Shown one piece after another: positions 1-64,000 of a DNA stretch of 64,000 nt. The number at the start of each line of letters is the position of its first letter. The stretch's first letter is position 1. Source of the DNA: Deltaproteobacteria bacterium (GTDB lineage Bacteria > Myxococcota > Myxococcia > Myxococcales > SZAS-1); NCBI GenBank assembly GCA_018266075.1, contig JAFEBB010000026.1, positions 1 through 64,000 of the forward strand. Reading direction: 5' to 3'. The position numbers and the translations under genes were made by a program. The notes below the pieces were generated by a model. It saw only the letters and a list, made by a program, of their open reading frames with translations, was not told the origin of the DNA and ran no database searches.

Positions 1-1257
1 GTGCTGCTGCGCTCGCTGAAAGATCCGAATCGCGCGCGCGATCTGCCGCGCACCTGGGAAGCGCAGGCCGGATCCGGATCCATTCGCATGCTGTTCCGCG
101 ATCGCGGGCTCTCGGATCTCATCGGCTTCACCTATGCGCGCTCGCCCGCGCGCGACGCCGTGGGCGACTTCCTCTCGCACCTCGGCCGCATCGGCGCGGG
201 CTCGCCGCAGGAGATTCCGACCGTGGGCGTGTTCCTCGACGGCGAGAATCCCTGGGAGCACTACCCGAACTCCGGGCGCGACTTCTTGCGCGGGCTGTAC
301 AGCGCGCTCGAGCGCCAAGAGAACGGCGTGGAGCCGGTGACGCTCGGCGAGGCCTTCGCCAAGAGCCCGCCCACGCGGCGCATCGAGCGGATCCACTCCG
401 GCTCGTGGATCGAGGCGAACTACCGCATCTGGATCAGCCACCCCGAGGACAACCTCGGCTGGACGCTGCTCGGCGAAGCGCGCCGGCTCCTCGCGCAGAA
501 GCAGGCGGCGGGATTCGATCCCATCAAGTGTCGCGACGCGCGGGATTCGCTGCTGGTGGCCGAGGGCAGCGACTGGTTCTGGTGGTACGGCGACGACTTC
601 AGCACCGACAGCCTCGCCGAGTTCGACGCGCTCTTCCGCGGCTACGTGCGCAAGGCCTTCACCTTGCTCGGCGAGCAGCCGCCCGAGCGCCTGGCCGAGC
701 CCATCGCGCGGAAGGTCCGCGCGGCCCAGCCCAACGCCGGCCTGCGCGAGCCCGACGTGCTCATCCACCCGCCGCTCGACGGACGTGCCAGCGCCTACTA
801 CGCCTGGGCCGGCGCGGCCGCGTACTCGCCACAGGGCGATCGCGGATCCATGCACCAGGGACAGGGCGCGTTCAGCGCGCTGCGCTACGGGTTCGACCTC
901 GAGCGGCTCTATCTGCGCCTGGATCCGGCCGGATCCATCGACGAGCTCGCGGGGCAGGTGAGCGGGCTGGAGCTGGAGATTCTGCGCGAAGGCGCCGAGC
1001 AGACGGTGCAGGTGCCGCTGGGCCGGGGCGCGCTGCGGCCGCAGGTCGACGGGCGCGTCCTCGGCGAGGGCGCGCTGAACGAGGTGCTCACGTTCGCGGT
1101 GCGCTTCGACGCGCTGGGGCTGCGTCCTGGCGAGCGGGCCGGACTGGTGGTGCGCGCGCTGCGGAACGGCGTGGAGGTGGAGCGGCTGCCGCGCTCCGGC
1201 TCGTTGCGCTTCACCGTGCCGCGGCCCGACTTCGAGCAGGTGCATTGGCGCGTGTAG
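1..1257 (+). CDS. Glycoside hydrolase family 57 protein, 5'-truncated by window edge
   Basis: C-terminal 418 residues of a GH57-type enzyme (alpha-amylase/alpha-glucan hydrolase clan). The frame is open at base 1, so the GTG there is probably internal and the true start lies outside the window. The segment VFLDGENPWEHYP (about residues 77-89) matches the conserved Asp-Gly-Glu-Asn block of bacterial GH57 proteins. The tract GSDWFWWYGDDF (about 189-200) is the aromatic-rich block that follows it. The last 150 residues look like a beta-rich accessory domain. Members cleave or rearrange alpha-1,4-glucans such as glycogen, usually in the cytoplasm. Substrate cannot be decided from this fragment. 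The stop TAG is followed after 76 bp by the diguanylate cyclase gene on the same strand. Confidence 0.85.
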   Translation: MLLRSLKDPNRARDLPRTWEAQAGSGSIRMLFRDRGLSDLIGFTYARSPARDAVGDFLSHLGRIGAGSPQEIPTVGVFLDGENPWEHYPNSGRDFLRGLYSALERQENGVEPVTLGEAFAKSPPTRRIERIHSGSWIEANYRIWISHPEDNLGWTLLGEARRLLAQKQAAGFDPIKCRDARDSLLVAEGSDWFWWYGDDFSTDSLAEFDALFRGYVRKAFTLLGEQPPERLAEPIARKVRAAQPNAGLREPDVLIHPPLDGRASAYYAWAGAAAYSPQGDRGSMHQGQGAFSALRYGFDLERLYLRLDPAGSIDELAGQVSGLELEILREGAEQTVQVPLGRGALRPQVDGRVLGEGALNEVLTFAVRFDALGLRPGERAGLVVRALRNGVEVERLPRSGSLRFTVPRPDFEQVHWRV

Positions 1258-1333
1258 AAAAATCTCGGCGCTTTCGCGCCTACATCGAGCCGACCTAGAA
1301 TCGCTCCCGGAACCTGCACCCTGAGGAGCACCG

Positions 1334-2227
1334 ATGGCGTCGGGAGGCAGTGGCGAGGAGACCCGGGTCACGAAAGTGACCGCGATGGTCAACCGCATCC
1401 AGGCGCCCGGCGAGAGCTGCCTGGTGGAGATCTACGGTCCGGACCTGGGCAAGAAGTACCCGCTCGCCGGCGACGAGCTCACCATCGGCCGCGACAGCAA
1501 GAACGAGATCGTGGTCGACCTGGACAACGTCTCGCGCAAGCACGCGCGCGTGGCCGCTCGCGAGGGCAAGTGCTTCGTGAGCGATCTCGGCTCCACGAAC
1601 GGCACCTACCTCAACGACCAGGAGATCCTGCACGAGACGCCGCTGCGAAACGGCGACCTCATCAAGGTCGGCGGATCGATCTTCAAGTTCCTCTACGGCG
1701 GCAACGTGGAGCAGCTGTACTACGAAGAGATCTACCGGATGGCCATCATCGATGGCCTCACCCAGGTCTACAACAAACGGTACTTGCTGGAGTTTCTCGA
1801 GCGCGAGATGGCACGCTGCCACCGCTACGCGCGCGCCCTCAGCTTGATCATGTTCGACATCGATCACTTCAAGCACATCAACGACCAGAACGGGCACCTC
1901 GCGGGCGACCACGTGCTGCGCGAGCTGGCCGGGCTGGTGCGCGCGAAGGTCCGCAAGGAAGAGTGCGTGGGGCGCTACGGCGGCGAGGAGTTCACCATCG
2001 TCATGCCCGAGGCCGGCCCGGAGAAGGCGCGGCGCTTCGCGGACAAGCTCCTGCGGCTCGTGGCAGACCACGACTTCGTCTTCGAGAGCAACAAGATCCC
2101 GGTGACGATCAGCATCGGCGTCGCGGACATGACCGGCGAGACCACCGAGCCGGTGCAGTTCATCAAGGCCGCCGACACCATGCTCTACAAGGCCAAGCGC
2201 GACGGCCGAAACCGCGTCTGCGGCTAG
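1334..2227 (+). CDS. FHA domain-containing diguanylate cyclase (GGDEF)
   Basis: Cytoplasmic signalling enzyme that makes cyclic di-GMP from two GTP. An FHA phosphothreonine-binding domain covers about residues 28-120 (IGRDSKNEIV, SRKHARV and DLGSTNGTYLN are the core motifs). A GGDEF domain runs from about 138 to the end, with IDGLTQVYNKRY at its start, FDIDHFKHIND for metal binding and an active GGEEF at 216-220. The inhibitory I-site position nine residues upstream reads RKEE (207-210) instead of RxxD, so product feedback may be weakened. There is no transmembrane segment. The ATG is preceded by GAGGAG at good spacing. FHA input suggests control by a Ser/Thr kinase, and one is encoded at 11.3-12.9 kb, but linking the two is inference. 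Confidence 0.95.
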   Translation: MASGGSGEETRVTKVTAMVNRIQAPGESCLVEIYGPDLGKKYPLAGDELTIGRDSKNEIVVDLDNVSRKHARVAAREGKCFVSDLGSTNGTYLNDQEILHETPLRNGDLIKVGGSIFKFLYGGNVEQLYYEEIYRMAIIDGLTQVYNKRYLLEFLEREMARCHRYARALSLIMFDIDHFKHINDQNGHLAGDHVLRELAGLVRAKVRKEECVGRYGGEEFTIVMPEAGPEKARRFADKLLRLVADHDFVFESNKIPVTISIGVADMTGETTEPVQFIKAADTMLYKAKRDGRNRVCG

Positions 2228-2248
2228 CTTCGGATCCGGATCCGGATC
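2228..2248. terminator. GGATCCGGATC palindromic linker between convergent genes
   Basis: The gap between the convergent stop codons of the diguanylate cyclase and the 117-aa gene consists of overlapping copies of the palindrome GATCCGGATC (2233-2242 and 2239-2248). It can fold back on both strands and sits where a bidirectional terminator is expected. No T-run follows, so factor-independent termination is uncertain. The same decamer recurs between the convergent genes at 16.6 kb. Confidence 0.35.
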
Positions 2249-2600
2249 AGACGACCTCGGCCTTCACGCCCAGCGCGATGCTGAAGCCGTCGCCGCGGCT
2301 GCGGACGCAGGCGTCGTATTCGGTCTCGCCGAGGATGCGCGCGGCCAGCTCCAGCGCCACCTGCGAGGCGTCGTCGCCGGGAATCACGGGCACCACCAGC
2401 GTGCCGTGGCCCGAGAGGTGCGCGGTGAGCTCGCCGGGAACCAGCGCCTCGCCCTGGATCACGATCTGGCCCAGGCCGCGGCGCGAAGGAAGAAAGTCCG
2501 CGGCCAGACCGACCGCGCTCGACCGGACGCGCACCCACGGCGGCGGCGTGCGGCCACCGGTGAAGCTGCGCGAGACCTGGGTGAGCGGGCGAAGTTGCAT
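2247..2600 (-). CDS. Hypothetical protein, 117 aa
   Basis: Small basic-to-neutral protein that I do not recognise. It starts MQLRPLTQVSRSF and has no signal peptide or membrane segment. The middle (residues 35-75) alternates short hydrophobic stretches as in a small beta-barrel. The size and the pairing with a neighbouring GGDEF gene would suit a PilZ-like c-di-GMP receptor, but the diagnostic RxxxR and D/NxSxxG motifs are not visible, so I do not make that call. It converges on the diguanylate cyclase, and the two stop codons are separated only by a GGATCC-rich palindromic linker. Several competing frames cover this stretch, so the reading is moderately secure. Confidence 0.5.
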   Translation of the reverse strand: MQLRPLTQVSRSFTGGRTPPPWVRVRSSAVGLAADFLPSRRGLGQIVIQGEALVPGELTAHLSGHGTLVVPVIPGDDASQVALELAARILGETEYDACVRSRGDGFSIALGVKAEVV

Positions 2601-2704
2601 GAGAACCCTCGGCGCGGAGCGGTGTGCGCGTTCGGGGTCATTATCCTACTCCATCGCCAGAAGTTGCGGTGCGTCATTACGCAAGTGGTTGACGCATCAG
2701 GGAT

Positions 2705-4012
2705 CTACCGTTCGACCTTGCGCTCGAACGTCGATTGGAGGCCGATTCCCGCGTCAAATCCGCCGGCTTCGACCTTGGGGCCGATCGCGTGGTTGTCGAC
2801 CTTGTAGAGCTCCGACTTCACCGAGCCGTGGAAGGTGTCGGTGATCTGCTTCTTCGCCGTGACCACGTTGCCGTCGAGCAGGTTGCCGAGCACATCGGCC
2901 TTGGCGAACGCGTTGGCGTCGTAGGCGCAGGTGAGCGTGGTCTCGAGCTTCTTGCGGCCGGGCAGCTCGTTCTCGAGCTTGATCGTGAGCTTCGGATCGT
3001 CCGTGGGCGTCATCTCGCTCGCAAGCTCAATGGGATCGGCGTTCGCGTCGAGCGTCTCGCCCGGTGGCAGCTTGTAGGTCTGGGTCACGGCGATCTCCAG
3101 CTCGTGCTTTCCGCCGCCGCCAATCGCCGCCGCGGCCTCGCCTTCGACCTTGAAGGTCTTGGTCACCACGATCTCGTTCTTCGCGTAGTCGAGCTTCGCT
3201 TTGACCGTCGCATCGGCGTGGATGCCGGCCTCGGCGAGCTTCGCCTCCACGCCGTGCGCGATCTCGACCTTGGGGCCGAGCGTGGCTTCTGCCTTGGCCA
3301 CGCCGCCGAGCTCGATCTCGTCTGCGATCTTGCCCCGGGCGATCACGGCCTTCTCTTCATCACTGGGGCCGAAGATTCCCGAGGCGAAATTGGGACCGAT
3401 CATCCCGGGCAGAAAGGCCTGCTGCACGGCGTCGGCGGCGCACTGCTTGGAAAATCCGCGGACCGCGGTCGCCGCTTCTTCAGCCGTCGCGTAGCGCAGC
3501 TCGACGGTCTGGCCGAACTTGGCGCCTGCCGAGACCTCAGCGCTCCCCTCCGGACCTTCTTCGCTGAGCTTCGCCTGGAGCGTGGAGTCGGCCTTGAGCT
3601 CGACGACGTAGACGTCCTTGCCATCCTCCCTCTTCTTGGTCACCGTGGCGCTGCGCTCGTTCTCCGCGACGGCCTTGCCCACGCCCAGCTCGGCGCTCGC
3701 CTTGAACGTGCAGCGATCGCCGTCGTGGAGCTGGCCGATGTTCTTGTCGATGTCGGTGCAGTCGTCGAGGCTGGCGGCCCAGGTGTTGATGGCGTTGGTG
3801 GCGGTGTCGATGGGGTGCTCGACGGCCTGCTTCGCGTCGCCCAACCAGTCCCCGGCGTATTGGGCCATCGCGTCGAACGGGCTCGCGTCCACGACGCTGT
3901 CCTTGTCTTTCGAACCGCTCGCCTTGGGCGCGTCGGCAGCCGCGTCGGGTGCGGGCGCGTCGCCGACGTTGGGGTCGTAGCCAGGGGTGGTGTCATCGAC
4001 TCGCAGGGACAT
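2705..4012 (-). CDS. Hypothetical 435-aa protein under a sigma-54-like promoter
   Basis: Not recognised by family. The N-terminus (residues 1-45) is Asp/Ala/Pro-rich and disordered-looking. The rest is acidic, with long amphipathic alternating tracts rich in Lys, Glu, Thr and Val (for example KAEATLGPKVEIAHG and TVKAKLDYAKNEIVVTK) that suggest repeated beta-hairpins. Cysteines are few. There is no signal peptide or transmembrane segment. The ATG at 4012 has TGGAGG five bases upstream. It is the last of two same-strand genes whose upstream regions are duplicates of each other, the other encoding a C39-like cysteine peptidase. Co-expression and a shared role (for example as cytosol-made proteins exported by a leaderless route) are plausible inference, not shown. 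Confidence 0.75.
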   Translation of the reverse strand: MSLRVDDTTPGYDPNVGDAPAPDAAADAPKASGSKDKDSVVDASPFDAMAQYAGDWLGDAKQAVEHPIDTATNAINTWAASLDDCTDIDKNIGQLHDGDRCTFKASAELGVGKAVAENERSATVTKKREDGKDVYVVELKADSTLQAKLSEEGPEGSAEVSAGAKFGQTVELRYATAEEAATAVRGFSKQCAADAVQQAFLPGMIGPNFASGIFGPSDEEKAVIARGKIADEIELGGVAKAEATLGPKVEIAHGVEAKLAEAGIHADATVKAKLDYAKNEIVVTKTFKVEGEAAAAIGGGGKHELEIAVTQTYKLPPGETLDANADPIELASEMTPTDDPKLTIKLENELPGRKKLETTLTCAYDANAFAKADVLGNLLDGNVVTAKKQITDTFHGSVKSELYKVDNHAIGPKVEAGGFDAGIGLQSTFERKVER

Positions 4013-4037
4013 GCGTGCCTCCAGGATTGGGCTGTGT

Positions 4038-4123
4038 AGAGCAGCCTTCGTGCCGGGCCTGATTTCAATGGGTTGGACGCGATCTGTCCGTCGCGTGATC
4101 GCGGGGCGATCGCCGGGTGATCA
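4038..4123 (-). repeat. Duplicated upstream region, copy A
   Basis: This 86-bp block aligns without gaps to 4937-5022 with about 74 identities. It reaches from 25 bp upstream of the 435-aa gene to the stop codon of the gene before it. It contains the -24/-12 element and, further upstream, three GATC cores at 4097, 4108 and 4119, spaced 11 bp (about one helical turn). That arrangement is typical of an activator-binding array. Confidence 0.75.
4040..4056 (-). promoter_or_regulatory. Sigma-54-type -24/-12 promoter, copy A
   Basis: Read on the minus strand, the stretch contains GGCACGAAGGCTGC: the GG and GC dinucleotides are exactly ten bases apart and the -24 box matches the GGCACG consensus. 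The -12 box reads CTGCT against TTGCA/T. A start of transcription about 12 bases downstream (near 4029) would leave a leader of about 17 bases containing the TGGAGG ribosome site of the 435-aa gene. An almost identical site lies upstream of the C39-like gene. Confidence 0.6.
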
Positions 4124-4909
4124 GCTGCGGCTGAAGACCGCGGCCGAGCCGGTCATGACGTAGTCGCGCGCGCCGCCGGGGTAGGGCGCGTTGGCGCACT
4201 CGAACTTGCTGCCGTCCGCGTTGGGCTTGAAAGTGAGGACCTTGCCCGTGGCCGGGTCGGTGGCGGTGATGCCCGTTCCGTCCGCCGTGACGCCGGTGGC
4301 CACCAGCCAGTGCTGGTCGCCCGAGCCACCCGAATGGTTGATCGCGAAGACCACGGGTGCGTGGTCAAGGACGCTCTTGAGCATCTCGTTCGAGGTGAGC
4401 GTCTTTCGATCCACGTGGATGGGAGGATTCGCAGCGCCGCCGATCTTGTCCCAGTCGAGCGAGCTGCCGTTCATGCCGTCGTGCGTCTTCATGTAGTCAT
4501 CGACGGCGCTGGGCGTGATGGTCTTGCCCGTCATGCCGCTCATCGCCATCGCGGTGGCGGTCATCGCGCAGCCAGCTTGGAAGATCGTCTTGCTGCTGGC
4601 GTCGCCGAGCTTCTGGTTGCGCCACGGCTGGTCGCCCTGGACGTAGATCGGGTAGCCGTTGCTGGTGGGAAAGCCGCCGGGATGCTGGCCGTCGGAGAAG
4701 GTGGTGCCGGGCTTCTGCGTGGACTCCCAGCCGCCGGCGTAGCACGTGCTGAGGTCGGGCTCTGCGTCGACGGCCTCGTCCACCGGCTTCGAGCACGTCG
4801 TCGGAGGAGTTGGCGTCTGGCCTTCGTCCGCGCCGCACGGGCCCTCTGTCGGGTCTGTCGGGTCGTACGGCACGGACTGAAGGTCAGAACCAATCGCATT
4901 GGCAGGCAT
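4121..4909 (-). CDS. C39-like (papain-fold) cysteine peptidase
   Basis: A 262-residue protein with a Pro/Thr/Cys-containing N-terminal 60 residues and a C-terminal papain-fold domain of the C39-like type. The catalytic Cys is C114 in QAGCAMT (with Q111 as the oxyanion Gln), His is H200 in DQHWLVATGV, and Asp is D218 in ATDPATG, as in the C39_2 family. These enzymes cut or cross-link peptides, and many in predatory bacteria are exported effectors. No Sec signal peptide is present, so export, if any, would use another route. The ATG at 4909 has GGAG seven bases upstream. Its upstream region is a near copy of that of the next gene downstream, including a sigma-54-like promoter. Confidence 0.8.
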   Translation of the reverse strand: MPANAIGSDLQSVPYDPTDPTEGPCGADEGQTPTPPTTCSKPVDEAVDAEPDLSTCYAGGWESTQKPGTTFSDGQHPGGFPTSNGYPIYVQGDQPWRNQKLGDASSKTIFQAGCAMTATAMAMSGMTGKTITPSAVDDYMKTHDGMNGSSLDWDKIGGAANPPIHVDRKTLTSNEMLKSVLDHAPVVFAINHSGGSGDQHWLVATGVTADGTGITATDPATGKVLTFKPNADGSKFECANAPYPGGARDYVMTGSAAVFSRS

Positions 4910-4936
4910 GGCCGTCTCCGGGGAATGGGCATCCCC

Positions 4937-5022
4937 AGAGCAGCCTTCGTGCCGGTCCTGATTTCAGCTGTTTAGACGCGCTCTGTCCGCCGCGCGATCA
5001 CCGGGCGATCGCCGGGCGATCA
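4937..5022 (-). repeat. Duplicated upstream region, copy B
   Basis: Partner of 4038-4123 (about 74 of 86 positions identical, no gaps). It carries the same three GATC cores spaced 11 bp (4996, 5007, 5018). The farthest core overlaps the dusB stop codon, so the array reaches to about 90 bp upstream of the predicted transcription start, a normal distance for a sigma-54 enhancer-binding activator. Confidence 0.75.
4939..4955 (-). promoter_or_regulatory. Sigma-54-type -24/-12 promoter, copy B
   Basis: The minus strand again reads GGCACGAAGGCTGC with GG and GC ten bases apart, identical through the core to copy A. The predicted transcription start is near 4928, about 19 bases before the ATG of the C39-like peptidase gene. 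The element is intergenic between dusB and the peptidase gene. Confidence 0.6.
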
Positions 5023-6051
5023 CCCGTAGGCGGCGCGGTAGTCCAGCTCCTGGTCGTCCTGGACCGGGTTCTGGTCGGGCTCGGCCTGGCTGAAGAACGC
5101 GCGCACCGCCTCGCGGACTTCGTCCGGCTTCTCGAGCTTGTTCACGTTGCTGCGGAAGAAGCTCGCCCCGCGGAGACCGTGCGTGTACCAGCCCAGGTGC
5201 CGTCGGAAGCTGTGCACCGCTGCGCGCTCGTTGGGATCGCGGCCCTCGCTCACGAAGGCGAGGTGCTCGTCGAAGTGGCGCACCACGAGCTGCGCGCGCT
5301 CGGCCGGCGTCGGCTTGGGGCCGCCGAGCAGCTCGCGGAAGATCCACGGATAGCCGAGCGCGCCGCGGCCGATCATCACCGCGTCGCAGCCGGTCTCTTC
5401 GATCATCCGGTGCGCGAGCGCCACGCTGGTCACGTCGCCGTTGCCAATGACCGGGATCGACACCGCCTGCTTCACCGCGCGGATCAGGCTCCAGTCGGCC
5501 TTGCCGGTGTAGCCCTGGGCCCGCGTGCGCGCGTGCAACGCGACCGCTGCTGCGCCTGCGCGCTCGAGCTCCTGGGCCACGGTCACGCAATTCACGCTCT
5601 TGCTGTCCCAGCCGCTGCGGATCTTCACGGTCACGGGCAGGCTGCAGGCGTCGCGGATGGCGCGGACGATCTCGCCGGCGCGGGGTGGGTCGCAAAGCAG
5701 CGCAGATCCAGCCGAATTCCGCGTCACCTTGGGCACCGGGCAGCCCATGTTGATGTCGATGATGTGCGCGCCCTTCTCTTTCGCCACGACGGCCGCCTTG
5801 GCCATCGCGTCGGGCTCGCCGCCGAAGATCTGCACCGGATAGGGGTTCTCGATCTTCGGATCGTGCCGCAAATACCGCAGGGTGCGCGCCGACAGCCGGA
5901 ACAGACCCTGCGCGCTCACCAGCTCGGTCGGCGCGAGGCCAGCGCCGAGCTCGAGCGCGATGCGCCGGAACGGCATCTCGCTGACCGCGGCCATGGGCGC
6001 GAGGATCCAGCGATTCGGGAGCGTGTACGGGCCAATCTGCACGGGAGCCAT
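5020..6051 (-). CDS. dusB: tRNA-dihydrouridine synthase (DusB type)
   Basis: FMN- and NADPH-dependent cytoplasmic enzyme that reduces specific uridines in the tRNA D-loop. The protein has 343 residues, the usual length. The TIM-barrel start LAPMAAVSEMPFR, the signature INMGCPVPKVTRNSAGSAL with its catalytic Cys, the phosphate-binding VIGNGDV and AVMIGRGALG, and the C-terminal helical domain are all present in order. The ATG at 6051 gives MAPVQIGPYTLPNRW, matching the normal N-terminus. It is transcribed divergently from the amidohydrolase lipoprotein gene. The 170-bp gap contains several TGCAC repeats but no clear promoter. Confidence 0.95.
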   Translation of the reverse strand: MAPVQIGPYTLPNRWILAPMAAVSEMPFRRIALELGAGLAPTELVSAQGLFRLSARTLRYLRHDPKIENPYPVQIFGGEPDAMAKAAVVAKEKGAHIIDINMGCPVPKVTRNSAGSALLCDPPRAGEIVRAIRDACSLPVTVKIRSGWDSKSVNCVTVAQELERAGAAAVALHARTRAQGYTGKADWSLIRAVKQAVSIPVIGNGDVTSVALAHRMIEETGCDAVMIGRGALGYPWIFRELLGGPKPTPAERAQLVVRHFDEHLAFVSEGRDPNERAAVHSFRRHLGWYTHGLRGASFFRSNVNKLEKPDEVREAVRAFFSQAEPDQNPVQDDQELDYRAAYG

Positions 6052-6221
6052 CTACACGCCGCCCATCGCGTTCGCAAATGCACGATGCACTGCACTTGGC
6101 CTGCGCCTGCTGCGTTGAGCAGGGGTCGGCGAGATCGAAAAGGCATGTGGCGCCCGTCTCTCGAGGCGCGATCTCGGCCTGGTAGGCGCCCCCCAACCTC
6201 GCCTACGCGGAGCAGCGAAAC

Positions 6222-7679
6222 ATGCGTCCCCTCTTGCGGCTGGCGGCCTGCCTGGCCTCGTTCGGGCTCTTTGCCTGCGGGGTGGCCGAGGTGCAGAGCA
6301 CGAACCTCACCCCAGACCTCGACGTGGACGACTTCCACGGTTCGCGGGCCTGCACCACCAAGAGCATCCCCACCTACGCGCTGCACGGCACGGTGCTCAC
6401 GCCCCAGGGCCCGGTGGTGGGCACGGTGGTGGTGACCAACGAGACGATCACGCAGGTCGTCCCCGATGGCGAGCCGCTGCCCGATGGCGTCACCGCCCTG
6501 GAAACCTCCGGCGTGATCTCGCCCGGCTTCATCGACCTGCACAACCACGTGGCCTACGACTTCCTGCCCTTCTGGAACTCGGGCAAGCGGTGGCAGAACC
6601 GCTACCAGTGGGCGCGCGCGACCGGCTACCAGAGCGCGGTGAAGAACCCGTACAACGCGGTGAAGAAGGCCAACCACCTCTGCGAGGCCCAGAAGTACGG
6701 CGAGTTCCGCGCACTGGTGGGCGGCACCACCACCATCCAGGGCTCCAACGACCTCACCTGCGACCGCTCCTGGGTGCGCAACGTGGAGTACGGCATGTTC
6801 TGCCAGGACCACGTGGGCGAGATGGTGCTCCCTGTCACTGCGCTCACCCAGTCCGACGCGGACAAGCTCAACGCCCAGTTCGCCTCGGGCCACACGGCGG
6901 CGTACCTGGTGCATCTGGCAGAGGGCGTCGACGATTCGTCGCGCGCCGAGTTCGACCACCTCGAGGCCCTGGGCCTGCTCCAGCCGCAGCTGGTGGCCAT
7001 CCACGGGACCGCGCTCGACGCCACCCGGCTGCAGAAGATGGGCGCCGCGGGCATGAAGCTGGTGTGGAGCCCGCTCTCGAACCTGGCGCTCTACGGCCAG
7101 ACCACCGACATCCCCACCGCCCTGTCTTTTGGCGTGAAGGTGGCCCTGGCGCCGGACTGGTCGCCCTCGGGCAGCGCGAACGTGCTCGGCGAGTTCAAGG
7201 TGGCCGACCGGGTGAACCGCGAGCGCTTCGGCGGGATCCTCAGCGACTATGACCTCTGGCAGATGGTCACCGCGAACCCGGCAGACATCGCCGGCGTGGG
7301 CGATAAGCTGGGCCGGATCGCACCGGGCTTCACCGCGGATCTCGTGGTGATCCGGCCGCAGGGCGTGGTGGATCCGGCGGATCCGTATCGCTCCATCATC
7401 GACGCCCAGCCGCAGGACGTGCTGCTCACCACCATCGGCGGCGATCCGTACTACGGCGATCCCACGCTGCTGGATCAACTCGGCCAGGCGGGTACGTACA
7501 CCGTGCTCTCCAGCTGCGACGGCGAGCTGCGCGGCCTGCGGGTGCAGGACCCGGCCTCAGGCGTGCCCAACGCCAGCGAGAGCCTGGACCAGGTGAACGC
7601 GACCTTCGCCGGTGACCAGGTCTCGAGCGTGGTCCCGCTCTACGGCTGTGATGCAGCCCCCGAATGGGCGTTCCACTAG
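6222..7679 (+). CDS. Amidohydrolase family lipoprotein
   Basis: A 485-residue member of the metal-dependent amidohydrolase superfamily. The N-terminus MRPLLRLAACLASFGLFACG is a lipoprotein signal with lipobox LFAC, so the enzyme is probably anchored in the envelope. Residues 100-115 carry the HxH metal motif (IDLHNHVAYD). Later come the His in VAIHGTALD and the Asp in LAPDWSPSG that complete the metal site. The C-terminus GRIAPGFTADLVVI is the typical urease/deaminase composite sandwich strand. Family members hydrolyse C-N bonds of cyclic amides, nucleobases or triazines; the substrate here is unknown. A secreted form is less common than the cytosolic one. The ATG has GGAG upstream. Confidence 0.85.
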   Translation: MRPLLRLAACLASFGLFACGVAEVQSTNLTPDLDVDDFHGSRACTTKSIPTYALHGTVLTPQGPVVGTVVVTNETITQVVPDGEPLPDGVTALETSGVISPGFIDLHNHVAYDFLPFWNSGKRWQNRYQWARATGYQSAVKNPYNAVKKANHLCEAQKYGEFRALVGGTTTIQGSNDLTCDRSWVRNVEYGMFCQDHVGEMVLPVTALTQSDADKLNAQFASGHTAAYLVHLAEGVDDSSRAEFDHLEALGLLQPQLVAIHGTALDATRLQKMGAAGMKLVWSPLSNLALYGQTTDIPTALSFGVKVALAPDWSPSGSANVLGEFKVADRVNRERFGGILSDYDLWQMVTANPADIAGVGDKLGRIAPGFTADLVVIRPQGVVDPADPYRSIIDAQPQDVLLTTIGGDPYYGDPTLLDQLGQAGTYTVLSSCDGELRGLRVQDPASGVPNASESLDQVNATFAGDQVSSVVPLYGCDAAPEWAFH

Positions 7680-7740
7680 GCGTCGGTGGCAACCAGGCCG
7701 GCTCGGCAGCGACAATGGAGCGTCGCCGGGAGGGCTGCGC

Positions 7741-8784
7741 ATGCCGTCGTCGATCGAGACCGAGGCCGTCAAGTACAAGGCCTACCTCAAGAACACGCTC
7801 AAGGACGGCAAGCTCACGCAAGCCGAGGCGAATTCCATCGTCGCCGACGCGAAGAAGCCGGGCTTCACCGAGGTGAAGGCGCTGTATCTGGCAGGCTTCG
7901 TGGAGGCCAACGCCGACAAGTTCGATCCGGCCGTGCGCCGCACGCTCGAGAGCTTCCTCACCGGCGCGAACATCCAGAACACGGCGAAGATCGAGTCCGA
8001 CATCGCGCCCACGACCCCGAGCGCCACCGGCGAGCCCACGCTCGCGAAGGGCGACGGCAAGGGCATCACGTACACGAAGGCGTCGGGCTCGCTCACGGTG
8101 GGCGGCTTCGGCAGCGACGACGCGGTCCAGGGCGGCTTGGGCGACTGCTACTTCATCTCCTCGATGATGGCCGTGGCCAACGCCCACCCGGAGATCCTGC
8201 AGAAGGCGATCAAGGACAACGGCAATGGCACGTACACGGTCACGTTCTGGCAGCGCGACAACGCGGACTCGGCGCCGCGGCCGGTGAAGGTGACCGTCGA
8301 CGACAAGGTGCCTGAGTCGAAGGGCTCGCCGCAGTACGTGGGCTCGCGCAGCGGCAAAGAGCTCTGGCCGATGATCATGGAGAAGGCGTACGCGCAGTGG
8401 CACGGCGGCTACGAGGACATCCAAGGCGGCATGGGCGCGAACGCGCTCTCGGCGCTCACGGGCGCGCGGCCGGGCTTCTTCCCCGTGAACGAGGAGATGA
8501 AGGTCGACGACATCTGGAGCCAGCTCAAGAGCGCTTGTGGCAACGGCGGCTGCGTGGTCGCGGACTCCACGGGCTTCGGCCACGAGAAGGTCGCGGGCGT
8601 GGTGGGCGATCACACGTACACGGTGCTCGGCGTCGAGGAGAAGAACGGCCAGCGGCTGGTGAAGCTGCGCAACCCCTGGGGCGAGAAAGAGCCCGGCCAC
8701 GACGGCACCGACGACGGCATCTTCACCCTGCCCGTGGAGCAGTTCGTGAAGAGCTACGCGATGGTGGAGTACGTGAAGCCCTAG
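7741..8784 (+). CDS. Calpain family (C2) cysteine protease
   Basis: A 347-residue protein whose C-terminal two thirds is a calpain catalytic core. Q130-C136 is in QGGLGDCYF, H291 in GDHTYTVLGV and N311 in LRNPWGE, the full C2 triad with the classic NPWG context. Residues 1-80 form a small helical domain (KDGKLTQAEANSIVADA) resembling an EF-hand-like or linker module. Calpain domains in bacteria are often secreted or surface enzymes, but no signal peptide is present. The start at 7741 is chosen because GGGAGGG lies just upstream and an earlier ATG at 7612 would overlap the previous gene. The last 4 bp overlap the convergent maf gene. It may be functionally allied with the C39-like peptidase 3 kb away. 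Confidence 0.9.
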   Translation: MPSSIETEAVKYKAYLKNTLKDGKLTQAEANSIVADAKKPGFTEVKALYLAGFVEANADKFDPAVRRTLESFLTGANIQNTAKIESDIAPTTPSATGEPTLAKGDGKGITYTKASGSLTVGGFGSDDAVQGGLGDCYFISSMMAVANAHPEILQKAIKDNGNGTYTVTFWQRDNADSAPRPVKVTVDDKVPESKGSPQYVGSRSGKELWPMIMEKAYAQWHGGYEDIQGGMGANALSALTGARPGFFPVNEEMKVDDIWSQLKSACGNGGCVVADSTGFGHEKVAGVVGDHTYTVLGVEEKNGQRLVKLRNPWGEKEPGHDGTDDGIFTLPVEQFVKSYAMVEYVKP

Positions 8785-9398
8785 AAGAAGCGCACGCCGG
8801 CGTCCCGCAGCATGCGGACGACGAGCGTCATGGGCAGGCCGCGGACGCTGTTGAGATCGCCGTCGATCTTGGAGAAGAGCGCCATGCCGCGTTCTTCCAC
8901 GCGATAGCCGCCGGCGCAGCCTTCCCACTCGCGCGTGGCCAGGTAGCCCTCGAGCTCGTTCGGATCCAGCGCGTACATCGTGAGCGAGACGACGTCGTGC
9001 TCCACGCGCTCCAGCTTTGGTCCGAGCAGCGCCACGGCGGTGTAGAGCTGGTGCGTCTTGCCGGAGAGGCGCTGGAGCTTCTCGCGCGCGTCGTCGAGGT
9101 CGCGCGGCTTGCCCCAGATCTCGCCCTCGAAGCCGCAGACTTGATCCGACCCGATCACCAGCGCGCCCGGGTTCAGCGTCGCGACGGCCTTGGCCTTCCC
9201 CCACGCGAGCTCGTGGGAGAGGTCGATGGGGTCCTTGAGCCGGAAGTGCTCATCGAAGTCGGGCTTCTGCGCGCGATAGGGCAGGCCGAGCGCGTCCATG
9301 AGCGTGCGGCGCGCAGACGACGTGGAAGCGAGGATCAGCTCGGGCTGGGGACGTCCGTGATCGGCGCCGGCGGCTTGGGCGCTGCGGGCGGCTGCCAT
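8781..9398 (-). CDS. maf: Maf-like nucleoside triphosphate pyrophosphatase
   Basis: Cytoplasmic housecleaning enzyme that hydrolyses non-canonical or canonical nucleoside triphosphates to monophosphates, and is linked to septum control. Diagnostic motifs are LILASTSSARRTLMD near residue 21, FDEHF, the central VIGSDQV with the catalytic Asp, and GKPRDLDDAR. Length 205 aa is normal. The start codon lies 64 bp inside the upstream metallophosphoesterase gene, and no later start codon precedes the conserved block, so the long overlap appears real and suggests translational coupling. Confidence 0.92.
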   Translation of the reverse strand: MAAARSAQAAGADHGRPQPELILASTSSARRTLMDALGLPYRAQKPDFDEHFRLKDPIDLSHELAWGKAKAVATLNPGALVIGSDQVCGFEGEIWGKPRDLDDAREKLQRLSGKTHQLYTAVALLGPKLERVEHDVVSLTMYALDPNELEGYLATREWEGCAGGYRVEERGMALFSKIDGDLNSVRGLPMTLVVRMLRDAGVRFF

Positions 9399-10147
9399 GC
9401 CTTCTCTCCGTGGGCCGGGGCGTCCACTTCGACCACGATGTACCGCCGCTCGAGCTGCGCCCGGAGCAGCGGCATGGCGACGTTATACACGGGCACGCCG
9501 CCCCGGGTCTGACCGCGCAGGCTCCCGCGGTGCGCATGCCCGTGGAACGCGGCCACCACGCCCATCTTGTCGATGACCTCGGCGAGTCGCGAGCATCCGA
9601 GGAACGGGAAGATCTCCGGCTTCTCGCCCATCACCGTGGCGCGGATGGGCGCGTAGTGGGTGAGGGCGATCTTGGTCTTGAAGCCGCTCGCCTCGAGCTT
9701 GGCGAGCGCCATCTCCAACGCCAGCGCCTGGTTGATCGACTCGTGCACGAACATCTTCGTGACCGGCTCGCCCCAAGCCTGCAGCGTGGCGTCCTCGAAG
9801 CCGGCGCCGAAGCCCTTCACGCCCGCAAAGCCCACGCGCTTGTCGAAGACCCAGGCCTCGCCCTGCACGAAGTGCACGCCCGCGTGCGTGAGGATCTTCA
9901 TCACCTCCGCGCCCTTGTCGCTCTCGTGGTCGTGGTTGCCGAGCACGGCGACCTTGGGCAGGCGGATGTCGGCGAGCTCCTCGGCGAGGATCTCCGCTTC
10001 CTCCACCTGGCCGTAGTCGCAGAGGTCGCCGCAGAGGCACATCACGTCCGCTTCGTCGGCGGCGGGGCCCAGGTAGCGGCGGAACTTGCCCTGGCTGTCG
10101 ATGCGGCAGTGCAGGTCGGCGACGGCGGCGATGCGGACGATGCTCAT
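9335..10147 (-). CDS. Metallophosphoesterase (calcineurin-like)
   Basis: A 270-residue dimetal phosphoesterase. The five blocks are in order: D11-x-H13 (VADLHCR), GDLCDYG, GNHDHE, the His in ALTHYAP and AFHGHAHRG. No signal peptide or membrane segment is present, so it is probably cytoplasmic. The family hydrolyses phosphomono- or diesters including cyclic nucleotides, and the natural substrate cannot be told from sequence. It is the middle gene of a minus-strand trio: 7 bp after the nucleotidyltransferase gene and overlapping maf at its 3' end. Confidence 0.9.
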   Translation of the reverse strand: MSIVRIAAVADLHCRIDSQGKFRRYLGPAADEADVMCLCGDLCDYGQVEEAEILAEELADIRLPKVAVLGNHDHESDKGAEVMKILTHAGVHFVQGEAWVFDKRVGFAGVKGFGAGFEDATLQAWGEPVTKMFVHESINQALALEMALAKLEASGFKTKIALTHYAPIRATVMGEKPEIFPFLGCSRLAEVIDKMGVVAAFHGHAHRGSLRGQTRGGVPVYNVAMPLLRAQLERRYIVVEVDAPAHGEKAWQPPAAPKPPAPITDVPSPS

Positions 10148-10154
10148 GCGGCGC

Positions 10155-10943
10155 TCAGTGCAGCTTCGGGTGGTGGTTGCGGTAGCTGGGGACCTCGGCC
10201 TCCCGTGCGTCGGACATGCCCTCGGCCAGATCGCGGTCGTACTGGCAGCGCGAGAGGATCGTGCCGCGACACAGGTCTTCCGTTCCCTGCTCCGCGGGCT
10301 CGCGCGCGCGCGCCTGAAGGCGATCGAGCAGCCAATCGGGGATCTTCTGTTTCAGCCCCGGGAACGCGAACCGGAAGAGCAAGAGGTGCGAGAGCAGGAC
10401 TTCGGGATGCGGCTGGAAGCGGGCGTAGAGCCGCTCCCAGTCGATGACGTCGGCGCAGTACTTGAGGACGTGGTTCACGTCGGCGCCGTCGTAGCGCTCG
10501 CGCTCGAGCACATAGGCCTTGCTCCAGATGATCTCCTCCGGCGGTGCGACCAGGCAGGGCACGCCAAGGACGGTCGTCGCGCGCGCGTAGGTGAACCAGT
10601 CGTCGTCGACGTCGGCCACGCCATTGCCGGAGGAGAAGATGACATCCACGAACTCGCCGCAGGGGTGGAAGCCCTTGGCGAGCCACACCGGATCGGAGAT
10701 CTCGGTGCGAAAGCCGGCGTCGGCGAGGGCGGCGAGGGCCAGGTCCACGTCGCGGCGGCGGCAGAAGACGTCGAGGTCCTTGGTGTCGCGGTAGATGCCG
10801 GCGTACTCGCGCAGGGCGTACGCGCCGGCCACCACCACGGGCACGCCAGCCTCGTAGAGGGCGCGCAGGGCCTGGGCCCGGGCGGCGAATTGGGAGGCGG
10901 AGTCGGGGTTGGGGGCCGCGCCCATCTGGAGATGGCTCCGCAT
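10155..10943 (-). CDS. Nucleotidyltransferase-fold protein
   Basis: A 262-residue protein with a minimal DNA polymerase-beta-like nucleotidyltransferase core. It has the helix-turn VVVAGAYALREY followed by RDTKDLDVF, where D56 and D58 form the metal-binding DxD, and a third acidic strand near EFVDVIFSS. The C-terminal half is helical. Such proteins transfer an NMP to sugars, drugs or proteins, and related stand-alone forms are common antitoxin or housekeeping proteins. The specific substrate is unknown. The start at 10943 is preferred over 21 codons further upstream because GGGGAGG sits five bases before it. It heads the operon with the metallophosphoesterase and maf. Confidence 0.8.
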   Translation of the reverse strand: MRSHLQMGAAPNPDSASQFAARAQALRALYEAGVPVVVAGAYALREYAGIYRDTKDLDVFCRRRDVDLALAALADAGFRTEISDPVWLAKGFHPCGEFVDVIFSSGNGVADVDDDWFTYARATTVLGVPCLVAPPEEIIWSKAYVLERERYDGADVNHVLKYCADVIDWERLYARFQPHPEVLLSHLLLFRFAFPGLKQKIPDWLLDRLQARAREPAEQGTEDLCRGTILSRCQYDRDLAEGMSDAREAEVPSYRNHHPKLH

Positions 10944-11097
10944 TCCGGCCTCCCCCCGGGGATTCGGGGCGCGCGGCCCAGACACCGGTGGACTAGAGGT
11001 ACGCACCGCAATGCACCGCCGCCAACAGCGAGCGGCGGGCCGGATGCACGGAAGGCTTGGACGGCAGCCAGGGGCGCGAGAGCTGGAAGGGCGCAGA

Positions 11098-11208
11098 GGC
11101 CGTCGCGCGCGGCGCGCCGGCAGGGCCCGGGAAGCTCGGCTTTCCCCTCTGCACTCGGACGCTCGCTTGCTCGGGGAACGGTAACGGTGATCGGTGCTCG
11201 ATGATCGG
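11098..11208 (+). repeat. Intergenic repeat element, copy 1a
   Basis: Member of a repeat family seen four times here. It runs from GGCCGTCGC through a GCCGGCAGG block and TTTCCCC to the tail GGGGAACGGTAACGGTGATC and ends ATGATCGG. The two copies at 17.2 and 18.2 kb are close relatives. This copy meets copy 1b head to head, separated by a single base at 11209. Confidence 0.7.
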
Positions 11209-11209
11209 G

Positions 11210-11293
11210 CCGATCACCACACACCCATCACCTGTACCGTCTCCCAAGTACGCGCGCGCCTGGGCCACCCCAGGGAAACTTCGCGACCCAGGG
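11210..11293 (-). repeat. Intergenic repeat element, copy 1b (diverged)
   Basis: The reverse complement of this stretch resembles the second half of the same element (TTTCCC, then ACTTGGG, ACGGT, GGTGAT, GTGATCGG). Its left GCCGGCAGG block is missing or unrecognisable. It ends exactly at the stop codon of the kinase gene, and together with copy 1a forms a fold-back structure filling the 350-bp gap 10944-11293. I see no gene in that gap. Confidence 0.5.
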
Positions 11294-12883
11294 CTACTCG
11301 AAAATCGGTACGTCGACCTTGCCGCCCTGCTTCTTGCCGTTGGGGTGGCTCTTCGACTTGTCGTCGGGCTTGGTCGCCGCCGCGGGGTCGGCCGCCAACT
11401 TCAGCGTCAACTCCACCGGCTGCGTCGCTCCCGCGAGGTCCACGCCCTGCGTCTGCGGCAGGAAGCCGTCGTGCTTCACGATCAGGTTCACCGCACTTCG
11501 CGCGCGCGGCAGCAGGAGATTGGCGGGCGTCGTGCCCAGGAGCGTCGCGCCGTCGAAGACCTGCGCACCCGCAGGATCACTCACCACGTGAACGCTCACG
11601 TTCGCGCTCGGCGGCGGTGGAGTCGGCTGCGCGGGCACCACGGGCTGAGGCGTCGGCTGCGGCGTCGCCACGGCCACGGGAACCGGCTCCGGCTGCGGCG
11701 CGCGCTTCATCGCGAAGAACGCGCCCACCATCCCCGCAACCGCGAGCAGCCCCACGCCGCCGCCAATGAGCATCGCCTTCGACGTCGACGACGCCGCGAC
11801 CGATTGCTCGGCCACCACCGGTATGCCTGTCCCACCCGTCATCCGCCGCATGCCCGTCGACGTCCGGGTCTCCGGCGCAGGCGCCACCGCGCCTTCGGGC
11901 ACCGCATCGAGCACGGCTTGCGACACGCCGTTCAGCGAGGCGTGCAGCTCCGCCAGGAACGACTCGATGTCCGCCGGCCGGTTCTCCTTGTCGAAGGCCA
12001 GCGCACGCCGGAAGAACATGTCCAGCTCCCCCGGGATCGGCGCGCCCTTGCGGCGCGTGGCCACCATGGGGATTTCGTTCATCATCGCCTGCTGCAGGAG
12101 CTTGTGCGCGCTCGAGGCCTTGAACGGCGTCGAGCCCGCGAGCAGGTAATAGAGCACCACGCCCAACGAGTAGAGGTCCGAGCGGCCGTCGAGCGGATCA
12201 CCGCCCGCCTGCTCCGGCGACATGTACGCGGGCGTTCCCAGGATCTGGCCGGTGGTGGTGAGGTGCTCCTCGCCGCCCTCTTCGTCGACCATCTTCACCA
12301 GGCCGAAGTCGAGCACCTTCACGTGATCGCGGCCCTTGAAGCGCGCGCACATCACGTTGTGCGGCTTCATGTCGCGGTGGAGGATGCCCTGGCTGTGCGC
12401 GTAGGACAGCGCCTCGCCCACCTGCTCCACGATGTTCACCGCCCGCGAGACGCTCATGGGCCCGTCGCGCTTCACGAGGGCCTTGAGGTTCTCTCCCTCG
12501 AGCATCTCCATCGTGTAATAGAACGCGCCCTGCGGCGTCTGGCCGAAGTCGAAGATGGAGATGATCGACGGGTGCTTGAGCCGGCTCACCACCTCCGCCT
12601 CGCGGCGGAAGCGCTCCGCGAACTGCGGCGTGGAGCTCAGCGTGGGGTGCAGCATCTTCAAGGCCACGTCGCGGTTCATCGAGGTCTGCGTGGCCTGGAA
12701 GACCACGCCCATGCCGCCCTGGCCGAGGATGCCTTTGACCGCGTAGCGCCCGTCGATGGTCGTTCCAATGAGGTTCTGGAACGGGTTCTTGCAGACGTGC
12801 TCCGCCGACATCGGCTCGCCGCAGGAGGTGCATTGTGAAGAGCTCGCCGAGTGGGGGCTCTTGCTATGGCTGTCGCTGGGCAT
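11294..12883 (-). CDS. Ser/Thr protein kinase with PEGA domain
   Basis: Membrane-anchored Hanks-type kinase of 529 residues. A short Cys cluster (CTSCGEP, then C31) may bind zinc. The kinase domain covers about 47-315, with Gly loop GQGGMGVVF, K76 in VALKML, HRDMKPHN with D171, DFG at 192-194 and MSPEQ in the activation segment. All catalytic residues are present. A single transmembrane segment lies at 371-392, followed by a Pro-rich linker and an extracytoplasmic PEGA domain (430-495) and a Lys-rich tail. This architecture is typical of Myxococcota. The start at 12883 avoids a 24-codon extension. A TATACT -10-like box ends only nine bases upstream and no Shine-Dalgarno is visible, so the mRNA may be leaderless. 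Confidence 0.95.
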   Translation of the reverse strand: MPSDSHSKSPHSASSSQCTSCGEPMSAEHVCKNPFQNLIGTTIDGRYAVKGILGQGGMGVVFQATQTSMNRDVALKMLHPTLSSTPQFAERFRREAEVVSRLKHPSIISIFDFGQTPQGAFYYTMEMLEGENLKALVKRDGPMSVSRAVNIVEQVGEALSYAHSQGILHRDMKPHNVMCARFKGRDHVKVLDFGLVKMVDEEGGEEHLTTTGQILGTPAYMSPEQAGGDPLDGRSDLYSLGVVLYYLLAGSTPFKASSAHKLLQQAMMNEIPMVATRRKGAPIPGELDMFFRRALAFDKENRPADIESFLAELHASLNGVSQAVLDAVPEGAVAPAPETRTSTGMRRMTGGTGIPVVAEQSVAASSTSKAMLIGGGVGLLAVAGMVGAFFAMKRAPQPEPVPVAVATPQPTPQPVVPAQPTPPPPSANVSVHVVSDPAGAQVFDGATLLGTTPANLLLPRARSAVNLIVKHDGFLPQTQGVDLAGATQPVELTLKLAADPAAATKPDDKSKSHPNGKKQGGKVDVPIFE

Positions 12884-12891
12884 GTCGGCCG

Positions 12892-12921
12892 AGTATAAAG
12901 ACAGGCCGAGGGTGCGCCCAA
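12892..12921 (-). promoter_or_regulatory. Candidate sigma-70 promoter of the kinase gene
   Basis: On the minus strand TTGGGC (12916-12921) and TATACT (12892-12897) are 18 bp apart. Transcription would begin at about the ATG at 12883, consistent with a leaderless transcript. The -35 box is weak, so this is tentative. Confidence 0.35.
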
Positions 12922-12972
12922 GGCCCGTTCGCACGGTTTGACGCGCGCGGGGCACCCCCCAAAGGAGTGACC

Positions 12973-13410
12973 ATGAAGCTCGCAGTTCCGGTTCTGGCCG
13001 CGCTGGCGCTCTCGTTCGCCGCCGGTTCAGCCCAGGCTCAGGAGAGCCACAGGTTCAACGCCAAGACCCTCGCCGCCAAGTACAGCCTGCCCGTCTACAC
13101 GGCCAAGGGCGCCAAGCCGGTGAACGACGAGGTCATCGAGGCCACCAACGACGTGGAGCACGAGAACTCGGCCGTCTACGTCCTCAAGGGCGAGCCCAAG
13201 AAGGCCGTCGAGTTCTACACCAAGGAGATGGGCGCGCCGCAGAACGAGCAGAGCGACACCGGCACCGAGAAGTGGATCTTCAAGAAGGACGAGCCCAACA
13301 GCAGCAAGCTCCGGCACCGGGTGATCATCAGCTACGACCACATCCAGAAGATCGTCCAGATCACCCTCTGGCAGCGCGAGTACGAGAGCGCCGCCGACGC
13401 CGACAACTAA
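12973..13410 (+). CDS. Secreted hypothetical protein, 145 aa
   Basis: MKLAVPVLAALALSFAAGSAQAQ is a clear Sec signal peptide with an AQA cleavage site. The mature 122 residues are charged and lack cysteines. I see tracts compatible with a small alpha/beta fold (AVYVLKGEPKKAVEFYTKEMG, and a C-terminal VIISYDHIQKIVQITLW strand pair). The part around KAVEFYTKEMG resembles periplasmic proteins whose function is unknown. The start is fixed by AAGGAG seven bases before the ATG at 12973, and a longer frame upstream is ignored. It is followed after 3 bp by the cytochrome c gene, so the two are probably co-transcribed and act in the periplasm. Confidence 0.88.
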   Translation: MKLAVPVLAALALSFAAGSAQAQESHRFNAKTLAAKYSLPVYTAKGAKPVNDEVIEATNDVEHENSAVYVLKGEPKKAVEFYTKEMGAPQNEQSDTGTEKWIFKKDEPNSSKLRHRVIISYDHIQKIVQITLWQREYESAADADN

Positions 13411-13413
13411 GCC

Positions 13414-13740
13414 ATGCGATTCCTCTTTGCCGCCGCCGTGCTCGCGGGTGCAGCGCCCGCATTTGCGGATGCGCCCGATGGCGCGGCCGTCTTCAGCAAG
13501 CGCTGCGCGGGCTGCCACGGCGCCGACGGCAAGGGCGAGACGAAGGTCGGCCACAAGTACCACGTGGCGGATCTCTCCAGTCCCGCCTGGGCCAGGAAGA
13601 CGACCCCCGAGAAGGCGCACGACACCATCGCCAACGGCGTCGAAGGCAAGATGCCGCCCATGAAGCACAAGCTCTCGCCCGAGGAGGTCGACGCCGTGAC
13701 GGCGTACGTCTTCACGCTCTCGAAGGCGAAGTCGAAGTAA
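13414..13740 (+). CDS. Monoheme cytochrome c
   Basis: Small exported electron carrier of 108 residues. A signal peptide (residues 1-19, ending AFADA) precedes one CAGCH heme-attachment motif (31-35). M80 or M83 in GKMPPMKHKL is the likely distal ligand, giving a class I cytochrome c of the cbb3/FixP-like small type. It sits 3 bp after the secreted 145-aa gene and 3 bp before the cobalamin adenosyltransferase gene, so the three form one transcription unit. The electron partner is not evident nearby. Confidence 0.93.
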   Translation: MRFLFAAAVLAGAAPAFADAPDGAAVFSKRCAGCHGADGKGETKVGHKYHVADLSSPAWARKTTPEKAHDTIANGVEGKMPPMKHKLSPEEVDAVTAYVFTLSKAKSK

Positions 13741-13743
13741 GCG

Positions 13744-14295
13744 ATGCGCATCTACACCAAGGGCGGCGACGCCGGGCAGACCGGCCTCTTCGGCGGCGCG
13801 CGGGTGCCCAAGAGCGATCCGCGGGTCTCCGCCTACGGCGACATCGACGAGCTCAACGCCGTCCTCGGCATCGCGCGGACGCTGCAGCCGCCACCCGAGG
13901 TCGCGACCATCCTGGGATCCGTGCAGGACCAGCTCTTCACGCTCGGATCCGAGCTGGCCACGCCCGAGCCGGAGAAGGCGCGGGTGGCCATTCCGCGCAC
14001 GCAGGAGGCGTGGAGCGTGGCGCTGGAGATGGCCATCGACGCCATCGACGCCGAGCTCCCGGAGCTCCGCAGCTTCATCCTCCCGGGCGGGACGCCGTCG
14101 GCGGCGCAGCTGCACCTGGCGCGGACGGTGTGTCGGCGGGCGGAGCGGAACGTGGTGGCGCTCGCGCAGCACGCAGACGTGCCGGCCGAGGTGCTGCGGT
14201 ACCTGAATCGGCTGAGCGACTACCTCTTCATGGCCGCTCGGCTGTGCAACGCGCGAGCGAAGGTGGCCGACGTCGCGTGGAAGCCGCACCCCTAA
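13744..14295 (+). CDS. ATP:cob(I)alamin adenosyltransferase (PduO type)
   Basis: Cytoplasmic enzyme that transfers the adenosyl group of ATP to cob(I)alamin, making coenzyme B12. The ATP loop TKGGDAGQTGLFGG (residues 5-18), the helix ending YGDIDELNAVLG, and the C-terminal RRAERNVVAL and LNRLSDYLFMAAR motifs are those of the PduO/MMAB family. The length of 183 aa matches. It lies between a cytochrome c gene and, further on, queG, whose product needs cobalamin. Shared B12 use may explain the proximity, though no B12 riboswitch was seen. Confidence 0.95.
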   Translation: MRIYTKGGDAGQTGLFGGARVPKSDPRVSAYGDIDELNAVLGIARTLQPPPEVATILGSVQDQLFTLGSELATPEPEKARVAIPRTQEAWSVALEMAIDAIDAELPELRSFILPGGTPSAAQLHLARTVCRRAERNVVALAQHADVPAEVLRYLNRLSDYLFMAARLCNARAKVADVAWKPHP

Positions 14296-14310
14296 CGGTC
14301 GTCGGCTGGA

Positions 14311-14628
14311 TCAATACGCGGGCGGCGTGTAGACGTTCAGCAGCAGCGCGGGCGTGCTGCCCACGTTTCGCACCCGGTGCGGCGTCCGCGGCGGGATCAC
14401 CACCACCGTTCCGGCACGCGCGCGCATCTCCTCGTCGGCGGTCATGACCACCACCTCACCCTCGGCGACGAAGAGCACCTGGTCGCCAGGGTGGCCGCCA
14501 GGCTCCTCGCCGCCGTCCTCGCCGGGGAGGAGCGTCATCACCGCCGTCTGCGAGTGCGCGGTCTCCGTCTCCACGTGGAAGAACCGGCCGCGCCGCTCGA
14601 AGAGCCGCCAGCCCTGCAGCTTCGCCAT
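14311..14628 (-). CDS. Cupin domain protein
   Basis: A 105-residue single-domain cupin. The two cupin motifs are recognisable: an upstream block around EEPGGHPGDQVLFVAEGEVVV and a downstream block around VVIPPRTPHRVRNVG. The metal ligands are one His in each motif plus an Asp/Glu; the first HxH is reduced to a single His. The fold is often used for sugar isomerases, dioxygenases or ligand sensing. The function is unknown. The start at 14628 is supported by GGGAGG upstream; a 24-codon extension is unlikely. The gene converges on the cobalamin adenosyltransferase gene and is divergent from queG. Confidence 0.85.
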   Translation of the reverse strand: MAKLQGWRLFERRGRFFHVETETAHSQTAVMTLLPGEDGGEEPGGHPGDQVLFVAEGEVVVMTADEEMRARAGTVVVIPPRTPHRVRNVGSTPALLLNVYTPPAY

Positions 14629-14717
14629 GGTCGCGCCTCCCGCGCCAAGCCCCCCGCCAGGGCTCCAGGCAACCCTGCGCACGGCCGCTTCGCCCGACAA
14701 GCGCCCAGGAGAACGAC

Positions 14718-15710
14718 GTGCTGTCGGCCGCTGAACTGCGATCCCGTGCGCGCGCTGCTGGCTTTCCCGCGGTGGGCTTCGCCCGGGCCGAGCCGCTCGA
14801 TGGCGCCGCGCTCGACGCCTGGCTCTCCCAGGGCTTCGCCGCCGACATGGCCTGGATGGCCCAGCACCGCGACGAGCGGTTGGATGTAACCAAGCTGTTA
14901 ACCGGCGCGAAGACGGTGATCGCCCTCGGGCTGCCGTTTCCCACGCAGGGCGATGGCGTGGTGGCCCGCTACGCCCGCGGCCGCGACTACCACGGCATCC
15001 TGCGCGACCGGCTCCGCAAGCTGCGCAAGCCGCTGCAGCGCGACTTCCCCGGGCTGGGCACCTACGCGAGCGTCGATTGGAACCCGGTGATGGAGAAGCT
15101 CTGGGCGGAGCGCGCCGGGCTGGGCTTCATCGGCAAGCACTCGCTGCTCATTCATCCGAAGTGGGGCTCGCAGATTCTGCTCGGGACGCTGATCCTCGAC
15201 GCGGAGGTCGACGCCTACGATTCGCCGCTCCCGCGCCAGTGCGGCGCGTGCGCGCTGTGTCTGAACGCGTGCCCCACCCAGGCCATCGTTGCGCCGGGCG
15301 TGGTCGATGCGCGCCGCTGCCTCTCGTACCAGACGATCGAAAACACCAGCGCTGTCCCCGAGCCGCTGCGCGAGGCGATGAAGCTCACCGTCTTTGGCTG
15401 CGACGCGTGTCAGACGTGTTGTCCGTGGAATCAAAAACCGCCTCCGCCGGACGACGGCGCATTCCGTCCGCGGCCGCTGGCGCAGCTCTCGGCGCGCGAG
15501 TTCGCGGCGATGAGCGCCGCCGACTACGCGCGGCTCGTGCCCGGTTCGGCGCTGGCGCGTGCGGGGTTTGACGGGCTGCGCCGGAATGCGCTCTTGGCAA
15601 TCGGGGCGCAGCGCGACCTGGGCGCGCGAGAGCTGGTGGAGCGGCTCTGTTCCGATCCCCAGCCGCTCGTGCGCGACGCGGCGAAGTGGGCGCGCGAGCA
15701 ATTGCGTTGA
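14718..15710 (+). CDS. queG: Epoxyqueuosine reductase
   Basis: Catalyses the last step of queuosine tRNA modification, reducing epoxyqueuosine with cobalamin and two [4Fe-4S] clusters. The 330-residue protein contains the cobalamin-binding N-terminal domain (LGLGFIGKHSLLIHPKWGSQ region), then the ferredoxin-like cysteines CGACALCLNACP and CDACQTCCPWN. The C-terminal HEAT-like repeat is short. The GTG start at 14718 is supported by AGGAG six bases upstream. The neighbouring adenosyltransferase gene could reflect a shared need for cobalamin, although QueG uses cob(II)alamin rather than the adenosyl form. Confidence 0.95.
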   Translation: MLSAAELRSRARAAGFPAVGFARAEPLDGAALDAWLSQGFAADMAWMAQHRDERLDVTKLLTGAKTVIALGLPFPTQGDGVVARYARGRDYHGILRDRLRKLRKPLQRDFPGLGTYASVDWNPVMEKLWAERAGLGFIGKHSLLIHPKWGSQILLGTLILDAEVDAYDSPLPRQCGACALCLNACPTQAIVAPGVVDARRCLSYQTIENTSAVPEPLREAMKLTVFGCDACQTCCPWNQKPPPPDDGAFRPRPLAQLSAREFAAMSAADYARLVPGSALARAGFDGLRRNALLAIGAQRDLGARELVERLCSDPQPLVRDAAKWAREQLR

Positions 15711-15727
15711 CGATTGGCGGTTGCGGG

Positions 15728-16627
15728 GTGATACGTCCGCGCGTGGATTGGAAGCGCGCCAGCGTGTACGCCGCGTTGATCGGCCAGGTGCTGCTCAGCG
15801 CGGGCACGTACCTCACGGCCAAGGTTGCGCTGCCATCGTTCGGCCCGTGGACGCTGCTCATCCTCCGGTTCGTGATCGCCGCGCCGGCGTTCGTGCTGCT
15901 GCTCGCGCTCGGGCCGGGGCCGGCTCTGCCGCGTGGGCTCTGGTCGCGCCCGGGCGAGCTCTTCGCGCTGCTCTGCGGGCCGCTGAATCAGCTCCTGTTT
16001 CTCGCCGGGCTGGTCTGGTCGACGCCGACGCACGCCTCGCTGCTCTACGCGCTCACGCCGATTGGCGTTTACGTCTTCGCGCGGGTACGCCTGAACGAGC
16101 GGCCGAGTCCGATGAAGCTCGCGGGGATCTTCGTGGCGTTCCTGGGCGTGGCGCTGGTGCTCGCCGCGGGCTACGGACCACCCGGACCGGCGCGCTCAGC
16201 CACGCTGCACGGTGACCTCTTCATCCTCGCGGCCGTGGCGGTGTGGGTGATCTACAGCGTCGAAGGCAAGCGCATCGCCCAGCGCGACGGCGCGATCCAG
16301 GTCGCCGGTTGGGCGTCGCTGATGGGGCTGGTGCTGTCGATTCCCGCGTGGCCCTGGCTCCTGCCGCCGGCGACGCTCACCGCGGCGCCGCTCCACGCCT
16401 GGCTGGGCGCGATCTACCTGGGTCTTTTGACGAGCGTGGTGTCGTACGTGCTCTGGTACTACGCGCTGCGGCGGCTGGAGGCGTCGAAGGTGGCGGTCTT
16501 TGCGAACCTCCAGCCGGTGGCCACGGCGGTGCTCGCGCGCACGATCTACGGCGAGGCCTTCGACGTGAAGCTGCTCACCGGCGGGGCGCTGGTGCTGCTG
16601 GGCGTGTTCGTGACCGAGCGCGGCTGA
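15728..16627 (+). CDS. EamA/DMT family transporter
   Basis: Inner-membrane drug/metabolite transporter of 299 residues with ten predicted hydrophobic helices arranged as two EamA repeats (about 12-145 and 157-298). The repeats are recognisable from the paired proline/glycine helices and the ends TPIGVYVFARVRLNERPSP and LQPVATAVLARTIYGEAF. The transported compound is unknown, and related proteins export amino acids or metabolites. The GTG at 15728 begins 18 bp after the queG stop. The Shine-Dalgarno sequence is weak. The 3' end faces a minus-strand gene across a GGATCCGGATC linker. Confidence 0.9.
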   Translation: MIRPRVDWKRASVYAALIGQVLLSAGTYLTAKVALPSFGPWTLLILRFVIAAPAFVLLLALGPGPALPRGLWSRPGELFALLCGPLNQLLFLAGLVWSTPTHASLLYALTPIGVYVFARVRLNERPSPMKLAGIFVAFLGVALVLAAGYGPPGPARSATLHGDLFILAAVAVWVIYSVEGKRIAQRDGAIQVAGWASLMGLVLSIPAWPWLLPPATLTAAPLHAWLGAIYLGLLTSVVSYVLWYYALRRLEASKVAVFANLQPVATAVLARTIYGEAFDVKLLTGGALVLLGVFVTERG

Positions 16628-16646
16628 TCCGAAACGGATCCGGATC
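16628..16646. terminator. GGATCCGGATC palindromic linker between convergent genes
   Basis: Between the stop of the EamA gene and the stop of the minus-strand 159-aa gene lies a short segment with arms TGATCC and GGATCA plus the palindrome GATCCGGATC (16637-16646). It resembles the linker at 2228-2248, also between convergent stops. A hairpin can form on both strands; no T-run follows. Confidence 0.35.
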
Positions 16647-17124
16647 AGTCGTCGTCGCTGTTGCGGTTCTTGAAGCCGGCCTCGAGCTGCTCTTCGCAGG
16701 TCTCGCGCTTCTGCTTGCAGCGGTCCATGCACTTCTGCACCGGGAGCTTCTTGCCGGGCTTCACGTGCAGCGAGTCGTCGTTGGTGTGGCCGATGGTGCA
16801 GTCTTCCTTGCAGTCGTCGAAGTCCTCGTCGCAGCGATCGTCGGTCTCGTCTTCGGGCTTCGTGTCTTGCACCTTCGACGGCCGCGACGACGGGCTCTCG
16901 GTCAGCTCCGGATCCAGCTCGAGCGGATTGCCGGCGTCGGGCTCGGGCGGCGGCGGCTTCTTGTCGGGCTTGGTTTGCGAGGCGCCGGCCTGATCCGTGT
17001 CGGGCGCGGGCGGTGGCCAGATCTCGACGTCGGGCTTCTTGGGCTTGGACTTGCCGGCGCTCGCGACGAGCGGCGTGAAGACGGCAAGCAGGAGCAGCAA
17101 CAGCCGGACCATGGTTGCCTGCAT
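16645..17124 (-). CDS. Secreted Pro-rich, Cys-containing hypothetical protein
   Basis: A 159-residue exported protein: MVRLLLLLLAVFTPLVASA is a signal peptide and the second Met (17112) could equally be the start. The mature protein has a long Pro/Asp/Lys-rich low-complexity region (residues 25-90), then a small domain with six cysteines (CDEDFDDCKEDC, CMDRC, C) in paired CxxxC helical spacing, which suggests a helical hairpin locked by disulfides. A secreted protein at 29.3 kb has a similar Cys pattern (CxxxC pairs). The function is unknown. It is divergent from the ABC-like gene, with an intergenic repeat between. Confidence 0.8.
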   Translation of the reverse strand: MQATMVRLLLLLLAVFTPLVASAGKSKPKKPDVEIWPPPAPDTDQAGASQTKPDKKPPPPEPDAGNPLELDPELTESPSSRPSKVQDTKPEDETDDRCDEDFDDCKEDCTIGHTNDDSLHVKPGKKLPVQKCMDRCKQKRETCEEQLEAGFKNRNSDDD

Positions 17125-17155
17125 GGTAGCGCAAGGCGCCCGGACGGGCGCGAGG

Positions 17156-17265
17156 GGCCGTCGCCCGAGGCGCCGGCAGGCCCGGGGCGCCAGGCTTTCC
17201 CCGGGACGCTCGGGCAGATGCAGGTGCTTGGGGAACGGTGACGGTGATCGGTGTGCGGTGATCGG
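17156..17265 (+). repeat. Intergenic repeat element, copy 2
   Basis: Starts GGCCGTCGCC, continues through GCGCCGGCAGGCCCGGG and TTTCCC, and ends in a 53-bp tract (17213-17265) that is identical, in inverse orientation, to 18134-18186. It lies just upstream of the degenerate ABC-like gene, whose GTG start is 15 bp beyond it. Confidence 0.85.
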
Positions 17266-17279
17266 AATAGAATTCTCGG

Positions 17280-18122
17280 GTGATCACCCTCGATTCGCTC
17301 AGCTGTTCGCGCGCGCCCACGCTCGAGGGATTGAGTTTGACGCTCGGACCGGGCGAGCTGCCAGCCATCGTCGGCGCGGAGGCCGAGGAACGCGCGGCGC
17401 TGGTCGAGCTGCTCGCGGGATATCGGTCCGAGAGCGCTGGCTCGTTCATCCTCGACGGGCATGAGATCCCGGCTCGGGAGCGGCGCAATCGGGTGGTCGT
17501 GTTGCCGCACAAGGCCGCGCTCACGCCCGAGCTCACCGTGGCCGAGCACCTGCGGCTGCTGGCGCGGCTGCGCGGCGCGCGGCTCGACGGCGCGGTGCAG
17601 GACAAGCTCCTCGCCTTCTCCAAGATCGACAAGGCCTCGCGGCGGCCGTCGGATCTCGAGTTTGATCAGCGGCTGCGATTGACGCTCGGGCTTTCTGTCG
17701 TGGGCCGACCGGCGCTGGTGATCGCGCTGGATCCGCCGACCGACGTGGGCGAGCTCATGCCTGAGCTGAGCGCGCCGGATCGGGCCCTGTTGCTGGTGAC
17801 GGACAAGCTCCAGGGGCTCGAGGCGCAGGTCACGCGGGTGCATGGGCTGCAGCACGGCCGGCTCTCCGACGGCATCACCTCGGCGGACTCCGAGCCTGGA
17901 GAGCGCGCGTTCGTGCTGCGTGTCGCGCCGGGCGGACCGCCGCTGGAGACGGTGTTGGCCACGCAAGCGGGTGTCACGGTGGACGGCCTTGGGGAAGGGC
18001 TCTATCGGCTGCGAGTCCTGCGCGAGGTGGCGGTGGCGCCGCTCATCCGTACGCTGGTTTCACGCGGCGTCACGCTCGAAGCGGTGACGCCGATGGGTGA
18101 GCGAACGGCATCCCGGCTCTAG
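17280..18122 (+). CDS. Degenerate ABC-transporter ATPase-like protein
   Basis: A 280-residue protein with the overall layout of an ABC nucleotide-binding domain followed by a C-terminal extension (SRAPTLEGLSLTLGPGELPAIVG, then VVLPHKAALTPELTVAEHLRLLARLRG). The catalytic motifs are lost: the Walker A position reads GAEAEERAAL with no Lys-Ser/Thr, the signature LSGGQ is replaced by PSDLEFDQ, and Walker B ends ALDPPTD without the catalytic Glu. It should therefore not hydrolyse ATP. No permease gene is adjacent. It has a GTG start at 17280 with weak ribosome site. It is bracketed by inverted copies of the same repeat. It could be a scaffold or regulatory pseudo-ATPase, or a decaying gene with an intact frame. 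Confidence 0.75.
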   Translation: MITLDSLSCSRAPTLEGLSLTLGPGELPAIVGAEAEERAALVELLAGYRSESAGSFILDGHEIPARERRNRVVVLPHKAALTPELTVAEHLRLLARLRGARLDGAVQDKLLAFSKIDKASRRPSDLEFDQRLRLTLGLSVVGRPALVIALDPPTDVGELMPELSAPDRALLLVTDKLQGLEAQVTRVHGLQHGRLSDGITSADSEPGERAFVLRVAPGGPPLETVLATQAGVTVDGLGEGLYRLRVLREVAVAPLIRTLVSRGVTLEAVTPMGERTASRL

Positions 18123-18133
18123 TCTCATCGAGC

Positions 18134-18244
18134 CCGATCACCGCACACCGATCACCGTCACCGTTCCCCAAGCACCTGCATCTGCCGGGTGCAGCAGGGA
18201 AACGCGAGCATCCCGGGCCTGCCGGCGCCATTCTGGCGACGGCC
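18134..18244 (-). repeat. Intergenic repeat element, copy 3
   Basis: Inverted partner of copy 2: positions 18134-18186 are the exact reverse complement of 17213-17265 (53 of 53), and the outer part (to GGCGACGGCC at 18235-18244) is similar with small gaps. It lies 11 bp after the stop of the ABC-like gene. Confidence 0.85.
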
Positions 18245-18317
18245 CTTCGCGTCCCGGAATGTGTCTTCCCTTCAGCCGTTTGTGCAGCCAAGGTCGTTCG
18301 GGGAGGGGTAAGCCGGT

Positions 18318-19061
18318 GTGACCCTCGCCACTCCGGCGCCGGTTGCCATCGCGGTTATACTTGCCTCGGTCCTGGAGGCTTCTCGGGTGCTGGCGTTCCT
18401 GGAGATCGCGCGCGCGGCGTTCCTGAGCCTCGGTCGGCGGCTGGGGCCCTGGCTCCTGGGCCTGGCGGTGCTCGCGGGCGTGGGTTGGTTCGCCAACAGC
18501 GACCTCACCCGGGTGTTGATCATCATCGGCGCGGTGACGTTGGTTGGCGGCGCCATTCCGGCCGTCGCGGGCACCGGGCTGCGCTCCTGGCTGCGCGCGG
18601 GGCCGCTGGGCTTGGCCGATCGCGGCGGCGGCTACTTTGCGACGGTTGGCTATGGCATCGGCGCGGCGCTGGTGGCCCTGCCCTTCGTCCTCGCGGCGAC
18701 GTCCGTGGCCAACGGCACCGACCTGCGCGAGCTGCCCGAGGTGCTCGGGCTCTCCGTCGCAGCGGTGCTGGTGGTGTCGTGGCTGGGCGCTGCCGCCGGA
18801 CGCCTGGTGGAGAGCGGCGTGGCCGTGGTCATGCTCAGCTGGGTGGGAGCCGCGGCCGTGTCCGGTGCGACGTTCGCCGCCACCGCGGGCATCAAAGAAT
18901 TCTCGGTCGTGCACGGAACCGATGGTGCGTTCGTGGAGCGCTTCCCGTACGACGCATGGGGGCCGTTCATCATGGTGGGCCTGGCGGTGGTGACCACCCA
19001 TGCGCTGATGTGGCTCGCCTCTCGGGTGGACCAGCGCGCGCCCACGCACCCGGTGGCGTGA
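18318..19061 (+). CDS. Integral membrane protein, hypothetical
   Basis: A 247-residue protein with six to seven hydrophobic helices (roughly 8-30, 44-60, 66-85, 105-127, 140-160, 166-190 and 217-237) and short charged loops. I recognise no transporter signature. A Gly/Ala-rich style suggests a small inner-membrane permease-like or Yip1-like protein. The GTG start at 18318 is supported by GGGGAGGGG upstream. The TGA stop overlaps the ATG of the Nudix gene (GTGATG), so the two are translationally coupled, which gives the only hint about context. Confidence 0.78.
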   Translation: MTLATPAPVAIAVILASVLEASRVLAFLEIARAAFLSLGRRLGPWLLGLAVLAGVGWFANSDLTRVLIIIGAVTLVGGAIPAVAGTGLRSWLRAGPLGLADRGGGYFATVGYGIGAALVALPFVLAATSVANGTDLRELPEVLGLSVAAVLVVSWLGAAAGRLVESGVAVVMLSWVGAAAVSGATFAATAGIKEFSVVHGTDGAFVERFPYDAWGPFIMVGLAVVTTHALMWLASRVDQRAPTHPVA

Positions 19062-19675
19062 TGCAACCCGGCACGGCGCCGCAGACTCCCGAGGCCCGCC
19101 TCGAGGCCCTCGGCCTCGCGCTTCGACGCCGTCCCGCCGGGAAGATCTGGATCCCGGATCTGGTCCTGAAGCCCGCGGCGGTGCTCATCCCGCTCTTCGT
19201 TCGCAACGCCGAGCTCTGGGTGCTGCTCACCCAGCGGCGCGCGGATCTGCGCGCGCACGCGGGGCAGATCTCGTTTCCAGGCGGCGGCGTCGACCAGACG
19301 GATCCGGATCCGAGCATCACCGCGCTGCGCGAGGCCGAGGAAGAAGTGGGCATCCCGCGCGGGCAGGTGCGGCTCATGGGCCAGCTCGATGAGTACCCCA
19401 CGGTGACGTTCTTCAAGATCAGCCCGTTCGTGGGACAGATCACCGAGCCGCACGCGCTGACGCCGAATCCATCCGAGGTGGCCGAGGTGATCGAGCTGCC
19501 GCTCTCGGCCTTCAAACAGCCGGGCGTGCACACCGAAGAGCCCATCCCGTTCCCGTATCCGAAGCTGGGACGCTTCAAGAGCATCACCAGCTACCAGATC
19601 GGACGGCATCGCGTGTGGGGCGTGACCGGCGCCATCCTGAAGCAGCTTCTGGAGATTGAAGCGACGCTCGGCTAG
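19061..19675 (+). CDS. Nudix hydrolase, CoA pyrophosphatase type
   Basis: A 204-residue Nudix enzyme of the NUDT7/NudL group that splits coenzyme A into 3',5'-ADP and phosphopantetheine. The CoA-specific block LLTQRRADLRAHAGQISFPGG (from residue 55) precedes the Nudix box, whose REAEEEVG (90-97) supplies the metal-binding glutamates. No signal peptide is present, so it is probably cytoplasmic. The ATG overlaps the stop of the membrane protein gene by one base. The manC gene follows after 11 bp. Confidence 0.9.
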   Translation: MQPGTAPQTPEARLEALGLALRRRPAGKIWIPDLVLKPAAVLIPLFVRNAELWVLLTQRRADLRAHAGQISFPGGGVDQTDPDPSITALREAEEEVGIPRGQVRLMGQLDEYPTVTFFKISPFVGQITEPHALTPNPSEVAEVIELPLSAFKQPGVHTEEPIPFPYPKLGRFKSITSYQIGRHRVWGVTGAILKQLLEIEATLG

Positions 19676-19686
19676 CTTGCGCGGCC

Positions 19687-20754
19687 GTGAACCTCTATCC
19701 CGTCATCATGGCTGGCGGCTCGGGCACGCGCTTCTGGCCCTTGTCGCGCAAGCAGCGCCCCAAGCAGTTCCTCCCGCTCGTCTCGCAGAAGCCGCTCATC
19801 GCCGAGACCGCCGAGCGACTGCCGCCGCTGGCGAAGATCCAGGACAGCTATGTCGTCTGCGGCAAGGCGCATGCGGCCGCGGTGAAGAAGCTCGTGCCCA
19901 AGCTGCCCGCCGCGCACATCCTCGTGGAGCCCGCCGCGCGCAACACGGCGCCGGCCATTGGGCTCGCGGCGGCCGTCATCGCCAAGAAGGATCCGACGGG
20001 GATCCTGGTGGTGCTCCCGAGCGATCACCACGTGGCCGACGTGCCCGGCTTCCGCAAGGCGCTGGCCGAGGCCGCGCACTACGCCGATCGCGGCGCGCTG
20101 GTGACCCTGGGCATCAAGCCCTCGCGGCCGGAGACGGGCTACGGCTACATCCAGCTCGGCGATCGCATCGAGCGCGGGCCCGGACACCGCGTGCGCGCGT
20201 TCGTGGAGAAGCCGGACGCCGCCCGCGCCGCGCAGTACCTCGAGGGCGGCCAGCACGCGTGGAACGCGGGCATCTTCCTCTTCCGCGCCGACGCCATCCT
20301 GCTCGAGATCCGCGAGCACATGCCCGAGCTCGCCGACGGCCTCGACGCCCTCTCGCCGCACGTGGGCAAGCCGAGCTTCGCCCGCGCGCTGGCCAAGATC
20401 TTTCCCAAGCTGCCGAGCGTGAGCATCGACTACGGCGTGATGGAGAAGGCGCGAAACATCGTGGTCGTGCCCAGCGAGTTCGGCTGGAGCGACGTGGGCT
20501 CGTTCGCCGCGCTGCCCGAGGTGCGGCCCGCGGACGGCCAGGGCAACGTGGTGAGCGGCATGGCCCTGCCGGTGTCGTCGCGCGGGTGCGTGATCCTCGC
20601 GGATCCGAAGCGGCCCATCGCGGTCGTCGGCGTGGACGACCTGATCGTCGTCGACGCGGGCGACGCCATCCTCGTGTGCCCCAAGTCGCGCGCGCAGGAG
20701 GTGCGCAAGGCCGTGGAGGAGCTGGAGAAGCGCAAGCTCTCGCGGTTCATCTGA
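19687..20754 (+). CDS. manC: Mannose-1-phosphate guanylyltransferase
   Basis: Makes GDP-mannose from mannose-1-phosphate and GTP for lipopolysaccharide, capsule or exopolysaccharide. The N-terminal signature AGGSGTRFWPLSRKQRPKQF is at residues 9-28, and FVEKPD and NAGIFLF follow in order. At 355 residues it lacks the C-terminal cupin isomerase domain of bifunctional enzymes, so it is monofunctional. The GTG start at 19687 gives the normal N-terminus. The phosphomannomutase gene follows 38 bp downstream, and the two catalyse consecutive steps. Confidence 0.95.
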   Translation: MNLYPVIMAGGSGTRFWPLSRKQRPKQFLPLVSQKPLIAETAERLPPLAKIQDSYVVCGKAHAAAVKKLVPKLPAAHILVEPAARNTAPAIGLAAAVIAKKDPTGILVVLPSDHHVADVPGFRKALAEAAHYADRGALVTLGIKPSRPETGYGYIQLGDRIERGPGHRVRAFVEKPDAARAAQYLEGGQHAWNAGIFLFRADAILLEIREHMPELADGLDALSPHVGKPSFARALAKIFPKLPSVSIDYGVMEKARNIVVVPSEFGWSDVGSFAALPEVRPADGQGNVVSGMALPVSSRGCVILADPKRPIAVVGVDDLIVVDAGDAILVCPKSRAQEVRKAVEELEKRKLSRFI

Positions 20755-20792
20755 GCCGTTGCTAGATTGCGCCGCCCAACCCGGAGCGACGC

Positions 20793-22151
20793 ATGAATCC
20801 GCACATCTTCCGCGAGTACGACATCCGCGGGCTCGTGGATAAGGACCTCACCGAAGAGGTCGCGAATCTGCTCGGGCTCGGGCTGGGCACGACCGTGCGC
20901 CGCAAGGGCGGCAAGACCGTGGTCCTGGGCCGCGACTGCCGCGAGTCGAGCGACCGGTTCCGCGACGCGATGATCCCCGGGCTGACGTCGACCGGCGTGA
21001 ACGTCATCGACATCGGCGTGGTGCCCACGCCGCTCACCTACTTTGCCGCGAACACGCTCCCCGAGGTCGACGGCCTGGCGATGATCACCGGCTCGCACAA
21101 CCCGAAGGAGTACAACGGCTTCAAGATGGGCGCGGGGAAGACCACCTTCCACGGCCACGAGATCCAGGCCCTGCGCCAGCTCATCGAGAAGCGCGACTTC
21201 GAGAAGGGCGCAGGCTTCGTTCGCCAGCACGACATCATCACGCCGTACCAGAAGTTCGTGCGCGAGACGGTGAAGGTCGGTCCGCGGAAGCTGAAGATCG
21301 TCATCGACGCGGGCAACGGCGTGGGCGGCGCGGTGGCAGTGCCCATGTTCAAGGCCATGGGCTACGAGGTCATCGACCAGTACTGCGAGATGGACGCCAA
21401 CTTCCCGCACCACCACCCGGATCCGACGGTCGTCGAGAACATGCACGACCTCATCAAGCGGGTGAAAGCCGAGAAGGCCGACGTGGGCATCGCCTACGAC
21501 GGCGACGCGGATCGCCTCGGCGTGGTCGACGACCAGGGCAACATCCTCTGGGGCGACCAGCTGATGATCCTCTTCAGCCGCGAGCTGTTGAAGCAGGTGC
21601 CGGGCGCGACGATCGTCGGCGAGGTGAAGTGCTCGATGACGATGTACGACGACATCGCCAAGCACGGCGGCAAGCCCATCATGTGGAAGGCGGGGCACTC
21701 GCTCATCAAGGCCAAGATGAAGGAGACCGGCGCGGAGATGGCCGGCGAGATGAGCGGCCACATCTTCTGGACCAACCGCTACTACGGCTTCGACGACGGC
21801 GTGTACTCGAGCGCGCGGTTGCTGGAGATCCTCAGCCAGGCGCAGAAGCCGATGTCGCAGCTGCTGGACGACGTGCCCAAGACGTTCGCCAGCCCCGAGA
21901 TCCGCTTCGACATGCCGAGCGAGGAGAAGAAGTTCGCCACGGTGAAGAAGGCCATCGAGATCTGCCGCAAGCGCGGCTACGAGATGGTCGACGTCGACGG
22001 CGTGCGCGTGATCTTCCCCGACGGCTGGGGCTTGATCCGTGCGTCGAACACGCAGCCGATCCTGGTGCTGCGCTACGAGGCGAAGACGGAGCCGCGGCTG
22101 AAGGAGATCCAGAAGCTCATCGAGGGCGTGCTGGACGAGGCGCAGAAGTAG
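20793..22151 (+). CDS. manB: Phosphomannomutase/phosphoglucomutase
   Basis: Interconverts hexose-6-phosphate and hexose-1-phosphate, supplying mannose-1-phosphate to ManC. The 452-residue protein opens with FREYDIRG, carries the phosphoserine at S101 in TGSHNPKEYNG, the metal loop DGDADR (236-241) and the sugar loop GEMSGH. The last block RASNTQPILVLRYEA is the phosphate-binding domain. GGAG lies upstream of the ATG. It forms a GDP-mannose operon with manC. The AlgC-type dual specificity is likely but cannot be told from sequence. Confidence 0.95.
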   Translation: MNPHIFREYDIRGLVDKDLTEEVANLLGLGLGTTVRRKGGKTVVLGRDCRESSDRFRDAMIPGLTSTGVNVIDIGVVPTPLTYFAANTLPEVDGLAMITGSHNPKEYNGFKMGAGKTTFHGHEIQALRQLIEKRDFEKGAGFVRQHDIITPYQKFVRETVKVGPRKLKIVIDAGNGVGGAVAVPMFKAMGYEVIDQYCEMDANFPHHHPDPTVVENMHDLIKRVKAEKADVGIAYDGDADRLGVVDDQGNILWGDQLMILFSRELLKQVPGATIVGEVKCSMTMYDDIAKHGGKPIMWKAGHSLIKAKMKETGAEMAGEMSGHIFWTNRYYGFDDGVYSSARLLEILSQAQKPMSQLLDDVPKTFASPEIRFDMPSEEKKFATVKKAIEICRKRGYEMVDVDGVRVIFPDGWGLIRASNTQPILVLRYEAKTEPRLKEIQKLIEGVLDEAQK

Positions 22152-22160
22152 CGAGCGCGC

Positions 22161-22784
22161 TCACGCGAACATGTAGCGGAACGCGAGCCCGCGCGGCGTC
22201 CGCTTCGAGAAGATGTTCAGCATGCTGTTGAAGAACGGGAAGTTGCCACTCGGGAGTCCCGGGTCATTGCCGCTGGGAAAAGTGAATTGCAACGCGGGCA
22301 AGAATCCCTTGGCGATCACAGCTTGCCAACGCTCCGTGAAGCGCTGGTCGTAGAAGTACGGAAATCCGCCAATCTTGTGGCTTGTTCGCGCGGCTACTTC
22401 GAACGGTGGGTCATCGCGCTTCGCGAGCGTCTTCAGTGCGTGTCCGGAGAACGCAGCCCGAAGCGACGAACGAGAGAGTCGCGGCGACGGAGCGTGGATC
22501 ACGAACTGCACGAGCTTGCTTCGCTCGTCGTAGAGAACGCCATGCCCCTCGACCTCTGAAGATCCCCAAGGGTCGAGCGATGTGAAGAGCGAGAGCTCAA
22601 GCGCTGGTCGTCGCGAGATTGCGACAGTTGCGAAGTAGTGCGTCGCTGCGAGGACTTCGGGCGGGCGCACGCCACGCGGGGGCATTCCCCCGATGCGGCC
22701 ACCGTTGCTTGAGTCACGTGCGCCGATCACGAGTGGCAGACATTCGTCTGGCGAAAGCACTTCCCAGATCGGGATGAAGTCCAC
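22161..22784 (-). CDS. Hypothetical protein, 207 aa, atypical composition
   Basis: Unrecognised protein. The GTG at 22784 is chosen because GGAGG lies four bases upstream; a GTG nine codons earlier has no such site. The sequence includes DFIPIWEVLSPDEC, then ATHYFATVA and, near the end, SHKIGGFPYFYDQ and FLPALQFTFPSGND. The last part loosely recalls the DUF1963/YwqG fold, where KIGGxPxxxQ is typical; that is a weak similarity. There is no signal peptide. The coding stretch looks less GC-rich than its neighbours (many AAG/GAA/TTC and CGA/AGT codons), which hints at horizontal acquisition. It is separated from the upstream gene by a strong hairpin, so it probably has its own promoter or is poorly transcribed. 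Confidence 0.65.
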   Translation of the reverse strand: MDFIPIWEVLSPDECLPLVIGARDSSNGGRIGGMPPRGVRPPEVLAATHYFATVAISRRPALELSLFTSLDPWGSSEVEGHGVLYDERSKLVQFVIHAPSPRLSRSSLRAAFSGHALKTLAKRDDPPFEVAARTSHKIGGFPYFYDQRFTERWQAVIAKGFLPALQFTFPSGNDPGLPSGNFPFFNSMLNIFSKRTPRGLAFRYMFA

Positions 22785-22800
22785 AAGCCCTCCAAACGAA

Positions 22801-22833
22801 GAGGCCGGCACCGGATCGAACCGGGCCGGCCTC
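22801..22833 (-). terminator. Hairpin terminator after the FG-GAP/ASPIC gene
   Basis: Nine-base arms GAGGCCGGC and GCCGGCCTC are perfectly complementary, with an additional inner CCGG/CCGG pair and a six-base loop; one base is bulged. It lies 21 bp after the stop codon of the minus-strand gene at 22854. The following bases TTCGTTT give only a short T-tract, so it may be a strong pausing hairpin rather than a classic terminator. Confidence 0.6.
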
Positions 22834-22853
22834 GGTTGCTTCTGCGTAGCCGA

Positions 22854-25163
22854 CTACTTCGGCGCCGCCATGGTCACGGCCGCGGGCTTCGCATTCGGCA
22901 GCCCTTCGCCGTGCGGGAAGCTCCAGAGCTGCTTGAACTTGCCCGTGGTCTCGTCGAGCTCGATGGCCTGGTCCACGTCCACGTTGGTGAGCACCGTGGT
23001 GTTCAGCTTCTTGTTCGGCCAGCGGATCTCGATCTTGTCGATCTTGGTGTTCTTGGCCATGCCGAAGTGCAGGCGGCTGGTGTTCGCGGCGCCGAAGCGG
23101 CTGCCCGTCCAGAGCTCCTGGAGATACGTCTTGCCGCCGGCGGTGACCTTCACCCGCGCGCCGATGGCCTGGCTGTTGGTGCCGCCGGCCACGTTGCCCT
23201 TGAAGCCGATCTCGAACCAGTGGTTCGCGTTGCCCTTGTTGTGAAGCACCATGCTGGGCCAGATGTCGCCGGGCGTGGCGCCGCCGTTGTTGATCGCGAG
23301 ATCCAGATTGCCGTCGTGGTCGTAGTCGCCGAACGAGGCGCCGTGGCCCTTGCCCCAGAGGCTCAGGTCATAGAACGGCGTGCGCAGGGCGAACTTGCCG
23401 TTGCCCAGGTTCTCGTAGAACAGGAACGGCTCGGCCTGCTGGAAGAACGGCCCGCCCGCGCCCATCACGATGTCCTGGTCGCCGTCGTTGTCCCAGTCGC
23501 CGTTGTCGGCGCCCATGGTGCCCAGCGGGATGAAGTGGGTGTCGGCGGCCATGTCCTTGAAGGTGCCGTCGCCCATGTTCTTGTAGATCGTCGACGCGTG
23601 CTGCCACTCGCGCTTCTGGTAGCCCTCGCGCTTGAGCAGGTTCGAGCAGGTGCAGATGGGCGCGAAGCCCCACTTCACGCCGGAGCTCACCACGTACTGG
23701 CCGGTGTAGAGGTCGAGCTTGCCGTCGTTGTCGTAGTCGAAGATCTGGTTGGTGTAGCCCTTGATCGCCGGGTCCTCGTTCAAGTGCGCGGCCTTGGTGA
23801 CGTCCTTGAAGGTGCCGTCCTTGTTGTTCATGAACAGGCGCTTCCAGCCCCAGCCCTGGATGAAGAGATCGGGGTAGCCGTCGTCGTTGAGATCGCCCCA
23901 GGCGACGCCCACCGTGCCGAAGAGGTTGTCCACCTTGCCCGGCGTGGTGGTGCCCGCGGCCTTGGTGACCTCGGTGAACGTGCCGTGGCCGGTGTTGTGG
24001 TACAGGCGCGTGGTCGCGTTCGCGTCGCCCACGGCGAGGTCCAACCAGCCATCGAGGTCGTAGTCGGCCCACGCGACGACCATGCCGTAGCCGGTGTTGT
24101 TCTCCACGCCCGAGCCCTTGGTGATGTCGTCGAAGGTCAGCTCGCCCCTGTTCTTCAAGAGCACGCTGGGGCCGGCGCCGTCGTAGTTGCAGCAGTGCCG
24201 GAAGATGTCGGGCTTGCCGTCGTTATCGAAGTCGCCGGGCGTGGCGATGATCATCGTGCAGTCGTTGGTGCCCAGCTTCTTGGGGTCGACCTTGGAGAGC
24301 GTGCCCTGGTTGTTCTTGTAGATCTGGTACGGGAAGAACTTGCGCTCCCAGATGAGCTCGTCCCAGCCGTCGCCGTCGAGGTCGTACCAGGTGACGCTGC
24401 CGGTGCCGCCGAGCTTGTCCACGCCGAGCGCGTCGGTGACGTTCTCGAAGGGGATGCCGCTCCAGTCCTTGGCGGGAAAGATCTCCGAGACGAACTTGGT
24501 GGAGTACTCGGCGTCGTCGTGCTTGGCCTCCCAGTCCTTGCCGTGGAGACCGACGTCGCTGAGCATGAGCATCCAGCGGGAGTCGAGCTGGTCGTCGAGC
24601 TTGAAGGCAAGGCGGGCGAACTTGCTGGCCTCGGGGTACGCCTTGAGGCGCCAGTAGGCATTGGCGATGGCGAAGGTGACGGTGGGCTCGGTGAGGAACG
24701 ACTTGGCCTTGGGCCCCTCGGCGAAGAAGGAGACGACCTTCTTGAAGTCGCCCAGGTACACCAGGGTCATGGCGTAGTTGCCCCAGGCGCGCATTCGCTC
24801 CTTGGCGTCGGGGATGGCCTCGATTCGCTTCTCGAACTTGGGGTACAGCTCGTCGCGCCGCGTGAAGAAGTTGGACTCCTTCATGAACGTCATCAGCACG
24901 GGCAGGGGCTGCAGGCGCATGTCCCCGTGGAGCATGAGGTCGATGTACATCACGTCCTTGTCGGCATCCTTGTTCTTGGCGCGCATGCCCTTCATGAAAA
25001 GGTCCCAGCCGAAGTCGTCCTCGGAGATGGACAGCTGGTTCGCCGGGCAGCGGTCCGGCAAGTCTGCTGGGTTCACGCCGGGGAGCTCGTTGGGCGTGTT
25101 GGGGGCGATCGCTGCGGCGGGAGCGCCCGCAAGCAGCAGGGTGACAAGCGGCAAAGCGACCAT
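22854..25163 (-). CDS. Secreted FG-GAP/VCBS-repeat protein with ASPIC/UnbV domain
   Basis: A 769-residue exported protein. Signal peptide residues 1-19 are followed by an alpha-helical, TPR-like region to about 230. Six or so calcium-binding FG-GAP/VCBS repeats follow, seen as DxDxDGxxD motifs (YDLDGDGWDEL, GDFDNDGKPDI, ADYDLDGWLDLAVGD, GDLNDDGYPDLF, FDYDNDGKLDLY, GDWDNDGDQDIV, GDYDHDGNLDLA), forming a beta-propeller. The C-terminal ASPIC/UnbV domain (about 600-740) contains GARVKVTAGGKTYLQEL and IEIRWPNKK. Such proteins are surface or extracellular; the biochemical role is uncertain. It is the last gene of the minus-strand run that begins with Flp pilin at 34.8 kb. Confidence 0.9.
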   Translation of the reverse strand: MVALPLVTLLLAGAPAAAIAPNTPNELPGVNPADLPDRCPANQLSISEDDFGWDLFMKGMRAKNKDADKDVMYIDLMLHGDMRLQPLPVLMTFMKESNFFTRRDELYPKFEKRIEAIPDAKERMRAWGNYAMTLVYLGDFKKVVSFFAEGPKAKSFLTEPTVTFAIANAYWRLKAYPEASKFARLAFKLDDQLDSRWMLMLSDVGLHGKDWEAKHDDAEYSTKFVSEIFPAKDWSGIPFENVTDALGVDKLGGTGSVTWYDLDGDGWDELIWERKFFPYQIYKNNQGTLSKVDPKKLGTNDCTMIIATPGDFDNDGKPDIFRHCCNYDGAGPSVLLKNRGELTFDDITKGSGVENNTGYGMVVAWADYDLDGWLDLAVGDANATTRLYHNTGHGTFTEVTKAAGTTTPGKVDNLFGTVGVAWGDLNDDGYPDLFIQGWGWKRLFMNNKDGTFKDVTKAAHLNEDPAIKGYTNQIFDYDNDGKLDLYTGQYVVSSGVKWGFAPICTCSNLLKREGYQKREWQHASTIYKNMGDGTFKDMAADTHFIPLGTMGADNGDWDNDGDQDIVMGAGGPFFQQAEPFLFYENLGNGKFALRTPFYDLSLWGKGHGASFGDYDHDGNLDLAINNGGATPGDIWPSMVLHNKGNANHWFEIGFKGNVAGGTNSQAIGARVKVTAGGKTYLQELWTGSRFGAANTSRLHFGMAKNTKIDKIEIRWPNKKLNTTVLTNVDVDQAIELDETTGKFKQLWSFPHGEGLPNAKPAAVTMAAPK

Positions 25164-25241
25164 GAGCCGGCCTCGGGGAAAGGGTGTTGCAGGACTGCGC
25201 GAGTGCGCTGAGGTTAGCAGAATCTCATCTGGCGCCCAGCG

Positions 25242-26201
25242 TCACGGAACGTGAAGTCCGGCACGATTTGCCAGGCGCTGGAGTGACTCCGCGCTCACCT
25301 TGCCGACCACGCCGCCTGCAAGCCTGCCCTGTGCGTCGAACGCGAGCGTGGCGGGGAGGTCGATTCCGTCGAGCGCGCGCGCGAGGATGGCCTCCTGCGC
25401 CGGATTCGACAAGGCCAGCGTCCAGCCCGAGCCGAGCGCCTTCAGCGCGTCCGTGTCCTTCTGGGCATCGGGCTCCATCGACAGCGCGAGCGTCTCGACC
25501 TTGTCCTGCGCGGCTTTGCGGAACGAGTCGAGCACCGGCGCCTCTTCCGAGCACGGCTTGCACCACGGCGCCCAGACGTTCACCAGCACCGGCTTGCCCG
25601 ACTTCGCGGCAGCGGCGAGCGCCGCGTCGCCCGGGTTGGCGTCGACGAGCGCTTGCAGGCTCAGCACAGGGGCAGGCGGCGGTCCGAGCTGCGCTTTCTT
25701 AACCAAAATGTTTTCGAAGCCGTCCTTGCCTTCGGTCGCGCGGATCTTGGATCCGGCGGGCACGGTCCCGAGCTTCTGAATCACTCCCGTGGGCCAGGTG
25801 ACGCTGACTTCCGCGGTCGCTGCGGGGCCGACTCCGAAGTGCGCGAGCGCCGGTCCCTGCGACAAATAGCCATGGCCCGCGCGCAGCTCGCGGCTCTGGC
25901 ACTTGTCGGCCACGCACGCGCTGACCACCGCGCCCAAGCCCATGCGATTCGTCTTCACGCCGCGCAGGCTGACCTCGATCGATTTGTTGGATCCGTCGCT
26001 GTCGTTGCGAAACACGACGAGGTTGGGCGCGTTGAGCTGGTGCACCACGAGATCCAGATCGCCGTCGCCGTCGAGGTCCGCGAACGCGCTCGAGCGGCCG
26101 TCGCCGGGCAGGTCGACGTTGGCCTGGTAGCCCACGTCCTCGAAGTGGCCGGTGCCGTCGTTGGCGAAGAGCGGGTCGCGCTCGTTGCCCGAGAACGACA
26201 T
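25242..26201 (-). CDS. C-terminal part of an interrupted FG-GAP/ASPIC/thioredoxin protein
   Basis: This frame continues, without any shift, the gene at 26286-27869; the two are separated by a single in-frame TGA (26286-26288) and the codons in between are open. It holds the last FG-GAP repeat (ADLDGDGDLDLVVHQ, about residues 41-55), the ASPIC/UnbV domain (to about 170) and a C-terminal thioredoxin/TlpA-like domain with active site WCKPC (213-217). The redox domain fused to ASPIC is unusual. If translation starts anew, the ATG at 26201 is the only candidate and has no good ribosome site. It is more likely a remnant of one gene, or is reached by readthrough or was created by a sequencing error. 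The normal partner would be exported. Confidence 0.7.
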   Translation of the reverse strand: MSFSGNERDPLFANDGTGHFEDVGYQANVDLPGDGRSSAFADLDGDGDLDLVVHQLNAPNLVVFRNDSDGSNKSIEVSLRGVKTNRMGLGAVVSACVADKCQSRELRAGHGYLSQGPALAHFGVGPAATAEVSVTWPTGVIQKLGTVPAGSKIRATEGKDGFENILVKKAQLGPPPAPVLSLQALVDANPGDAALAAAAKSGKPVLVNVWAPWCKPCSEEAPVLDSFRKAAQDKVETLALSMEPDAQKDTDALKALGSGWTLALSNPAQEAILARALDGIDLPATLAFDAQGRLAGGVVGKVSAESLQRLANRAGLHVP

Positions 26202-26285
26202 CGTCCCGAGCTTCTGGATGTCCGGGAACCCGGGGCTGTACTTGCTGCCTGGCAGGGACGCGAGGACCTCGCGCCAGTAGAAGGG

Positions 26286-26288
26286 TCA
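26286..26288 (-). other. In-frame TGA interrupting one reading frame
   Basis: The minus-strand codon at these positions is TGA. The flanking frame is open on both sides and encodes parts of one recognisable protein family. The local reading ctt-tga-ccc-ttc could derive from ctt-gac-ccc-ttc (Leu-Asp-Pro-Phe) by two offsetting single-base changes. Confidence 0.9.
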
Positions 26289-27869
26289 AAGCTCGTCTTC
26301 TCTTTGCCCGGTGTGGAAGCCGTTGGTGACGAAGAGATCCAGATCGCCGTCGTCGTCGACGTCGGCCATCTCGCAGCTCCACGCCCAGCCGCCGCGACGA
26401 ATGCCAGCCGCCTCGCCGACCTCGGTGAAGTGCAGGTTGCCGTCGTTGTGAAAGAGGCTGTCGCCGCGGGCGGCGTTGCGCGCCACGTCGAGCCAGTGCG
26501 GATCGCCGGGCACGACCTGCGAGAGCAAGCGATTGCCCGCGGTCGAATACATTTTCGAGATGTGGATGTCGGGCTTGCCGTCGCCGTCCACGTCGCCGAT
26601 GTCGACGCCCATGCCGTTGCCGGGATCGACGATGCCGCTCTCCTTGGTGATCTCCTTGAACTTCACGTGTCCGGGCGTGGAGAGGTTCTGGTAGAGCCGC
26701 GGCGCGCCCCAGTCGTTGATGACGATGAGCTCCGGTTTGTGATCGCCATCGAGATCCGCGAGCTCGGCCGCGTAGCTCCACTCGCGCCCGGCCACGCTAG
26801 CCTTCTTGCCGAGCTCCTCGAATTTGAGATGACCGAGGTTGTGCAGCAGCAAGTTGGGACGGCCGTTGTGCGCGTCGAGCAGCGTCGGGCCCGGGTGCCG
26901 CGACTCTTCACCGTACGCCGCGACGTACAAGTCGATGAGCCCATCGCCGTCGATGTCCGCGGCCGTGACGTGCGTGTACGGCCCCACCTGGCCCACGCCC
27001 GCGGATTCGGTGACGTCGGTGAAGTGGCCGTGGCCGTCGTTGCGATAGAGGCGGTTGCCGCGGCCATTCTTCTCGTTGGCCTTGTTGGCGACGAAGAGGT
27101 CGAGGTCGCCGTCGTTGTCGAGGTCCACGAAGATCGCGGCGCGGCCGTTGCCCGGATCTGCGACGCCCGCTTTCTGCGCGACCTCGGTGAAGTGGCCGTC
27201 GCCGTCGTTGCGGTAGAGGAGGTTCTTGCCGTCGCGACAGACGTAGATGTCGAGGTCGCCGTCGCCGTCGTAGTCGGCGATCGAGAGCCCGCCGTTGTCG
27301 TGGCCGCCCACGAGGCTGCGCAGCTCGACCTTCTTCTCGAAGCTCTGGTCCACCCCGAGCGCGCGCGTCACGTCGCTGAACACGGGCGCGCCGCCGGAGG
27401 TCCACTTGCGCGGCTCGAGCTCGAGCTCGGCGAACACGAGCTTGCCGTCCTTGCGGATCAAGCGCGCCTCGACGTCGCCGTGATCCGCGAAGCGCTTGCC
27501 GTCCTTGTCGAGGCCGTCGAGCGTGAGCCACAGCTTCGCGATCGCGACGTCGTGCGCCTTGTTGGTCTGGAACTGGAACGGTTTGAAGGTGCAGCGCCGG
27601 ATCACGGTTGCGTTGGCTGCGTGCGAGAAGAGCGCGTCGGAAAAATGCGCGCCGTCGAGCGGCTCGGGGCCGAGTCCGCGCGCGTGAAAATCAGTCGTGA
27701 GCGTGGCCAGCAGCTTCGACGGATCTTGTCCCTTCAGCCCGCCGCAGAACGCGCGCGCGGTCGTCGCGGCTTCGTCGGACACGGTCTCCGAGGCCTCCGG
27801 ATCCGGCTCCTGATCCGCGGGCGGAATCGGGGGCAGCGCGGCGAGCGAGGCGAGGAGGAGCGGCAGCAT
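26286..27869 (-). CDS. N-terminal part of an interrupted FG-GAP/ASPIC/thioredoxin protein
   Basis: This 527-codon frame begins with a signal peptide (MLPLLLASLAALPPIPP) and an NTF2/SnoaL-like region (about 30-150). FG-GAP repeats with DxDxDGxxD motifs follow (IADYDGDGDLDIYV, VDLDNDGDLDLFVA, ADIDGDGLIDLYVA, GDVDGDGKPDIHIS, ADVDDDGDLDLFV). It ends NGFHTGQREDEL, then TGA, after which the same frame reads PFYWREVLASLPGSKY and continues into the gene at 25242-26201. Rejoined, the protein would have 875 residues. The 3-bp gap to the di-heme peroxidase gene upstream indicates co-transcription. Confidence 0.85.
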   Translation of the reverse strand: MLPLLLASLAALPPIPPADQEPDPEASETVSDEAATTARAFCGGLKGQDPSKLLATLTTDFHARGLGPEPLDGAHFSDALFSHAANATVIRRCTFKPFQFQTNKAHDVAIAKLWLTLDGLDKDGKRFADHGDVEARLIRKDGKLVFAELELEPRKWTSGGAPVFSDVTRALGVDQSFEKKVELRSLVGGHDNGGLSIADYDGDGDLDIYVCRDGKNLLYRNDGDGHFTEVAQKAGVADPGNGRAAIFVDLDNDGDLDLFVANKANEKNGRGNRLYRNDGHGHFTDVTESAGVGQVGPYTHVTAADIDGDGLIDLYVAAYGEESRHPGPTLLDAHNGRPNLLLHNLGHLKFEELGKKASVAGREWSYAAELADLDGDHKPELIVINDWGAPRLYQNLSTPGHVKFKEITKESGIVDPGNGMGVDIGDVDGDGKPDIHISKMYSTAGNRLLSQVVPGDPHWLDVARNAARGDSLFHNDGNLHFTEVGEAAGIRRGGWAWSCEMADVDDDGDLDLFVTNGFHTGQREDEL

Positions 27870-27872
27870 CGG

Positions 27873-29246
27873 TCACTTCGCGGCGTGCTTGGCGAGCTTC
27901 TGCTGGCCGGCGGCGGCGTCGAGCAGCTTCTTGCGCAGCTCGACGAGCGCCTTGCGGTTCTCGCTGCTGGGCGTGCGGTTCTTGGCGTCGGCGACGTGCT
28001 TCTCGAACGCGTGAATCGGCCCTTCGAGGGCGGCCCGCGCGTCGCCACTCAAGCCGCGCAGCACGCCGTGCAGCTCGTGGCGCACGGTCTCGAGGCACAC
28101 CGTCCACAAATCCTGGTCATCACGCACCGGACCGTCGGTGAGCAGGCTCAGATACGCGACCGGATGCACGACTTGCTCGGAGACGCTCGGCTCGGTCGCG
28201 GGCTCGTCGACCGCGCCGACGGCCGCCAGATACGCGGTGAGATCCTTCTTCTCGTCGGCGGTGAGGCCGAGCTTGCTGCGCGCGTCGATGGTGTTCACGG
28301 CGTCGGCGAGGGTCTTCGCGGAGCCGTTGTAGAAGTACGGCGGCGACTCGGCGAGGTTGAGCAGCGTCGGCGTGTCGAAGCCTTCGGTCGGCGCGGCGTT
28401 GCCCTGGCCGTGGTGGAACGCGTGCGAGCGCCGGTCGGTGAAGAAGCTCTCCGGCACGTGGCAGCTCGCGCAGGCCATGCCGTCGAGCTGCGCGCGCGGC
28501 GCGTTGAAGAGCTTCTCGCCCCGGTGCGCAGCGGCGTCCGCTTGATCCGTGAGTCGACCAAACACGTCGAGCCGCGGGTTGGGCAAGAACTCGAGCTGCT
28601 CCACGTACACCGTCAGCGCCGTGTGCCAGTCGCGTCGCAGGGGCGGATTGGCCAGCTCCTGGCTGATCACGTGGTCCACGAACTCGCCCACGCTCGAGAC
28701 GCTGCCCGCATGACCGTACGGCCCGGTGTACTTGGCGCCGCGCAGGCTGGGGACGTTGCGCGGGTTGGTGAAGCCGTCGTCGGCCAGCGGCGTGAAGTAG
28801 TGGCTGGTCATGTCGACGTTGCCCGGCAGCTCGGCTTCCGTGCCCACGTCGATGTCCACGCTGGCGGCGCCGTTGGGGTGGCAGCTCGCGCAGCTCATGC
28901 CGAAGAACGAGGCCGGCTTTCCCAGCACCGCGGGCGCGTGGAAGAGCAGATCGCCCAGCAGAATCGTGGGCGGGAGCTTCTCCGGGTGCTGCTTGTACTC
29001 GGGGTGCTCGGCGAAGACGCGCAGGTTCCAGCTCGGCTTCTCGCGCCGGTGGTCGAACATCTCCACGAACTCGAACGACTCGCGCTTCTTCGGATCCCGC
29101 AGGACGTCGGGGTTCTCCCAGAGCGGCACGTCATTGCGCGCCACGCCGGCGGGGTGGGAGCTGGCGTCGAGCTGGGCGCGGGCGGGCGCGGCGACGCCGA
29201 GCACCAGGAGGAGCAGCGCTCGCTGGAGCCCGCGCGTTCCGGCCAT
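27873..29246 (-). CDS. Di-heme cytochrome c peroxidase / MauG-like protein
   Basis: A 457-residue exported protein with signal peptide MAGTRGLQRALLLLVLG and two c-type heme motifs, CASCH at 119-123 and CASCH at 259-263, in the spacing of the bacterial di-heme peroxidase/MauG family. These reduce H2O2 with electrons from cytochrome c, or oxidise protein side chains (MauG, MbnH). The context PSLRGAKYTGPYGHAGS and the tail LLNLAESPPYFYNGSAKTLADAV fit the family. Residues 330-457 form an additional helical domain. The start at 29246 is 11 bp downstream of the stop of the upstream gene; no Shine-Dalgarno is visible, so coupling is likely. It is followed directly by the FG-GAP/ASPIC genes, so they may share an extracellular or periplasmic oxidation role. 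Confidence 0.9.
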   Translation of the reverse strand: MAGTRGLQRALLLLVLGVAAPARAQLDASSHPAGVARNDVPLWENPDVLRDPKKRESFEFVEMFDHRREKPSWNLRVFAEHPEYKQHPEKLPPTILLGDLLFHAPAVLGKPASFFGMSCASCHPNGAASVDIDVGTEAELPGNVDMTSHYFTPLADDGFTNPRNVPSLRGAKYTGPYGHAGSVSSVGEFVDHVISQELANPPLRRDWHTALTVYVEQLEFLPNPRLDVFGRLTDQADAAAHRGEKLFNAPRAQLDGMACASCHVPESFFTDRRSHAFHHGQGNAAPTEGFDTPTLLNLAESPPYFYNGSAKTLADAVNTIDARSKLGLTADEKKDLTAYLAAVGAVDEPATEPSVSEQVVHPVAYLSLLTDGPVRDDQDLWTVCLETVRHELHGVLRGLSGDARAALEGPIHAFEKHVADAKNRTPSSENRKALVELRKKLLDAAAGQQKLAKHAAK

Positions 29247-29257
29247 CGAGGAGGTCG

Positions 29258-29686
29258 CTATTCGTCGCTGCTGCCGCTGCCGAAGCTGGAGGGCCGCGGA
29301 CCGTCGCGGCCGGGGGGCGCGTGGGGCTTCTTCACGTGCTCCTTCATGTACTCGCCGTCGATCTTGCCCTTGTCGCGGCAGCTGGCCTCGCAGAGCTTGA
29401 TCATCTCGTCCGAGTGCTCTTTGCAGGGCTTCACGCCGGCGGGCTTGCCCTTGGCGGCGAGGTCGCCGCAGTGCTCGTTCATGCTCTTCTTCATCACCTC
29501 GCACTTGTCGTCGCAGGTGCGCGGGGCCTTGCCGTTCTGCAGGTACTCGTTCTTCTTGGGGTCAACCAGCTTGGGGTTGGCCTTGATCTTCATGGCCTCC
29601 TTGTACTCGTCCTTCTCCTTCTGGGTGAGCTGACCGTGCGTCATGCTGACCAGATGAATGGCGAGGATGGGGGCAAGGGCGATCAT
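29258..29686 (-). CDS. Secreted protein with conserved Cys pairs
   Basis: A 142-residue exported protein with signal peptide MIALAPILAIHLVSMTHGQL. Six cysteines occur as CDDKC, CGD, C, CEASC. The pairs suggest a helical hairpin clamped by disulfides, similar in style to the secreted protein at 16645-17124. The C-terminus is Pro/Gly/Ser-rich. The start at 29686 is fixed by an ATGA overlap with the stop of the preceding gene. Function unknown; its place in the pilus/peroxidase run points to the envelope. Confidence 0.82.
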   Translation of the reverse strand: MIALAPILAIHLVSMTHGQLTQKEKDEYKEAMKIKANPKLVDPKKNEYLQNGKAPRTCDDKCEVMKKSMNEHCGDLAAKGKPAGVKPCKEHSDEMIKLCEASCRDKGKIDGEYMKEHVKKPHAPPGRDGPRPSSFGSGSSDE

Positions 29687-30636
29687 GGCGAGCCTTCCTT
29701 CGAGTCCTGGGCGGTGATCCACATGGCGGTCACCTGCACGGCTTTCTCGTTCCGTGAGTCCAGCCGCAGCGAGAGAGACTCCGCATTGCGGCGAAAATTC
29801 TGGGTCCAGCTCTTTCCGTCTTCACGGTGCCAGGGCACGGGCTCCACATTGAAGCCGATGCCGGGCAGCTTTTTCAAATAGAAGTCGCGGACATCGTCGA
29901 ACTTGGAGCTTACCACAAAGGAGAGGTCCCGCTGGGTGCTGGGCCCGTCGCGGATGGTGTCCACGCTCACCTCCGACGCGTCGCCGGGCACGGGGAAGTC
30001 GTCGGGGAGCTCGTGGGCCTTGTCGGGGTTGGGCTTGCCCACCGAGGCAACGATGAGCGTGCCCGAGTCGATGGGCGCGAGCGTCACCGTGCGGGTGAGC
30101 CGGTCGCTGCTGGGGAAGCTCATGGTGTACGGGCTGCGCGGGCCGCCGAGCAGGCTGCCGAACGGGCGGATCTGGTTGAGCTCGAACTGGCGGCGGAAGG
30201 ACTTGAGCACGGCGTTGGCGTCGTCGTGGGTGACCAGCTGGGCCATGCGCACCACGCCGCCGTTGATGACCGAGCCGTCGCCGATCTCCATGGGCCGCTG
30301 GCCGCGGTAGTACGCGAACCAGAACGGGTCGTTGAACGGGGGCGGCACGGCCTCGCCGTTGGGATCGAAGATCAGGTGCCCGTCGCCGCGCGGGGCGCTC
30401 GAGCACACGGCCCCTTCGCCGGTGAAGGCCGCGCTCGCGCTGCCGTCGGCGTCGCAGGCGCTCGCCAGCTCGGGTGCTGGCGCCGGGCAGGTGATTCCCG
30501 GGCCGCTGGGGCCATGGGGCAATTCAAGAGCGGCTGGACCGGGTGTTTCTTCGGGCGGCGCGCGCCCTGCGACGCGCGCTGCGCCGAACCCGCCCCCCAG
30601 GCCAGCCAGCAGGGCGAGGAGCCATCGCTTCTTCAT
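29683..30636 (-). CDS. Secreted hypothetical protein of the Tad-like run
   Basis: A 317-residue exported protein, with signal MKKRWLLALLAGLGGGFGAARVAG and a Pro/Ala-rich N-terminal 60 residues. Two beta-rich regions follow (residues 100-190 and 215-310) that look related to each other, for example DNAVLKSFRRQFELNQI-type and FDDVRDFYLKKLPGIGFNVEPV, the latter resembling small periplasmic alpha/beta repeats. I do not recognise a family. It overlaps its neighbours by ATGA on both sides (30633-30636 and 29683-29686), so it is clearly an operon member between TadE-like and the Cys-rich gene. Confidence 0.8.
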   Translation of the reverse strand: MKKRWLLALLAGLGGGFGAARVAGRAPPEETPGPAALELPHGPSGPGITCPAPAPELASACDADGSASAAFTGEGAVCSSAPRGDGHLIFDPNGEAVPPPFNDPFWFAYYRGQRPMEIGDGSVINGGVVRMAQLVTHDDANAVLKSFRRQFELNQIRPFGSLLGGPRSPYTMSFPSSDRLTRTVTLAPIDSGTLIVASVGKPNPDKAHELPDDFPVPGDASEVSVDTIRDGPSTQRDLSFVVSSKFDDVRDFYLKKLPGIGFNVEPVPWHREDGKSWTQNFRRNAESLSLRLDSRNEKAVQVTAMWITAQDSKEGSP

Positions 30637-31949
30637 CCGTTATCGTTCTTCTCGCCCAGGTAGTACGGCCCGCGGTTGTTGTCGTGGGCCTGGGTGTAGT
30701 TGCTCGACGCGGGCGAGGATTCATAACCCGGGGTCTTGCCGGAAATGAAGTCCATGTCGAACGAGGCGCCGTCCATGGAGTCGCCCTGCTTGTAGCTCGC
30801 CGAGAGGCCCGAGCTGCGGTCGTGGCGGGCCACGAGGTTCACGCCGAGGATGTTCGCCGGGCGGCCGCCCATGGACTCGATGAGCGCCAGGGTGGGGCAG
30901 CCGAAGCCCATACCCTCAGGCGAGCCGTCGGTGTTGCCAGGGCGCGCGGGGACGGCGGTGGCGATCTCCAGCTCGTCGCCGATGGCCTCGCCCATGAACG
31001 CCATGGCCATGCCCATCCAGTAGCCGTAGGTGCCGGAGACGGGGTTGAAGTCGCCGCCCAGCAGGTCGCCGGTGAACATCCACACCACGCGCTCGTAGAA
31101 GGGGTTGTCCTTCTCGGGGCAGTAGAAGATGTCGCCCGTCTTGTCTTTGATCTTTGTGTTCTTGCCCATGCCGCCCTCGCCATCGTTGATGGCCCAGGTG
31201 CCGAAGCTGACGGCGGCGTGCTCGCGGAGGGTGATGGGCTTGGCGGAGTTGGTGAGCTTCTCCACGTCCTGGCTCTGCTGGTTGTACTTGGACTTGGTCA
31301 TGTCCACGTGGGCGTGGTCCTGCATGAACTTCTCGGGGATGACGTAGTTGTAGACGTGGAGCTTGGCCCAGCAGGTGACCACGCCGCCGCGGGCGAGCTT
31401 GCTGTTGCCGAAGGCCGCCGCCTCGTTGACCGTGGAGCCGCCGATCATCCAGTTGAGGTCGGCGCCGGGGTTCACGGCGCAGGTGATCTGGCGGGAGTCG
31501 TCGGTGGCGTAGTCGGATTTGTAGTTGTCGTAGCCCACGTCGCCGAGGCCCTTGCTCTCGCCGGCGCCCGAGCCCAGGCCCTTGCCCGCGATCCACGCGG
31601 CCTTGGAGCCCATCTCGAAGTGGTACTTCTTCTCGTCGCTCTGGCTCTGGAGGTCGCCGTAGTTGTCGTAGGCCGAGGTGTGGTCGATGTACTCGAAGCG
31701 GTTGGCCTTGTAGACGTTGTCCAGCGCGGTGCTCGACGCCGACGTGTCGTCGGTACCCTCGTAGGTTCGCGAGGTGTAGTCCCACGTGGTGGAGAGCACC
31801 GTCTCCTGGACGTCGAGGAGGTGGTGGCCCAGGTCCATCAGGTAGAAGCCGTAGGTGAGCATGGGCACGAACACCAGCATGAGGATGGAGAACTCCACCA
31901 TCGCGCTGCCGCGCTCGCTCTTCAGGCTGTTCATGGAGAGGCTTTTCAT
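30633..31949 (-). CDS. TadE-like pilus assembly protein (large)
   Basis: A 438-residue protein with a TadE/pseudopilin-type N-terminus: ERGSAMVEFSILMLVFVPML (residues 12-31) has the Gly cleavage-like boundary, Glu+5-type residue and hydrophobic helix of TadE/TadF minor pilins. The rest is a large polar, Tyr/Asp/Gly-rich extracytoplasmic domain, far longer than the usual 120-200 residue TadE. It is likely a minor component or tip-associated protein of a Tad/Flp pilus. The ATG at 31949 has GGGAG upstream, and the stop overlaps the next start by ATGA. Confidence 0.75.
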   Translation of the reverse strand: MKSLSMNSLKSERGSAMVEFSILMLVFVPMLTYGFYLMDLGHHLLDVQETVLSTTWDYTSRTYEGTDDTSASSTALDNVYKANRFEYIDHTSAYDNYGDLQSQSDEKKYHFEMGSKAAWIAGKGLGSGAGESKGLGDVGYDNYKSDYATDDSRQITCAVNPGADLNWMIGGSTVNEAAAFGNSKLARGGVVTCWAKLHVYNYVIPEKFMQDHAHVDMTKSKYNQQSQDVEKLTNSAKPITLREHAAVSFGTWAINDGEGGMGKNTKIKDKTGDIFYCPEKDNPFYERVVWMFTGDLLGGDFNPVSGTYGYWMGMAMAFMGEAIGDELEIATAVPARPGNTDGSPEGMGFGCPTLALIESMGGRPANILGVNLVARHDRSSGLSASYKQGDSMDGASFDMDFISGKTPGYESSPASSNYTQAHDNNRGPYYLGEKNDNG

Positions 31950-31970
31950 TTTCGCTCCCGAGCCACCGAG

Positions 31971-33749
31971 CTACTTCACGTTCAACGCGCCGGAACCCAG
32001 CATCTGCATGCCTTCCATGGCGAGCACTTGCTGGATGTTGAGGCCGTCGGTCATCTCGCCGGCCATGAGGGCCTTCATCAACTCGCCGTTGTCGTCCCAA
32101 GACTCCATCTTGGCGCGCCAGTAGGGGTTGAAGAAGTTGGGGCCCTCTTTCCAGTCGCCGAGGCGGTGGTAGTAGACCATCGCCTTGGAGATCGCCCGGC
32201 CCTTGCCGCGCTTGCTCTCGGAGGCCTTGTCGCCGAGCACCACCTTGCCGTCGCCGGTGTCGGCCTTCACGGCCTTCTCGGCGTTGTCGAGCTTGGTGTC
32301 GGTGGCCGAGCCGCCGCCGCCCGCGCCCACGTTGATGCTCACGCCCTGCTGCGAGACCTCCCAGGGGTGGTCGGTCTTGCCCTTGTCGTCCTGGCTCATG
32401 TCCGCGCTGGTGTACGCGTAGACCATGGGCTGGTTGTAGGGCGAGCTGGAGCTGCTCTTGAAGTCGATGAACGACTTGGTGCGGGTGTCGAAGGTATGGC
32501 TGCCGCCCGAGTGCGGCGAGCTCAGGAAGCCCAGGTCCATGCCCATGAGCTCATCGCCGTAGTGCGCGCTCGAGCCATTCTTGTTGGACTCGATGTAGCC
32601 CGAGGCGATGGGGCTGGGAATGATGAAGGCCGGCAGCGCGGGGATCATGCCCGGGCAGTCGTGCCAGCCGAACATGGCCATGCCGCCCGAGTCGTACGAC
32701 GCCACCGTGGTGCCGGTGTTGTCGTTGGGCGCATCGCGCTGGAAGATGCCCAGGTTCATGGGGAAGGCGCCCTCGGTGATGCCCGAGCGGCCCGCGCTCA
32801 TGAAGCCCATGATGTTGCCGGGGTTCTGCATCACCATGATGGGGCCCCAGAACGAGCCCGAGTCCATCTCGCACTCCGACTCGATGGGGCCCGAGGGGCC
32901 GACCATGGGGAGCAGCACCTCGAACGGCGTCATCGACGTGCCCAGGAAGCTGTTGCGGTCCCAGGTGAAGGGCGGGCGGGTGGCGTTGGCCACCGCGGTC
33001 ATCTCCTTGGCCTTGTCGTCGCTGTCGCTGGTGTCCACGGCGCCGGTGTACTGCTGCATGTTCAGCAGGCCCACCATCATGGAGTTCTTGGTGTCCACGC
33101 CGCCGCCGTTGGGGTCGTTCATGTTGTCGTCGTGAACCTGGTCGATCTCCTTGTTCATCATGAGCCACATCATCAGCTCGTAGTGGGTCATGGTCTGCGC
33201 CATCTCCAGGATCTGGATGTGCGTCTTGAGGGCGGAGAGCGCGTTGTTGAAGGGGTCGTCGAGCTTCTGGATCTTGCCGGCCATGTCGCCGTCGAAGTAG
33301 TCGACCATGTAGATGATGGCGTTGATGTCGGCCTCGATGCCGTGCCAGGTGTGCTCGATGCCGTCGCCGATGTCCCACTCGGCGAAGGCGGCGGCCGCCA
33401 GCGCGTACTCGCAGCCGGAGATCTCGCCGAAGGCCTCGAACATGCCCCAGTCCACCGAGGACATCATCGCGGCTTCGCTCATGTACGCGTGCAGCGTGGC
33501 GGCCTGCACCAGGCCGGCGGCGATGGCGCGGTTGGTGTACGCGTAGAAGTTGAACGCGCGCGCCTCCTGCACCGCCGTGGAGTAGGCCTTGGCGTCGGAG
33601 TAGTTCTGCAAGCGGATGCGGTTGCGCACGCTGAACGAGACGTTGATGGAGAGAAACACCATCACCGCCAGCGCGAGCAGCGAAACCGCCGCGAGCGGCA
33701 GCACCTGGCCCGACTGCGACCGCATGGTCTTGGCGTGAGTGAAGTTCAT
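31971..33749 (-). CDS. TadG-like pilus-associated membrane protein
   Basis: A 592-residue protein with one N-terminal transmembrane helix (QSGQVLPLAAVSLLALAVMVFLSINVSF, about residues 12-38), the typical TadG/Flp-assembly N-terminus with QSGQVLPL. The long following domain is Asp/Asn/Met-rich and rather polar, with no von Willebrand A motif visible. TadG proteins anchor or modulate the Flp pilus at the membrane. The start is placed at the ATG at 33749 (AGGG five bases upstream); an alternative GTG at 33761 overlaps the stop of the preceding gene by GTGA and is also plausible. Confidence 0.78.
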   Translation of the reverse strand: MNFTHAKTMRSQSGQVLPLAAVSLLALAVMVFLSINVSFSVRNRIRLQNYSDAKAYSTAVQEARAFNFYAYTNRAIAAGLVQAATLHAYMSEAAMMSSVDWGMFEAFGEISGCEYALAAAAFAEWDIGDGIEHTWHGIEADINAIIYMVDYFDGDMAGKIQKLDDPFNNALSALKTHIQILEMAQTMTHYELMMWLMMNKEIDQVHDDNMNDPNGGGVDTKNSMMVGLLNMQQYTGAVDTSDSDDKAKEMTAVANATRPPFTWDRNSFLGTSMTPFEVLLPMVGPSGPIESECEMDSGSFWGPIMVMQNPGNIMGFMSAGRSGITEGAFPMNLGIFQRDAPNDNTGTTVASYDSGGMAMFGWHDCPGMIPALPAFIIPSPIASGYIESNKNGSSAHYGDELMGMDLGFLSSPHSGGSHTFDTRTKSFIDFKSSSSSPYNQPMVYAYTSADMSQDDKGKTDHPWEVSQQGVSINVGAGGGGSATDTKLDNAEKAVKADTGDGKVVLGDKASESKRGKGRAISKAMVYYHRLGDWKEGPNFFNPYWRAKMESWDDNGELMKALMAGEMTDGLNIQQVLAMEGMQMLGSGALNVK

Positions 33750-33757
33750 GGCGGCCC

Positions 33758-34603
33758 TCACTTGTTATCGTTGGCCTTGGCGAAGCTCACGCACTCGTTC
33801 TCGGAGGGCAGCTGCGTGTCTTGGCCTTTGAGGTACAGGTTGCTCTGCATGCGCATCGCGTAGTTCTCGAAGATGGGCGCGATGTAGATGTGCATCTGGT
33901 TGGCGAGCCAGAGGTTGGAGCCCACATACGGACCCCAGGGGTTGTTCTCGGAGCCCATGCGCAGCACCTCGGGCACGGTCATGGCCAGGTAGGCGCGCGA
34001 GATGATCCAGTTCGCGAACGGAATGGGCATCACGTAGTTGAGCTGCACCTGCACGCGCAGCTTGGTGGCCAGGAACTTCTTCAGGTCGCTCTGCGGGCTC
34101 CAGCCCGAGGGCAGGTCCAACGTGGCGCGCGGGTCGTCGAAGTCGACCTGGCTGCTGGAGCCGTTGCTGTTCAGCGACTCCTCGGTGATGTTGGTGACGT
34201 CATCCTTCAGCGGGCCGCAGACCACCACCTTCACGAAGTCCATGCCCGGGGGGATGGTGTTGTTGAGCTTGAGGAGGAGGGTCTTCTTCATCACCGACGA
34301 GAAGTTGTTGGTGGGCTGAATGACCTCCATGGCGCCTGGGTTGCTGGCGTTGGTGAGCCAGGTGACGCTGGGCATGGCCAGCACCGGGAGCACCGCCGCC
34401 TGCGCGGCCGCGAGCATCTTGGTCTTGTCGGCGTGCTGCATGGAGCCCACGCGCGCCGCGCGGTAGGCCGCGTACTTGGCCATGTAGCGGGCCTGGCTGA
34501 TCAGGCCGAACTGGATGATGGAGAGCAGCAGGAAGATGTTGAGCGGCATGACGATCGCCGTCTCCACCGCTGCCTGCCCGCGCTGTCGCTTGAGCTTGTT
34601 CAT
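33758..34603 (-). CDS. TadE family minor pilin
   Basis: A 281-residue protein with the TadE signature RQRGQAAVETAIVMPLNIFLL near the N-terminus (residues 6-27), including the conserved Glu, then a periplasmic domain with one Cys in VVVCGPLKD. It is a prepilin-like minor subunit of the Tad apparatus. The ATG lies 19 bp after the Flp pilin stop, and the gene overlaps the next one by up to four bases. Confidence 0.88.
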   Translation of the reverse strand: MNKLKRQRGQAAVETAIVMPLNIFLLLSIIQFGLISQARYMAKYAAYRAARVGSMQHADKTKMLAAAQAAVLPVLAMPSVTWLTNASNPGAMEVIQPTNNFSSVMKKTLLLKLNNTIPPGMDFVKVVVCGPLKDDVTNITEESLNSNGSSSQVDFDDPRATLDLPSGWSPQSDLKKFLATKLRVQVQLNYVMPIPFANWIISRAYLAMTVPEVLRMGSENNPWGPYVGSNLWLANQMHIYIAPIFENYAMRMQSNLYLKGQDTQLPSENECVSFAKANDNK

Positions 34604-34621
34604 GAGCGTGGCCCTCGCGCC

Positions 34622-34843
34622 TTACGGCAGCGGCATGTTCAGCACGTAGTAGACGCTGTCGAGATACATGTTGATCGCGTTGAGCAACGCGGGGAGCACG
34701 TAGGCGATGGCGGTGGCGCCACCGACGACCGAGCCGAACAAGGTGATGGTGGAGTACTCCACCATCGCCTGGCCGCCCTGACCGCGCAGGAGCCCCAGCC
34801 AACTCGATTCGCGAACCGTCTGCCGCCAAATTCCAAAGCGCAT
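34622..34843 (-). CDS. Flp/Fap-type IVb pilin
   Basis: Small 73-residue prepilin that heads the minus-strand run. A basic leader is followed by GGQAMVEYSTITLFGSVVGG, the type IVb processing motif with Gly at the cleavage position, then the hydrophobic helix with the conserved Glu-Tyr pair. The length matches Flp pilins (55-75 residues). The subunit polymerises into Tad pili for attachment. The ATG at 34843 has AGGTGA seven bases upstream. No Tad ATPase, secretin or prepilin peptidase genes are in the window, so the rest of the machine must lie elsewhere. Confidence 0.85.
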   Translation of the reverse strand: MRFGIWRQTVRESSWLGLLRGQGGQAMVEYSTITLFGSVVGGATAIAYVLPALLNAINMYLDSVYYVLNMPLP

Positions 34844-35078
34844 GGGTTGGTCACCTCGACGGAAAGCAGTCTACGTCGGCTCGAGAAGCAAAAACGTCGG
34901 TCAGATGGACGCGCCGGAGCCGCGCAAGCACGTAACGTCGTTGTCTATTTTGACATCGAACGTGATCCAGATCGCGCAGCCCAAACGGGTATTCTGCGTT
35001 CCGGATCACACCTCGCGGGATTTGCCGCGCCGTTCGACCTGACGCGGATCAGCCTGAAACCACGACGAAATTACCCAT
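34844..35078. other. Intergenic region upstream of the Flp pilin operon
   Basis: This 235-bp stretch is noticeably more AT-rich than the surrounding coding DNA and should hold the promoter of the pilin run. I see TTGACA on the plus strand (34948-34953) and TAGACT on the minus strand, but neither has a convincing partner box at the right spacing, so no promoter is called. No open frame is evident. Confidence 0.4.
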
Positions 35079-36269
35079 TCACGGCACGGTGAGCGTGGCC
35101 TGGCTGCGGTGGCAGCCGAGGTCGCGGACCTCGAGGGTGTGGGTGCCTTGGGCACCTGCCGGGAGCCGGCCGACGAAGGCGTCGAGCGAGGATTGGTAGC
35201 TGCCGAGGATCGGCTGACCGTCGAGGGTGGCGTCGATGATGGCGTCGAGGTGATCGCCGCTCGCGAAGATCTCGCCGTTCACCAGCTGCGCCGCAGAGAG
35301 CGTGGCCGCGGGCGCGCTGGGATCGCAGACGATGCCCGGGAGCGCTTGCCAGTCCTCACCGCCGCGGCCGTCGCGCACGACCACCCAGAGCGTGAAGTGG
35401 CGATCGCCGGGGATGACGTGCTCGATGCCGTCGCCCACGCCGTCGGGGATGTTGAGGAACTGCTGCACGGTCGTGTCGTTGTCCGTGGTGCGGTCCTGCG
35501 CGAGGCTGCCCGCCGAGGTGAACCAGGAGAAAGCGGCCGTTTCGGTGCGCGGATCGGGCGTGCCGTCGAGGCCGATGGCCACGTAGCTCTCGTGGGCGCC
35601 GCTCGAGGCGCGGGCGAAGAGGGGCACGCTGGTGCCGGGCAGCGCGAGCAGCGGGTGCTCGGGGCGGATCTCGTCGGTATCCGTCGCGACGAGGCCGAGC
35701 TCGGGGTTGTGGTTGAGGTTGGGCTCCTCGCTCACGCGCAGCCGCTTGATGACGAGCTGGCTGGGGATCTGCTTGCTCACCACGAGCTGGAAGAGCTGCG
35801 CGGCGCTCGCGCCCTGCGGCAGCGACGACACGTCAGTTCCCAGCGCCACCCCGAGCACCACCGCGAGCACGCCCGCCTGCCGGGTGACGGCGTTCGCGGG
35901 CTGCGCGTCGAAGAGCCCCGCGGGCGCGGTGTAGCTGGCGGTGTTGATGCCCAGGAAGTGCGCGCCAGGGGGCAGCCCGCCATCGGCGACGAAGAGCCCC
36001 TGCGCGTCGGCGACGGTCTGGTACTGCGAGCAGGGGTTGGAGCCCAGCCCGGTGGGATCCGGATCGCACGCCAGGTAGAGCATGGTGATGGGCAGCCCGG
36101 GCTGGCCCGGATCCACCACCAGCGAGGCGAGGTTGGCGGTGTCGCCCGGGTGCAGATCCGGCGGATCCGCGCGCATGCCCAGCACGCGGAAGCCGGCGAC
36201 CTGCGACTGCGGCGCGAAGTCGGTGCCGCAGCCCGCGAGCAGGAGCGCGAAGAGAGCGAGGCGGCGCAT
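35079..36269 (-). CDS. Hypothetical lipoprotein coupled to the TonB-TBDR gene
   Basis: A 396-residue lipoprotein with lipobox LLAGC at residues 10-14. The rest is beta-rich with repeated Gly/Pro/Asp turns, with cysteine pairs CDPDP...C and C...C near both ends (LACDPDP, NPCSQY, IVCDPS, LGCH). It looks like an outer-membrane or surface-exposed lipoprotein. Its ATG is immediately adjacent to the TAG stop of the receptor gene (TAGATG), so the pair is co-translated. Myxococcota often pair receptors with such lipoproteins, and a role as accessory surface ligand-binding protein is inference. Confidence 0.85.
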   Translation of the reverse strand: MRRLALFALLLAGCGTDFAPQSQVAGFRVLGMRADPPDLHPGDTANLASLVVDPGQPGLPITMLYLACDPDPTGLGSNPCSQYQTVADAQGLFVADGGLPPGAHFLGINTASYTAPAGLFDAQPANAVTRQAGVLAVVLGVALGTDVSSLPQGASAAQLFQLVVSKQIPSQLVIKRLRVSEEPNLNHNPELGLVATDTDEIRPEHPLLALPGTSVPLFARASSGAHESYVAIGLDGTPDPRTETAAFSWFTSAGSLAQDRTTDNDTTVQQFLNIPDGVGDGIEHVIPGDRHFTLWVVVRDGRGGEDWQALPGIVCDPSAPAATLSAAQLVNGEIFASGDHLDAIIDATLDGQPILGSYQSSLDAFVGRLPAGAQGTHTLEVRDLGCHRSQATLTVP

Positions 36270-38969
36270 CTAGAACTCTCCCTTCACGCCGAAGGACGGG
36301 ATGATGGGCAGCCCCGAGAGGTAGGCGATCTTCGTATAGTCGAAATTATAAAGTGTATATTCCGGGTTGCGGCGGTTGGTGATGTTCTGCACGTCCAGGT
36401 AGAGCGTGAGCATCCACTTCTCGAAGACGAAGCGCTTGTCCACGCGCGCGTCGAGCTGGAAGAAGGCGGGCACGCGCTCCGAGAAGAAGTCGCCCGGAAT
36501 GGGGATGTAGAGATCGCCGTCCGCGTCGTAGACGCTGGTGGTCACGGGCGTGACCGGGTTGCCGCTGGCGTACTGGCCGCGCACGCCCACGATCCAGTTC
36601 TGGGGCAGCTTGTAGCTGAGGATGGCGATGAGGTGGTGCGGTTGATCGAGCGGGAAGATCGACCAGCCCTTGCTGCCGAAGGTGCTGCAGTCCGGCCGGA
36701 CGTTGTTGAGTGTGAATTGTGAATTGCACACTTCGGTGTGCTCGAGCGAGTAGCTCACCCAGCCGAAGAGGTTCCGGGTGAGCTGCTTGCGGAACAGCAG
36801 TTCGAGGCCGTAGCTGCGGCCCACGCCGCCGTTGTCGTAGCGCTCGGGCACCTGCACGCCATCGCGCACCACGATGGCGTCGGTGGTTTGCACCTGGGCG
36901 AACAGCCACTTGAAGTAGCCCTGAACATCGAGCGTGAAGCCGCTGCCGAAGTCGTGCTCCACGCCGAGCATGTACTGCTCCGCGCCCTCGGGCTGCAGAT
37001 CCGGATTGCCGAGCTTGGGCGTGGTCAGACCCAGTCGATAGTCGGGCGGCTGGTGATACAGGCCGACGGCGGCCTTCAAGGTCGTGGTCTCGCCGAGCTG
37101 CTGGAACGCGGCGATGCGCGGATCCGCGCGGACGGCGTGCAGGTCCTCGTACCAGTCGAGCCGCACGCCAGGGATGATCCGGAGCTTCGGCGTGGGCTGC
37201 CAGAACGCCTGCGCGAGCAGCGACGGCTCGAGGATCTTCCCCGTCGCCTCGGCGCTCACCAGCTCGCGCGAGGTGATCGGATCGGGCAGCTGCTCGACTT
37301 GATAGAACTCCGCGGCCGGTACTTCGGCGGTGTACTTGTAAGGTGCATAGAAGACATCGAGGCCGCCTTCGAGCGTGAGGCTATTGAGTACCTGCCAATC
37401 GAAGAGCTCGTGCACGGCGGTGATGCTGGAACGTGTGTCGCCGCGGATGTCCTCGCCGAGCGAGTTGTCGAGGATGTTGAGCCCGGTTTGCAGCGAGAGC
37501 TTCTGGGTCAAGTTGTCCGTGTATTTGTGCGTCCAGTTCGCGCTCAGCACGTGAAAGCCGATGTGCGTCTCGAAGCTGGCGCGGGCCTCGGGATCGATGT
37601 CGGCGGCGTTGTCGAGGAGCAAGGCGAGCGCGTCGTCCGAGCCGAAGACGGTGACCGTGAGGTGATCGCGCTTGCCCGGCGGATGCCAGTCGAGGCGCGC
37701 CTGGTAGTCGTAGTAGCGCGGCGCAAGTGTGAAATTCAATCCGAAGCTCTTGGGCAGGAATTGATTCAACAGTGCGTCGATGTAGCTGCGCCGGCCGGCG
37801 ATGGCGAAGCTGAGCTGGTCATTGATCGGGCCCTCGAGGAGCACGCTGGCGTCGATGACGTTGGCGTTCACGTAGCCGTGGATGGCGTTCGCATCCGGCG
37901 GGCGCGAGGCGGCGGTGATGAGCCCGCCGATGGCGCGGCCGTGGTCGACGTTGAAGTTGCCGGGGCTGAAGGTGATGTCCTGCAACAGATCCGCGTTGTA
38001 GACGCTGGTGAGTCCACCGAAGTGGAAGAGCTGCGGCACCACGGCGTCGTCGATGTACACGCGCGTGTCCCAGGGCTTGGAGCCGCGGACAATCAACAAT
38101 CCAATTCCATAAGGCGCTCGCGCGACGCCAGGCAGGTTCTCGACAACTTTGAGCGCGTCGCCCTGCGTGCCCGGGATGAGCCGGATCTCCTCTTCGCTGA
38201 GCGTGGTGCGCGCGACTTCCTTGCGCACGCGCTCGGCGGTGACCGTGCTCTCGAAGCCCGAGTAGCTGTTCGCCATCACATAGTACGTGGCGTGCGTGGC
38301 CTGCCCCGGCGCGACGGCTTCTTGCGTCTCGAAGCGCTGGTGATCCGCCAGCGACACGACGACGGAGTACGTCCCCGGCGGCAAGTCCTCGAACTCGAAG
38401 TGGCCCTTCTCGTCGGTCTTGGTCGTGCTCGGGGCGGATCCGGATCCGCCGTCCGGCTCGGCCACGACGACGTCCGCGAACGCGAGCGGCTTGCGCGTTC
38501 CGCGCTCGAGCGCGCGGCCTTCGAACGTCACCTGGTGCTTGGGCTCGGGCGGCCCGGCGTCGGTGCCTTCGGGGCCGGCGTCGGGCGTCTCGGGCGCGAG
38601 GGTGAAGCTGTAGCGATATTGGATCCGCACCGGCGCGGGCGCGTTGTCGATTTCCGCGGGCGAGAACACGAACTGCTTCACCGCGCCGAGCGCCGCTTCG
38701 TCGAAGCCGTGGCCTGCGCCCTGGAGCACCTGCGCATCGGCGACGTGGCCTTTGTCGTCGATGTCCACCTGCAGCACCACTTCGCCTTGCAGGTGCTGCG
38801 CCTCGGCGTCGGGCGGGTAGGGCGCGGGCACGAACGTGACCAGCGCGGGCGGCTTGGTGAGCACGCCCTTGGGGCCGGCGTCGGCCTGCGCGTCGGCGTT
38901 GGCGCTGTCCGCGAACGCGCGCGGAACACTCAGCGTCGCGAGCAGCAGACCGGCGAGGAGCAGGCGCAT
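36270..38969 (-). CDS. TonB-dependent receptor with N-terminal TonB domain
   Basis: An 899-residue outer-membrane protein. Signal peptide residues 1-20 are followed by a TonB C-terminal (energy-transducer) domain at about 45-135 (TFVPAPYPPDAEAQHLQGEVVLQVDID and VKQFVFSPA). Next is a carboxypeptidase-regulatory-like beta domain (145-235; FEDLPPGTYSVVVSLADH), a plug domain (245-365; IPGTQGDALKVVENLPGVARAP) and a 22-strand barrel to the end, which finishes in GVKGEF. The TonB domain is normally on a separate protein, and its fusion to the receptor is a Myxococcota/Bacteroidota-like architecture. The substrate is unknown. A TATAAC -10-like box precedes the ATG. It is co-transcribed with the lipoprotein gene. 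Confidence 0.92.
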   Translation of the reverse strand: MRLLLAGLLLATLSVPRAFADSANADAQADAGPKGVLTKPPALVTFVPAPYPPDAEAQHLQGEVVLQVDIDDKGHVADAQVLQGAGHGFDEAALGAVKQFVFSPAEIDNAPAPVRIQYRYSFTLAPETPDAGPEGTDAGPPEPKHQVTFEGRALERGTRKPLAFADVVVAEPDGGSGSAPSTTKTDEKGHFEFEDLPPGTYSVVVSLADHQRFETQEAVAPGQATHATYYVMANSYSGFESTVTAERVRKEVARTTLSEEEIRLIPGTQGDALKVVENLPGVARAPYGIGLLIVRGSKPWDTRVYIDDAVVPQLFHFGGLTSVYNADLLQDITFSPGNFNVDHGRAIGGLITAASRPPDANAIHGYVNANVIDASVLLEGPINDQLSFAIAGRRSYIDALLNQFLPKSFGLNFTLAPRYYDYQARLDWHPPGKRDHLTVTVFGSDDALALLLDNAADIDPEARASFETHIGFHVLSANWTHKYTDNLTQKLSLQTGLNILDNSLGEDIRGDTRSSITAVHELFDWQVLNSLTLEGGLDVFYAPYKYTAEVPAAEFYQVEQLPDPITSRELVSAEATGKILEPSLLAQAFWQPTPKLRIIPGVRLDWYEDLHAVRADPRIAAFQQLGETTTLKAAVGLYHQPPDYRLGLTTPKLGNPDLQPEGAEQYMLGVEHDFGSGFTLDVQGYFKWLFAQVQTTDAIVVRDGVQVPERYDNGGVGRSYGLELLFRKQLTRNLFGWVSYSLEHTEVCNSQFTLNNVRPDCSTFGSKGWSIFPLDQPHHLIAILSYKLPQNWIVGVRGQYASGNPVTPVTTSVYDADGDLYIPIPGDFFSERVPAFFQLDARVDKRFVFEKWMLTLYLDVQNITNRRNPEYTLYNFDYTKIAYLSGLPIIPSFGVKGEF

Positions 38970-38995
38970 GGCGGCGCCCGGTTATAGCGCGGCAC

Positions 38996-39703
38996 CTACT
39001 TCTTCACAGCGTCGCTGACGATGAACGCCTTGCCGTTGCTCGCGCCCGTGATTTCCCAGATCTCCTCAGCGCCGTCGCAATCGCTGGTGCCCACCGCGCG
39101 CACCACGAACTTCGCCCCGCGGCCCTTGCCCTCGGAGGTGAAGCTGTAGCGGAAGTGCAGCGGCTCCTTCGGTGCGAAGCCGAGCGCCTTCCAGGTCGCG
39201 CCGGAGAACGTCTTCGCGTCGGGCACGCAGAGCTTGGTCGGCTGGCTGCAGCAGGGCGCGGCCGGCGTGTACTCCTCCGTCGCGGGAAACTCGAAGTCGG
39301 GTTTGGGCCCGTTCTTGAGGCGCAGCTGGCGCGCGGCCTGGCCGAGCGCGCGCAAGTTGGACACCGCCTCCGAGGCCACGCCTTCCTGGCGCAGCCTGGC
39401 GGTCTCGGGACTGGCCACGTCGGCGGCGGTGGACGACTCGTGGAACGCCTGGCCGATGCCGGGACACGCGCGCATCAACGCCCGACCGGGATGCGCCACG
39501 CCGCATGCCTGCTCGGCTTCGGAGAGCGCGCTGCACTTCTCGAGGAAGTGGCCGCGCAAGGTCGCGATCCGCGAGGCGTCGCCGTGGAGCACGTCGCCGA
39601 CGACGTCTTGCTTGAAGTCCTTGCCGTGCTCGATGTCGGACCAGATCTGGCTGCAGCGATCGCCGCTGGCGGCGAGGGCGAGGGCGAGCAAGGAAGCGAG
39701 CAT
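38996..39703 (-). CDS. Secreted protein with pilin-like C-terminal domain
   Basis: A 235-residue exported protein starting MLASLLALALAASGDRC (alternative ATGs at 39730 and 39772 lengthen the leader). The C-terminal 90 residues carry PCCSQP, CVPD, ATWKALGFAPKEPLHFRYSF, VVRAVGTSDCDGAEEIWEITG, a set I associate with the globular domain of type IV pilin-like proteins of Myxococcota. The N-terminal prepilin helix and peptidase site are missing, so this would be a soluble periplasmic or secreted relative. The family assignment rests on memory of similar sequences. Function unknown. Confidence 0.72.
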   Translation of the reverse strand: MLASLLALALAASGDRCSQIWSDIEHGKDFKQDVVGDVLHGDASRIATLRGHFLEKCSALSEAEQACGVAHPGRALMRACPGIGQAFHESSTAADVASPETARLRQEGVASEAVSNLRALGQAARQLRLKNGPKPDFEFPATEEYTPAAPCCSQPTKLCVPDAKTFSGATWKALGFAPKEPLHFRYSFTSEGKGRGAKFVVRAVGTSDCDGAEEIWEITGASNGKAFIVSDAVKK

Positions 39704-39786
39704 GGGCACCGTCCGGGAGTGGCCAAGCATGGTCCGACTGGGCCCGGAACTGAAGTCCGGCGAAGGAAGCATTAAGCTCGGGATCC

Positions 39787-40509
39787 ATGGCCCCGGACAC
39801 GCTGGCCTATCGCGAGGAGCTCCGCCCCCAGCTGCCGCGCTGGTACCGCGGCTGGGAGCACTTCGCGTTCACCAACGTCCTGCTCGGCGGGATCACGCTG
39901 GCGCTGATCGCCCGGGTTCACGCGCCGCGCGCCCTCGACTTCCTCGCGATTCCGGCCGCGTTCGTGATGTCGAACCTGGTGGAGTACGTGGCCCACCGCT
40001 ATCCGCTGCACCGGCCGCTCGGGCCATTTCGATATATCTATAAAGCCCACGGCATCCGGCACCACCGCTTCTTCACGGGCGACACGCCGGAGCACATGAC
40101 CACCGACAAGCCCTTCGACTTCGCGGTGGTCCTCTTCGGGCCGCAGTCGCAGCTGGCGATGCTGGGCGGCGTGGGCTTTCCGCTGACGTGGCTGACGGAG
40201 CGGCTCGCGGGCCACGACGCGGCGATGATCTTCGGCGCCACGGCGACGGCGTACTTCCTGACCTACGAGTGGCTGCACCTCCTTTACCACCTGCCGGCGA
40301 GCCATCCGCTCACGCGGCTGCCCGGGCTCGCGCGGCTGCAGAACCACCACCGGCTGCACCACGAGCCGCGGCTGATGTCGAAGTGGAACTTCAACATCAC
40401 CTTCCCCATCTTCGACGCCATCTTGGGAACGAACATTCAGGAAGAAACCAGGAACCAGGAACCAGGAACCAGGAACCAGCCCGACGCGCCCGAGATTCAG
40501 TCGCGCTGA
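39787..40509 (+). CDS. Fatty acid hydroxylase / sterol desaturase family protein
   Basis: A 240-residue integral membrane di-iron enzyme. Its His motifs are HRYPLHR, HGIRHHRFF and NHHRLHH, the eight-to-ten-His set that binds two irons. The hydrophobic segments (about 25-65 and 110-165) frame them. The family hydroxylates or desaturates fatty acyl chains or sterols. The C-terminal tail (residues 218-240; QEETRNQEPGTRNQ) derives from a heptanucleotide tandem repeat and is probably not functional. The small secreted protein gene follows on the same strand. Confidence 0.88.
   Translation: MAPDTLAYREELRPQLPRWYRGWEHFAFTNVLLGGITLALIARVHAPRALDFLAIPAAFVMSNLVEYVAHRYPLHRPLGPFRYIYKAHGIRHHRFFTGDTPEHMTTDKPFDFAVVLFGPQSQLAMLGGVGFPLTWLTERLAGHDAAMIFGATATAYFLTYEWLHLLYHLPASHPLTRLPGLARLQNHHRLHHEPRLMSKWNFNITFPIFDAILGTNIQEETRNQEPGTRNQPDAPEIQSR
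40446..40479 (+). repeat. Heptanucleotide tandem repeat AACCAGG (4.9 copies)
   Basis: Four perfect copies of AACCAGG and a partial fifth sit at the 3' end of the hydroxylase gene. Seven is not a multiple of three, so gain or loss of a unit would alter the last 20 or so codons, after the catalytic histidines. Confidence 0.9.
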
Positions 40510-40521
40510 TAGACTGCGCGG

Positions 40522-41031
40522 ATGTTCGCGCACGTTCTGGCCGGCCTGTTGCTGACGGCCTCGGTGGTCCCTCAAACGGTGGAGCAGCTCACCGATCGCG
40601 CCACGCACGTGGTGCACGCCAAGGTCACGCGTGTGGTGAGCGCGCGCGAGCCGGGGCCTTCCGGCATCTACACGCGCAGCACGCTGAACGTGAGCGAGTG
40701 GCTCAAGGGGCCAGCGCTGAAGAGCGTGAGCCTGCGCCAGTCGGGCGGCACCATCGGCAGCGAGAGCGTGGAGCTGCCCGGCGACGCCATCTTTCACGAA
40801 GGTGAAGAGGTGCTCGCCTTCCTGCGCTGCGACGCCGGCGCGGATCACTGCTCGCTGGTGGGCCTGGCGCAGGGCAAGTACCAGCTCACCCGCGACGCGA
40901 ACGGCAAGCTGCAGGCCACCCGCGACTTCCACGAGACCGCGTTCGTCAAGGGTGCGCCGCTGTCCGGCGGGCCCGAGCCCTTCGACGCCCTCGCCGCCCG
41001 GGTGCGCGCCCGGGTCGGAGGCGGCAAGTGA
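40522..41031 (+). CDS. Secreted hypothetical protein, 169 aa
   Basis: Exported protein with signal peptide MFAHVLAGLLLTASVVPQ. The mature part has an all-beta look (VVHAKVTRVVSAREPGPSGIYTRSTLNVSEWLKG, VSLRQSGGTIGSES, EVLAFLRCDAGADHCSLVGLAQG) resembling an OB/immunoglobulin-like fold seen in uncharacterised secreted myxobacterial proteins, with one Cys pair. It overlaps the metalloprotease gene by the GTGA junction, so the two are coupled and may be an inhibitor/chaperone and protease pair; that is speculation. The start has a weak ribosome site. Confidence 0.8.
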   Translation: MFAHVLAGLLLTASVVPQTVEQLTDRATHVVHAKVTRVVSAREPGPSGIYTRSTLNVSEWLKGPALKSVSLRQSGGTIGSESVELPGDAIFHEGEEVLAFLRCDAGADHCSLVGLAQGKYQLTRDANGKLQATRDFHETAFVKGAPLSGGPEPFDALAARVRARVGGGK

Positions 41032-42788
41032 AGTTGAGATATGTCGCGATATGTCTGATTCTCGCGGTGCCGCTCCGGGCCCGCGCGGACACGCTCTACT
41101 GGCTGGGCGCCAAGCTCCCCAACGGCGCGACCTACCCCGACGGCGGCGGCGACCCCATGCAGTACTGGGTCGACGAGACCCAAGGCACACCTGGCGGCCT
41201 CCCGGTGGCCACGATCGAGCAGCAGACCATCGCCAGCTACGGCCTCTGGCAGGCGGTGGACTGCGCGTACATCGGCTTCAGCTTCCAGGGCGCGATCACG
41301 GATCCGAGCCAGCTCGGCCAGCACGACGACCGCAAGAACGTGATGGACGGCTTCGTGAACAGCTACACCGACCCGCGCTACGCCGACGACCTCGGCGACG
41401 GCATCGCGGTCGGCGTGGCGCTCACCTACAAGCAGAACGGCATCATTCTCGGCTGCGACACCGAGTTCAACGCGCAGGACTACACCTACTCCGACGGCAT
41501 CCCGGCGACCGGAGAGGACTTCCTCTCGCTCGCGAACCACGAGAACGGCCACTGCCTCGGGCTCGATCACGACCCGAACGACTTCAACAGCGTGATGTAC
41601 CCGACCGAGGTGGTGGGCGACCTGCGCCGCACGCTGGATCCGCACGACATCGATAACGTGTGCCAGCTCTATCCGGAGACCGGCTCCATCGGCTCGCCGT
41701 GCTCGGGCTCGAGCTGCGGCGGCTCGCTTTCGTGCATCCAGGATCCGATCAACGGCGGCAACTTCTGCTCGCACAGCTGCGACGCGTCGAACCCGAGCAC
41801 GTGCGAGGCGGGCTTCGGTTGCCGCGCGTCGCAGGCGATCGCGGGCGCGAGCGCGGCGTGCTTCCCCGGCGACGGCGACTTCTCGCCCAACATCGGCGAC
41901 CCGTGCGGCGCGGACACCGACTGCCACGGCGCCAACGCGATGTGCATCACCGGCTGGTCGGGCGGCTACTGCAGCCAGTACTGCGACTCGTCGACGTGCC
42001 CCACGGGAGATGTCTGCGCGCAGCTCGACGCGCAGCACTTCTATTGCACCTCGGCGTGCACCACCTACGCGGGCGGCTGCCGCGCGGGCTACGCCTGCTT
42101 CGGCTACGACACCGGCGGCGACGGCTTCTGCATCCCCGCCTGCGCGCAAGACGCCGACTGCGGCGGCACCGATCTCTGCCTCGCCGACGGCATCTGCTAC
42201 CCGCCCGGCAACGCCGGCAGCTACGTGGGCCACGCGTGCCTCTCGAGCACCGACTGCCCCACCGGCGATTTCTGCATCCCCGCGTCGGACTCGAGCGGCC
42301 ACAGCACCGGCTGGCCCGGCGGCTACTGCGCGGCCCCGTGCGGCGCCGGCCAGGACGCGAACCGCCCCTGCGGCGCGGGCGCGACGTGCGTGATCGCCGG
42401 CGCCGAGGGCCAGGCCTACTGCCTCCAGAACTGTGACGCCCAGGGCGGCTGCCGCCAGGGCTACACCTGCGTGGTCAAGCCCGACGCGAGCCACACCGAG
42501 CAGCAAGTCTGCGCGCCAGGCTGCGCGTCCGACAGCGATTGCGCCGTGGGCGAGCGCTGCACCGGCGGCGCCTGCGTGGATCCGAACGGCGGCAGCACCG
42601 GGAGCTGCACGCTCTGCGGCGACGGCGGCATCACCCAGACCACCACCGGCAGCGGCAGCACCGGCTCCAGCTCGCCGCCTCCGGCCACGCCGTCCGGCTG
42701 CGGTTGCGGCGCCGGTGGATCCGTGGATCTCATGGCTCTCGGCGTGCTGATGTGCTTGCTCGGCGCGCGTCGGAGACGGGCATGGTGA
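41028..42788 (+). CDS. Matrixin-like metalloprotease with MYXO-CTERM-like tail
   Basis: A 586-residue secreted zinc protease. Signal peptide residues 1-20 are followed by the catalytic domain to about 220, with HENGHCLGLDH at 171-181 (HExxHxxGxxH) and the Met-turn SVMYPT shortly after. Residues 225-545 are a Cys-rich region of repeated CxxDxDCxxG-type modules. A Gly/Ser/Thr linker leads to the C-terminus GCGCGAGG, a hydrophobic helix and a short Arg-rich end, the MYXO-CTERM sorting layout. The protein should be processed by a myxosortase and anchored on the surface. The GTG start overlaps the stop of the small secreted gene. A paired GATATGTC motif begins 10 bp into the gene. Confidence 0.9.
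   Translation: MKLRYVAICLILAVPLRARADTLYWLGAKLPNGATYPDGGGDPMQYWVDETQGTPGGLPVATIEQQTIASYGLWQAVDCAYIGFSFQGAITDPSQLGQHDDRKNVMDGFVNSYTDPRYADDLGDGIAVGVALTYKQNGIILGCDTEFNAQDYTYSDGIPATGEDFLSLANHENGHCLGLDHDPNDFNSVMYPTEVVGDLRRTLDPHDIDNVCQLYPETGSIGSPCSGSSCGGSLSCIQDPINGGNFCSHSCDASNPSTCEAGFGCRASQAIAGASAACFPGDGDFSPNIGDPCGADTDCHGANAMCITGWSGGYCSQYCDSSTCPTGDVCAQLDAQHFYCTSACTTYAGGCRAGYACFGYDTGGDGFCIPACAQDADCGGTDLCLADGICYPPGNAGSYVGHACLSSTDCPTGDFCIPASDSSGHSTGWPGGYCAAPCGAGQDANRPCGAGATCVIAGAEGQAYCLQNCDAQGGCRQGYTCVVKPDASHTEQQVCAPGCASDSDCAVGERCTGGACVDPNGGSTGSCTLCGDGGITQTTTGSGSTGSSSPPPATPSGCGCGAGGSVDLMALGVLMCLLGARRRRAW
41038..41055. promoter_or_regulatory. GATATGTC paired motif, site 1
   Basis: Direct repeat GATATGTC-GC-GATATGTC located 10 bp inside the start of the matrixin-like gene. 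The same 8-mer pair occurs at 53796 (direct, spacer GA) and 52149 (inverted, spacer TC). See findings. Confidence 0.4.
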
Positions 42789-44587
42789 CCGAAGTCCAGG
42801 AGCGCCAGAAGGCCGACTTCTCCCTCGCCTACGTGGTGAAGGCGCTGCATCAGGTGCGCGCGATCTCTCTCGAGCAAGCCAAGGAGCTCATCAGCCGCGA
42901 GGCGCTGCTCCACGCGCGCGTGCTCAAGGAGAACGGCGGCGACGAGCAGAAGTACGAGGTCTCGCCCATCGAGCTGGTGGCCGCACACCACATCCCCATC
43001 TCGGATCGGCCCGGCGAGTATCTGGATCAGGATCGGATCTCGACGATCGTTGCCCAGGCGTCGGGGCTGCCGTACCACAAGATCGATCCCCTGCGGCTCG
43101 ACATGCCGCTCATCACCCGCGTGCTCAGCCGGCCCTTCGCGATTCGCCACGCGCTGCTCCCGCTCTCGTTGCAAGGCGACGTGCTGAACCTCGCCGTCGC
43201 CAACCCCTTCGACCACGAGCTGTTCGCGGAGGTGAGCCGGCTGACGTCGAAGCGGATCCGGCCGTTCCTCACCGCCAAGCTCGACATCCTCCAGGCGCTC
43301 CAGGACACGCACGGGTTCAAGAACACCGTGGCCCGCGCCGTCGACGAGGCGGTGAACGATCCCGGCGTCGCCAACTTCGAGCAGCTGGTCGTCCTCAACG
43401 AGCAGAGCGAGCTGCAGGCCGAGGACAAGCCGGTGGTGAACGCGGTGGAGTACCTGCTGCGTTACGCGTTCGATCAGCGCGCCAGCGACATCCACCTCGA
43501 GCCCAAGCGCGACCAGACGGTGCTGCGCCTGCGCATCGACGGCGTGCTGCACCCGGTCTTCAACCTGCCGCGCGCCGTGCACGCGCCCATCGCCGCGCGC
43601 CTGAAGATGCTCTCGCGCATGGACATCAGCGAGAAGCGCCGCCCCCAGGACGGCCGCATCAAGACCCAGCGCGACGGCACCGAGATCGAGCTTCGCGTCT
43701 CCACGCTGCCCACCGCCTTCGGCGAGAAGATGGTGCTGCGCATCTTCGATCCGGAGAAGATGACCACGCTCGATCAGCTCGGCTTCGAGTCGCACGAGCA
43801 GAAGCTCTTCGAGAACTGGATCGCCAACCCGCACGGCTTGATCCTCGTCACCGGCCCCACCGGCAGCGGCAAGACGACGACGCTCTATGCCGCGCTGCGC
43901 GCGCTCGCCGGCCAGGACGTGAACGTCACCACCATCGAAGATCCCATCGAGATGGTGTGGGACGGCTTCAACCAGGTGCAGGTGCAGCCCAAGCTCGATC
44001 TCGACTTCGCCGCCGCGCTCCGCCACATCCTCCGCCAGGATCCCGACATCATCATGGTGGGCGAGATCCGCGATGGCGAGACAGCGTCCAACGCGATCCA
44101 GTGCGCGCTCACCGGCCACCTGGTGCTCTCCACGCTGCACACCAACGACTCCGTGGGCGCGGTGGCGCGCATGCGCGACCTCGGCATTCCCAGCTTCCTG
44201 CTCGCGTCGAGCTTGCTGGGCGTGATGGCCCAGCGCCTGGTGCGCACGGTCTGCCCTGCTTGCGCGCAACCCATCAACCTCACCGCCGAGCAGGTGCAGC
44301 TGTTGGCCACACCCATGCCGCTCATGCCCGAGGGCCCGCGCTTCATGCAGGGCAAGGGCTGCGTGAAGTGCCGCGAGACGGGCTACCGCGGGCGCTCCGG
44401 CGTGTTCGAGATGTTCCACGTGAGCCGCGAGGTGCGCGAGCTCATCTCCAGCGGCGCCGAGGGCGGCGCCATCGAGTCCATGGCGCGCAACCAGGGCATG
44501 CGCAGGCTCCGCGAAGCCGCCGTCCACAAGCTGGCCCAGGGCATCACCTCGTTCGAAGAGGTGATCCGCATGACCGCCGACAGCTAG
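42782..44587 (+). CDS. GspE/PilB-type secretion or pilus ATPase
   Basis: Cytoplasmic hexameric ATPase of 601 residues that powers type IV pilus extension or type II secretion. The N-terminal domain (residues 1-165) is the MshEN/GspE_N type. The ATPase domain has GPTGSGKTTT at about 357-366, the Asp box (LRHILRQDPDIIMVGEIRD), the His box (STLHTND), and a C-terminal zinc site from CPAC (about 491-494) and CVKC (about 527-530). The start at 42782 overlaps the metalloprotease stop by seven bases; an internal GTG at 42785 is possible. No pilC, pilT or gsp genes are nearby, so the partner is unknown. It may serve a pilus or secretion system encoded elsewhere. Confidence 0.93.
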   Translation: MVTEVQERQKADFSLAYVVKALHQVRAISLEQAKELISREALLHARVLKENGGDEQKYEVSPIELVAAHHIPISDRPGEYLDQDRISTIVAQASGLPYHKIDPLRLDMPLITRVLSRPFAIRHALLPLSLQGDVLNLAVANPFDHELFAEVSRLTSKRIRPFLTAKLDILQALQDTHGFKNTVARAVDEAVNDPGVANFEQLVVLNEQSELQAEDKPVVNAVEYLLRYAFDQRASDIHLEPKRDQTVLRLRIDGVLHPVFNLPRAVHAPIAARLKMLSRMDISEKRRPQDGRIKTQRDGTEIELRVSTLPTAFGEKMVLRIFDPEKMTTLDQLGFESHEQKLFENWIANPHGLILVTGPTGSGKTTTLYAALRALAGQDVNVTTIEDPIEMVWDGFNQVQVQPKLDLDFAAALRHILRQDPDIIMVGEIRDGETASNAIQCALTGHLVLSTLHTNDSVGAVARMRDLGIPSFLLASSLLGVMAQRLVRTVCPACAQPINLTAEQVQLLATPMPLMPEGPRFMQGKGCVKCRETGYRGRSGVFEMFHVSREVRELISSGAEGGAIESMARNQGMRRLREAAVHKLAQGITSFEEVIRMTADS

Positions 44588-44619
44588 AGTGGCCGACCTC
44601 TTCTGATCCGGATCCAACC

Positions 44620-45777
44620 GTGAGAATTGCCGCCATCGTCTTTGCGCTGTCGCTCGTTGCCTGCGGCCCGCTCGACGAAACCGCCAGCCCGAACGACACG
44701 GTCACGGCGACCGCGCCCATCATCAACGGGCACACGGACACGACCGACACCAACGTCGCCTCGCTCCTGGTCGGCTATCCCGACGGCTCCGGCTACCTCT
44801 GCTCGGGCTCCATCATCGGCCCCTACACGTTCCTCACCGCGGGCCACTGCACCAACAAGTTCAATCCGCTCACCGACGTCGGCTTCATCGTGCTGAACAA
44901 CAACTCCGATCGCGGCCTCCAGGACGCCTTCTACCCGGATGGCGGCTTCAACTCGATCGACGGCGGCGCGGTGGAGGTGCGGTTCCTCATCGCCAACCCG
45001 GACTTCCGGCAGCAGACCGGCAACCAGGACTGGAACGACATCGGGCTGGGCTTCACCAGTCAGCCCATGCCCGGGCCGTACCTTCCGCTGAACCGCTACC
45101 CGCTCGATCGGCTGCCGCTCTACGGCGCGCCGGTGACGGAGGTGGGCTTTGGCGAGACCTCGCCCGACGGCGGCGGCGTGGGCACGCGGCGCGAGGTGAC
45201 CAAGTACGACGTGAAGGTGCGCTCGGCGGGCGAGCTCACCTCGGGCGCGCAGGCCGGCCTCACCTGCGAGGGCGACTCGGGCGGCCCTGCGCTGTTCAAG
45301 ACGCCCGACGGCTTGATGTCGGTCATCGGCACCACCTCGCGCGGCGATCAGCAGTGCGCGCAGTCGGGCATCGACACCCGCGTGGACGCGTACCTCGACT
45401 TCATCCGCATCAACATGGTCGACGCCGGCGATCCGCCGAGCTGCGGCGCCGACGGCCGCTGCGGCTTCAACTGCACCGCGCCGGATCCGGACTGCCCCTG
45501 CGCCCCCGACGGCTTCTGCACCAGCGCCTGCACCACGCCCGAGGCCGATCCGGACTGCCCCCAGAGCTGCCTCTACAACGGCGGCTCGTGCGCCGTGCAG
45601 CAGGGCACCACCACCGGCTCCACGGGCTCCCCGTCGGCGGCCGATGCCGGCTCGAAGAAGGGCGGCGGCTGCAGCACCGCCAGCGGATCCGACCTGATCT
45701 GGCCGCTCGCGCTCGTCTTCGGCGCGGTGGCGCTCAGCCGGTCACGCCGATGGACAGGTGGCTCGCGCCGCCGGTGA
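44620..45777 (+). CDS. Trypsin-like serine protease lipoprotein with MYXO-CTERM-like tail
   Basis: A 385-residue exported protease. Lipobox VAC is at residues 13-15. The chymotrypsin fold carries H76 (LTAGHC), D140 (NDIGLG) and S220 (CEGDSGGP), so the triad is complete. IINGHTD at 34-40 is the activation-peptide end, suggesting a zymogen. Residues 270-345 are a Cys-rich stretch, followed by a Gly/Ser/Thr linker and KKGGGC, a hydrophobic helix and an Arg-rich end, as in MYXO-CTERM proteins. The lipobox and sorting tail together are odd: either the protein is anchored twice or one signal is inactive. The GTG start follows a GATCCGGATC sequence. The 3' end overlaps the convergent MarR-fusion gene by 44 bp. 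Confidence 0.88.
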   Translation: MRIAAIVFALSLVACGPLDETASPNDTVTATAPIINGHTDTTDTNVASLLVGYPDGSGYLCSGSIIGPYTFLTAGHCTNKFNPLTDVGFIVLNNNSDRGLQDAFYPDGGFNSIDGGAVEVRFLIANPDFRQQTGNQDWNDIGLGFTSQPMPGPYLPLNRYPLDRLPLYGAPVTEVGFGETSPDGGGVGTRREVTKYDVKVRSAGELTSGAQAGLTCEGDSGGPALFKTPDGLMSVIGTTSRGDQQCAQSGIDTRVDAYLDFIRINMVDAGDPPSCGADGRCGFNCTAPDPDCPCAPDGFCTSACTTPEADPDCPQSCLYNGGSCAVQQGTTTGSTGSPSAADAGSKKGGGCSTASGSDLIWPLALVFGAVALSRSRRWTGGSRRR

Positions 45778-46831
45778 GCTCGAGCTCGTAGCGGTCGGTT
45801 GCGCTCTCGAAGCCGCTGGAGCTCAAGCGGGTGACGCCGCCCACGGCGCCGAGGTGCTGGTCGTCGAAGCTGATGTGGCTGGCGCCGCCGTGCACCTGGA
45901 TGCGCATGGCCGAGCCCTTGGGGCGGGTGAGCTGCAGGTGGCTGGCGCCGCCGGTGATGCGCACCTGCACCACGCCGTGCGGCGCGGGCAGCGCGATCTC
46001 CACCGCGCTTGCGCCCCCGCGGACGTTGAGTGACGTGAGCCGCAAGTCCTCCAGCGCCGCGCGCACCTTGCTGATGCCGCCGGTGAGCTCGATGTCCCAG
46101 GGGACGGCCGAGTTGAGGTCCACCTCGGCGGCGACCTTGCGGAAGTCGAGGAACGCGAACATCGGGTAGCTCATGTGCACCGTGCCGCCGGAGACGGTGA
46201 TCTCCGGCCGACGCCCGGTGAAGCGCGCCTGGTAGAGATGGTCGTTGTCCGCGCCGCCGCCGAGGGTGAGCCGCGAGGCGCCCGAGGTGAGCCGGAACAC
46301 GCCGCGCTTGGCGTCGCCGATGGGGGCCGAGTCGGGGCCTTCGCTCGAGCTGGCCGGAGCGCCGTCCTGGCGCAGGCGCGTGGTCTCCGCGGCCATGATC
46401 GCCGCGGCCCGGGTCACGAACTCCACCACCAGCTCGAGCTGCGCCTCGTCGTAGCCCGCGGTGACCTCTTTCATCGCCTGCCGCAGCGGCTCCAGGAGCT
46501 CGTGAATCCGTGGCGCCGGCTCCTGCAGCGACTCCACGAGCACGTGCCGCCGATCGCCGGGATCCTTCAAGCGCCGCAGCCAGCCCGCCTTCTCCAACCG
46601 ATCGAGGACGCCGGTCACCGCGCCGGTGGTGAGCCCGGTGAGCTCCGCCAGGCGGCCCGCAGGCATGGGCCCGTTGCCCGCAAGCAGGCTCGAGGCCTTG
46701 AAGTCGGTGAGGCTCACCCCGAGGCGATCTGCGAGGGCCTGGCTGTAGAGGACGTCGCGGTCCGAGAGGGCCCGCATGGCCCCCATCAGCTTCAGCAGGA
46801 GCTCGGCTCTTTGGCGAGAAGCGGTTGACAT
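45734..46831 (-). CDS. MarR-family regulator fused to a toastrack-like domain
   Basis: A 365-residue protein. Residues 1-150 form a MarR winged helix (SLTDFKASSLLAGNGPMPAGRLAELTG, then TTGAVTGVLDRLEKAGWLRRLKDPGDRRHVLV). Residues 180-365 form repeated Gly/Ala/Ser-containing beta strands, with the motif GGASxLxL/I recurring (LTSGASRLTLGG, VRGGASAVEI, ITGGASHLQL, VHGGASHISF, LTGGASHLSI). This is like the DUF4097/LiaF-type toastrack beta-helix domain. MarR proteins rarely carry such a domain, which may sense an envelope ligand or multimerise. It is divergent from the ABC operon across operator-like palindromes, so it probably regulates that operon and itself. The 3' end overlaps the serine protease gene. 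Confidence 0.85.
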   Translation of the reverse strand: MSTASRQRAELLLKLMGAMRALSDRDVLYSQALADRLGVSLTDFKASSLLAGNGPMPAGRLAELTGLTTGAVTGVLDRLEKAGWLRRLKDPGDRRHVLVESLQEPAPRIHELLEPLRQAMKEVTAGYDEAQLELVVEFVTRAAAIMAAETTRLRQDGAPASSSEGPDSAPIGDAKRGVFRLTSGASRLTLGGGADNDHLYQARFTGRRPEITVSGGTVHMSYPMFAFLDFRKVAAEVDLNSAVPWDIELTGGISKVRAALEDLRLTSLNVRGGASAVEIALPAPHGVVQVRITGGASHLQLTRPKGSAMRIQVHGGASHISFDDQHLGAVGGVTRLSSSGFESATDRYELELTGGASHLSIGVTG

Positions 46832-46860
46832 GGTCGCGGAACAAGCTTAGACAAGCGATG

Positions 46861-46875
46861 TCTTAGTTGCTAAGA
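46861..46875. promoter_or_regulatory. MarR operator-like palindrome
   Basis: TCTTAGTTGCTAAGA is a perfect inverted repeat (six-base arms, three-base centre) located 30 bp upstream of the MarR-fusion start and about 194 bp upstream of the ABC gene. The position and symmetry suit autoregulation by the MarR-type dimer. Confidence 0.6.
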
Positions 46876-46978
46876 TATTCGAATCGAGAGCCGCTGGGCA
46901 ACCTACCCGAAGCCAGCGGAGGCAGCCAGGCAGGGAAGCAACGTTCGAGTTGTCCGCCGATGCACCGGCGAATATCTT
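46872..46978. promoter_or_regulatory. Distant inverted half-sites AAGATATTCG / CGAATATCTT
   Basis: The decamer AAGATATTCG (46872-46881, partly inside the palindrome) returns as its exact reverse complement at 46969-46978. The spacing of 87 bp puts one site near each divergent promoter, consistent with a shared regulator acting on both directions. Confidence 0.5.
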
Positions 46979-47068
46979 AACGCCCGTTCATTTATCAGGC
47001 TTCCGGGCCTGGGGCGTCACACGGCGTCGAAAATACCGGGGCCCCAAGGCCCAACGAGGTTCCGCACC

Positions 47069-47794
47069 ATGGCGTCCATCGTCTCGCTGCGAAACGTGGT
47101 CAAGGACTACTACCTGGGCAAGGTGGTGGTTCACGCGCTCCGCGACATCAGCCTCGATGTGGAGCAGGGCGAGTTCCTCTCCATCGCGGGGCCTTCGGGC
47201 TCGGGCAAGACCACGCTGCTCAACCTCATCGGCTGCGTGGACACGCCCACCGGCGGCGTGGTGACGGTGAACGGCCAGGACACCTCGAAGCTCACCGAGC
47301 GCCAGCTCACCGATCTCCGGCTGCACAGCCTGGGCTTCATCTTCCAGAGCTTCAACCTGGTGACCGTGCTCTCCGTGTTCCAGAACGTGGAGTTCCCGCT
47401 GCTGCTCCAGGGTGGCCTCTCCGCCGGCGAGCGAAAGCAGCGCGTGGAGGCGTTGCTCGGGCAGGTGGGCCTCTCCGACCAGATCCACAAGCGCCCCAAC
47501 GAGCTCTCCGGCGGTCAGCGCCAGCGCGTGGCCGTGGCGCGCGCGCTGGTGACCCGGCCCAAGATCGTGCTCGCCGACGAGCCCACCGCGAACCTCGACT
47601 CCACCACCGGCCAGAACATCATCGACCTGATGAAGGAGCTGAACCGCAAAGAGGGCACCACCTTCATCTTCTCCACCCACGACCCGAAGGTGATGTCGCA
47701 CGCCAGCGCGGTGGTGCGCGTGGCCGACGGCCAGCTCGCCGAGGGCGGCAAGACGTCGGGGACCGCCGCCGCTGCTGCCGCCGGTGCGCACTAG
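47069..47794 (+). CDS. ABC transporter ATP-binding protein (MacB/LolD type)
   Basis: A 241-residue ATPase with Walker A GPSGSGKTT (residues 41-49), signature LSGGQRQRVAVARAL, Walker B VLADEPTANLD and H-loop STHDP. The sequence belongs to the group that energises FtsX-fold permeases (LolD, MacB, FtsE). It is the first gene of the operon with two permeases 10 and 3 bp apart. The ATG at 47069 gives MASIVSLRNVVKDYYLGK. The upstream region carries MarR-type operators, so expression is likely repressed by the divergent regulator. Confidence 0.95.
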   Translation: MASIVSLRNVVKDYYLGKVVVHALRDISLDVEQGEFLSIAGPSGSGKTTLLNLIGCVDTPTGGVVTVNGQDTSKLTERQLTDLRLHSLGFIFQSFNLVTVLSVFQNVEFPLLLQGGLSAGERKQRVEALLGQVGLSDQIHKRPNELSGGQRQRVAVARALVTRPKIVLADEPTANLDSTTGQNIIDLMKELNRKEGTTFIFSTHDPKVMSHASAVVRVADGQLAEGGKTSGTAAAAAAGAH

Positions 47795-47803
47795 GAGCCA
47801 CCC

Positions 47804-50011
47804 ATGAAAGTGCTCTTCATGCTCCTCGGCGGGATCGCCGGGCTGGCGGCGGTCGCCGCGCTGCTCACGGTGATCATCTTCTCCGCGTACATGTTCTGGC
47901 AGGTGGCCTGGAACACGGTCAGCCGCCCCGCGCAGCTGCCGATCGTCATTCGCATCGCCTTCCGCAACCTCTTCGCCAGCAAGCTCAAGACCATCATCAT
48001 CGGCAGCATCATCGGCGGCGGCGCGGTGCTCATCGTGGTGGGCACCTCGTTCATCGGCTCGATGTCGGACGGCATGAGCCGCTCGGTCATCGGCGCGGCG
48101 GCCGGTGACGCGCAGCTCTACCAGCCCAAGTACGGCGACGGCGGCGGCGACGAGCTCGCCATCTGGGGCGGCGGCATGTCCGAGCCCGAGCTCGGCGTGA
48201 TCCCCGACTTCGACAAGCTGCAGAGCGCGATCTCCAAGGTGGACAACGTGAAGGCCGTGGTGCCCATGGGCATCGCCGGCGCGATGGTCACCTCGGGCAA
48301 CACCATCGATCTGGCGCTCGGCGACCTGCGCGAGGCCGAGAACAAGAAGAAGGCCGGCGACGCCAGCGTGCAGGGCCGCATCGACGCGCAGAAGGCGCAC
48401 ATCCGCCACATCATCGACGTGCTCAAGGGCGACCAGAAGAACCGCGCCGAGGTCTCCAGCGAGACGCGCGGCACCACGCAGGAAGAGGTCGACGCGGTGA
48501 ACACCGCCTCCGACGACAAGTTCTGGAACGACTTCGAGTCGGATCCGTTCGGCAAGCTCGAGTACCTGGAGAACAAGATCGCGCCCCAGGCCGCCGACGC
48601 CGATCTGCTCTACCTCCGCTACATCGGCACCGACCTGGAGCAGTTCACCAAGTCGTTCGACCGCATGGAGATCGTGGATGGCACCGCGGTGCCCAAGGGC
48701 CAGCGCGGCTTCCTGATGGCGAAGAACTTCTACGAAAACATGGTGAAGCTGAAGAGCGCGCACCGGCTCGACACCATCAAGGACGCCATCGAGATCAAGA
48801 AGCAGAAGATCTCCGAGCAGGAAGACCTGCAGCGCCTGGTGAAGGAGAACACCACCCAGACGCGCGAGATCGCGCTCCAGCTCGACGACTTGAAGGCCAA
48901 GGAGATGATCGCCCGGCTGCGAAAGGCCACGGGCTCGCAGGAGACGCAGCTGGAGAAGCTGCTCTCGATCTTCTTCGACACCAACGACGCGAACTTCATG
49001 CAGCGCTACGACGCCTTCTACAAGGACCTCGCGCCGCTGCTGGAGCTGTACCGCATCCGCGTGGGCGACACGCTCACCATCAAGGCGTACACCAAGAGCG
49101 GCTACCCGAAGAGCGTGAACCTCAAGGTCTACGGAACGTTCCAGTTCAACGGCCTGGAGAAGAGCGCGCTGGCCGGCTCACTCAGCCTGATGGACCTCTC
49201 CAGCTTCCGCGATCTCTACGGCTTCATGACCGCCGCCAACATCGCCGAGTCGAAGGCGATCCAGGCGCAGTCGGGCATGAAGGTCGTCGACCGCGCCCAC
49301 GCCGAGGAAGATCTCTTCGGCGGCGGTGACGCGGCGGCCGAGGCTCCGGACGCGGGTGCTCCCAAGGTCGTCGAGGCCGTGGCCAAGGCGGATCCCACCG
49401 CCGCGGCCGACGCGCCCTCGGGCCGCGCGATCCTCAACGCCGCCATCTTCTTCAAAGATCCTTCGAAGACCCGGACGACCTTGCCGCTGCTGGAGAAGGC
49501 CGCGAGCGACGCCGGCATCCGCGTGAAGGCCGTGTCCTGGCAGGACGCCTCGGGCTTCATCGGCAAGCTGGTGCTCTTGTTCTGGGCGGTGTTCGCCTTC
49601 GCGGCGCTCTTCATCGGCTTCGTGGCCGCGCTGGTGGTCTGCACCGCGCTGCTCACCGCGACGCTCGAGCGCGTGCGCGAGTTCGGCACCCTGCGGGCCA
49701 TCGGCGCGCAGAAGCCGCTCATCCTCAGCACCGTGGTGGTGGAGGCGATGGTGATGGGCATCGTCTTCGGCGGACTGGGCGCCATCCTCGGGGCGATCAT
49801 CGTCACCGCGGTGCACAGCCACGGCATCGCCGCCTCGGCCGACATCATGTACTTCCTCTTCTCGGGCCCGCGCTTCACGCCGGTGCTCAGCGTGCCGAGC
49901 ATGGTCTTCGCCGTGTTCGCCATGTTCATCATCAGCGGGTTCGCCAGCCTCATCCCGGCGTTCCTGGCCATGCGCGTCTCGCCGGTTCGCGCCATGCAGG
50001 CGGAGGACTGA
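47804..50011 (+). CDS. FtsX-fold ABC permease, large
   Basis: A 735-residue membrane protein with hydrophobic segments near residues 5-35 and 60-85 and a C-terminal bundle of three helices (about 585-730) of the FtsX/MacB permease family. The large periplasmic loop between (about 90-580) is charged and contains a predicted coiled-coil-like stretch (320-400). The C-terminal FtsX motif TLERVREFGTLRAIGAQKPLIL is clear. It is longer than LolC/E (about 400) because of the loop. It pairs with the smaller permease gene immediately downstream, giving a heterodimer. Substrate unknown; envelope lipid or lipoprotein handling is inferred from the LolA-like neighbour. Confidence 0.9.
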   Translation: MKVLFMLLGGIAGLAAVAALLTVIIFSAYMFWQVAWNTVSRPAQLPIVIRIAFRNLFASKLKTIIIGSIIGGGAVLIVVGTSFIGSMSDGMSRSVIGAAAGDAQLYQPKYGDGGGDELAIWGGGMSEPELGVIPDFDKLQSAISKVDNVKAVVPMGIAGAMVTSGNTIDLALGDLREAENKKKAGDASVQGRIDAQKAHIRHIIDVLKGDQKNRAEVSSETRGTTQEEVDAVNTASDDKFWNDFESDPFGKLEYLENKIAPQAADADLLYLRYIGTDLEQFTKSFDRMEIVDGTAVPKGQRGFLMAKNFYENMVKLKSAHRLDTIKDAIEIKKQKISEQEDLQRLVKENTTQTREIALQLDDLKAKEMIARLRKATGSQETQLEKLLSIFFDTNDANFMQRYDAFYKDLAPLLELYRIRVGDTLTIKAYTKSGYPKSVNLKVYGTFQFNGLEKSALAGSLSLMDLSSFRDLYGFMTAANIAESKAIQAQSGMKVVDRAHAEEDLFGGGDAAAEAPDAGAPKVVEAVAKADPTAAADAPSGRAILNAAIFFKDPSKTRTTLPLLEKAASDAGIRVKAVSWQDASGFIGKLVLLFWAVFAFAALFIGFVAALVVCTALLTATLERVREFGTLRAIGAQKPLILSTVVVEAMVMGIVFGGLGAILGAIIVTAVHSHGIAASADIMYFLFSGPRFTPVLSVPSMVFAVFAMFIISGFASLIPAFLAMRVSPVRAMQAED

Positions 50012-50013
50012 CC

Positions 50014-51327
50014 GTGAACGACTTCCTCACCGACGTACAGATTGGCGGCCGCAACCTTCGCCAGCACTGGCTCCGCTCGGCGCTGCTCGGCGTGGGCCTG
50101 ATGTTCGTGACCCTGCTGGTGACGACGCTGTGGGGCACGCTCACCAGCATGCGCGAGTCGATGCTCAAGAGCGCCACCACCTTGATGAGCGGCCACGTGA
50201 ACGTGGGCGGCTTCTTCAAGGTCACCGCGGGCCAGAGCGGCCCGCTGGTCACGCACTACCAGGACGTGGTGAAGGCGGTTCAGACCGCCATCCCCGAGGA
50301 CCTGGACTACACCGCCGTGCGCGGTCGCGGCTGGGCCAAGCTCATCTCCGACACCGCGTCGATGCAGACCGGCGTGGGCGGCATCGACATCGACAAGGAG
50401 CCGGGCTTCAAGAAGGTGATCCAGGTCGAGAGCGGCAAGCTCGAGGATCTGGCGCAGCCCAACTCCATCCTCATCTTCCACGACCAGGCCGAGAAGCTGG
50501 GCGTGAAGGTGGGCGACGCGCTGACGTTCTCTGCGCCCACCAACCGCGGCGTGAACAACACCGTGGACGTGCACGTGGTGGCCATCGCCGAGAACGTGGG
50601 CCTGCTCTCGGGCTTCAACACCTACGTGCCCTCGGGGACCCTGCGGAAGCTCTACGACCTGCGCGACGACGCTGCGGGCGTCATCTACGTCTATTTGAAA
50701 GACGTGAAGCGCGCGCCGGAGGTGGCCGCGCGCCTGCGCAACGCCCTCGAGAAGGACGGCTACCGGGTGATGGATCCGGATCCCCGCGCGTTCTGGCAGA
50801 AGTTCGAGGTGGTGAACCGCGAGGACTGGACCGGTCAGAAGCTCGACGTCACCACCTGGGACGAAGAGGTGAGCTTCCTCAACTGGATCCTCACCGGCTT
50901 CGGCTTCATCTCCGGCCTGCTCAGCTTCGTGCTGCTGGTGATCGTGCTCGTCGGCGTGGGCAACATCATGTGGATCGCGGTGCGCGAGCGCACCCGCGAG
51001 GTGGGCACGCTGCGCGCCATCGGCATGCAGCGCGGCCGCGTGCTGCGGATGTTCCTCACCGAGGCGGTGGTGCTGGGCTTCGCCTCCGGCGCTGCCGGCG
51101 GGCTACTCGGGCTGCTGGTGGCCGCGGGCGTGAACCAGGCCCAGGTGACGCTGCCGCCCTTCGCCCGGCTCTTCCTGCTCAACGACCACCTGGAGCTGGC
51201 CATGCGCGTGGGCCCGGTGGTGGCGATCGTGGCCTTCATCACCGCGCTGACCACGGTGGCCTCGGCCTATCCCGCCTACCGCGCCGCCAAGCTCACGCCA
51301 GTCACGGCCATGGGCCACGCGGGCTAA
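50014..51327 (+). CDS. FtsX-fold ABC permease, small (LolE/MacB-like)
   Basis: A 437-residue permease with one N-terminal helix (about 18-45), a periplasmic domain and three C-terminal helices (about 290-430). The family motif is present: RERTREVGTLRAIGMQRGRVLRMF. The GTG start at 50014 follows the preceding stop by 2 bp. It is shorter than its partner and closer in size to LolC/LolE. The two different permeases and one ATPase resemble the LolCDE arrangement, but the lipoprotein-sorting identity is not proven. Confidence 0.9.
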   Translation: MNDFLTDVQIGGRNLRQHWLRSALLGVGLMFVTLLVTTLWGTLTSMRESMLKSATTLMSGHVNVGGFFKVTAGQSGPLVTHYQDVVKAVQTAIPEDLDYTAVRGRGWAKLISDTASMQTGVGGIDIDKEPGFKKVIQVESGKLEDLAQPNSILIFHDQAEKLGVKVGDALTFSAPTNRGVNNTVDVHVVAIAENVGLLSGFNTYVPSGTLRKLYDLRDDAAGVIYVYLKDVKRAPEVAARLRNALEKDGYRVMDPDPRAFWQKFEVVNREDWTGQKLDVTTWDEEVSFLNWILTGFGFISGLLSFVLLVIVLVGVGNIMWIAVRERTREVGTLRAIGMQRGRVLRMFLTEAVVLGFASGAAGGLLGLLVAAGVNQAQVTLPPFARLFLLNDHLELAMRVGPVVAIVAFITALTTVASAYPAYRAAKLTPVTAMGHAG

Positions 51328-51360
51328 CCATACATCCTTGTTAATGAACTGGAGGGTTTC

Positions 51361-52131
51361 ATGCGGAACCTGATCTTCGCCCTGGTGCTCTGCACCGCCG
51401 CGCCTGCGCTGGCCGCGCCGCTCGACGATGCGGCCATGCTCAATCTCTTGAAGGACATCGACCACCGGCAGGCCGAGAACGGCGACTACCGGAGCACGGT
51501 CTTCATCATCCAGAAGGAGACCGACAAGCCCGACGTGGCCCAGCAAGCGGTGGTCTACCGCCGCGAAGAGGGCCAGAAGCTGATGATCACCTTCGAGCAG
51601 CCCAAGGAGATGACCGGCCAGGGCTACCTGCGCATCGAGCACAACCTCTGGTTCTACGACCCGAGCGTGGGCAAGTGGGAGCGCCGCACCGAGCGCGAGA
51701 AGATCGGCGGCACCAACTCCCGGCGCGAGGACTTCGACGAGAGCAAGCTCGCCGAGGAGTACACCCCCTCGTTCGTGGGCGAGGAGCAGGTGGGCAAGTA
51801 CAAGGCCTGGCACGTGAAGCTGTCGGCCAAGCCCAATATCGACGTGGCCTTCCCGGTGGTGGAGCTCTGGGTGGACGAGGCCACCGGCAACATCCTCAAG
51901 CGCTACGAGTACGCGCTCTCCGGCCGCCTCATGCGCCGCCTGCTCTACCCCTCCTGGGACAAGCTCTACTCCGACAGCAAGAAGGGCGACGTCTGGTTCC
52001 CCAAGCAGATCTTCATCTTCGACGAGGTGGAGAAGGCCAACCAGACCCAGATCACCATCAAGGACGTGGACCTCCACCCGCTGGAGGCCAACCTCTTCAC
52101 CAAGGCGTACCTGGAGTCGAAGAGCCGCTAG
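51361..52131 (+). CDS. LolA-like outer membrane lipoprotein-sorting family protein
   Basis: A 256-residue periplasmic protein with signal peptide MRNLIFALVLCTAAPALA. The fold is the convex barrel-like LolA/LolB type (strand pattern YRSTVFIIQKET, KLMITFEQPKEMTGQGYLRIEHNLWFYDP, VGKYKAWHVKLSAKPN), and the proteins are annotated in many genomes as outer membrane lipoprotein-sorting proteins. It should carry a lipid-like cargo through the periplasm. GGAGG lies seven bases before the ATG. It follows the permease genes after 33 bp and precedes the barrel-like gene, forming a complete inner-membrane to outer-membrane line-up. Confidence 0.88.
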   Translation: MRNLIFALVLCTAAPALAAPLDDAAMLNLLKDIDHRQAENGDYRSTVFIIQKETDKPDVAQQAVVYRREEGQKLMITFEQPKEMTGQGYLRIEHNLWFYDPSVGKWERRTEREKIGGTNSRREDFDESKLAEEYTPSFVGEEQVGKYKAWHVKLSAKPNIDVAFPVVELWVDEATGNILKRYEYALSGRLMRRLLYPSWDKLYSDSKKGDVWFPKQIFIFDEVEKANQTQITIKDVDLHPLEANLFTKAYLESKSR

Positions 52132-52148
52132 CCGGCCGCTCCAATCTG

Positions 52149-52166
52149 GATATGTCTCGACATATC
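52149..52166. promoter_or_regulatory. GATATGTC paired motif, site 2 (palindrome)
   Basis: GATATGTCTCGACATATC consists of two perfectly inverted 8-base arms around TC. It lies in the 66-bp gap between the LolA-like and barrel-like genes. A hairpin would have a two-base loop, so a dimeric protein-binding site is likelier than an RNA stem. Confidence 0.45.
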
Positions 52167-52197
52167 TAGATACTTCAGCGGGGTCTGGGAGGGTGTG

Positions 52198-53796
52198 ATG
52201 CGCTGGACACTGCTCGTCCTGGCGGGGCTGGCCCTGCCGGCTGTGGCGCAGGCTCAGGTCGACGAGAACGCGCTCTTTGGCGGCGCCCCGGCGCCGGTTG
52301 CGGTCGACGCCGGCGGAGCGCCGCCGGTCACCACCACCGGCAACACCGACGCCGGCCTGCCGGTGATGAGCCCCGACGAGAAGCAGCTCTTCGACCAGCC
52401 CAACGGCCAGGTCGGCAATGCAGCGCCACCCGACGCCGGTCCGCCCGCGCCACCGCAGAACCCGGAGCAGGCCGGCGAGAGCGCGGCCTTTGGTGGGCCG
52501 GGCCAGGTGCTGCCCACCGCGCGCGAGGTGGCGCCCTCCAACCCGCTCACCATTGGCGGCACGCTCTTTCTGCGCGCGCAGCTCACCGGCTATCAGGACC
52601 AGCCGCCCAAGAGCTGGGGCTGGGACGAGCCCAACTTGATGGACGTGTACCTCGATGCACGGCCCAACTCGCGCGTGCGCGCGCTGGCGGTGGGCCGGCT
52701 CACCTACGACCCCGCAGTGGATCCGAACGCCATCTCCTTCGGCGGCACCAAGCAGAACCAGGTGAACACCTACCTGGATCAGCTCTGGATCAACTTCGAC
52801 ATCCTCCGCGAGGTCTTCGTCACCGCGGGCAAGCAGCACGTGAAGTGGGGCACCGGCCACATCTGGAACCCCACCGACTTCCTGCAGCCCGTGAAGCTCA
52901 ACCCCCTCGACATCATCGACCAGCGCACCGGCGTGACGCTCGTGAAGGCGCACGTGCCCTGGGAGTCGCGGGGGTGGAACTTCTACGGCTTCGGCGTCTT
53001 CGAGGGGCCGCAGGTGGTGAACACGCTGAGCCAGGTGGGCGGCGCGCTGCGGGCGCAAGTGGTGCTCGGCGATGCCGAGCTCAGCTTCTCGGGCCTCTTT
53101 CAGCACGGCCGCAAGCCGCGGCTCGGCGCCGACATCTCCACCGGGCTGGGTCCTTTTGACGTGTACGCGGAGGCTGGCTTCCACGGCGCGGAGCAGTCGC
53201 AGCTCGTCGCCGGCCTCGGCGGCAACGACGGGCAGCTCTGTGTCTCCCCGTCGAGCCTGGGCTTGACCGGCACCGATCTCCCTCGGTGCGTGCTCTTGCC
53301 CTACAGCTACCAGACGCAGACCGGGATCCTGCCCCAGGTGAGCGCCGGCGGGACCTGGCAGGTGAACCTGAACGACCGCGACGCGCTCACCGTCGGCCTG
53401 GAAGGCTTCTACAACCAGGCCGGCACCAACGACGCGACGACGTACCCGGTGCTGGTGCTCACGGGCAACTTCGTGCCGTTCTACGTGGGCAAGTGGTACG
53501 GCGCGGTCTACGGGACGGCGTCGATGCCGCGCGGCACGGTGGTGCACAGCCTGAGCACCACCACGCTGGGCAACCTCTCCGACGAGAGCTTCGTCAGCCG
53601 GCTCGACTACAACGTCACCATCCTCACCCACCTCGGCCTCGACCTGTACGGCGACGTCCACTACGGCACCCAGGGCGGCGAGTTCCGCTTCGGCATCAAC
53701 ACCACCGCGGTCCCCACGGGCACCGGCCAGATCCAGCAGGTCCGGGTGCCCACGCCGACGTTCGACGCGGGCGTTTCCTTGCGCGTTTCGATGTAG
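52198..53796 (+). CDS. Outer-membrane beta-barrel-like protein, unknown family
   Basis: A 532-residue exported protein with signal peptide MRWTLLVLAGLALPAVAQAQ. Residues 30-115 are Pro/Ala/Gly-rich and disordered-looking. The remaining 400 residues show alternating hydrophobic strands (TIGGTLFLRAQLTGYQDQPP, LFLNAKL-like patterns) typical of an outer-membrane porin-like barrel. The ATG at 52198 (GGGAGG five bases upstream) is preferred over the GTG one codon earlier. It lacks TonB-dependent receptor or OmpA domains. In this operon it is the likely outer-membrane partner of the ABC/LolA-like line. Confidence 0.78.
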   Translation: MRWTLLVLAGLALPAVAQAQVDENALFGGAPAPVAVDAGGAPPVTTTGNTDAGLPVMSPDEKQLFDQPNGQVGNAAPPDAGPPAPPQNPEQAGESAAFGGPGQVLPTAREVAPSNPLTIGGTLFLRAQLTGYQDQPPKSWGWDEPNLMDVYLDARPNSRVRALAVGRLTYDPAVDPNAISFGGTKQNQVNTYLDQLWINFDILREVFVTAGKQHVKWGTGHIWNPTDFLQPVKLNPLDIIDQRTGVTLVKAHVPWESRGWNFYGFGVFEGPQVVNTLSQVGGALRAQVVLGDAELSFSGLFQHGRKPRLGADISTGLGPFDVYAEAGFHGAEQSQLVAGLGGNDGQLCVSPSSLGLTGTDLPRCVLLPYSYQTQTGILPQVSAGGTWQVNLNDRDALTVGLEGFYNQAGTNDATTYPVLVLTGNFVPFYVGKWYGAVYGTASMPRGTVVHSLSTTTLGNLSDESFVSRLDYNVTILTHLGLDLYGDVHYGTQGGEFRFGINTTAVPTGTGQIQQVRVPTPTFDAGVSLRVSM

Positions 53797-53813
53797 ATAT
53801 GTCGAGATATGTC
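53796..53813. promoter_or_regulatory. GATATGTC paired motif, site 3
   Basis: Direct repeat GATATGTC-GA-GATATGTC that begins on the last base of the barrel gene stop codon and includes the ATG of the CapA-like gene (53799-53801). Confidence 0.4.
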
Positions 53814-54710
53814 TTGTTCGGGTTGCTGCTCCTGGGTTGCGCGCACGCGACGCCGGCGCCGGTGGCCGCGCCCGAGACGCCCGCGCGGCTCTGGTTCGGC
53901 GGCGACGTGAACCTGGGCCCGGGCGGGAACCACGCGCTCGATGGCCTGGCCCCGTCGACGCGTGACCTGGGCGTGGGCGTGGTGAACCTCGAAGGGCCCG
54001 TCGCGTCGCAGCTGCCTTCGGGGCCGGGGCTCAAGCTCTGGAACGCGCCGAGTGCGCTGGCTGAGCTCGCCCCGCTGGGCGTGCGCGCGGTGGGGATTGC
54101 CAACAACCACGCGGCCGACAGCGGATCCGACGGCTCCGAGAAGACCGCCTCGTCCGTTCGCGCGGCAGGCTTCGCGCCGTTTGGTGGACCGGCTGGCCCC
54201 ACGGTGCTGACGCTCGGCGGGCATCGGGTCGTGCTCAGCGCGCACGACCTGGAGCATGGCGTGCCTGCCCACCTGGCCGACGAGCTTCGTGCCGCGCGCG
54301 CGCAGGGCGATACGCTCATCGCCACATTTCACGTCACGGGGCCCGAGAGCTACTTGCCGCGGCCGGAGCTGAAGCAGGCAGTGAACATCGCGCTCGCCGC
54401 GGGGGCGCGCGTGGTGATCTCGCACGGGAGCCACGCCATCGGTCCGCTCGAGCGGCGCGGCGATGCGGTGATCGTCTGGGGCCTGGGCAATGTGTGCTTC
54501 GCGTGCGATTGCACCCAGGAGAGCGACGCCATCCTGGTGGCGCTCGATCTCGCCGCCTCGCCCATCGGCGTGCAGGTGCTGCCCATCGACGCCGGGCTGC
54601 GCTCCGGGCCGGCGCGGCCGTCGAAGGACCCGTCGGGGATCTTCGATCTGCTCGAGGCCGTGGGCACGCCCAAGCTCACGCGCGCCGGCGCCCGCGCCAG
54701 CCTGCCCTGA
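53799..54710 (+). CDS. CapA/PGA_cap-like lipoprotein
   Basis: A 303-residue lipoprotein (lipobox LLLGC at 11-15) with the metallophosphatase-like CapA fold: FGGDVNLG, VVNLEGP, GIANNHAADSG and VVISHGSHAIG contain the expected Asp/Asn/His positions. CapA-family proteins are tied to poly-gamma-glutamate or capsule assembly and hydrolysis. A stand-alone envelope-anchored copy is common in Gram-negatives. It starts two bases after the barrel gene stop, so it belongs to the same operon. Its function in a transport line is unknown, possibly cargo trimming. The first 15 bp contain the paired GATATGTC motif. Confidence 0.85.
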   Translation: MSRYVLFGLLLLGCAHATPAPVAAPETPARLWFGGDVNLGPGGNHALDGLAPSTRDLGVGVVNLEGPVASQLPSGPGLKLWNAPSALAELAPLGVRAVGIANNHAADSGSDGSEKTASSVRAAGFAPFGGPAGPTVLTLGGHRVVLSAHDLEHGVPAHLADELRAARAQGDTLIATFHVTGPESYLPRPELKQAVNIALAAGARVVISHGSHAIGPLERRGDAVIVWGLGNVCFACDCTQESDAILVALDLAASPIGVQVLPIDAGLRSGPARPSKDPSGIFDLLEAVGTPKLTRAGARASLP

Positions 54711-54755
54711 TTGGCTTCGTCTTCGGGAACGCCCGGACCGGGCGAGGTGAGGTCA

Positions 54756-56369
54756 TCACCCGCCGAAGTGGATCACCTCGTGATCCACGTTGTCGGGGAG
54801 CGGGCCGCCCAGATCATCCTCGACGGACGCGATGATCTTCAGGTTCTTCTTGTCGAGCTCGGTGACCTTGTCGTTCCACGTGGGATCCGCGTGGTACCAG
54901 CGCTTGGTGGCGAAGTAGTCGTGCAGCAGCGGCACCGTGAACGCCTTCCCGCGCCGCGCCGACACCGTGTGCCGCAAGAGCTTCAGGTCGCGCCGCGAGA
55001 GATCGTGCAGCTGGTTCACGGTGAGGAGCTGATCCAGCAGCTCCACGTCGTCGAGCGGGTTGCGGTCGGCCTGCACGTTGGGCACGAACGAGGGAACCTT
55101 CTCGCCCAGCGCGCGGGAGAGCAGCACCAGCTCCACCACCTCGTCATCGGCGAGCGGCGTGGGCCCGTGGAAGGCCGCGTTCTCCTTGCCGTCGGCGATG
55201 TCGAGGAACCGCAGCGTGTGATCCGCGCCGGCGACGGCCATCCAATTGCCGCTGATGGCCGTCTTCACGACCGTGGCGTCGAGCGGGGTGCGCCACCTCG
55301 CGCCCTTGTCGCCGTAGCGCGCGATGGCCTGGGTGGTGGCCTCGACGGCGTCGCCGTCGTCGGTGGCGAAGAGCGCGAGCACCTCGCCCTCCTCGCCGGA
55401 GAAGCTCGTGAGCTTGGCATCGGCGGTCGGCGCGCCGCGCTGGATCATGTGGCGGGGACGGGTGTTGAGCAGCGTCTTGCCATCGGACGAGATGGCCAGG
55501 AAGTCGTCGAGGCCCGCGCGGCCCTCGAAGGATTTCCGCTTGCCTTCGAGGGGGACCGACACCGCGCCGTAGGCATCGGGCGTGACCAACCCCGTTCCGT
55601 CCGCGAAGAGCGCCTCCGCCTGCGGCGCCGAGGGCGACGTGACCGACAGCTCCACGCTCGAGCGCTTCTTGAAGTCCACCCGCCGCAGCTCGCCGTCGGC
55701 GTAGACCAGGGCCCGGTCGCCGGTTGCGGGCATCACCGCGCGAAAGACCACGCTGTTGCGAAGGAACGGCTTCTCCACGGTCGCCGCGCTCCCAGGCTTC
55801 CAGGTGCCTCGCGCCACGCCCGAGTTGGCGCCGGTGGTCACCAGGCGGATGGTCCCGTCTGGCGCGTCGATGGCCCAGAGCACGCCGTAGCGCGCGGGGA
55901 GCCTGGTGGTGGCCAGGACCTTGCCGTCCGGCACGGACCAGAGCGTGAGCACGTCACCGGCCTGCGAGAGCAAACCCTGCTCGGTGAACTGCAGGAAGCT
56001 GAAGTCCGCGGCCGAGAGCCGGTGCGCGGAAAGGAGCGCCGCCTTCCGGGCCAGGAGCTGCTCGCGCGGCGTGGACTGCTCGGCCTTCTCGAGGAGCAGG
56101 CCGTTCGCCTTGTCGACCTCGGAGAGCTTCTGTAGCTCGGGCGCGGCGAGCTCGTGGTACCAGGGCTGGGCCGCGAAGTAGGTGTGCAGCCAGCGCTTGC
56201 GAAATGGATTCCCCACGCGCGCGTAGATGGTGTTCCGCATCAGGGCCAGCTCGCGCAGCGAGCGGCCTTCGAGGTCCTGGGCGGTGAGGGGGCGGTCGAA
56301 ATAGAGCGGTCGCTCGGGAGGGGCCGCGCCCATCAGCGCGACGGCCAGCACGCACCAGGAAAGCCGCAT
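54756..56369 (-). CDS. Secreted propeller protein flanked by two YARHG domains
   Basis: A 537-residue exported protein with signal MRLSWCVLAVALMG and GGAGGGG upstream of the ATG at 56369. A YARHG-type domain at about 30-95 (LMRNTIYARVGNPF, YFAAQPWY) is followed by a long all-beta region (about 115-400) with WD40-like repeats (FLQFTEQGLLSQAGDVLTLWSVPDG, TLRFLDIADGK), and a second YARHG-type domain near the C-terminus (LLRHTVSARRGKAF, YFATKRWYH). YARHG is a small extracellular module in peptidases and surface proteins. Two copies enclosing a propeller is an unusual layout. No enzymatic motif is visible, so binding or signalling is likely. It is divergent from bamA. Confidence 0.8.
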   Translation of the reverse strand: MRLSWCVLAVALMGAAPPERPLYFDRPLTAQDLEGRSLRELALMRNTIYARVGNPFRKRWLHTYFAAQPWYHELAAPELQKLSEVDKANGLLLEKAEQSTPREQLLARKAALLSAHRLSAADFSFLQFTEQGLLSQAGDVLTLWSVPDGKVLATTRLPARYGVLWAIDAPDGTIRLVTTGANSGVARGTWKPGSAATVEKPFLRNSVVFRAVMPATGDRALVYADGELRRVDFKKRSSVELSVTSPSAPQAEALFADGTGLVTPDAYGAVSVPLEGKRKSFEGRAGLDDFLAISSDGKTLLNTRPRHMIQRGAPTADAKLTSFSGEEGEVLALFATDDGDAVEATTQAIARYGDKGARWRTPLDATVVKTAISGNWMAVAGADHTLRFLDIADGKENAAFHGPTPLADDEVVELVLLSRALGEKVPSFVPNVQADRNPLDDVELLDQLLTVNQLHDLSRRDLKLLRHTVSARRGKAFTVPLLHDYFATKRWYHADPTWNDKVTELDKKNLKIIASVEDDLGGPLPDNVDHEVIHFGG

Positions 56370-56582
56370 GACCCCTCCGTGCAGCGGAACCTTCAATAGA
56401 ACGCACGGCCGGCCCGGGAGTTCCCTGATCCAGATTGTCGAAAAATCCATGGGCGTGGCGGCGAGCGGCGCACGGTTTCCAACGTTGCGTCGGGGCTGAC
56501 TTTTCGCGCGAGATTCGCCTTGTTTGCCCCACCCCCATCACCTAGTGTGCGCCGCCCTGCGGCACGACCCTCGCCCTCGCTG

Positions 56583-59102
56583 ATGCGCCTGCCCGCCCTT
56601 GCCTTTGCTGTCGCCGTGGCGCTCGCCGCCACCGGCGTGGCGCGCGCGCAGACGCCCCCGGGCGGGGGCGCGCTGTCACCTGGAAACCTGAGCGCGCCCG
56701 GCCTGCCCGGCCAGCAGCCGCCGGCGGCGCCGAGCGAGCCGTCTGCGCCGCCGCCTCCCGCAGAGCAGGTGCCCACCGCCAGCGAGCCCGCCGCGCCCAC
56801 CGGCCCGGTGATCTCGGCCATCGACATCGAGGGCAACCGGCGCGTCGAGCCAGATGCCATCCGCAACGCGCTGGCCAGCAAGGTCGGCTCGACGATGGAG
56901 CGCTCGAAGATCACCGCCGACGTGCACGCGCTCTTCGCGCTGGGCTACTTCGAGGACATCTCCGTCGACGCGCAGCCGGCGGGGCCCAACCAGATCAAGC
57001 TGGTGGTGAAGGTGGCGGAGAAGCCCGCCATTCGCGATGTGCGCATCACCGGCAACGACGAGCTCTCCACCGACGACATCCGCGATCTCGTCGACATCCG
57101 CACCGCGCAGATCCTCGACCTGGACGCGGTCCACCGGAACGCGAAGAAGATCCAGGACAAGTACGTGGAGAAGGGCTTCTACCTGGCGGAGATCACGCCC
57201 AAGGTGGTGCCCCAGCCCGACAACACCGTCTCGGTGGTCTTCGCCATCAACGAGCACGCCAAGGTGCAGGTGAAGAGCATCACCTTCGTGGGCAACGAGA
57301 AGGTGCCCAGCGCCGACCTGCGCTCGGTGATGGAGACGCAGGAAGGCAACATCCTCAGCTTCCTCACCAGCGCCGGCACCTACCGCGAAGAGGTCTTCCA
57401 GCGCGACCTCTCGCTCATCCAGTTCGCCTACTACGACCGCGGCTTCATCAACGTGCGCGTGGGCAAGCCGCAGGTGGAGATCACCCCGGACAAGAAGTAC
57501 CTGTTCCTCACCGTGCCCATCACCGAGGGCGAGCAGTTCAACGTCGGCAAGATCGACTACTCCGGCGACATCCTCGGCACCAAGGAGACGCTGGGCACGC
57601 GCGTGCACACCGAGTCGGGCGCGCTCTTCAACCGCAGCCAGCTCCAGGCCGACATCAGCGGGCTCAACGACCTCTACCTCGACCAGGGCTACTGCTACGT
57701 CAACATCAGCCCGCTCACCAACGTCAACAACGACACCCGCATCGTGGACCTCACCTTCGACGTGCAGAAGGGGCCCAAGTGCTACGTCGAGCGCATCGAC
57801 ATCGTGGGCAACCACAAGACCCGCGACCGCGTGATCCGCCGCGAGCTGCGCATCTATGAAGGCGAGCTCTTCACCGGCACGGGCATGAAGCAGTCGAAGG
57901 GCCGCGTGAACGCGCTGGGCTTCTTCGAGACGGTCGAAGTGACGCAGAAGAAGGGCAGCCGCGACGACAGCGTGATCGTCGAGGTCAGCGTGAAGGAGAA
58001 GCCGACCGGCACGTTCCAGGTGGGCTTCGGCTTCTCGAGCGTGGAGTCGTTCATCTTCACGGCCACGCTGCAGCAGAACAACCTGCTCGGCTGGGGCCAG
58101 ACGGCGTCGCTCTCGGCGCAGATCTCCAGCCTGCGAAGCCTGGTCCAGCTCTCGTATCTGGATCCGTACTTCCTGGATACGAACTGGATCTTCTCGTTCG
58201 ACTACTTCCGCATCGACGCCGACTACTACGGCTTCTTGCGCAGCTCGAACGGCGGCGACGTCAACTTCGGGTACCACCTCACGCCGGATCTGCTCTTGTT
58301 CCTGGCCTACGGCCTGGAGCACGTGGACGTTGAGCCGAGCTCGCTCTCGGCGGCGCCGGGGAGCGTGGGCTCGGTGTACAGCGCGTTCTCGAGCACGCCG
58401 CCCATCGCCAACCAGTTCCAGTCGGGGCTCAACTCGACGGTCACCCTCACGCTCACCTACGACAAGCGCGACAACCGGCTCTTCCCGAGCAACGGCTACT
58501 ACGGCTCGGGCTCGGTGCAGTACGGCCCCAAGCAGCTCGGCGGCACCTTCAACTTCATCCGCTACTCGGCGAACGGCCGCTACTACCGGCCGCTCTTCCT
58601 GGGCATCGTGTTCAAGACCAACGCCACGTTGGGCTACGTCGAGGGCATCCAGGGCAGCACGGTGCCCATCTCCGAGCTGTACTACGTGGGCGGCATCAAC
58701 TCGGTCCGCGGCTACTACCTGCGCACCATCACGCCCACCAAGGCCGTGGGCGCCACCGCCAACCCGGATACCTCGCTCACCCACTACCCGGAGTTCCCGG
58801 TGGGCGGCGACAAGCAGCTCGTCTTCAACTTCGAGCTCGAGTTCCCCATCATCGAAAAGATCGGCATCCGCGGCGTGGTCTTCGCCGACGCGGGCAACGC
58901 CTACGCGCCCAACGAGAACTTCTTCCAGGACAAGCACAGCCTGGTGTCCACGCCGGCGGGGCTCTTGTACTCGGTGGGCGTGGGCGTGCGCTGGTTCTCG
59001 CCCATCGGCCCCCTGCGCTTCGAGTGGGGCTTCCCGCTCACCCCGCGCCCGGGCATCGACCAGCCGGTGGACTTCGAGTTCACCATCGGCAACTTCTTCT
59101 GA
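56583..59102 (+). CDS. bamA: Outer membrane protein assembly factor BamA
   Basis: An 839-residue essential outer-membrane insertase. Signal peptide MRLPALAFAVAVALAATGVARAQ is followed by a Pro-rich spacer. Five POTRA domains span about 75-485 (ISAIDIEGNRRVEPDAIRN, DVRITGNDELSTDDI, VKSITFVGNEKV, IDYSGDILGT, RIDIVGNHKTRDRVIRREL). The 16-strand barrel follows, with VRGY at about 708-711 and a C-terminal aromatic (FTIGNFF). ATG 56583 is preferred; a GTG at 56547 would extend it by 12 residues. It leads the lipid A/outer-membrane biogenesis cluster on the plus strand. Confidence 0.96.
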   Translation: MRLPALAFAVAVALAATGVARAQTPPGGGALSPGNLSAPGLPGQQPPAAPSEPSAPPPPAEQVPTASEPAAPTGPVISAIDIEGNRRVEPDAIRNALASKVGSTMERSKITADVHALFALGYFEDISVDAQPAGPNQIKLVVKVAEKPAIRDVRITGNDELSTDDIRDLVDIRTAQILDLDAVHRNAKKIQDKYVEKGFYLAEITPKVVPQPDNTVSVVFAINEHAKVQVKSITFVGNEKVPSADLRSVMETQEGNILSFLTSAGTYREEVFQRDLSLIQFAYYDRGFINVRVGKPQVEITPDKKYLFLTVPITEGEQFNVGKIDYSGDILGTKETLGTRVHTESGALFNRSQLQADISGLNDLYLDQGYCYVNISPLTNVNNDTRIVDLTFDVQKGPKCYVERIDIVGNHKTRDRVIRRELRIYEGELFTGTGMKQSKGRVNALGFFETVEVTQKKGSRDDSVIVEVSVKEKPTGTFQVGFGFSSVESFIFTATLQQNNLLGWGQTASLSAQISSLRSLVQLSYLDPYFLDTNWIFSFDYFRIDADYYGFLRSSNGGDVNFGYHLTPDLLLFLAYGLEHVDVEPSSLSAAPGSVGSVYSAFSSTPPIANQFQSGLNSTVTLTLTYDKRDNRLFPSNGYYGSGSVQYGPKQLGGTFNFIRYSANGRYYRPLFLGIVFKTNATLGYVEGIQGSTVPISELYYVGGINSVRGYYLRTITPTKAVGATANPDTSLTHYPEFPVGGDKQLVFNFELEFPIIEKIGIRGVVFADAGNAYAPNENFFQDKHSLVSTPAGLLYSVGVGVRWFSPIGPLRFEWGFPLTPRPGIDQPVDFEFTIGNFF

Positions 59103-59106
59103 GCGA

Positions 59107-59171
59107 GCTTCGAAACCCCACCGGTGACCCAGCCGGCGGAGCCGGCGAGCTTGAAGGCAGGGTTTCGAAGC
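59107..59171. repeat. Inverted repeat between bamA and skp
   Basis: Twelve-base perfect arms GCTTCGAAACCC (59107-59118) and GGGTTTCGAAGC (59160-59171) enclose 41 bp that contains a second small stem (GCCGGC-GGA-GCCGGC). The structure can form a large hairpin or cruciform just after the bamA stop. There is no T-run, so termination or transcript processing rather than classic termination is possible. Confidence 0.75.
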
Positions 59172-59292
59172 GGGGTTCCATCGCCTGGCTGGCCGGCTGC
59201 TCCTTCAGCGCTCGGAATGCATACGTTTTCCATCGGTTGATCTCAGCCCCACGCGCGGCTAAGTTGCGCGCCCTTTCAGGAGCCCCTGACGC

Positions 59293-59856
59293 ATGCGCCT
59301 CTCGTCGATCGCCCTCGTGACCGTGGCCGTCTGCGCCCTCTCCGGCGTGGCCCGCGCTGACCAGAAGATGGCCTACGTGGACTTGCAGCGCGCGCTCCTC
59401 GAGGTCGAGGAAGGCAAGGCCGCCAAGGCCACCCTCAAGGCCGAGTTCGACAAGAAGCAGAAGACCCTCGACGCCGAGCAGGAGGCCCTGAAGAAGGACA
59501 AGGACACTCTCGACAAGCAGTCGATGGCCATGACCGAGGACGCCCGTCGCATGAAGGAGCAGGAGCTGATGGGCAAGCTGCAGGAGGTGCAGAAGCACTA
59601 CATGGGCATGCAGCAGGAGCTCTCCGAGAAGGAGCGCACGCTCACCCAGGGCATCTTCCAGAAGATGGAGGGCATCATCGGCGAGATCGCCCAGGCCGAG
59701 GGCCTGACCTTCGTCTTCGACAAGAGCGCGGGCCTGGTCTACGCGCCGCCTTCGCTGGACCTCACCAACGAGCTCATCCGCCGGTACAACGACAAGTACT
59801 CGCCGGGTAAGGCCGCGGGCAAGGCCAAGTCGGGCGCGGCCAAGGGCAGCAACTAG
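59293..59856 (+). CDS. skp: OmpH/Skp family periplasmic chaperone
   Basis: A 187-residue exported protein with signal peptide MRLSSIALVTVAVCALSGVARA. The mature chain is the long coiled-coil of the OmpH/Skp family (Lys/Glu/Gln-rich, about 30-145) that binds unfolded outer-membrane proteins in transit to BamA. The C-terminal 25 residues are Lys/Gly/Ala-rich. The gene order bamA-skp-lpxD-fabZ-lpxA is conserved across proteobacteria. Confidence 0.93.
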   Translation: MRLSSIALVTVAVCALSGVARADQKMAYVDLQRALLEVEEGKAAKATLKAEFDKKQKTLDAEQEALKKDKDTLDKQSMAMTEDARRMKEQELMGKLQEVQKHYMGMQQELSEKERTLTQGIFQKMEGIIGEIAQAEGLTFVFDKSAGLVYAPPSLDLTNELIRRYNDKYSPGKAAGKAKSGAAKGSN

Positions 59857-59874
59857 CTTCGGCCGCTTGAGGTC

Positions 59875-60915
59875 ATGAGCGAGCGCGCGTTCACGCTTGG
59901 CGAGCTCGCCGATCTGGTCGGCGGCGAGGTGCAGGGCGACGCCGCCATGCGCCTGCGCGGCGTGGCCACGCTCGACGGCGCCGGCCCCGAGCACATCGCC
60001 TTCTTCAATCACGCCTGGTACGCCGACGACTTCGCGCGCACGCGCGCAGGCGCGGTGATCGTCGAGCCGCGCGCCGCCAAGAAGCACCCTGGCCGCGCGT
60101 ACCTGGTGGCGCCGAATGCGAGCCTCGCGTTCGCGCGGGTGTCGCGGGCGTTTCATCCGCCGGAGCGCCCCCAGCCGTCGCGCGCGGGGGAGGCGTTCGT
60201 GCATCCCTCTGCGCAGGTGGATCCGACGGCGCGCATCGAGGCGTTCGCGTACGTCGGCGCCGGCGCGAAGATCGGCGCGCGCACGGTGCTCGCGCCGCAG
60301 TCGTTCGTGGGCGAGGGCGCGCAGGTGGGCGCCGACTCCCGCGTCGGCGTGGGCGTGAAGATCCTGCACGGCTGCGTGGTGGGGAATCGGGTGATCTTGC
60401 AGCCCGGCGTGGTGCTCGGCGGCGACGGCTTCGGCTTCGCGCTCGATCTCGAGGAAGGCCAGCTCCTCAAGGTGCCGCAGGTGGGCATCGTGTTGGTCGA
60501 GGACGACGTGGAGATCGGCGCGAACAGCTGCGTCGACCGGGCCACCATGGGCCAGACGCGCATCGGCCGCGGGACGAAGATCGATAACCTGGTTCAGGTC
60601 GGCCACAACGTGACCGTGGGCGCGATGAGCATCCTCTGCGGCCAGGTCGGCCTCGCGGGCAGCTGCAAGATCGGCGATGGCGCGGTGCTCGGCGGTCAGG
60701 CCGGCGTGGCCAACCACCTGCGCGTCGGCGACGGCGCCAAGATCGCGGGCCAGTCCGGCGTCGGCAGCGACATCCCCGACGGCGAGATCTGGTCGGGCTC
60801 GCCTGCGCAGCCGCACCGCAAGTGGCTGCGCAACCAGCAGGTCGCGAGCGAGCTGGCGGATCTGCACGCCGAGGTGCGCAAGCTGCGCGCCGAGATGGAC
60901 GCGCTCAAGAAGTAG
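59875..60915 (+). CDS. lpxD: UDP-3-O-(3-hydroxyacyl)glucosamine N-acyltransferase
   Basis: Third step of lipid A synthesis. The 346-residue protein has the N-terminal uridine-binding domain (about 1-100) and a left-handed beta-helix with hexapeptide repeats (PSAQVDPTARIEAFAYVGAGAKIG and on). The catalytic His is in VQVGHNVTVG (about residue 242). The C-terminus is a short coiled helix. The ATG follows the skp stop by 18 bp. Part of the continuous plus-strand lipid A operon. Confidence 0.96.
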   Translation: MSERAFTLGELADLVGGEVQGDAAMRLRGVATLDGAGPEHIAFFNHAWYADDFARTRAGAVIVEPRAAKKHPGRAYLVAPNASLAFARVSRAFHPPERPQPSRAGEAFVHPSAQVDPTARIEAFAYVGAGAKIGARTVLAPQSFVGEGAQVGADSRVGVGVKILHGCVVGNRVILQPGVVLGGDGFGFALDLEEGQLLKVPQVGIVLVEDDVEIGANSCVDRATMGQTRIGRGTKIDNLVQVGHNVTVGAMSILCGQVGLAGSCKIGDGAVLGGQAGVANHLRVGDGAKIAGQSGVGSDIPDGEIWSGSPAQPHRKWLRNQQVASELADLHAEVRKLRAEMDALKK

Positions 60916-60986
60916 GCGGGCGTCTTGTCGACTGAGCGTCGATCTCCTAAGGTGCGCGGCCTCCGGCCGGAGTACCCGAGGAAGCC

Positions 60987-61460
60987 ATGTCGGCCCCGAT
61001 GGACCTGCTCGCCATCCAGCGCATCCTGCCGCACCGCTACCCGTTCCTGCTGGTGGATCGCGTGGTGGAGTGGACCGCGAACCAGAAGCTGAAGGCGTAC
61101 AAGAACGTCACCGCGAACGAGGAGTTCTTCCTGGGGCACTTCCCCGGGCACCCGGTGATGCCGGGCGTGCTCATCGTGGAGGCGCTGGCGCAGGCCTCGG
61201 GGCTGCTGGCGTACAACTCCAATCCCTGGAAGGCCAACGAGAAGGTCATGTACCTCATGGGCCTCGACGGCGTGCGCTTCCGCCGCCCCGTGGTCCCCGG
61301 CGACCGGCTCGATCTCGAAGTGACGCTCACCAAGCAGAAGAGCACCATCTGGAAGCTCGCGTGCGTGGCGTCGGTGGACGGCAAGCCCGTCGCAGAGGCC
61401 GAGATCATGGCCACCATCGCCGACAAGGCCGTCGACCCCGCTGCGCCGACGGCGCCCTAG
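60987..61460 (+). CDS. fabZ: 3-hydroxyacyl-[acyl-carrier-protein] dehydratase FabZ
   Basis: Hot-dog fold dehydratase of 157 residues for fatty-acid elongation; it shares the 3-hydroxyacyl-ACP pool with LpxA/LpxD. The active-site His is in LGHFPGHPVMPGVLIVEALAQ (about residue 52), with the Glu in the central helix. AGGAAG lies upstream of the ATG. Located between lpxD and lpxA as in most Gram-negatives. Confidence 0.96.
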   Translation: MSAPMDLLAIQRILPHRYPFLLVDRVVEWTANQKLKAYKNVTANEEFFLGHFPGHPVMPGVLIVEALAQASGLLAYNSNPWKANEKVMYLMGLDGVRFRRPVVPGDRLDLEVTLTKQKSTIWKLACVASVDGKPVAEAEIMATIADKAVDPAAPTAP

Positions 61461-61476
61461 CTCCACGGATCTCCCC

Positions 61477-62250
61477 ATGGCCATCCATCCCACGGCGATC
61501 GTTGCGCAGGGCGCGGAGATCGATCCTTCGGCCGAGATCGGGCCGTACGCGGTGATCGGGCCGCAGGTGAAGCTCGGGCCGTCGGTGTGGGTCGGGCCGC
61601 ACGCGGTCGTCGAGGGGCGCACCACGGTCGGCGCGCACACCAAGATCTTCCAGTTCGCGAGCGTCGGCGCGCAGCCGCAAGATCTGAAGTACGCGGGCGA
61701 GCCCACGCGCCTGGAGATCGGGCAGCACAACCTGATCCGCGAGTTCACCACGTTCCACATCGGCACCACGGGCGGCGGCGGGCTGACCAAGGTCGGCGAC
61801 AAGAACCTGTTCATGGCCTACAGCCACGTGGCGCACGACGTCCGCGTGGGCAACGGCTGCGTGCTCGCCAACTGCGCCACGCTCGCGGGTCACGTGACCC
61901 TCGAGGATCACGTGACCATGGGTGGCCTGTCCGCGGCGCACCAGTTCACGCGCATCGGCAAGCACGCCTTCATCGGCGGCGGCTCCATGGTGACGATGGA
62001 CATCCCGCCGTTCTGCACCGCCCAGGGCGATCGCGCGGAGCTCACCGGCCTGAACACCGTGGGCCTCACCCGGCACGGCTTCACGGACGAGCAGGTGAAG
62101 CACGTGAAGAGCGCGTACCGCACGGTCTTCCGCAGCAAGCTGGGACTCCGCGAGGCGCTGGCCAAGGTGCGCGCCCAGCACCCGAACGCGCCCGAGGTGG
62201 AGCACTTCGTGCGCTTCATCGAAGGCTCCGAGCGCGGCGTCGCGCGGTAA
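61477..62250 (+). CDS. lpxA: UDP-N-acetylglucosamine acyltransferase
   Basis: First enzyme of lipid A synthesis. The 257-residue protein is a hexapeptide-repeat beta-helix (IHPTAIVAQGAEIDPSAEIGPY and on) with the catalytic His in YSHVAHDVRVGN (about residue 125). The C-terminal helical domain begins around 190 (RHGFTDEQVKHVKSAYRTVF). It follows fabZ by 16 bp. The Shine-Dalgarno is weak, so coupling is likely. Confidence 0.96.
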   Translation: MAIHPTAIVAQGAEIDPSAEIGPYAVIGPQVKLGPSVWVGPHAVVEGRTTVGAHTKIFQFASVGAQPQDLKYAGEPTRLEIGQHNLIREFTTFHIGTTGGGGLTKVGDKNLFMAYSHVAHDVRVGNGCVLANCATLAGHVTLEDHVTMGGLSAAHQFTRIGKHAFIGGGSMVTMDIPPFCTAQGDRAELTGLNTVGLTRHGFTDEQVKHVKSAYRTVFRSKLGLREALAKVRAQHPNAPEVEHFVRFIEGSERGVAR

Positions 62251-62262
62251 GGTTGGCCCTCG

Positions 62263-63096
62263 ATGGCCGACCAACAGCCAGCACCGAGCGCGGAACCGAT
62301 CGGCCTCATCGCGGGCTCAGGTCGATTTCCAGTGCTGTTTGCGGAAGCTGCTCGCGCCCGTGGATTGCGGGTGATCGCGATCGGGCACCGCGGCGACACG
62401 GATCCGGCGCTCGCGAGCTCGGTCGATCGCTTTCACTGGGTGCACCTCGGGCAGCTCGGCAAGATGGCGAAGCTGTTCCGCGCCGAAGCCGTGACGCGCG
62501 CGGTGATGGCCGGCGGCATCGGCAAGCTCTCGGCGCTGGTGCGCGCGCGGCCGGATTGGCGCGGGCTGGCGTTCGCGGCGAAGTTGCGCAACCTGAACGA
62601 CGACCACGTGCTGCGCACGCTGGCCGAGGAGCTCGAGCGTGCGGGCGTGCGCATCGAGCCGTCGACGGTGTTCACGCCGGAGCTGCTCGCGCCCGCGGGG
62701 GTGCTCACCCAGCGCGAGCCCACGTCGAGCGAGCAGCAGGACATCGCGTTTGGCCTCGAGGTGGCGCGCGCGGTGGGCCGCGCCGACGTGGGCCAGACGG
62801 TGGTCGTCGAGGCGCGCCAGGTGCTCGCGGTGGAGGCGAGCGAAGGCACGGATCCGACCATCACCCGCGGCGGCGACTACGGTCAGGGCAAGGCGGTGGT
62901 GGTGAAGATCTCCAAGCCCGGACAGGACCTGCGCTTCGATCTCCCCGCGATCGGCGAGCGCACCATCGCGGTGATGGCGGCGCACGGCTGCAAGGCGCTC
63001 GCGGTCGAAGCGGGCCGCACGCTGCTCCTCGACGGCGATGCGGTGCTGCGCGCGGCCGACGCCGCCGGAATCGCCATCGTGGGGGTGGCGCCATGA
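62263..63096 (+). CDS. lpxI: UDP-2,3-diacylglucosamine pyrophosphatase LpxI
   Basis: A 277-residue enzyme of the LpxI (DUF1009) family that makes lipid X in lineages lacking LpxH. The N-terminal Rossmann-like start is IGLIAGSGRFPVLFAEAARARG. Conserved blocks are AGGIGK, DDHVLRTLAEELERAG, QTVVVEARQVLAVEA.EGTD and the C-terminal AHGCKALAVEAGRTLLLD with Asp residues. The choice of LpxI over LpxH is typical of alpha- and deltaproteobacteria. The stop overlaps the next start by ATGA. Confidence 0.95.
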   Translation: MADQQPAPSAEPIGLIAGSGRFPVLFAEAARARGLRVIAIGHRGDTDPALASSVDRFHWVHLGQLGKMAKLFRAEAVTRAVMAGGIGKLSALVRARPDWRGLAFAAKLRNLNDDHVLRTLAEELERAGVRIEPSTVFTPELLAPAGVLTQREPTSSEQQDIAFGLEVARAVGRADVGQTVVVEARQVLAVEASEGTDPTITRGGDYGQGKAVVVKISKPGQDLRFDLPAIGERTIAVMAAHGCKALAVEAGRTLLLDGDAVLRAADAAGIAIVGVAP

Positions 63097-63818
63097 GGCG
63101 CATGGGACGCATCGAGGCCACCTGGCGGCACCCGGTGAAGAGCATGCGCGGCGAGCGCGTGGCGGAGGCCGAGCTGCGTTGGTCCGGGTTGGCGGGCGAT
63201 CGGCGGTATGCGTTCGTGCGCGGCGATGACGCCTCGCGCTTTCCCTGGCTCACCGGCCGCCAGGTGCCCGGTCTGCTGCGCTACCGGCCGTTCTTCGTGG
63301 ATCCGGCGAACGCCAATGGATCCGCCGTGAAGGTGGCCACGCCAGGTGGGCGCGAGCTCGCGGTGGAGGATCCGGCGCTGCTCGCGGAGCTGGCCGAGGC
63401 GTACGGCGCGCCCGTGCAGTTCCTGCACTCGGGGCGCGGGCTGCACGATGCATCGCCTCTGTCGCTGATTGGCCGCGCGACCGTGGAGGCGCTCTGCCGC
63501 GCGCAGGGCGTGCCGCCCGACGAGCGGCGCTTCAGGAGCAACCTGGTGGTCTCGGTGGAGTCGGGTGCGGCGTTCGAAGAGGACGGCTGGCTCGGGCTGG
63601 AGCTGCAGCTCGGCGCGGCCGACGACGCCCCGCGGCTCCGTGTGGATCGCAAGAACGAGCGCTGCACGATGATCACCCTGGAGCCGGACACGCTCGAGCG
63701 CACGTCGTCGCTGCTCTCCGCGCTGGCCAAGGATCGCGCGAACTGCGCCGGCGTGTACGCGAGCGTGGTGCGGCCCGGCTTGATCCGAGAGGGCGCAGAG
63801 ATTTTCGCCATCGATTGA
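63093..63818 (+). CDS. MOSC domain protein
   Basis: A 241-residue protein with the N-terminal MOSC beta-barrel start (GRIEATWRHPVKSMRGERV) and the MOSC core with ERCTMITL near residue 192, the position that in related sulfurtransferases contains the Cys carrying sulfur from pyridoxal-dependent enzymes. The family serves molybdenum-cofactor enzymes such as YcbX/mARC. No molybdoenzyme gene is nearby. It is coupled to lpxI by an ATGA overlap, in the position where lpxB is often found in other species. Confidence 0.88.
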   Translation: MRRMGRIEATWRHPVKSMRGERVAEAELRWSGLAGDRRYAFVRGDDASRFPWLTGRQVPGLLRYRPFFVDPANANGSAVKVATPGGRELAVEDPALLAELAEAYGAPVQFLHSGRGLHDASPLSLIGRATVEALCRAQGVPPDERRFRSNLVVSVESGAAFEEDGWLGLELQLGAADDAPRLRVDRKNERCTMITLEPDTLERTSSLLSALAKDRANCAGVYASVVRPGLIREGAEIFAID

Positions 63819-63826
63819 GCCCAATC

Positions 63827-63854
63827 GTGGGCCGTGGGTCGCGGGTCGTGGGTC
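63827..63854 (+). repeat. Heptanucleotide tandem repeat GTGGGTC (4 copies)
   Basis: Units GTGGGCC, GTGGGTC, GCGGGTC and GTGGGTC follow the MOSC stop. The segment 63846-63861 resembles the inverse of 63905-63920 (14 of 16 positions), so the region can also fold. No gene is seen from 63819 to the window end except a possible GTG start at 63980. Confidence 0.7.
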
Positions 63855-64000
63855 GTTCGGGGATGCCCGCGGTTGTTCCACGCGAGTGCCCACTCGTCGT
63901 CACTCCGAACGGTCCACGACCCACGTCCCGCGATCGGGTGTCCGGTCGTCCGACGAATGTGGAGTACAGTCCGCACGTTGTGAGGGCTCCACCCAACATC

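Follow-up and report, generated by a model that had tools for sequence, protein, structure and literature searches.

A conserved five-gene LolCDE-like cassette in Myxococcota with a motif common to its large permease and its beta-barrel

The locus described here holds a conserved system of five genes, which encode an ABC ATPase, a large FtsX permease (perm1), a second FtsX permease (perm2), a LolA-like periplasmic carrier and an outer-membrane beta-barrel. A short motif, [DE]xx[L/M/I/V/F]FG, was revealed by alignments in both perm1 and the barrel, which are two unrelated proteins. This motif and a related perm1 branch linked to NRPS/PKS genes are the most informative facts on the cassette, and both were absent from the initial annotation. 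We give about an even chance to the reading that the five genes constitute an export line of the LolCDE type, whose cargo would be an amphiphilic molecule resembling a lipid or lipopeptide and whose carrier would dock via the shared peptide. Hereafter, the window is the whole stretch of 64,000 nucleotides that was analysed.

Gene organisation and protein families

In the window sequence, six open reading frames follow each other on the + strand with gaps of 9, 2, 33, 63 and 2 bp, preceded by a divergent regulator gene and a palindrome:

45734..46831, - strand: MarR-family regulator, divergent (PF01047, 6e-14), with a C-terminal GGASxLxL-repeat (possible toastrack) domain
46861..46875, no strand: TCTTAGTTGCTAAGA, perfectly palindromic, within the divergent promoter region and from its position only a candidate MarR operator
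47069..47794, + strand: ABC ATPase, LolD/MacB-like (241 aa; PF00005 ABC_tran, 3.2e-34)
47804..50011, + strand: large FtsX permease, perm1 (735 aa; Pfam FtsX, 1.3e-9)
50014..51327, + strand: second FtsX permease, perm2 (437 aa; Pfam FtsX, 3.6e-19)
51361..52131, + strand: LolA-like periplasmic carrier (256 aa; signal peptide; PF17131 LolA_like, 3.5e-35)
52195..53796 (alternative start 52198), + strand: outer-membrane beta-barrel (533 aa; relatives at the same place)
53799..54710, + strand: CapA/PGA_cap-type lipoprotein (PF09587 PGA_cap, 1.6e-25)

The six genes in the same direction, their short gaps and the families assigned to them in the initial annotation were confirmed by the open reading frames and by Pfam and structure models. 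The closest NCBIfam model to the ATPase is LolD (236 bits, under its cut-off of 307.75), and the protein is 66-77% identical to the copies of relatives; its PADLOC matches were dismissed as generic ATPase matches. The LolA-like carrier scores 121.8 bits against PF17131, above the Pfam gathering cut-off of 30, and has 3buu as a PDB relative (4e-24 by family profile). The N-terminus of the CapA protein, MSRYVLFGLLLLGC, is a lipobox.

The unusual periplasmic arm of the large permease, previously put at roughly 490 residues, is real: about 484 residues lie between the transmembrane segments at about 60-100 and 585-622, and the model (mean pLDDT 82.9) folds them into long helices, with a disordered periplasmic segment at residues 506-539. 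The best solved-structure matches of perm1 in Foldseek are LolE/LolC (E 4.5e-12), followed by MacB. The window copy has an extra N-terminal hydrophobic helix that is absent in relatives. LolCDE, MacB and other Type VII ABC/FtsX permeases work outward, and by analogy the direction of transport in the cassette is probably outward too.

The barrel model, which is of moderate quality (mean pLDDT 70, pTM 0.69), is a beta-barrel whose nearest structural matches are AlgE and other porins. About the first 116 residues are disordered in the model, and the disordered N-terminal segment itself measures about 95 residues. The protein matches no Pfam or NCBIfam family. Membership in DUF1302 was rejected, as the PF06980 search gave no match at E<=1 in the window barrel or in 17 relatives; within the genome only the barrel at the C3 locus matches this family.

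Conservation and genomic context

The order ABC-perm1-perm2-LolA-barrel is found in most of the fetched cassettes, from many families of the order, and the scan of genome contigs revealed the same five-gene order in Bdellovibrionota, with Bdellovibrionales, Bacteriovorax, Silvanigrellales and Oligoflexus, and in two gammaproteobacterial MAGs. Among 60 relatives, a perm1 match was found in 37 (the weakest reaching over the FtsX part only) and the barrel in 34. At the level of the phylum, perm1 is present in 121 of 195 genomes and in 52 of 90 genera, and at least one family of the order lacks it in every genome listed. The permease and barrel genes are nearly always accompanied by one for a LolA-fold protein. 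The initial annotation had joined a LolCDE-type extractor and a LolA-fold carrier in one unit with the barrel, and in relatives they do form one conserved set, whose five genes are not scattered.

The co-occurrence of all six genes was sustained only in part, since the five genes stay together in relatives but CapA does not. Only one other cassette, at a Bdellovibrio locus (L148), has a CapA-like gene after that of the barrel, and CapA as a component of the line, together with the polymer cargo that it had suggested, was consequently rejected. The CapA gene is at most cotranscribed with the cassette and is not a conserved component of it.

No conserved flanking gene names the cargo, the recurrent neighbours being only lineage-specific genes and MarR-type regulators. 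A diverged perm1 branch and one further locus (L070) are located inside NRPS/PKS clusters with condensation, AMP-binding, thioesterase and ketoreductase domains, a setting that hints at an amphiphilic, metabolite-like cargo. Genes of this type were not found in the searched flanks of the other cassettes, the window's included. The branch thus points to amphiphilic metabolites as one class of cargo, and does not identify the cargo of the window.

As for regulation, the proposed control by a MarR-toastrack fusion was upheld to a certain extent. The divergent MarR gene is real and such regulators are recurrent, but they adjoin the ATPase in only 21 of the 79 cassettes with enough upstream DNA. 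Several architectures are seen, in which the regulator gene either comes first in the same orientation or is divergent, with the GGASxLxL-repeat domain as a fusion; the latter, found in the window, is also present at loci L064, L069 and L079. The toastrack label of the C-terminal domain is plausible but unproven: Pfam does not support it in the protein of the window, and one of four aligned members matches LiaF-like_C with E=0.2. No description of a MarR-toastrack fusion was found in the open-access papers searched.

The motif shared by perm1 and the barrel

In the window, the two occurrences of the motif are placed as follows:

49304..49327, + strand: EEDLFGGG in perm1, residues 501-508 (alignment and model), at the edge of the disordered segment 506-539
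52264..52284, + strand: ENALFGG in the barrel, residues 24-30 (alignments), after the signal peptide

The perm1 copy stands in the context ...RAHAEEDLFGGGD..., in the periplasm, and the barrel copy in the context ...QVDENALFGGAP..., just past the signal peptide. The motif is present in 77 of 82 perm1 proteins (0.74 expected from shuffled linkers) and in 35 of 41 non-redundant barrels (0.28 expected in the same way), and several of the non-carriers are, when the sequences are read, trimming artefacts or one-letter variants. Barrels contain one to four copies on their disordered N-terminus, and their linker has a median length of 70 residues. The other three parts (ATPase, perm2 and LolA-like protein) lack the motif in all relatives tested.

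At the hand-checked loci with both proteins, a canonical or one-letter-degenerate motif occurs in both or in neither. In Bdellovibrionales, perm1 has only a shifted variant, IExLF, and the barrel has no motif; as this group is one clade, nested among motif-bearing clades, the co-loss counts as one event. In the diverged branch (Myxococcus, Archangium) perm1 also lacks the motif. The barrel of this branch is encoded about 20 kb away, and the copy that was read (L089) is likewise without it. Four carrier positions are changed in both motif-lacking groups, no more than a chance overlap (about three expected), which lends no direct support to binding of the motif by the carrier.

It was also considered whether the motif could be a general signal of exported proteins, and this was rejected on the few pattern matches in the own genome and five others. 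The pattern counts are low, with no general excess beyond part of the count of one genome (G033), where 21 matches were found versus 7 in the control and part of the 21 were inspected; in a genome with no perm1 match (G054) the count equals that of the reversed-pattern control. Among the inspected matches, those in exported disordered segments are perm1 and the barrel, plus one secreted tail in genome G022, and those outside the cassette are mostly in the wrong frame or in folded proteins.

Proposed export line and alternative explanations

According to the proposed mechanism, the ATPase dimer would power the perm1/perm2 pair, which would pull the cargo from the inner membrane; the LolA-like protein would hold the acyl part of the cargo in its cavity, and the AlgE/porin-like barrel would be the outer-membrane acceptor or exit. 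The carrier would recognise both the donor (perm1) and the acceptor (barrel) via the same peptide, [DE]xx(L/M/I/V/F)FG. With somewhat less confidence than in the line as a whole, we propose that this peptide may be a periplasmic address tag, by which one motif on extractor and barrel would recruit a single LolA-fold shuttle at the start and at the end of its route. The papers found describe no such docking logic of one tag at both ends for Lol, Mla or RND/DUF1329 systems.

Direct bridging between barrel and permease is a fair rival to carrier docking, to which we assign a low probability. The barrel motif would dock on the permease pair, with the LolA-like protein working inside a trans-envelope complex and not as a free shuttle, and the motif of perm1 itself would compete for the site from within and block it as long as the barrel is absent. 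The motif lies on exactly the two membrane-bound parts and is missing from the carrier, barrels often have several copies of it, and their linker, if extended, could span much of the periplasm, all of which is in favour of bridging. However, the near-constant presence of the LolA-fold gene with those of the permeases and the barrel argues against it, as does the Lol system, in which LolA is recruited through a hook and a pad of the permease and receives the cargo at the expense of ATP (PMC10094684).

Returning to the export line for an amphiphilic cargo, its kinship with Lol raises the question of lipoproteins. It is improbable that the cassette is a second Lol pathway, in which a subset of lipoproteins would be handed by the barrel to the outer membrane or the cell surface, even though all its transport parts are LolCDE/LolA-like, no LolB (PF03550) was found in the genome and Borrelia BBJ23-29 has been the subject of a comparable proposal (PMC13078400). 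The genome already contains a separate LolC/E (at C23; TIGR02212 E=5.5e-69), adjoined by a LolD-like ATPase, as well as a separate true LolA (PF03548, at C19, 2.7e-22). In addition, the related perm1 branch sits in NRPS/PKS clusters, and small hydrophobic compounds are what comparable LolA-fold/barrel systems with RND pumps handle (PMC6394551). Because of the separate LolC/E-LolD pair and LolA, the cassette was also rejected as the housekeeping Lol pathway, the role that it would have had in a genome lacking any other Lol system. The barrel in place of LolB, previously taken as a clue to a different cargo, deserves no special weight, since this genome has no PF03550 LolB at all.

A retrograde or uptake line, or one for lipid homeostasis of the envelope, in which the barrel would be the entrance, is the least probable of the alternatives and very unlikely: the barrel fold is porin/AlgE-like, and growth of P. 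putida on Tween 20 involves DUF1302/DUF1329 genes (PMC10866462), but the fold match of perm1 is to Type VII ABC/FtsX permeases, which work outward.

Comparison with known systems

No description of the cassette itself was found in the open-access papers searched. Its parts are of known kinds, whereas these papers showed neither their combination nor the long-armed permease, the model-less barrel family or the shared docking-type motif. The conserved peptide on both stations bears on two questions common to most LolA-fold proteins, namely how lipid-like cargo crosses the periplasm and how a carrier tells its loading from its unloading station, and makes them testable. Besides, Myxococcota, in which the cassette is widespread, are a major source of natural products, and in view of the related branch in NRPS/PKS clusters it may export such compounds.

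LolCDE-LolA-LolB has in common with the cassette the ATPase, the two FtsX permeases and the LolA-fold carrier, and the perm1 fold is closest to LolE/LolC (type VII ABC). In contrast, the cassette has the arm of about 484 residues, a barrel partner and the LFG motif, and the genome has separate Lol genes. The cassette permeases score 85 (perm2 against TIGR02212 lolCE, under the cut-off) and 35 bits versus the curated 362 bits of lolCE, under which the genome's own LolC/E at C23 also falls. MacAB-TolC differs in its MacA-type adaptor, of which none is among the cassette parts; a MacA-MacB-like set is present elsewhere in the genome, at C5.

Borrelia BBJ23-29 (PMC13078400) also clusters a MacB/LolE-type ABC transporter, a LolA-like protein and an outer-membrane barrel, but its barrel is Omp85-type, its permease is homodimeric and TPR proteins are present. 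Within the same genome, another cassette (C107, locus L013) has the same set of parts, arranged as LolA_like-FtsX-FtsX-ABC-probable barrel; it differs in gene order, is weakly similar to perm1/perm2 and shows no LFG motif in the translated proteins. The genome encodes three PF17131 proteins, each near a barrel: that of C3 is near the DUF1302 barrel, that of C107 is accompanied by the two permeases, the ATPase and the probable barrel, which has no Pfam match, and the third belongs to the window cassette. Therefore, LolA-fold carrier and barrel are a recurring pair.

The same pair is found in AmeABCD of Castellaniella (RND HAE3, DUF1329 and DUF1302), which matters for monoterpene tolerance (PMC6394551), and in a proposed system of P. 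putida (PP_0765/0766/2018/2019), whose DUF1329 LolA-fold protein is predicted to contact both a DUF1302 barrel and an efflux transporter (PMC10866462). In both, as in the cassette, an inner-membrane pump, a LolA-fold periplasmic protein and a barrel constitute one unit. Their pump is an RND pump or efflux transporter, while that of the cassette is ABC/FtsX and its barrel has no DUF1302 match; no LFG motif is reported for them in the passages of the two papers that were consulted. The best reading is that the cassette is the ABC counterpart of the RND/LolA-fold/DUF1302 exporters represented by AmeABCD and P. putida PP_0765/0766.

Palindromic sites and neighbouring genes

A pattern search of the window's genome for the palindrome GATATGTC-NN-GACATATC (or GATATGTC repeats), with two mismatches or fewer allowed, revealed 13 sites, against none for the reversed pattern used as control. 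Three of the 13 fall inside the window, and two of these flank the gene of the outer-membrane β-barrel; the palindrome looks like a candidate operator for some regulator.

Window features:
41038-41055, palindrome (pattern search)
52149-52166, palindrome (pattern search)
53796-53813, palindrome (pattern search)
56520-59102, bamA (672-bit match to the model for outer membrane protein assembly factor BamA)

The bamA gene is located 1.8 kb downstream of the cassette, and a gene coding for a YARHG-domain protein lies between them on the opposite strand.

The large permease and related sets

The large FtsX permease carries around 40 additional N-terminal residues (window 47804-47920), which add one more hydrophobic helix that is present in none of the aligned relatives. 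Related to the LFG motif shared by this permease and the barrel, in genome G022 (locus L212) the motif is found in the disordered tail of a secreted protein of 236 residues, whose C-terminal end is DDDDLFGDQ; this protein is a possible third partner in that genome.

Translations read by eye indicate one more set in locus L196 (contig C36 of genome G010, 3752-9302), composed of two permeases, a LolA-like protein, a barrel and an ATPase. It adjoins a TetR-like gene as well as apparent ketoacyl synthase, Rieske oxygenase and acyl-CoA ligase genes, and it could possibly be involved in lipid or polyketide export.

Diverged sets of both permeases and the LolA-like carrier, lacking the LFG motif, are enclosed by NRPS/PKS clusters in loci L189 (5449-16983, genome G033) and L176 (Myxococcus xanthus AM003). 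In G033 the barrel of this set is around 20 kb distant and has an additional N-terminal domain.
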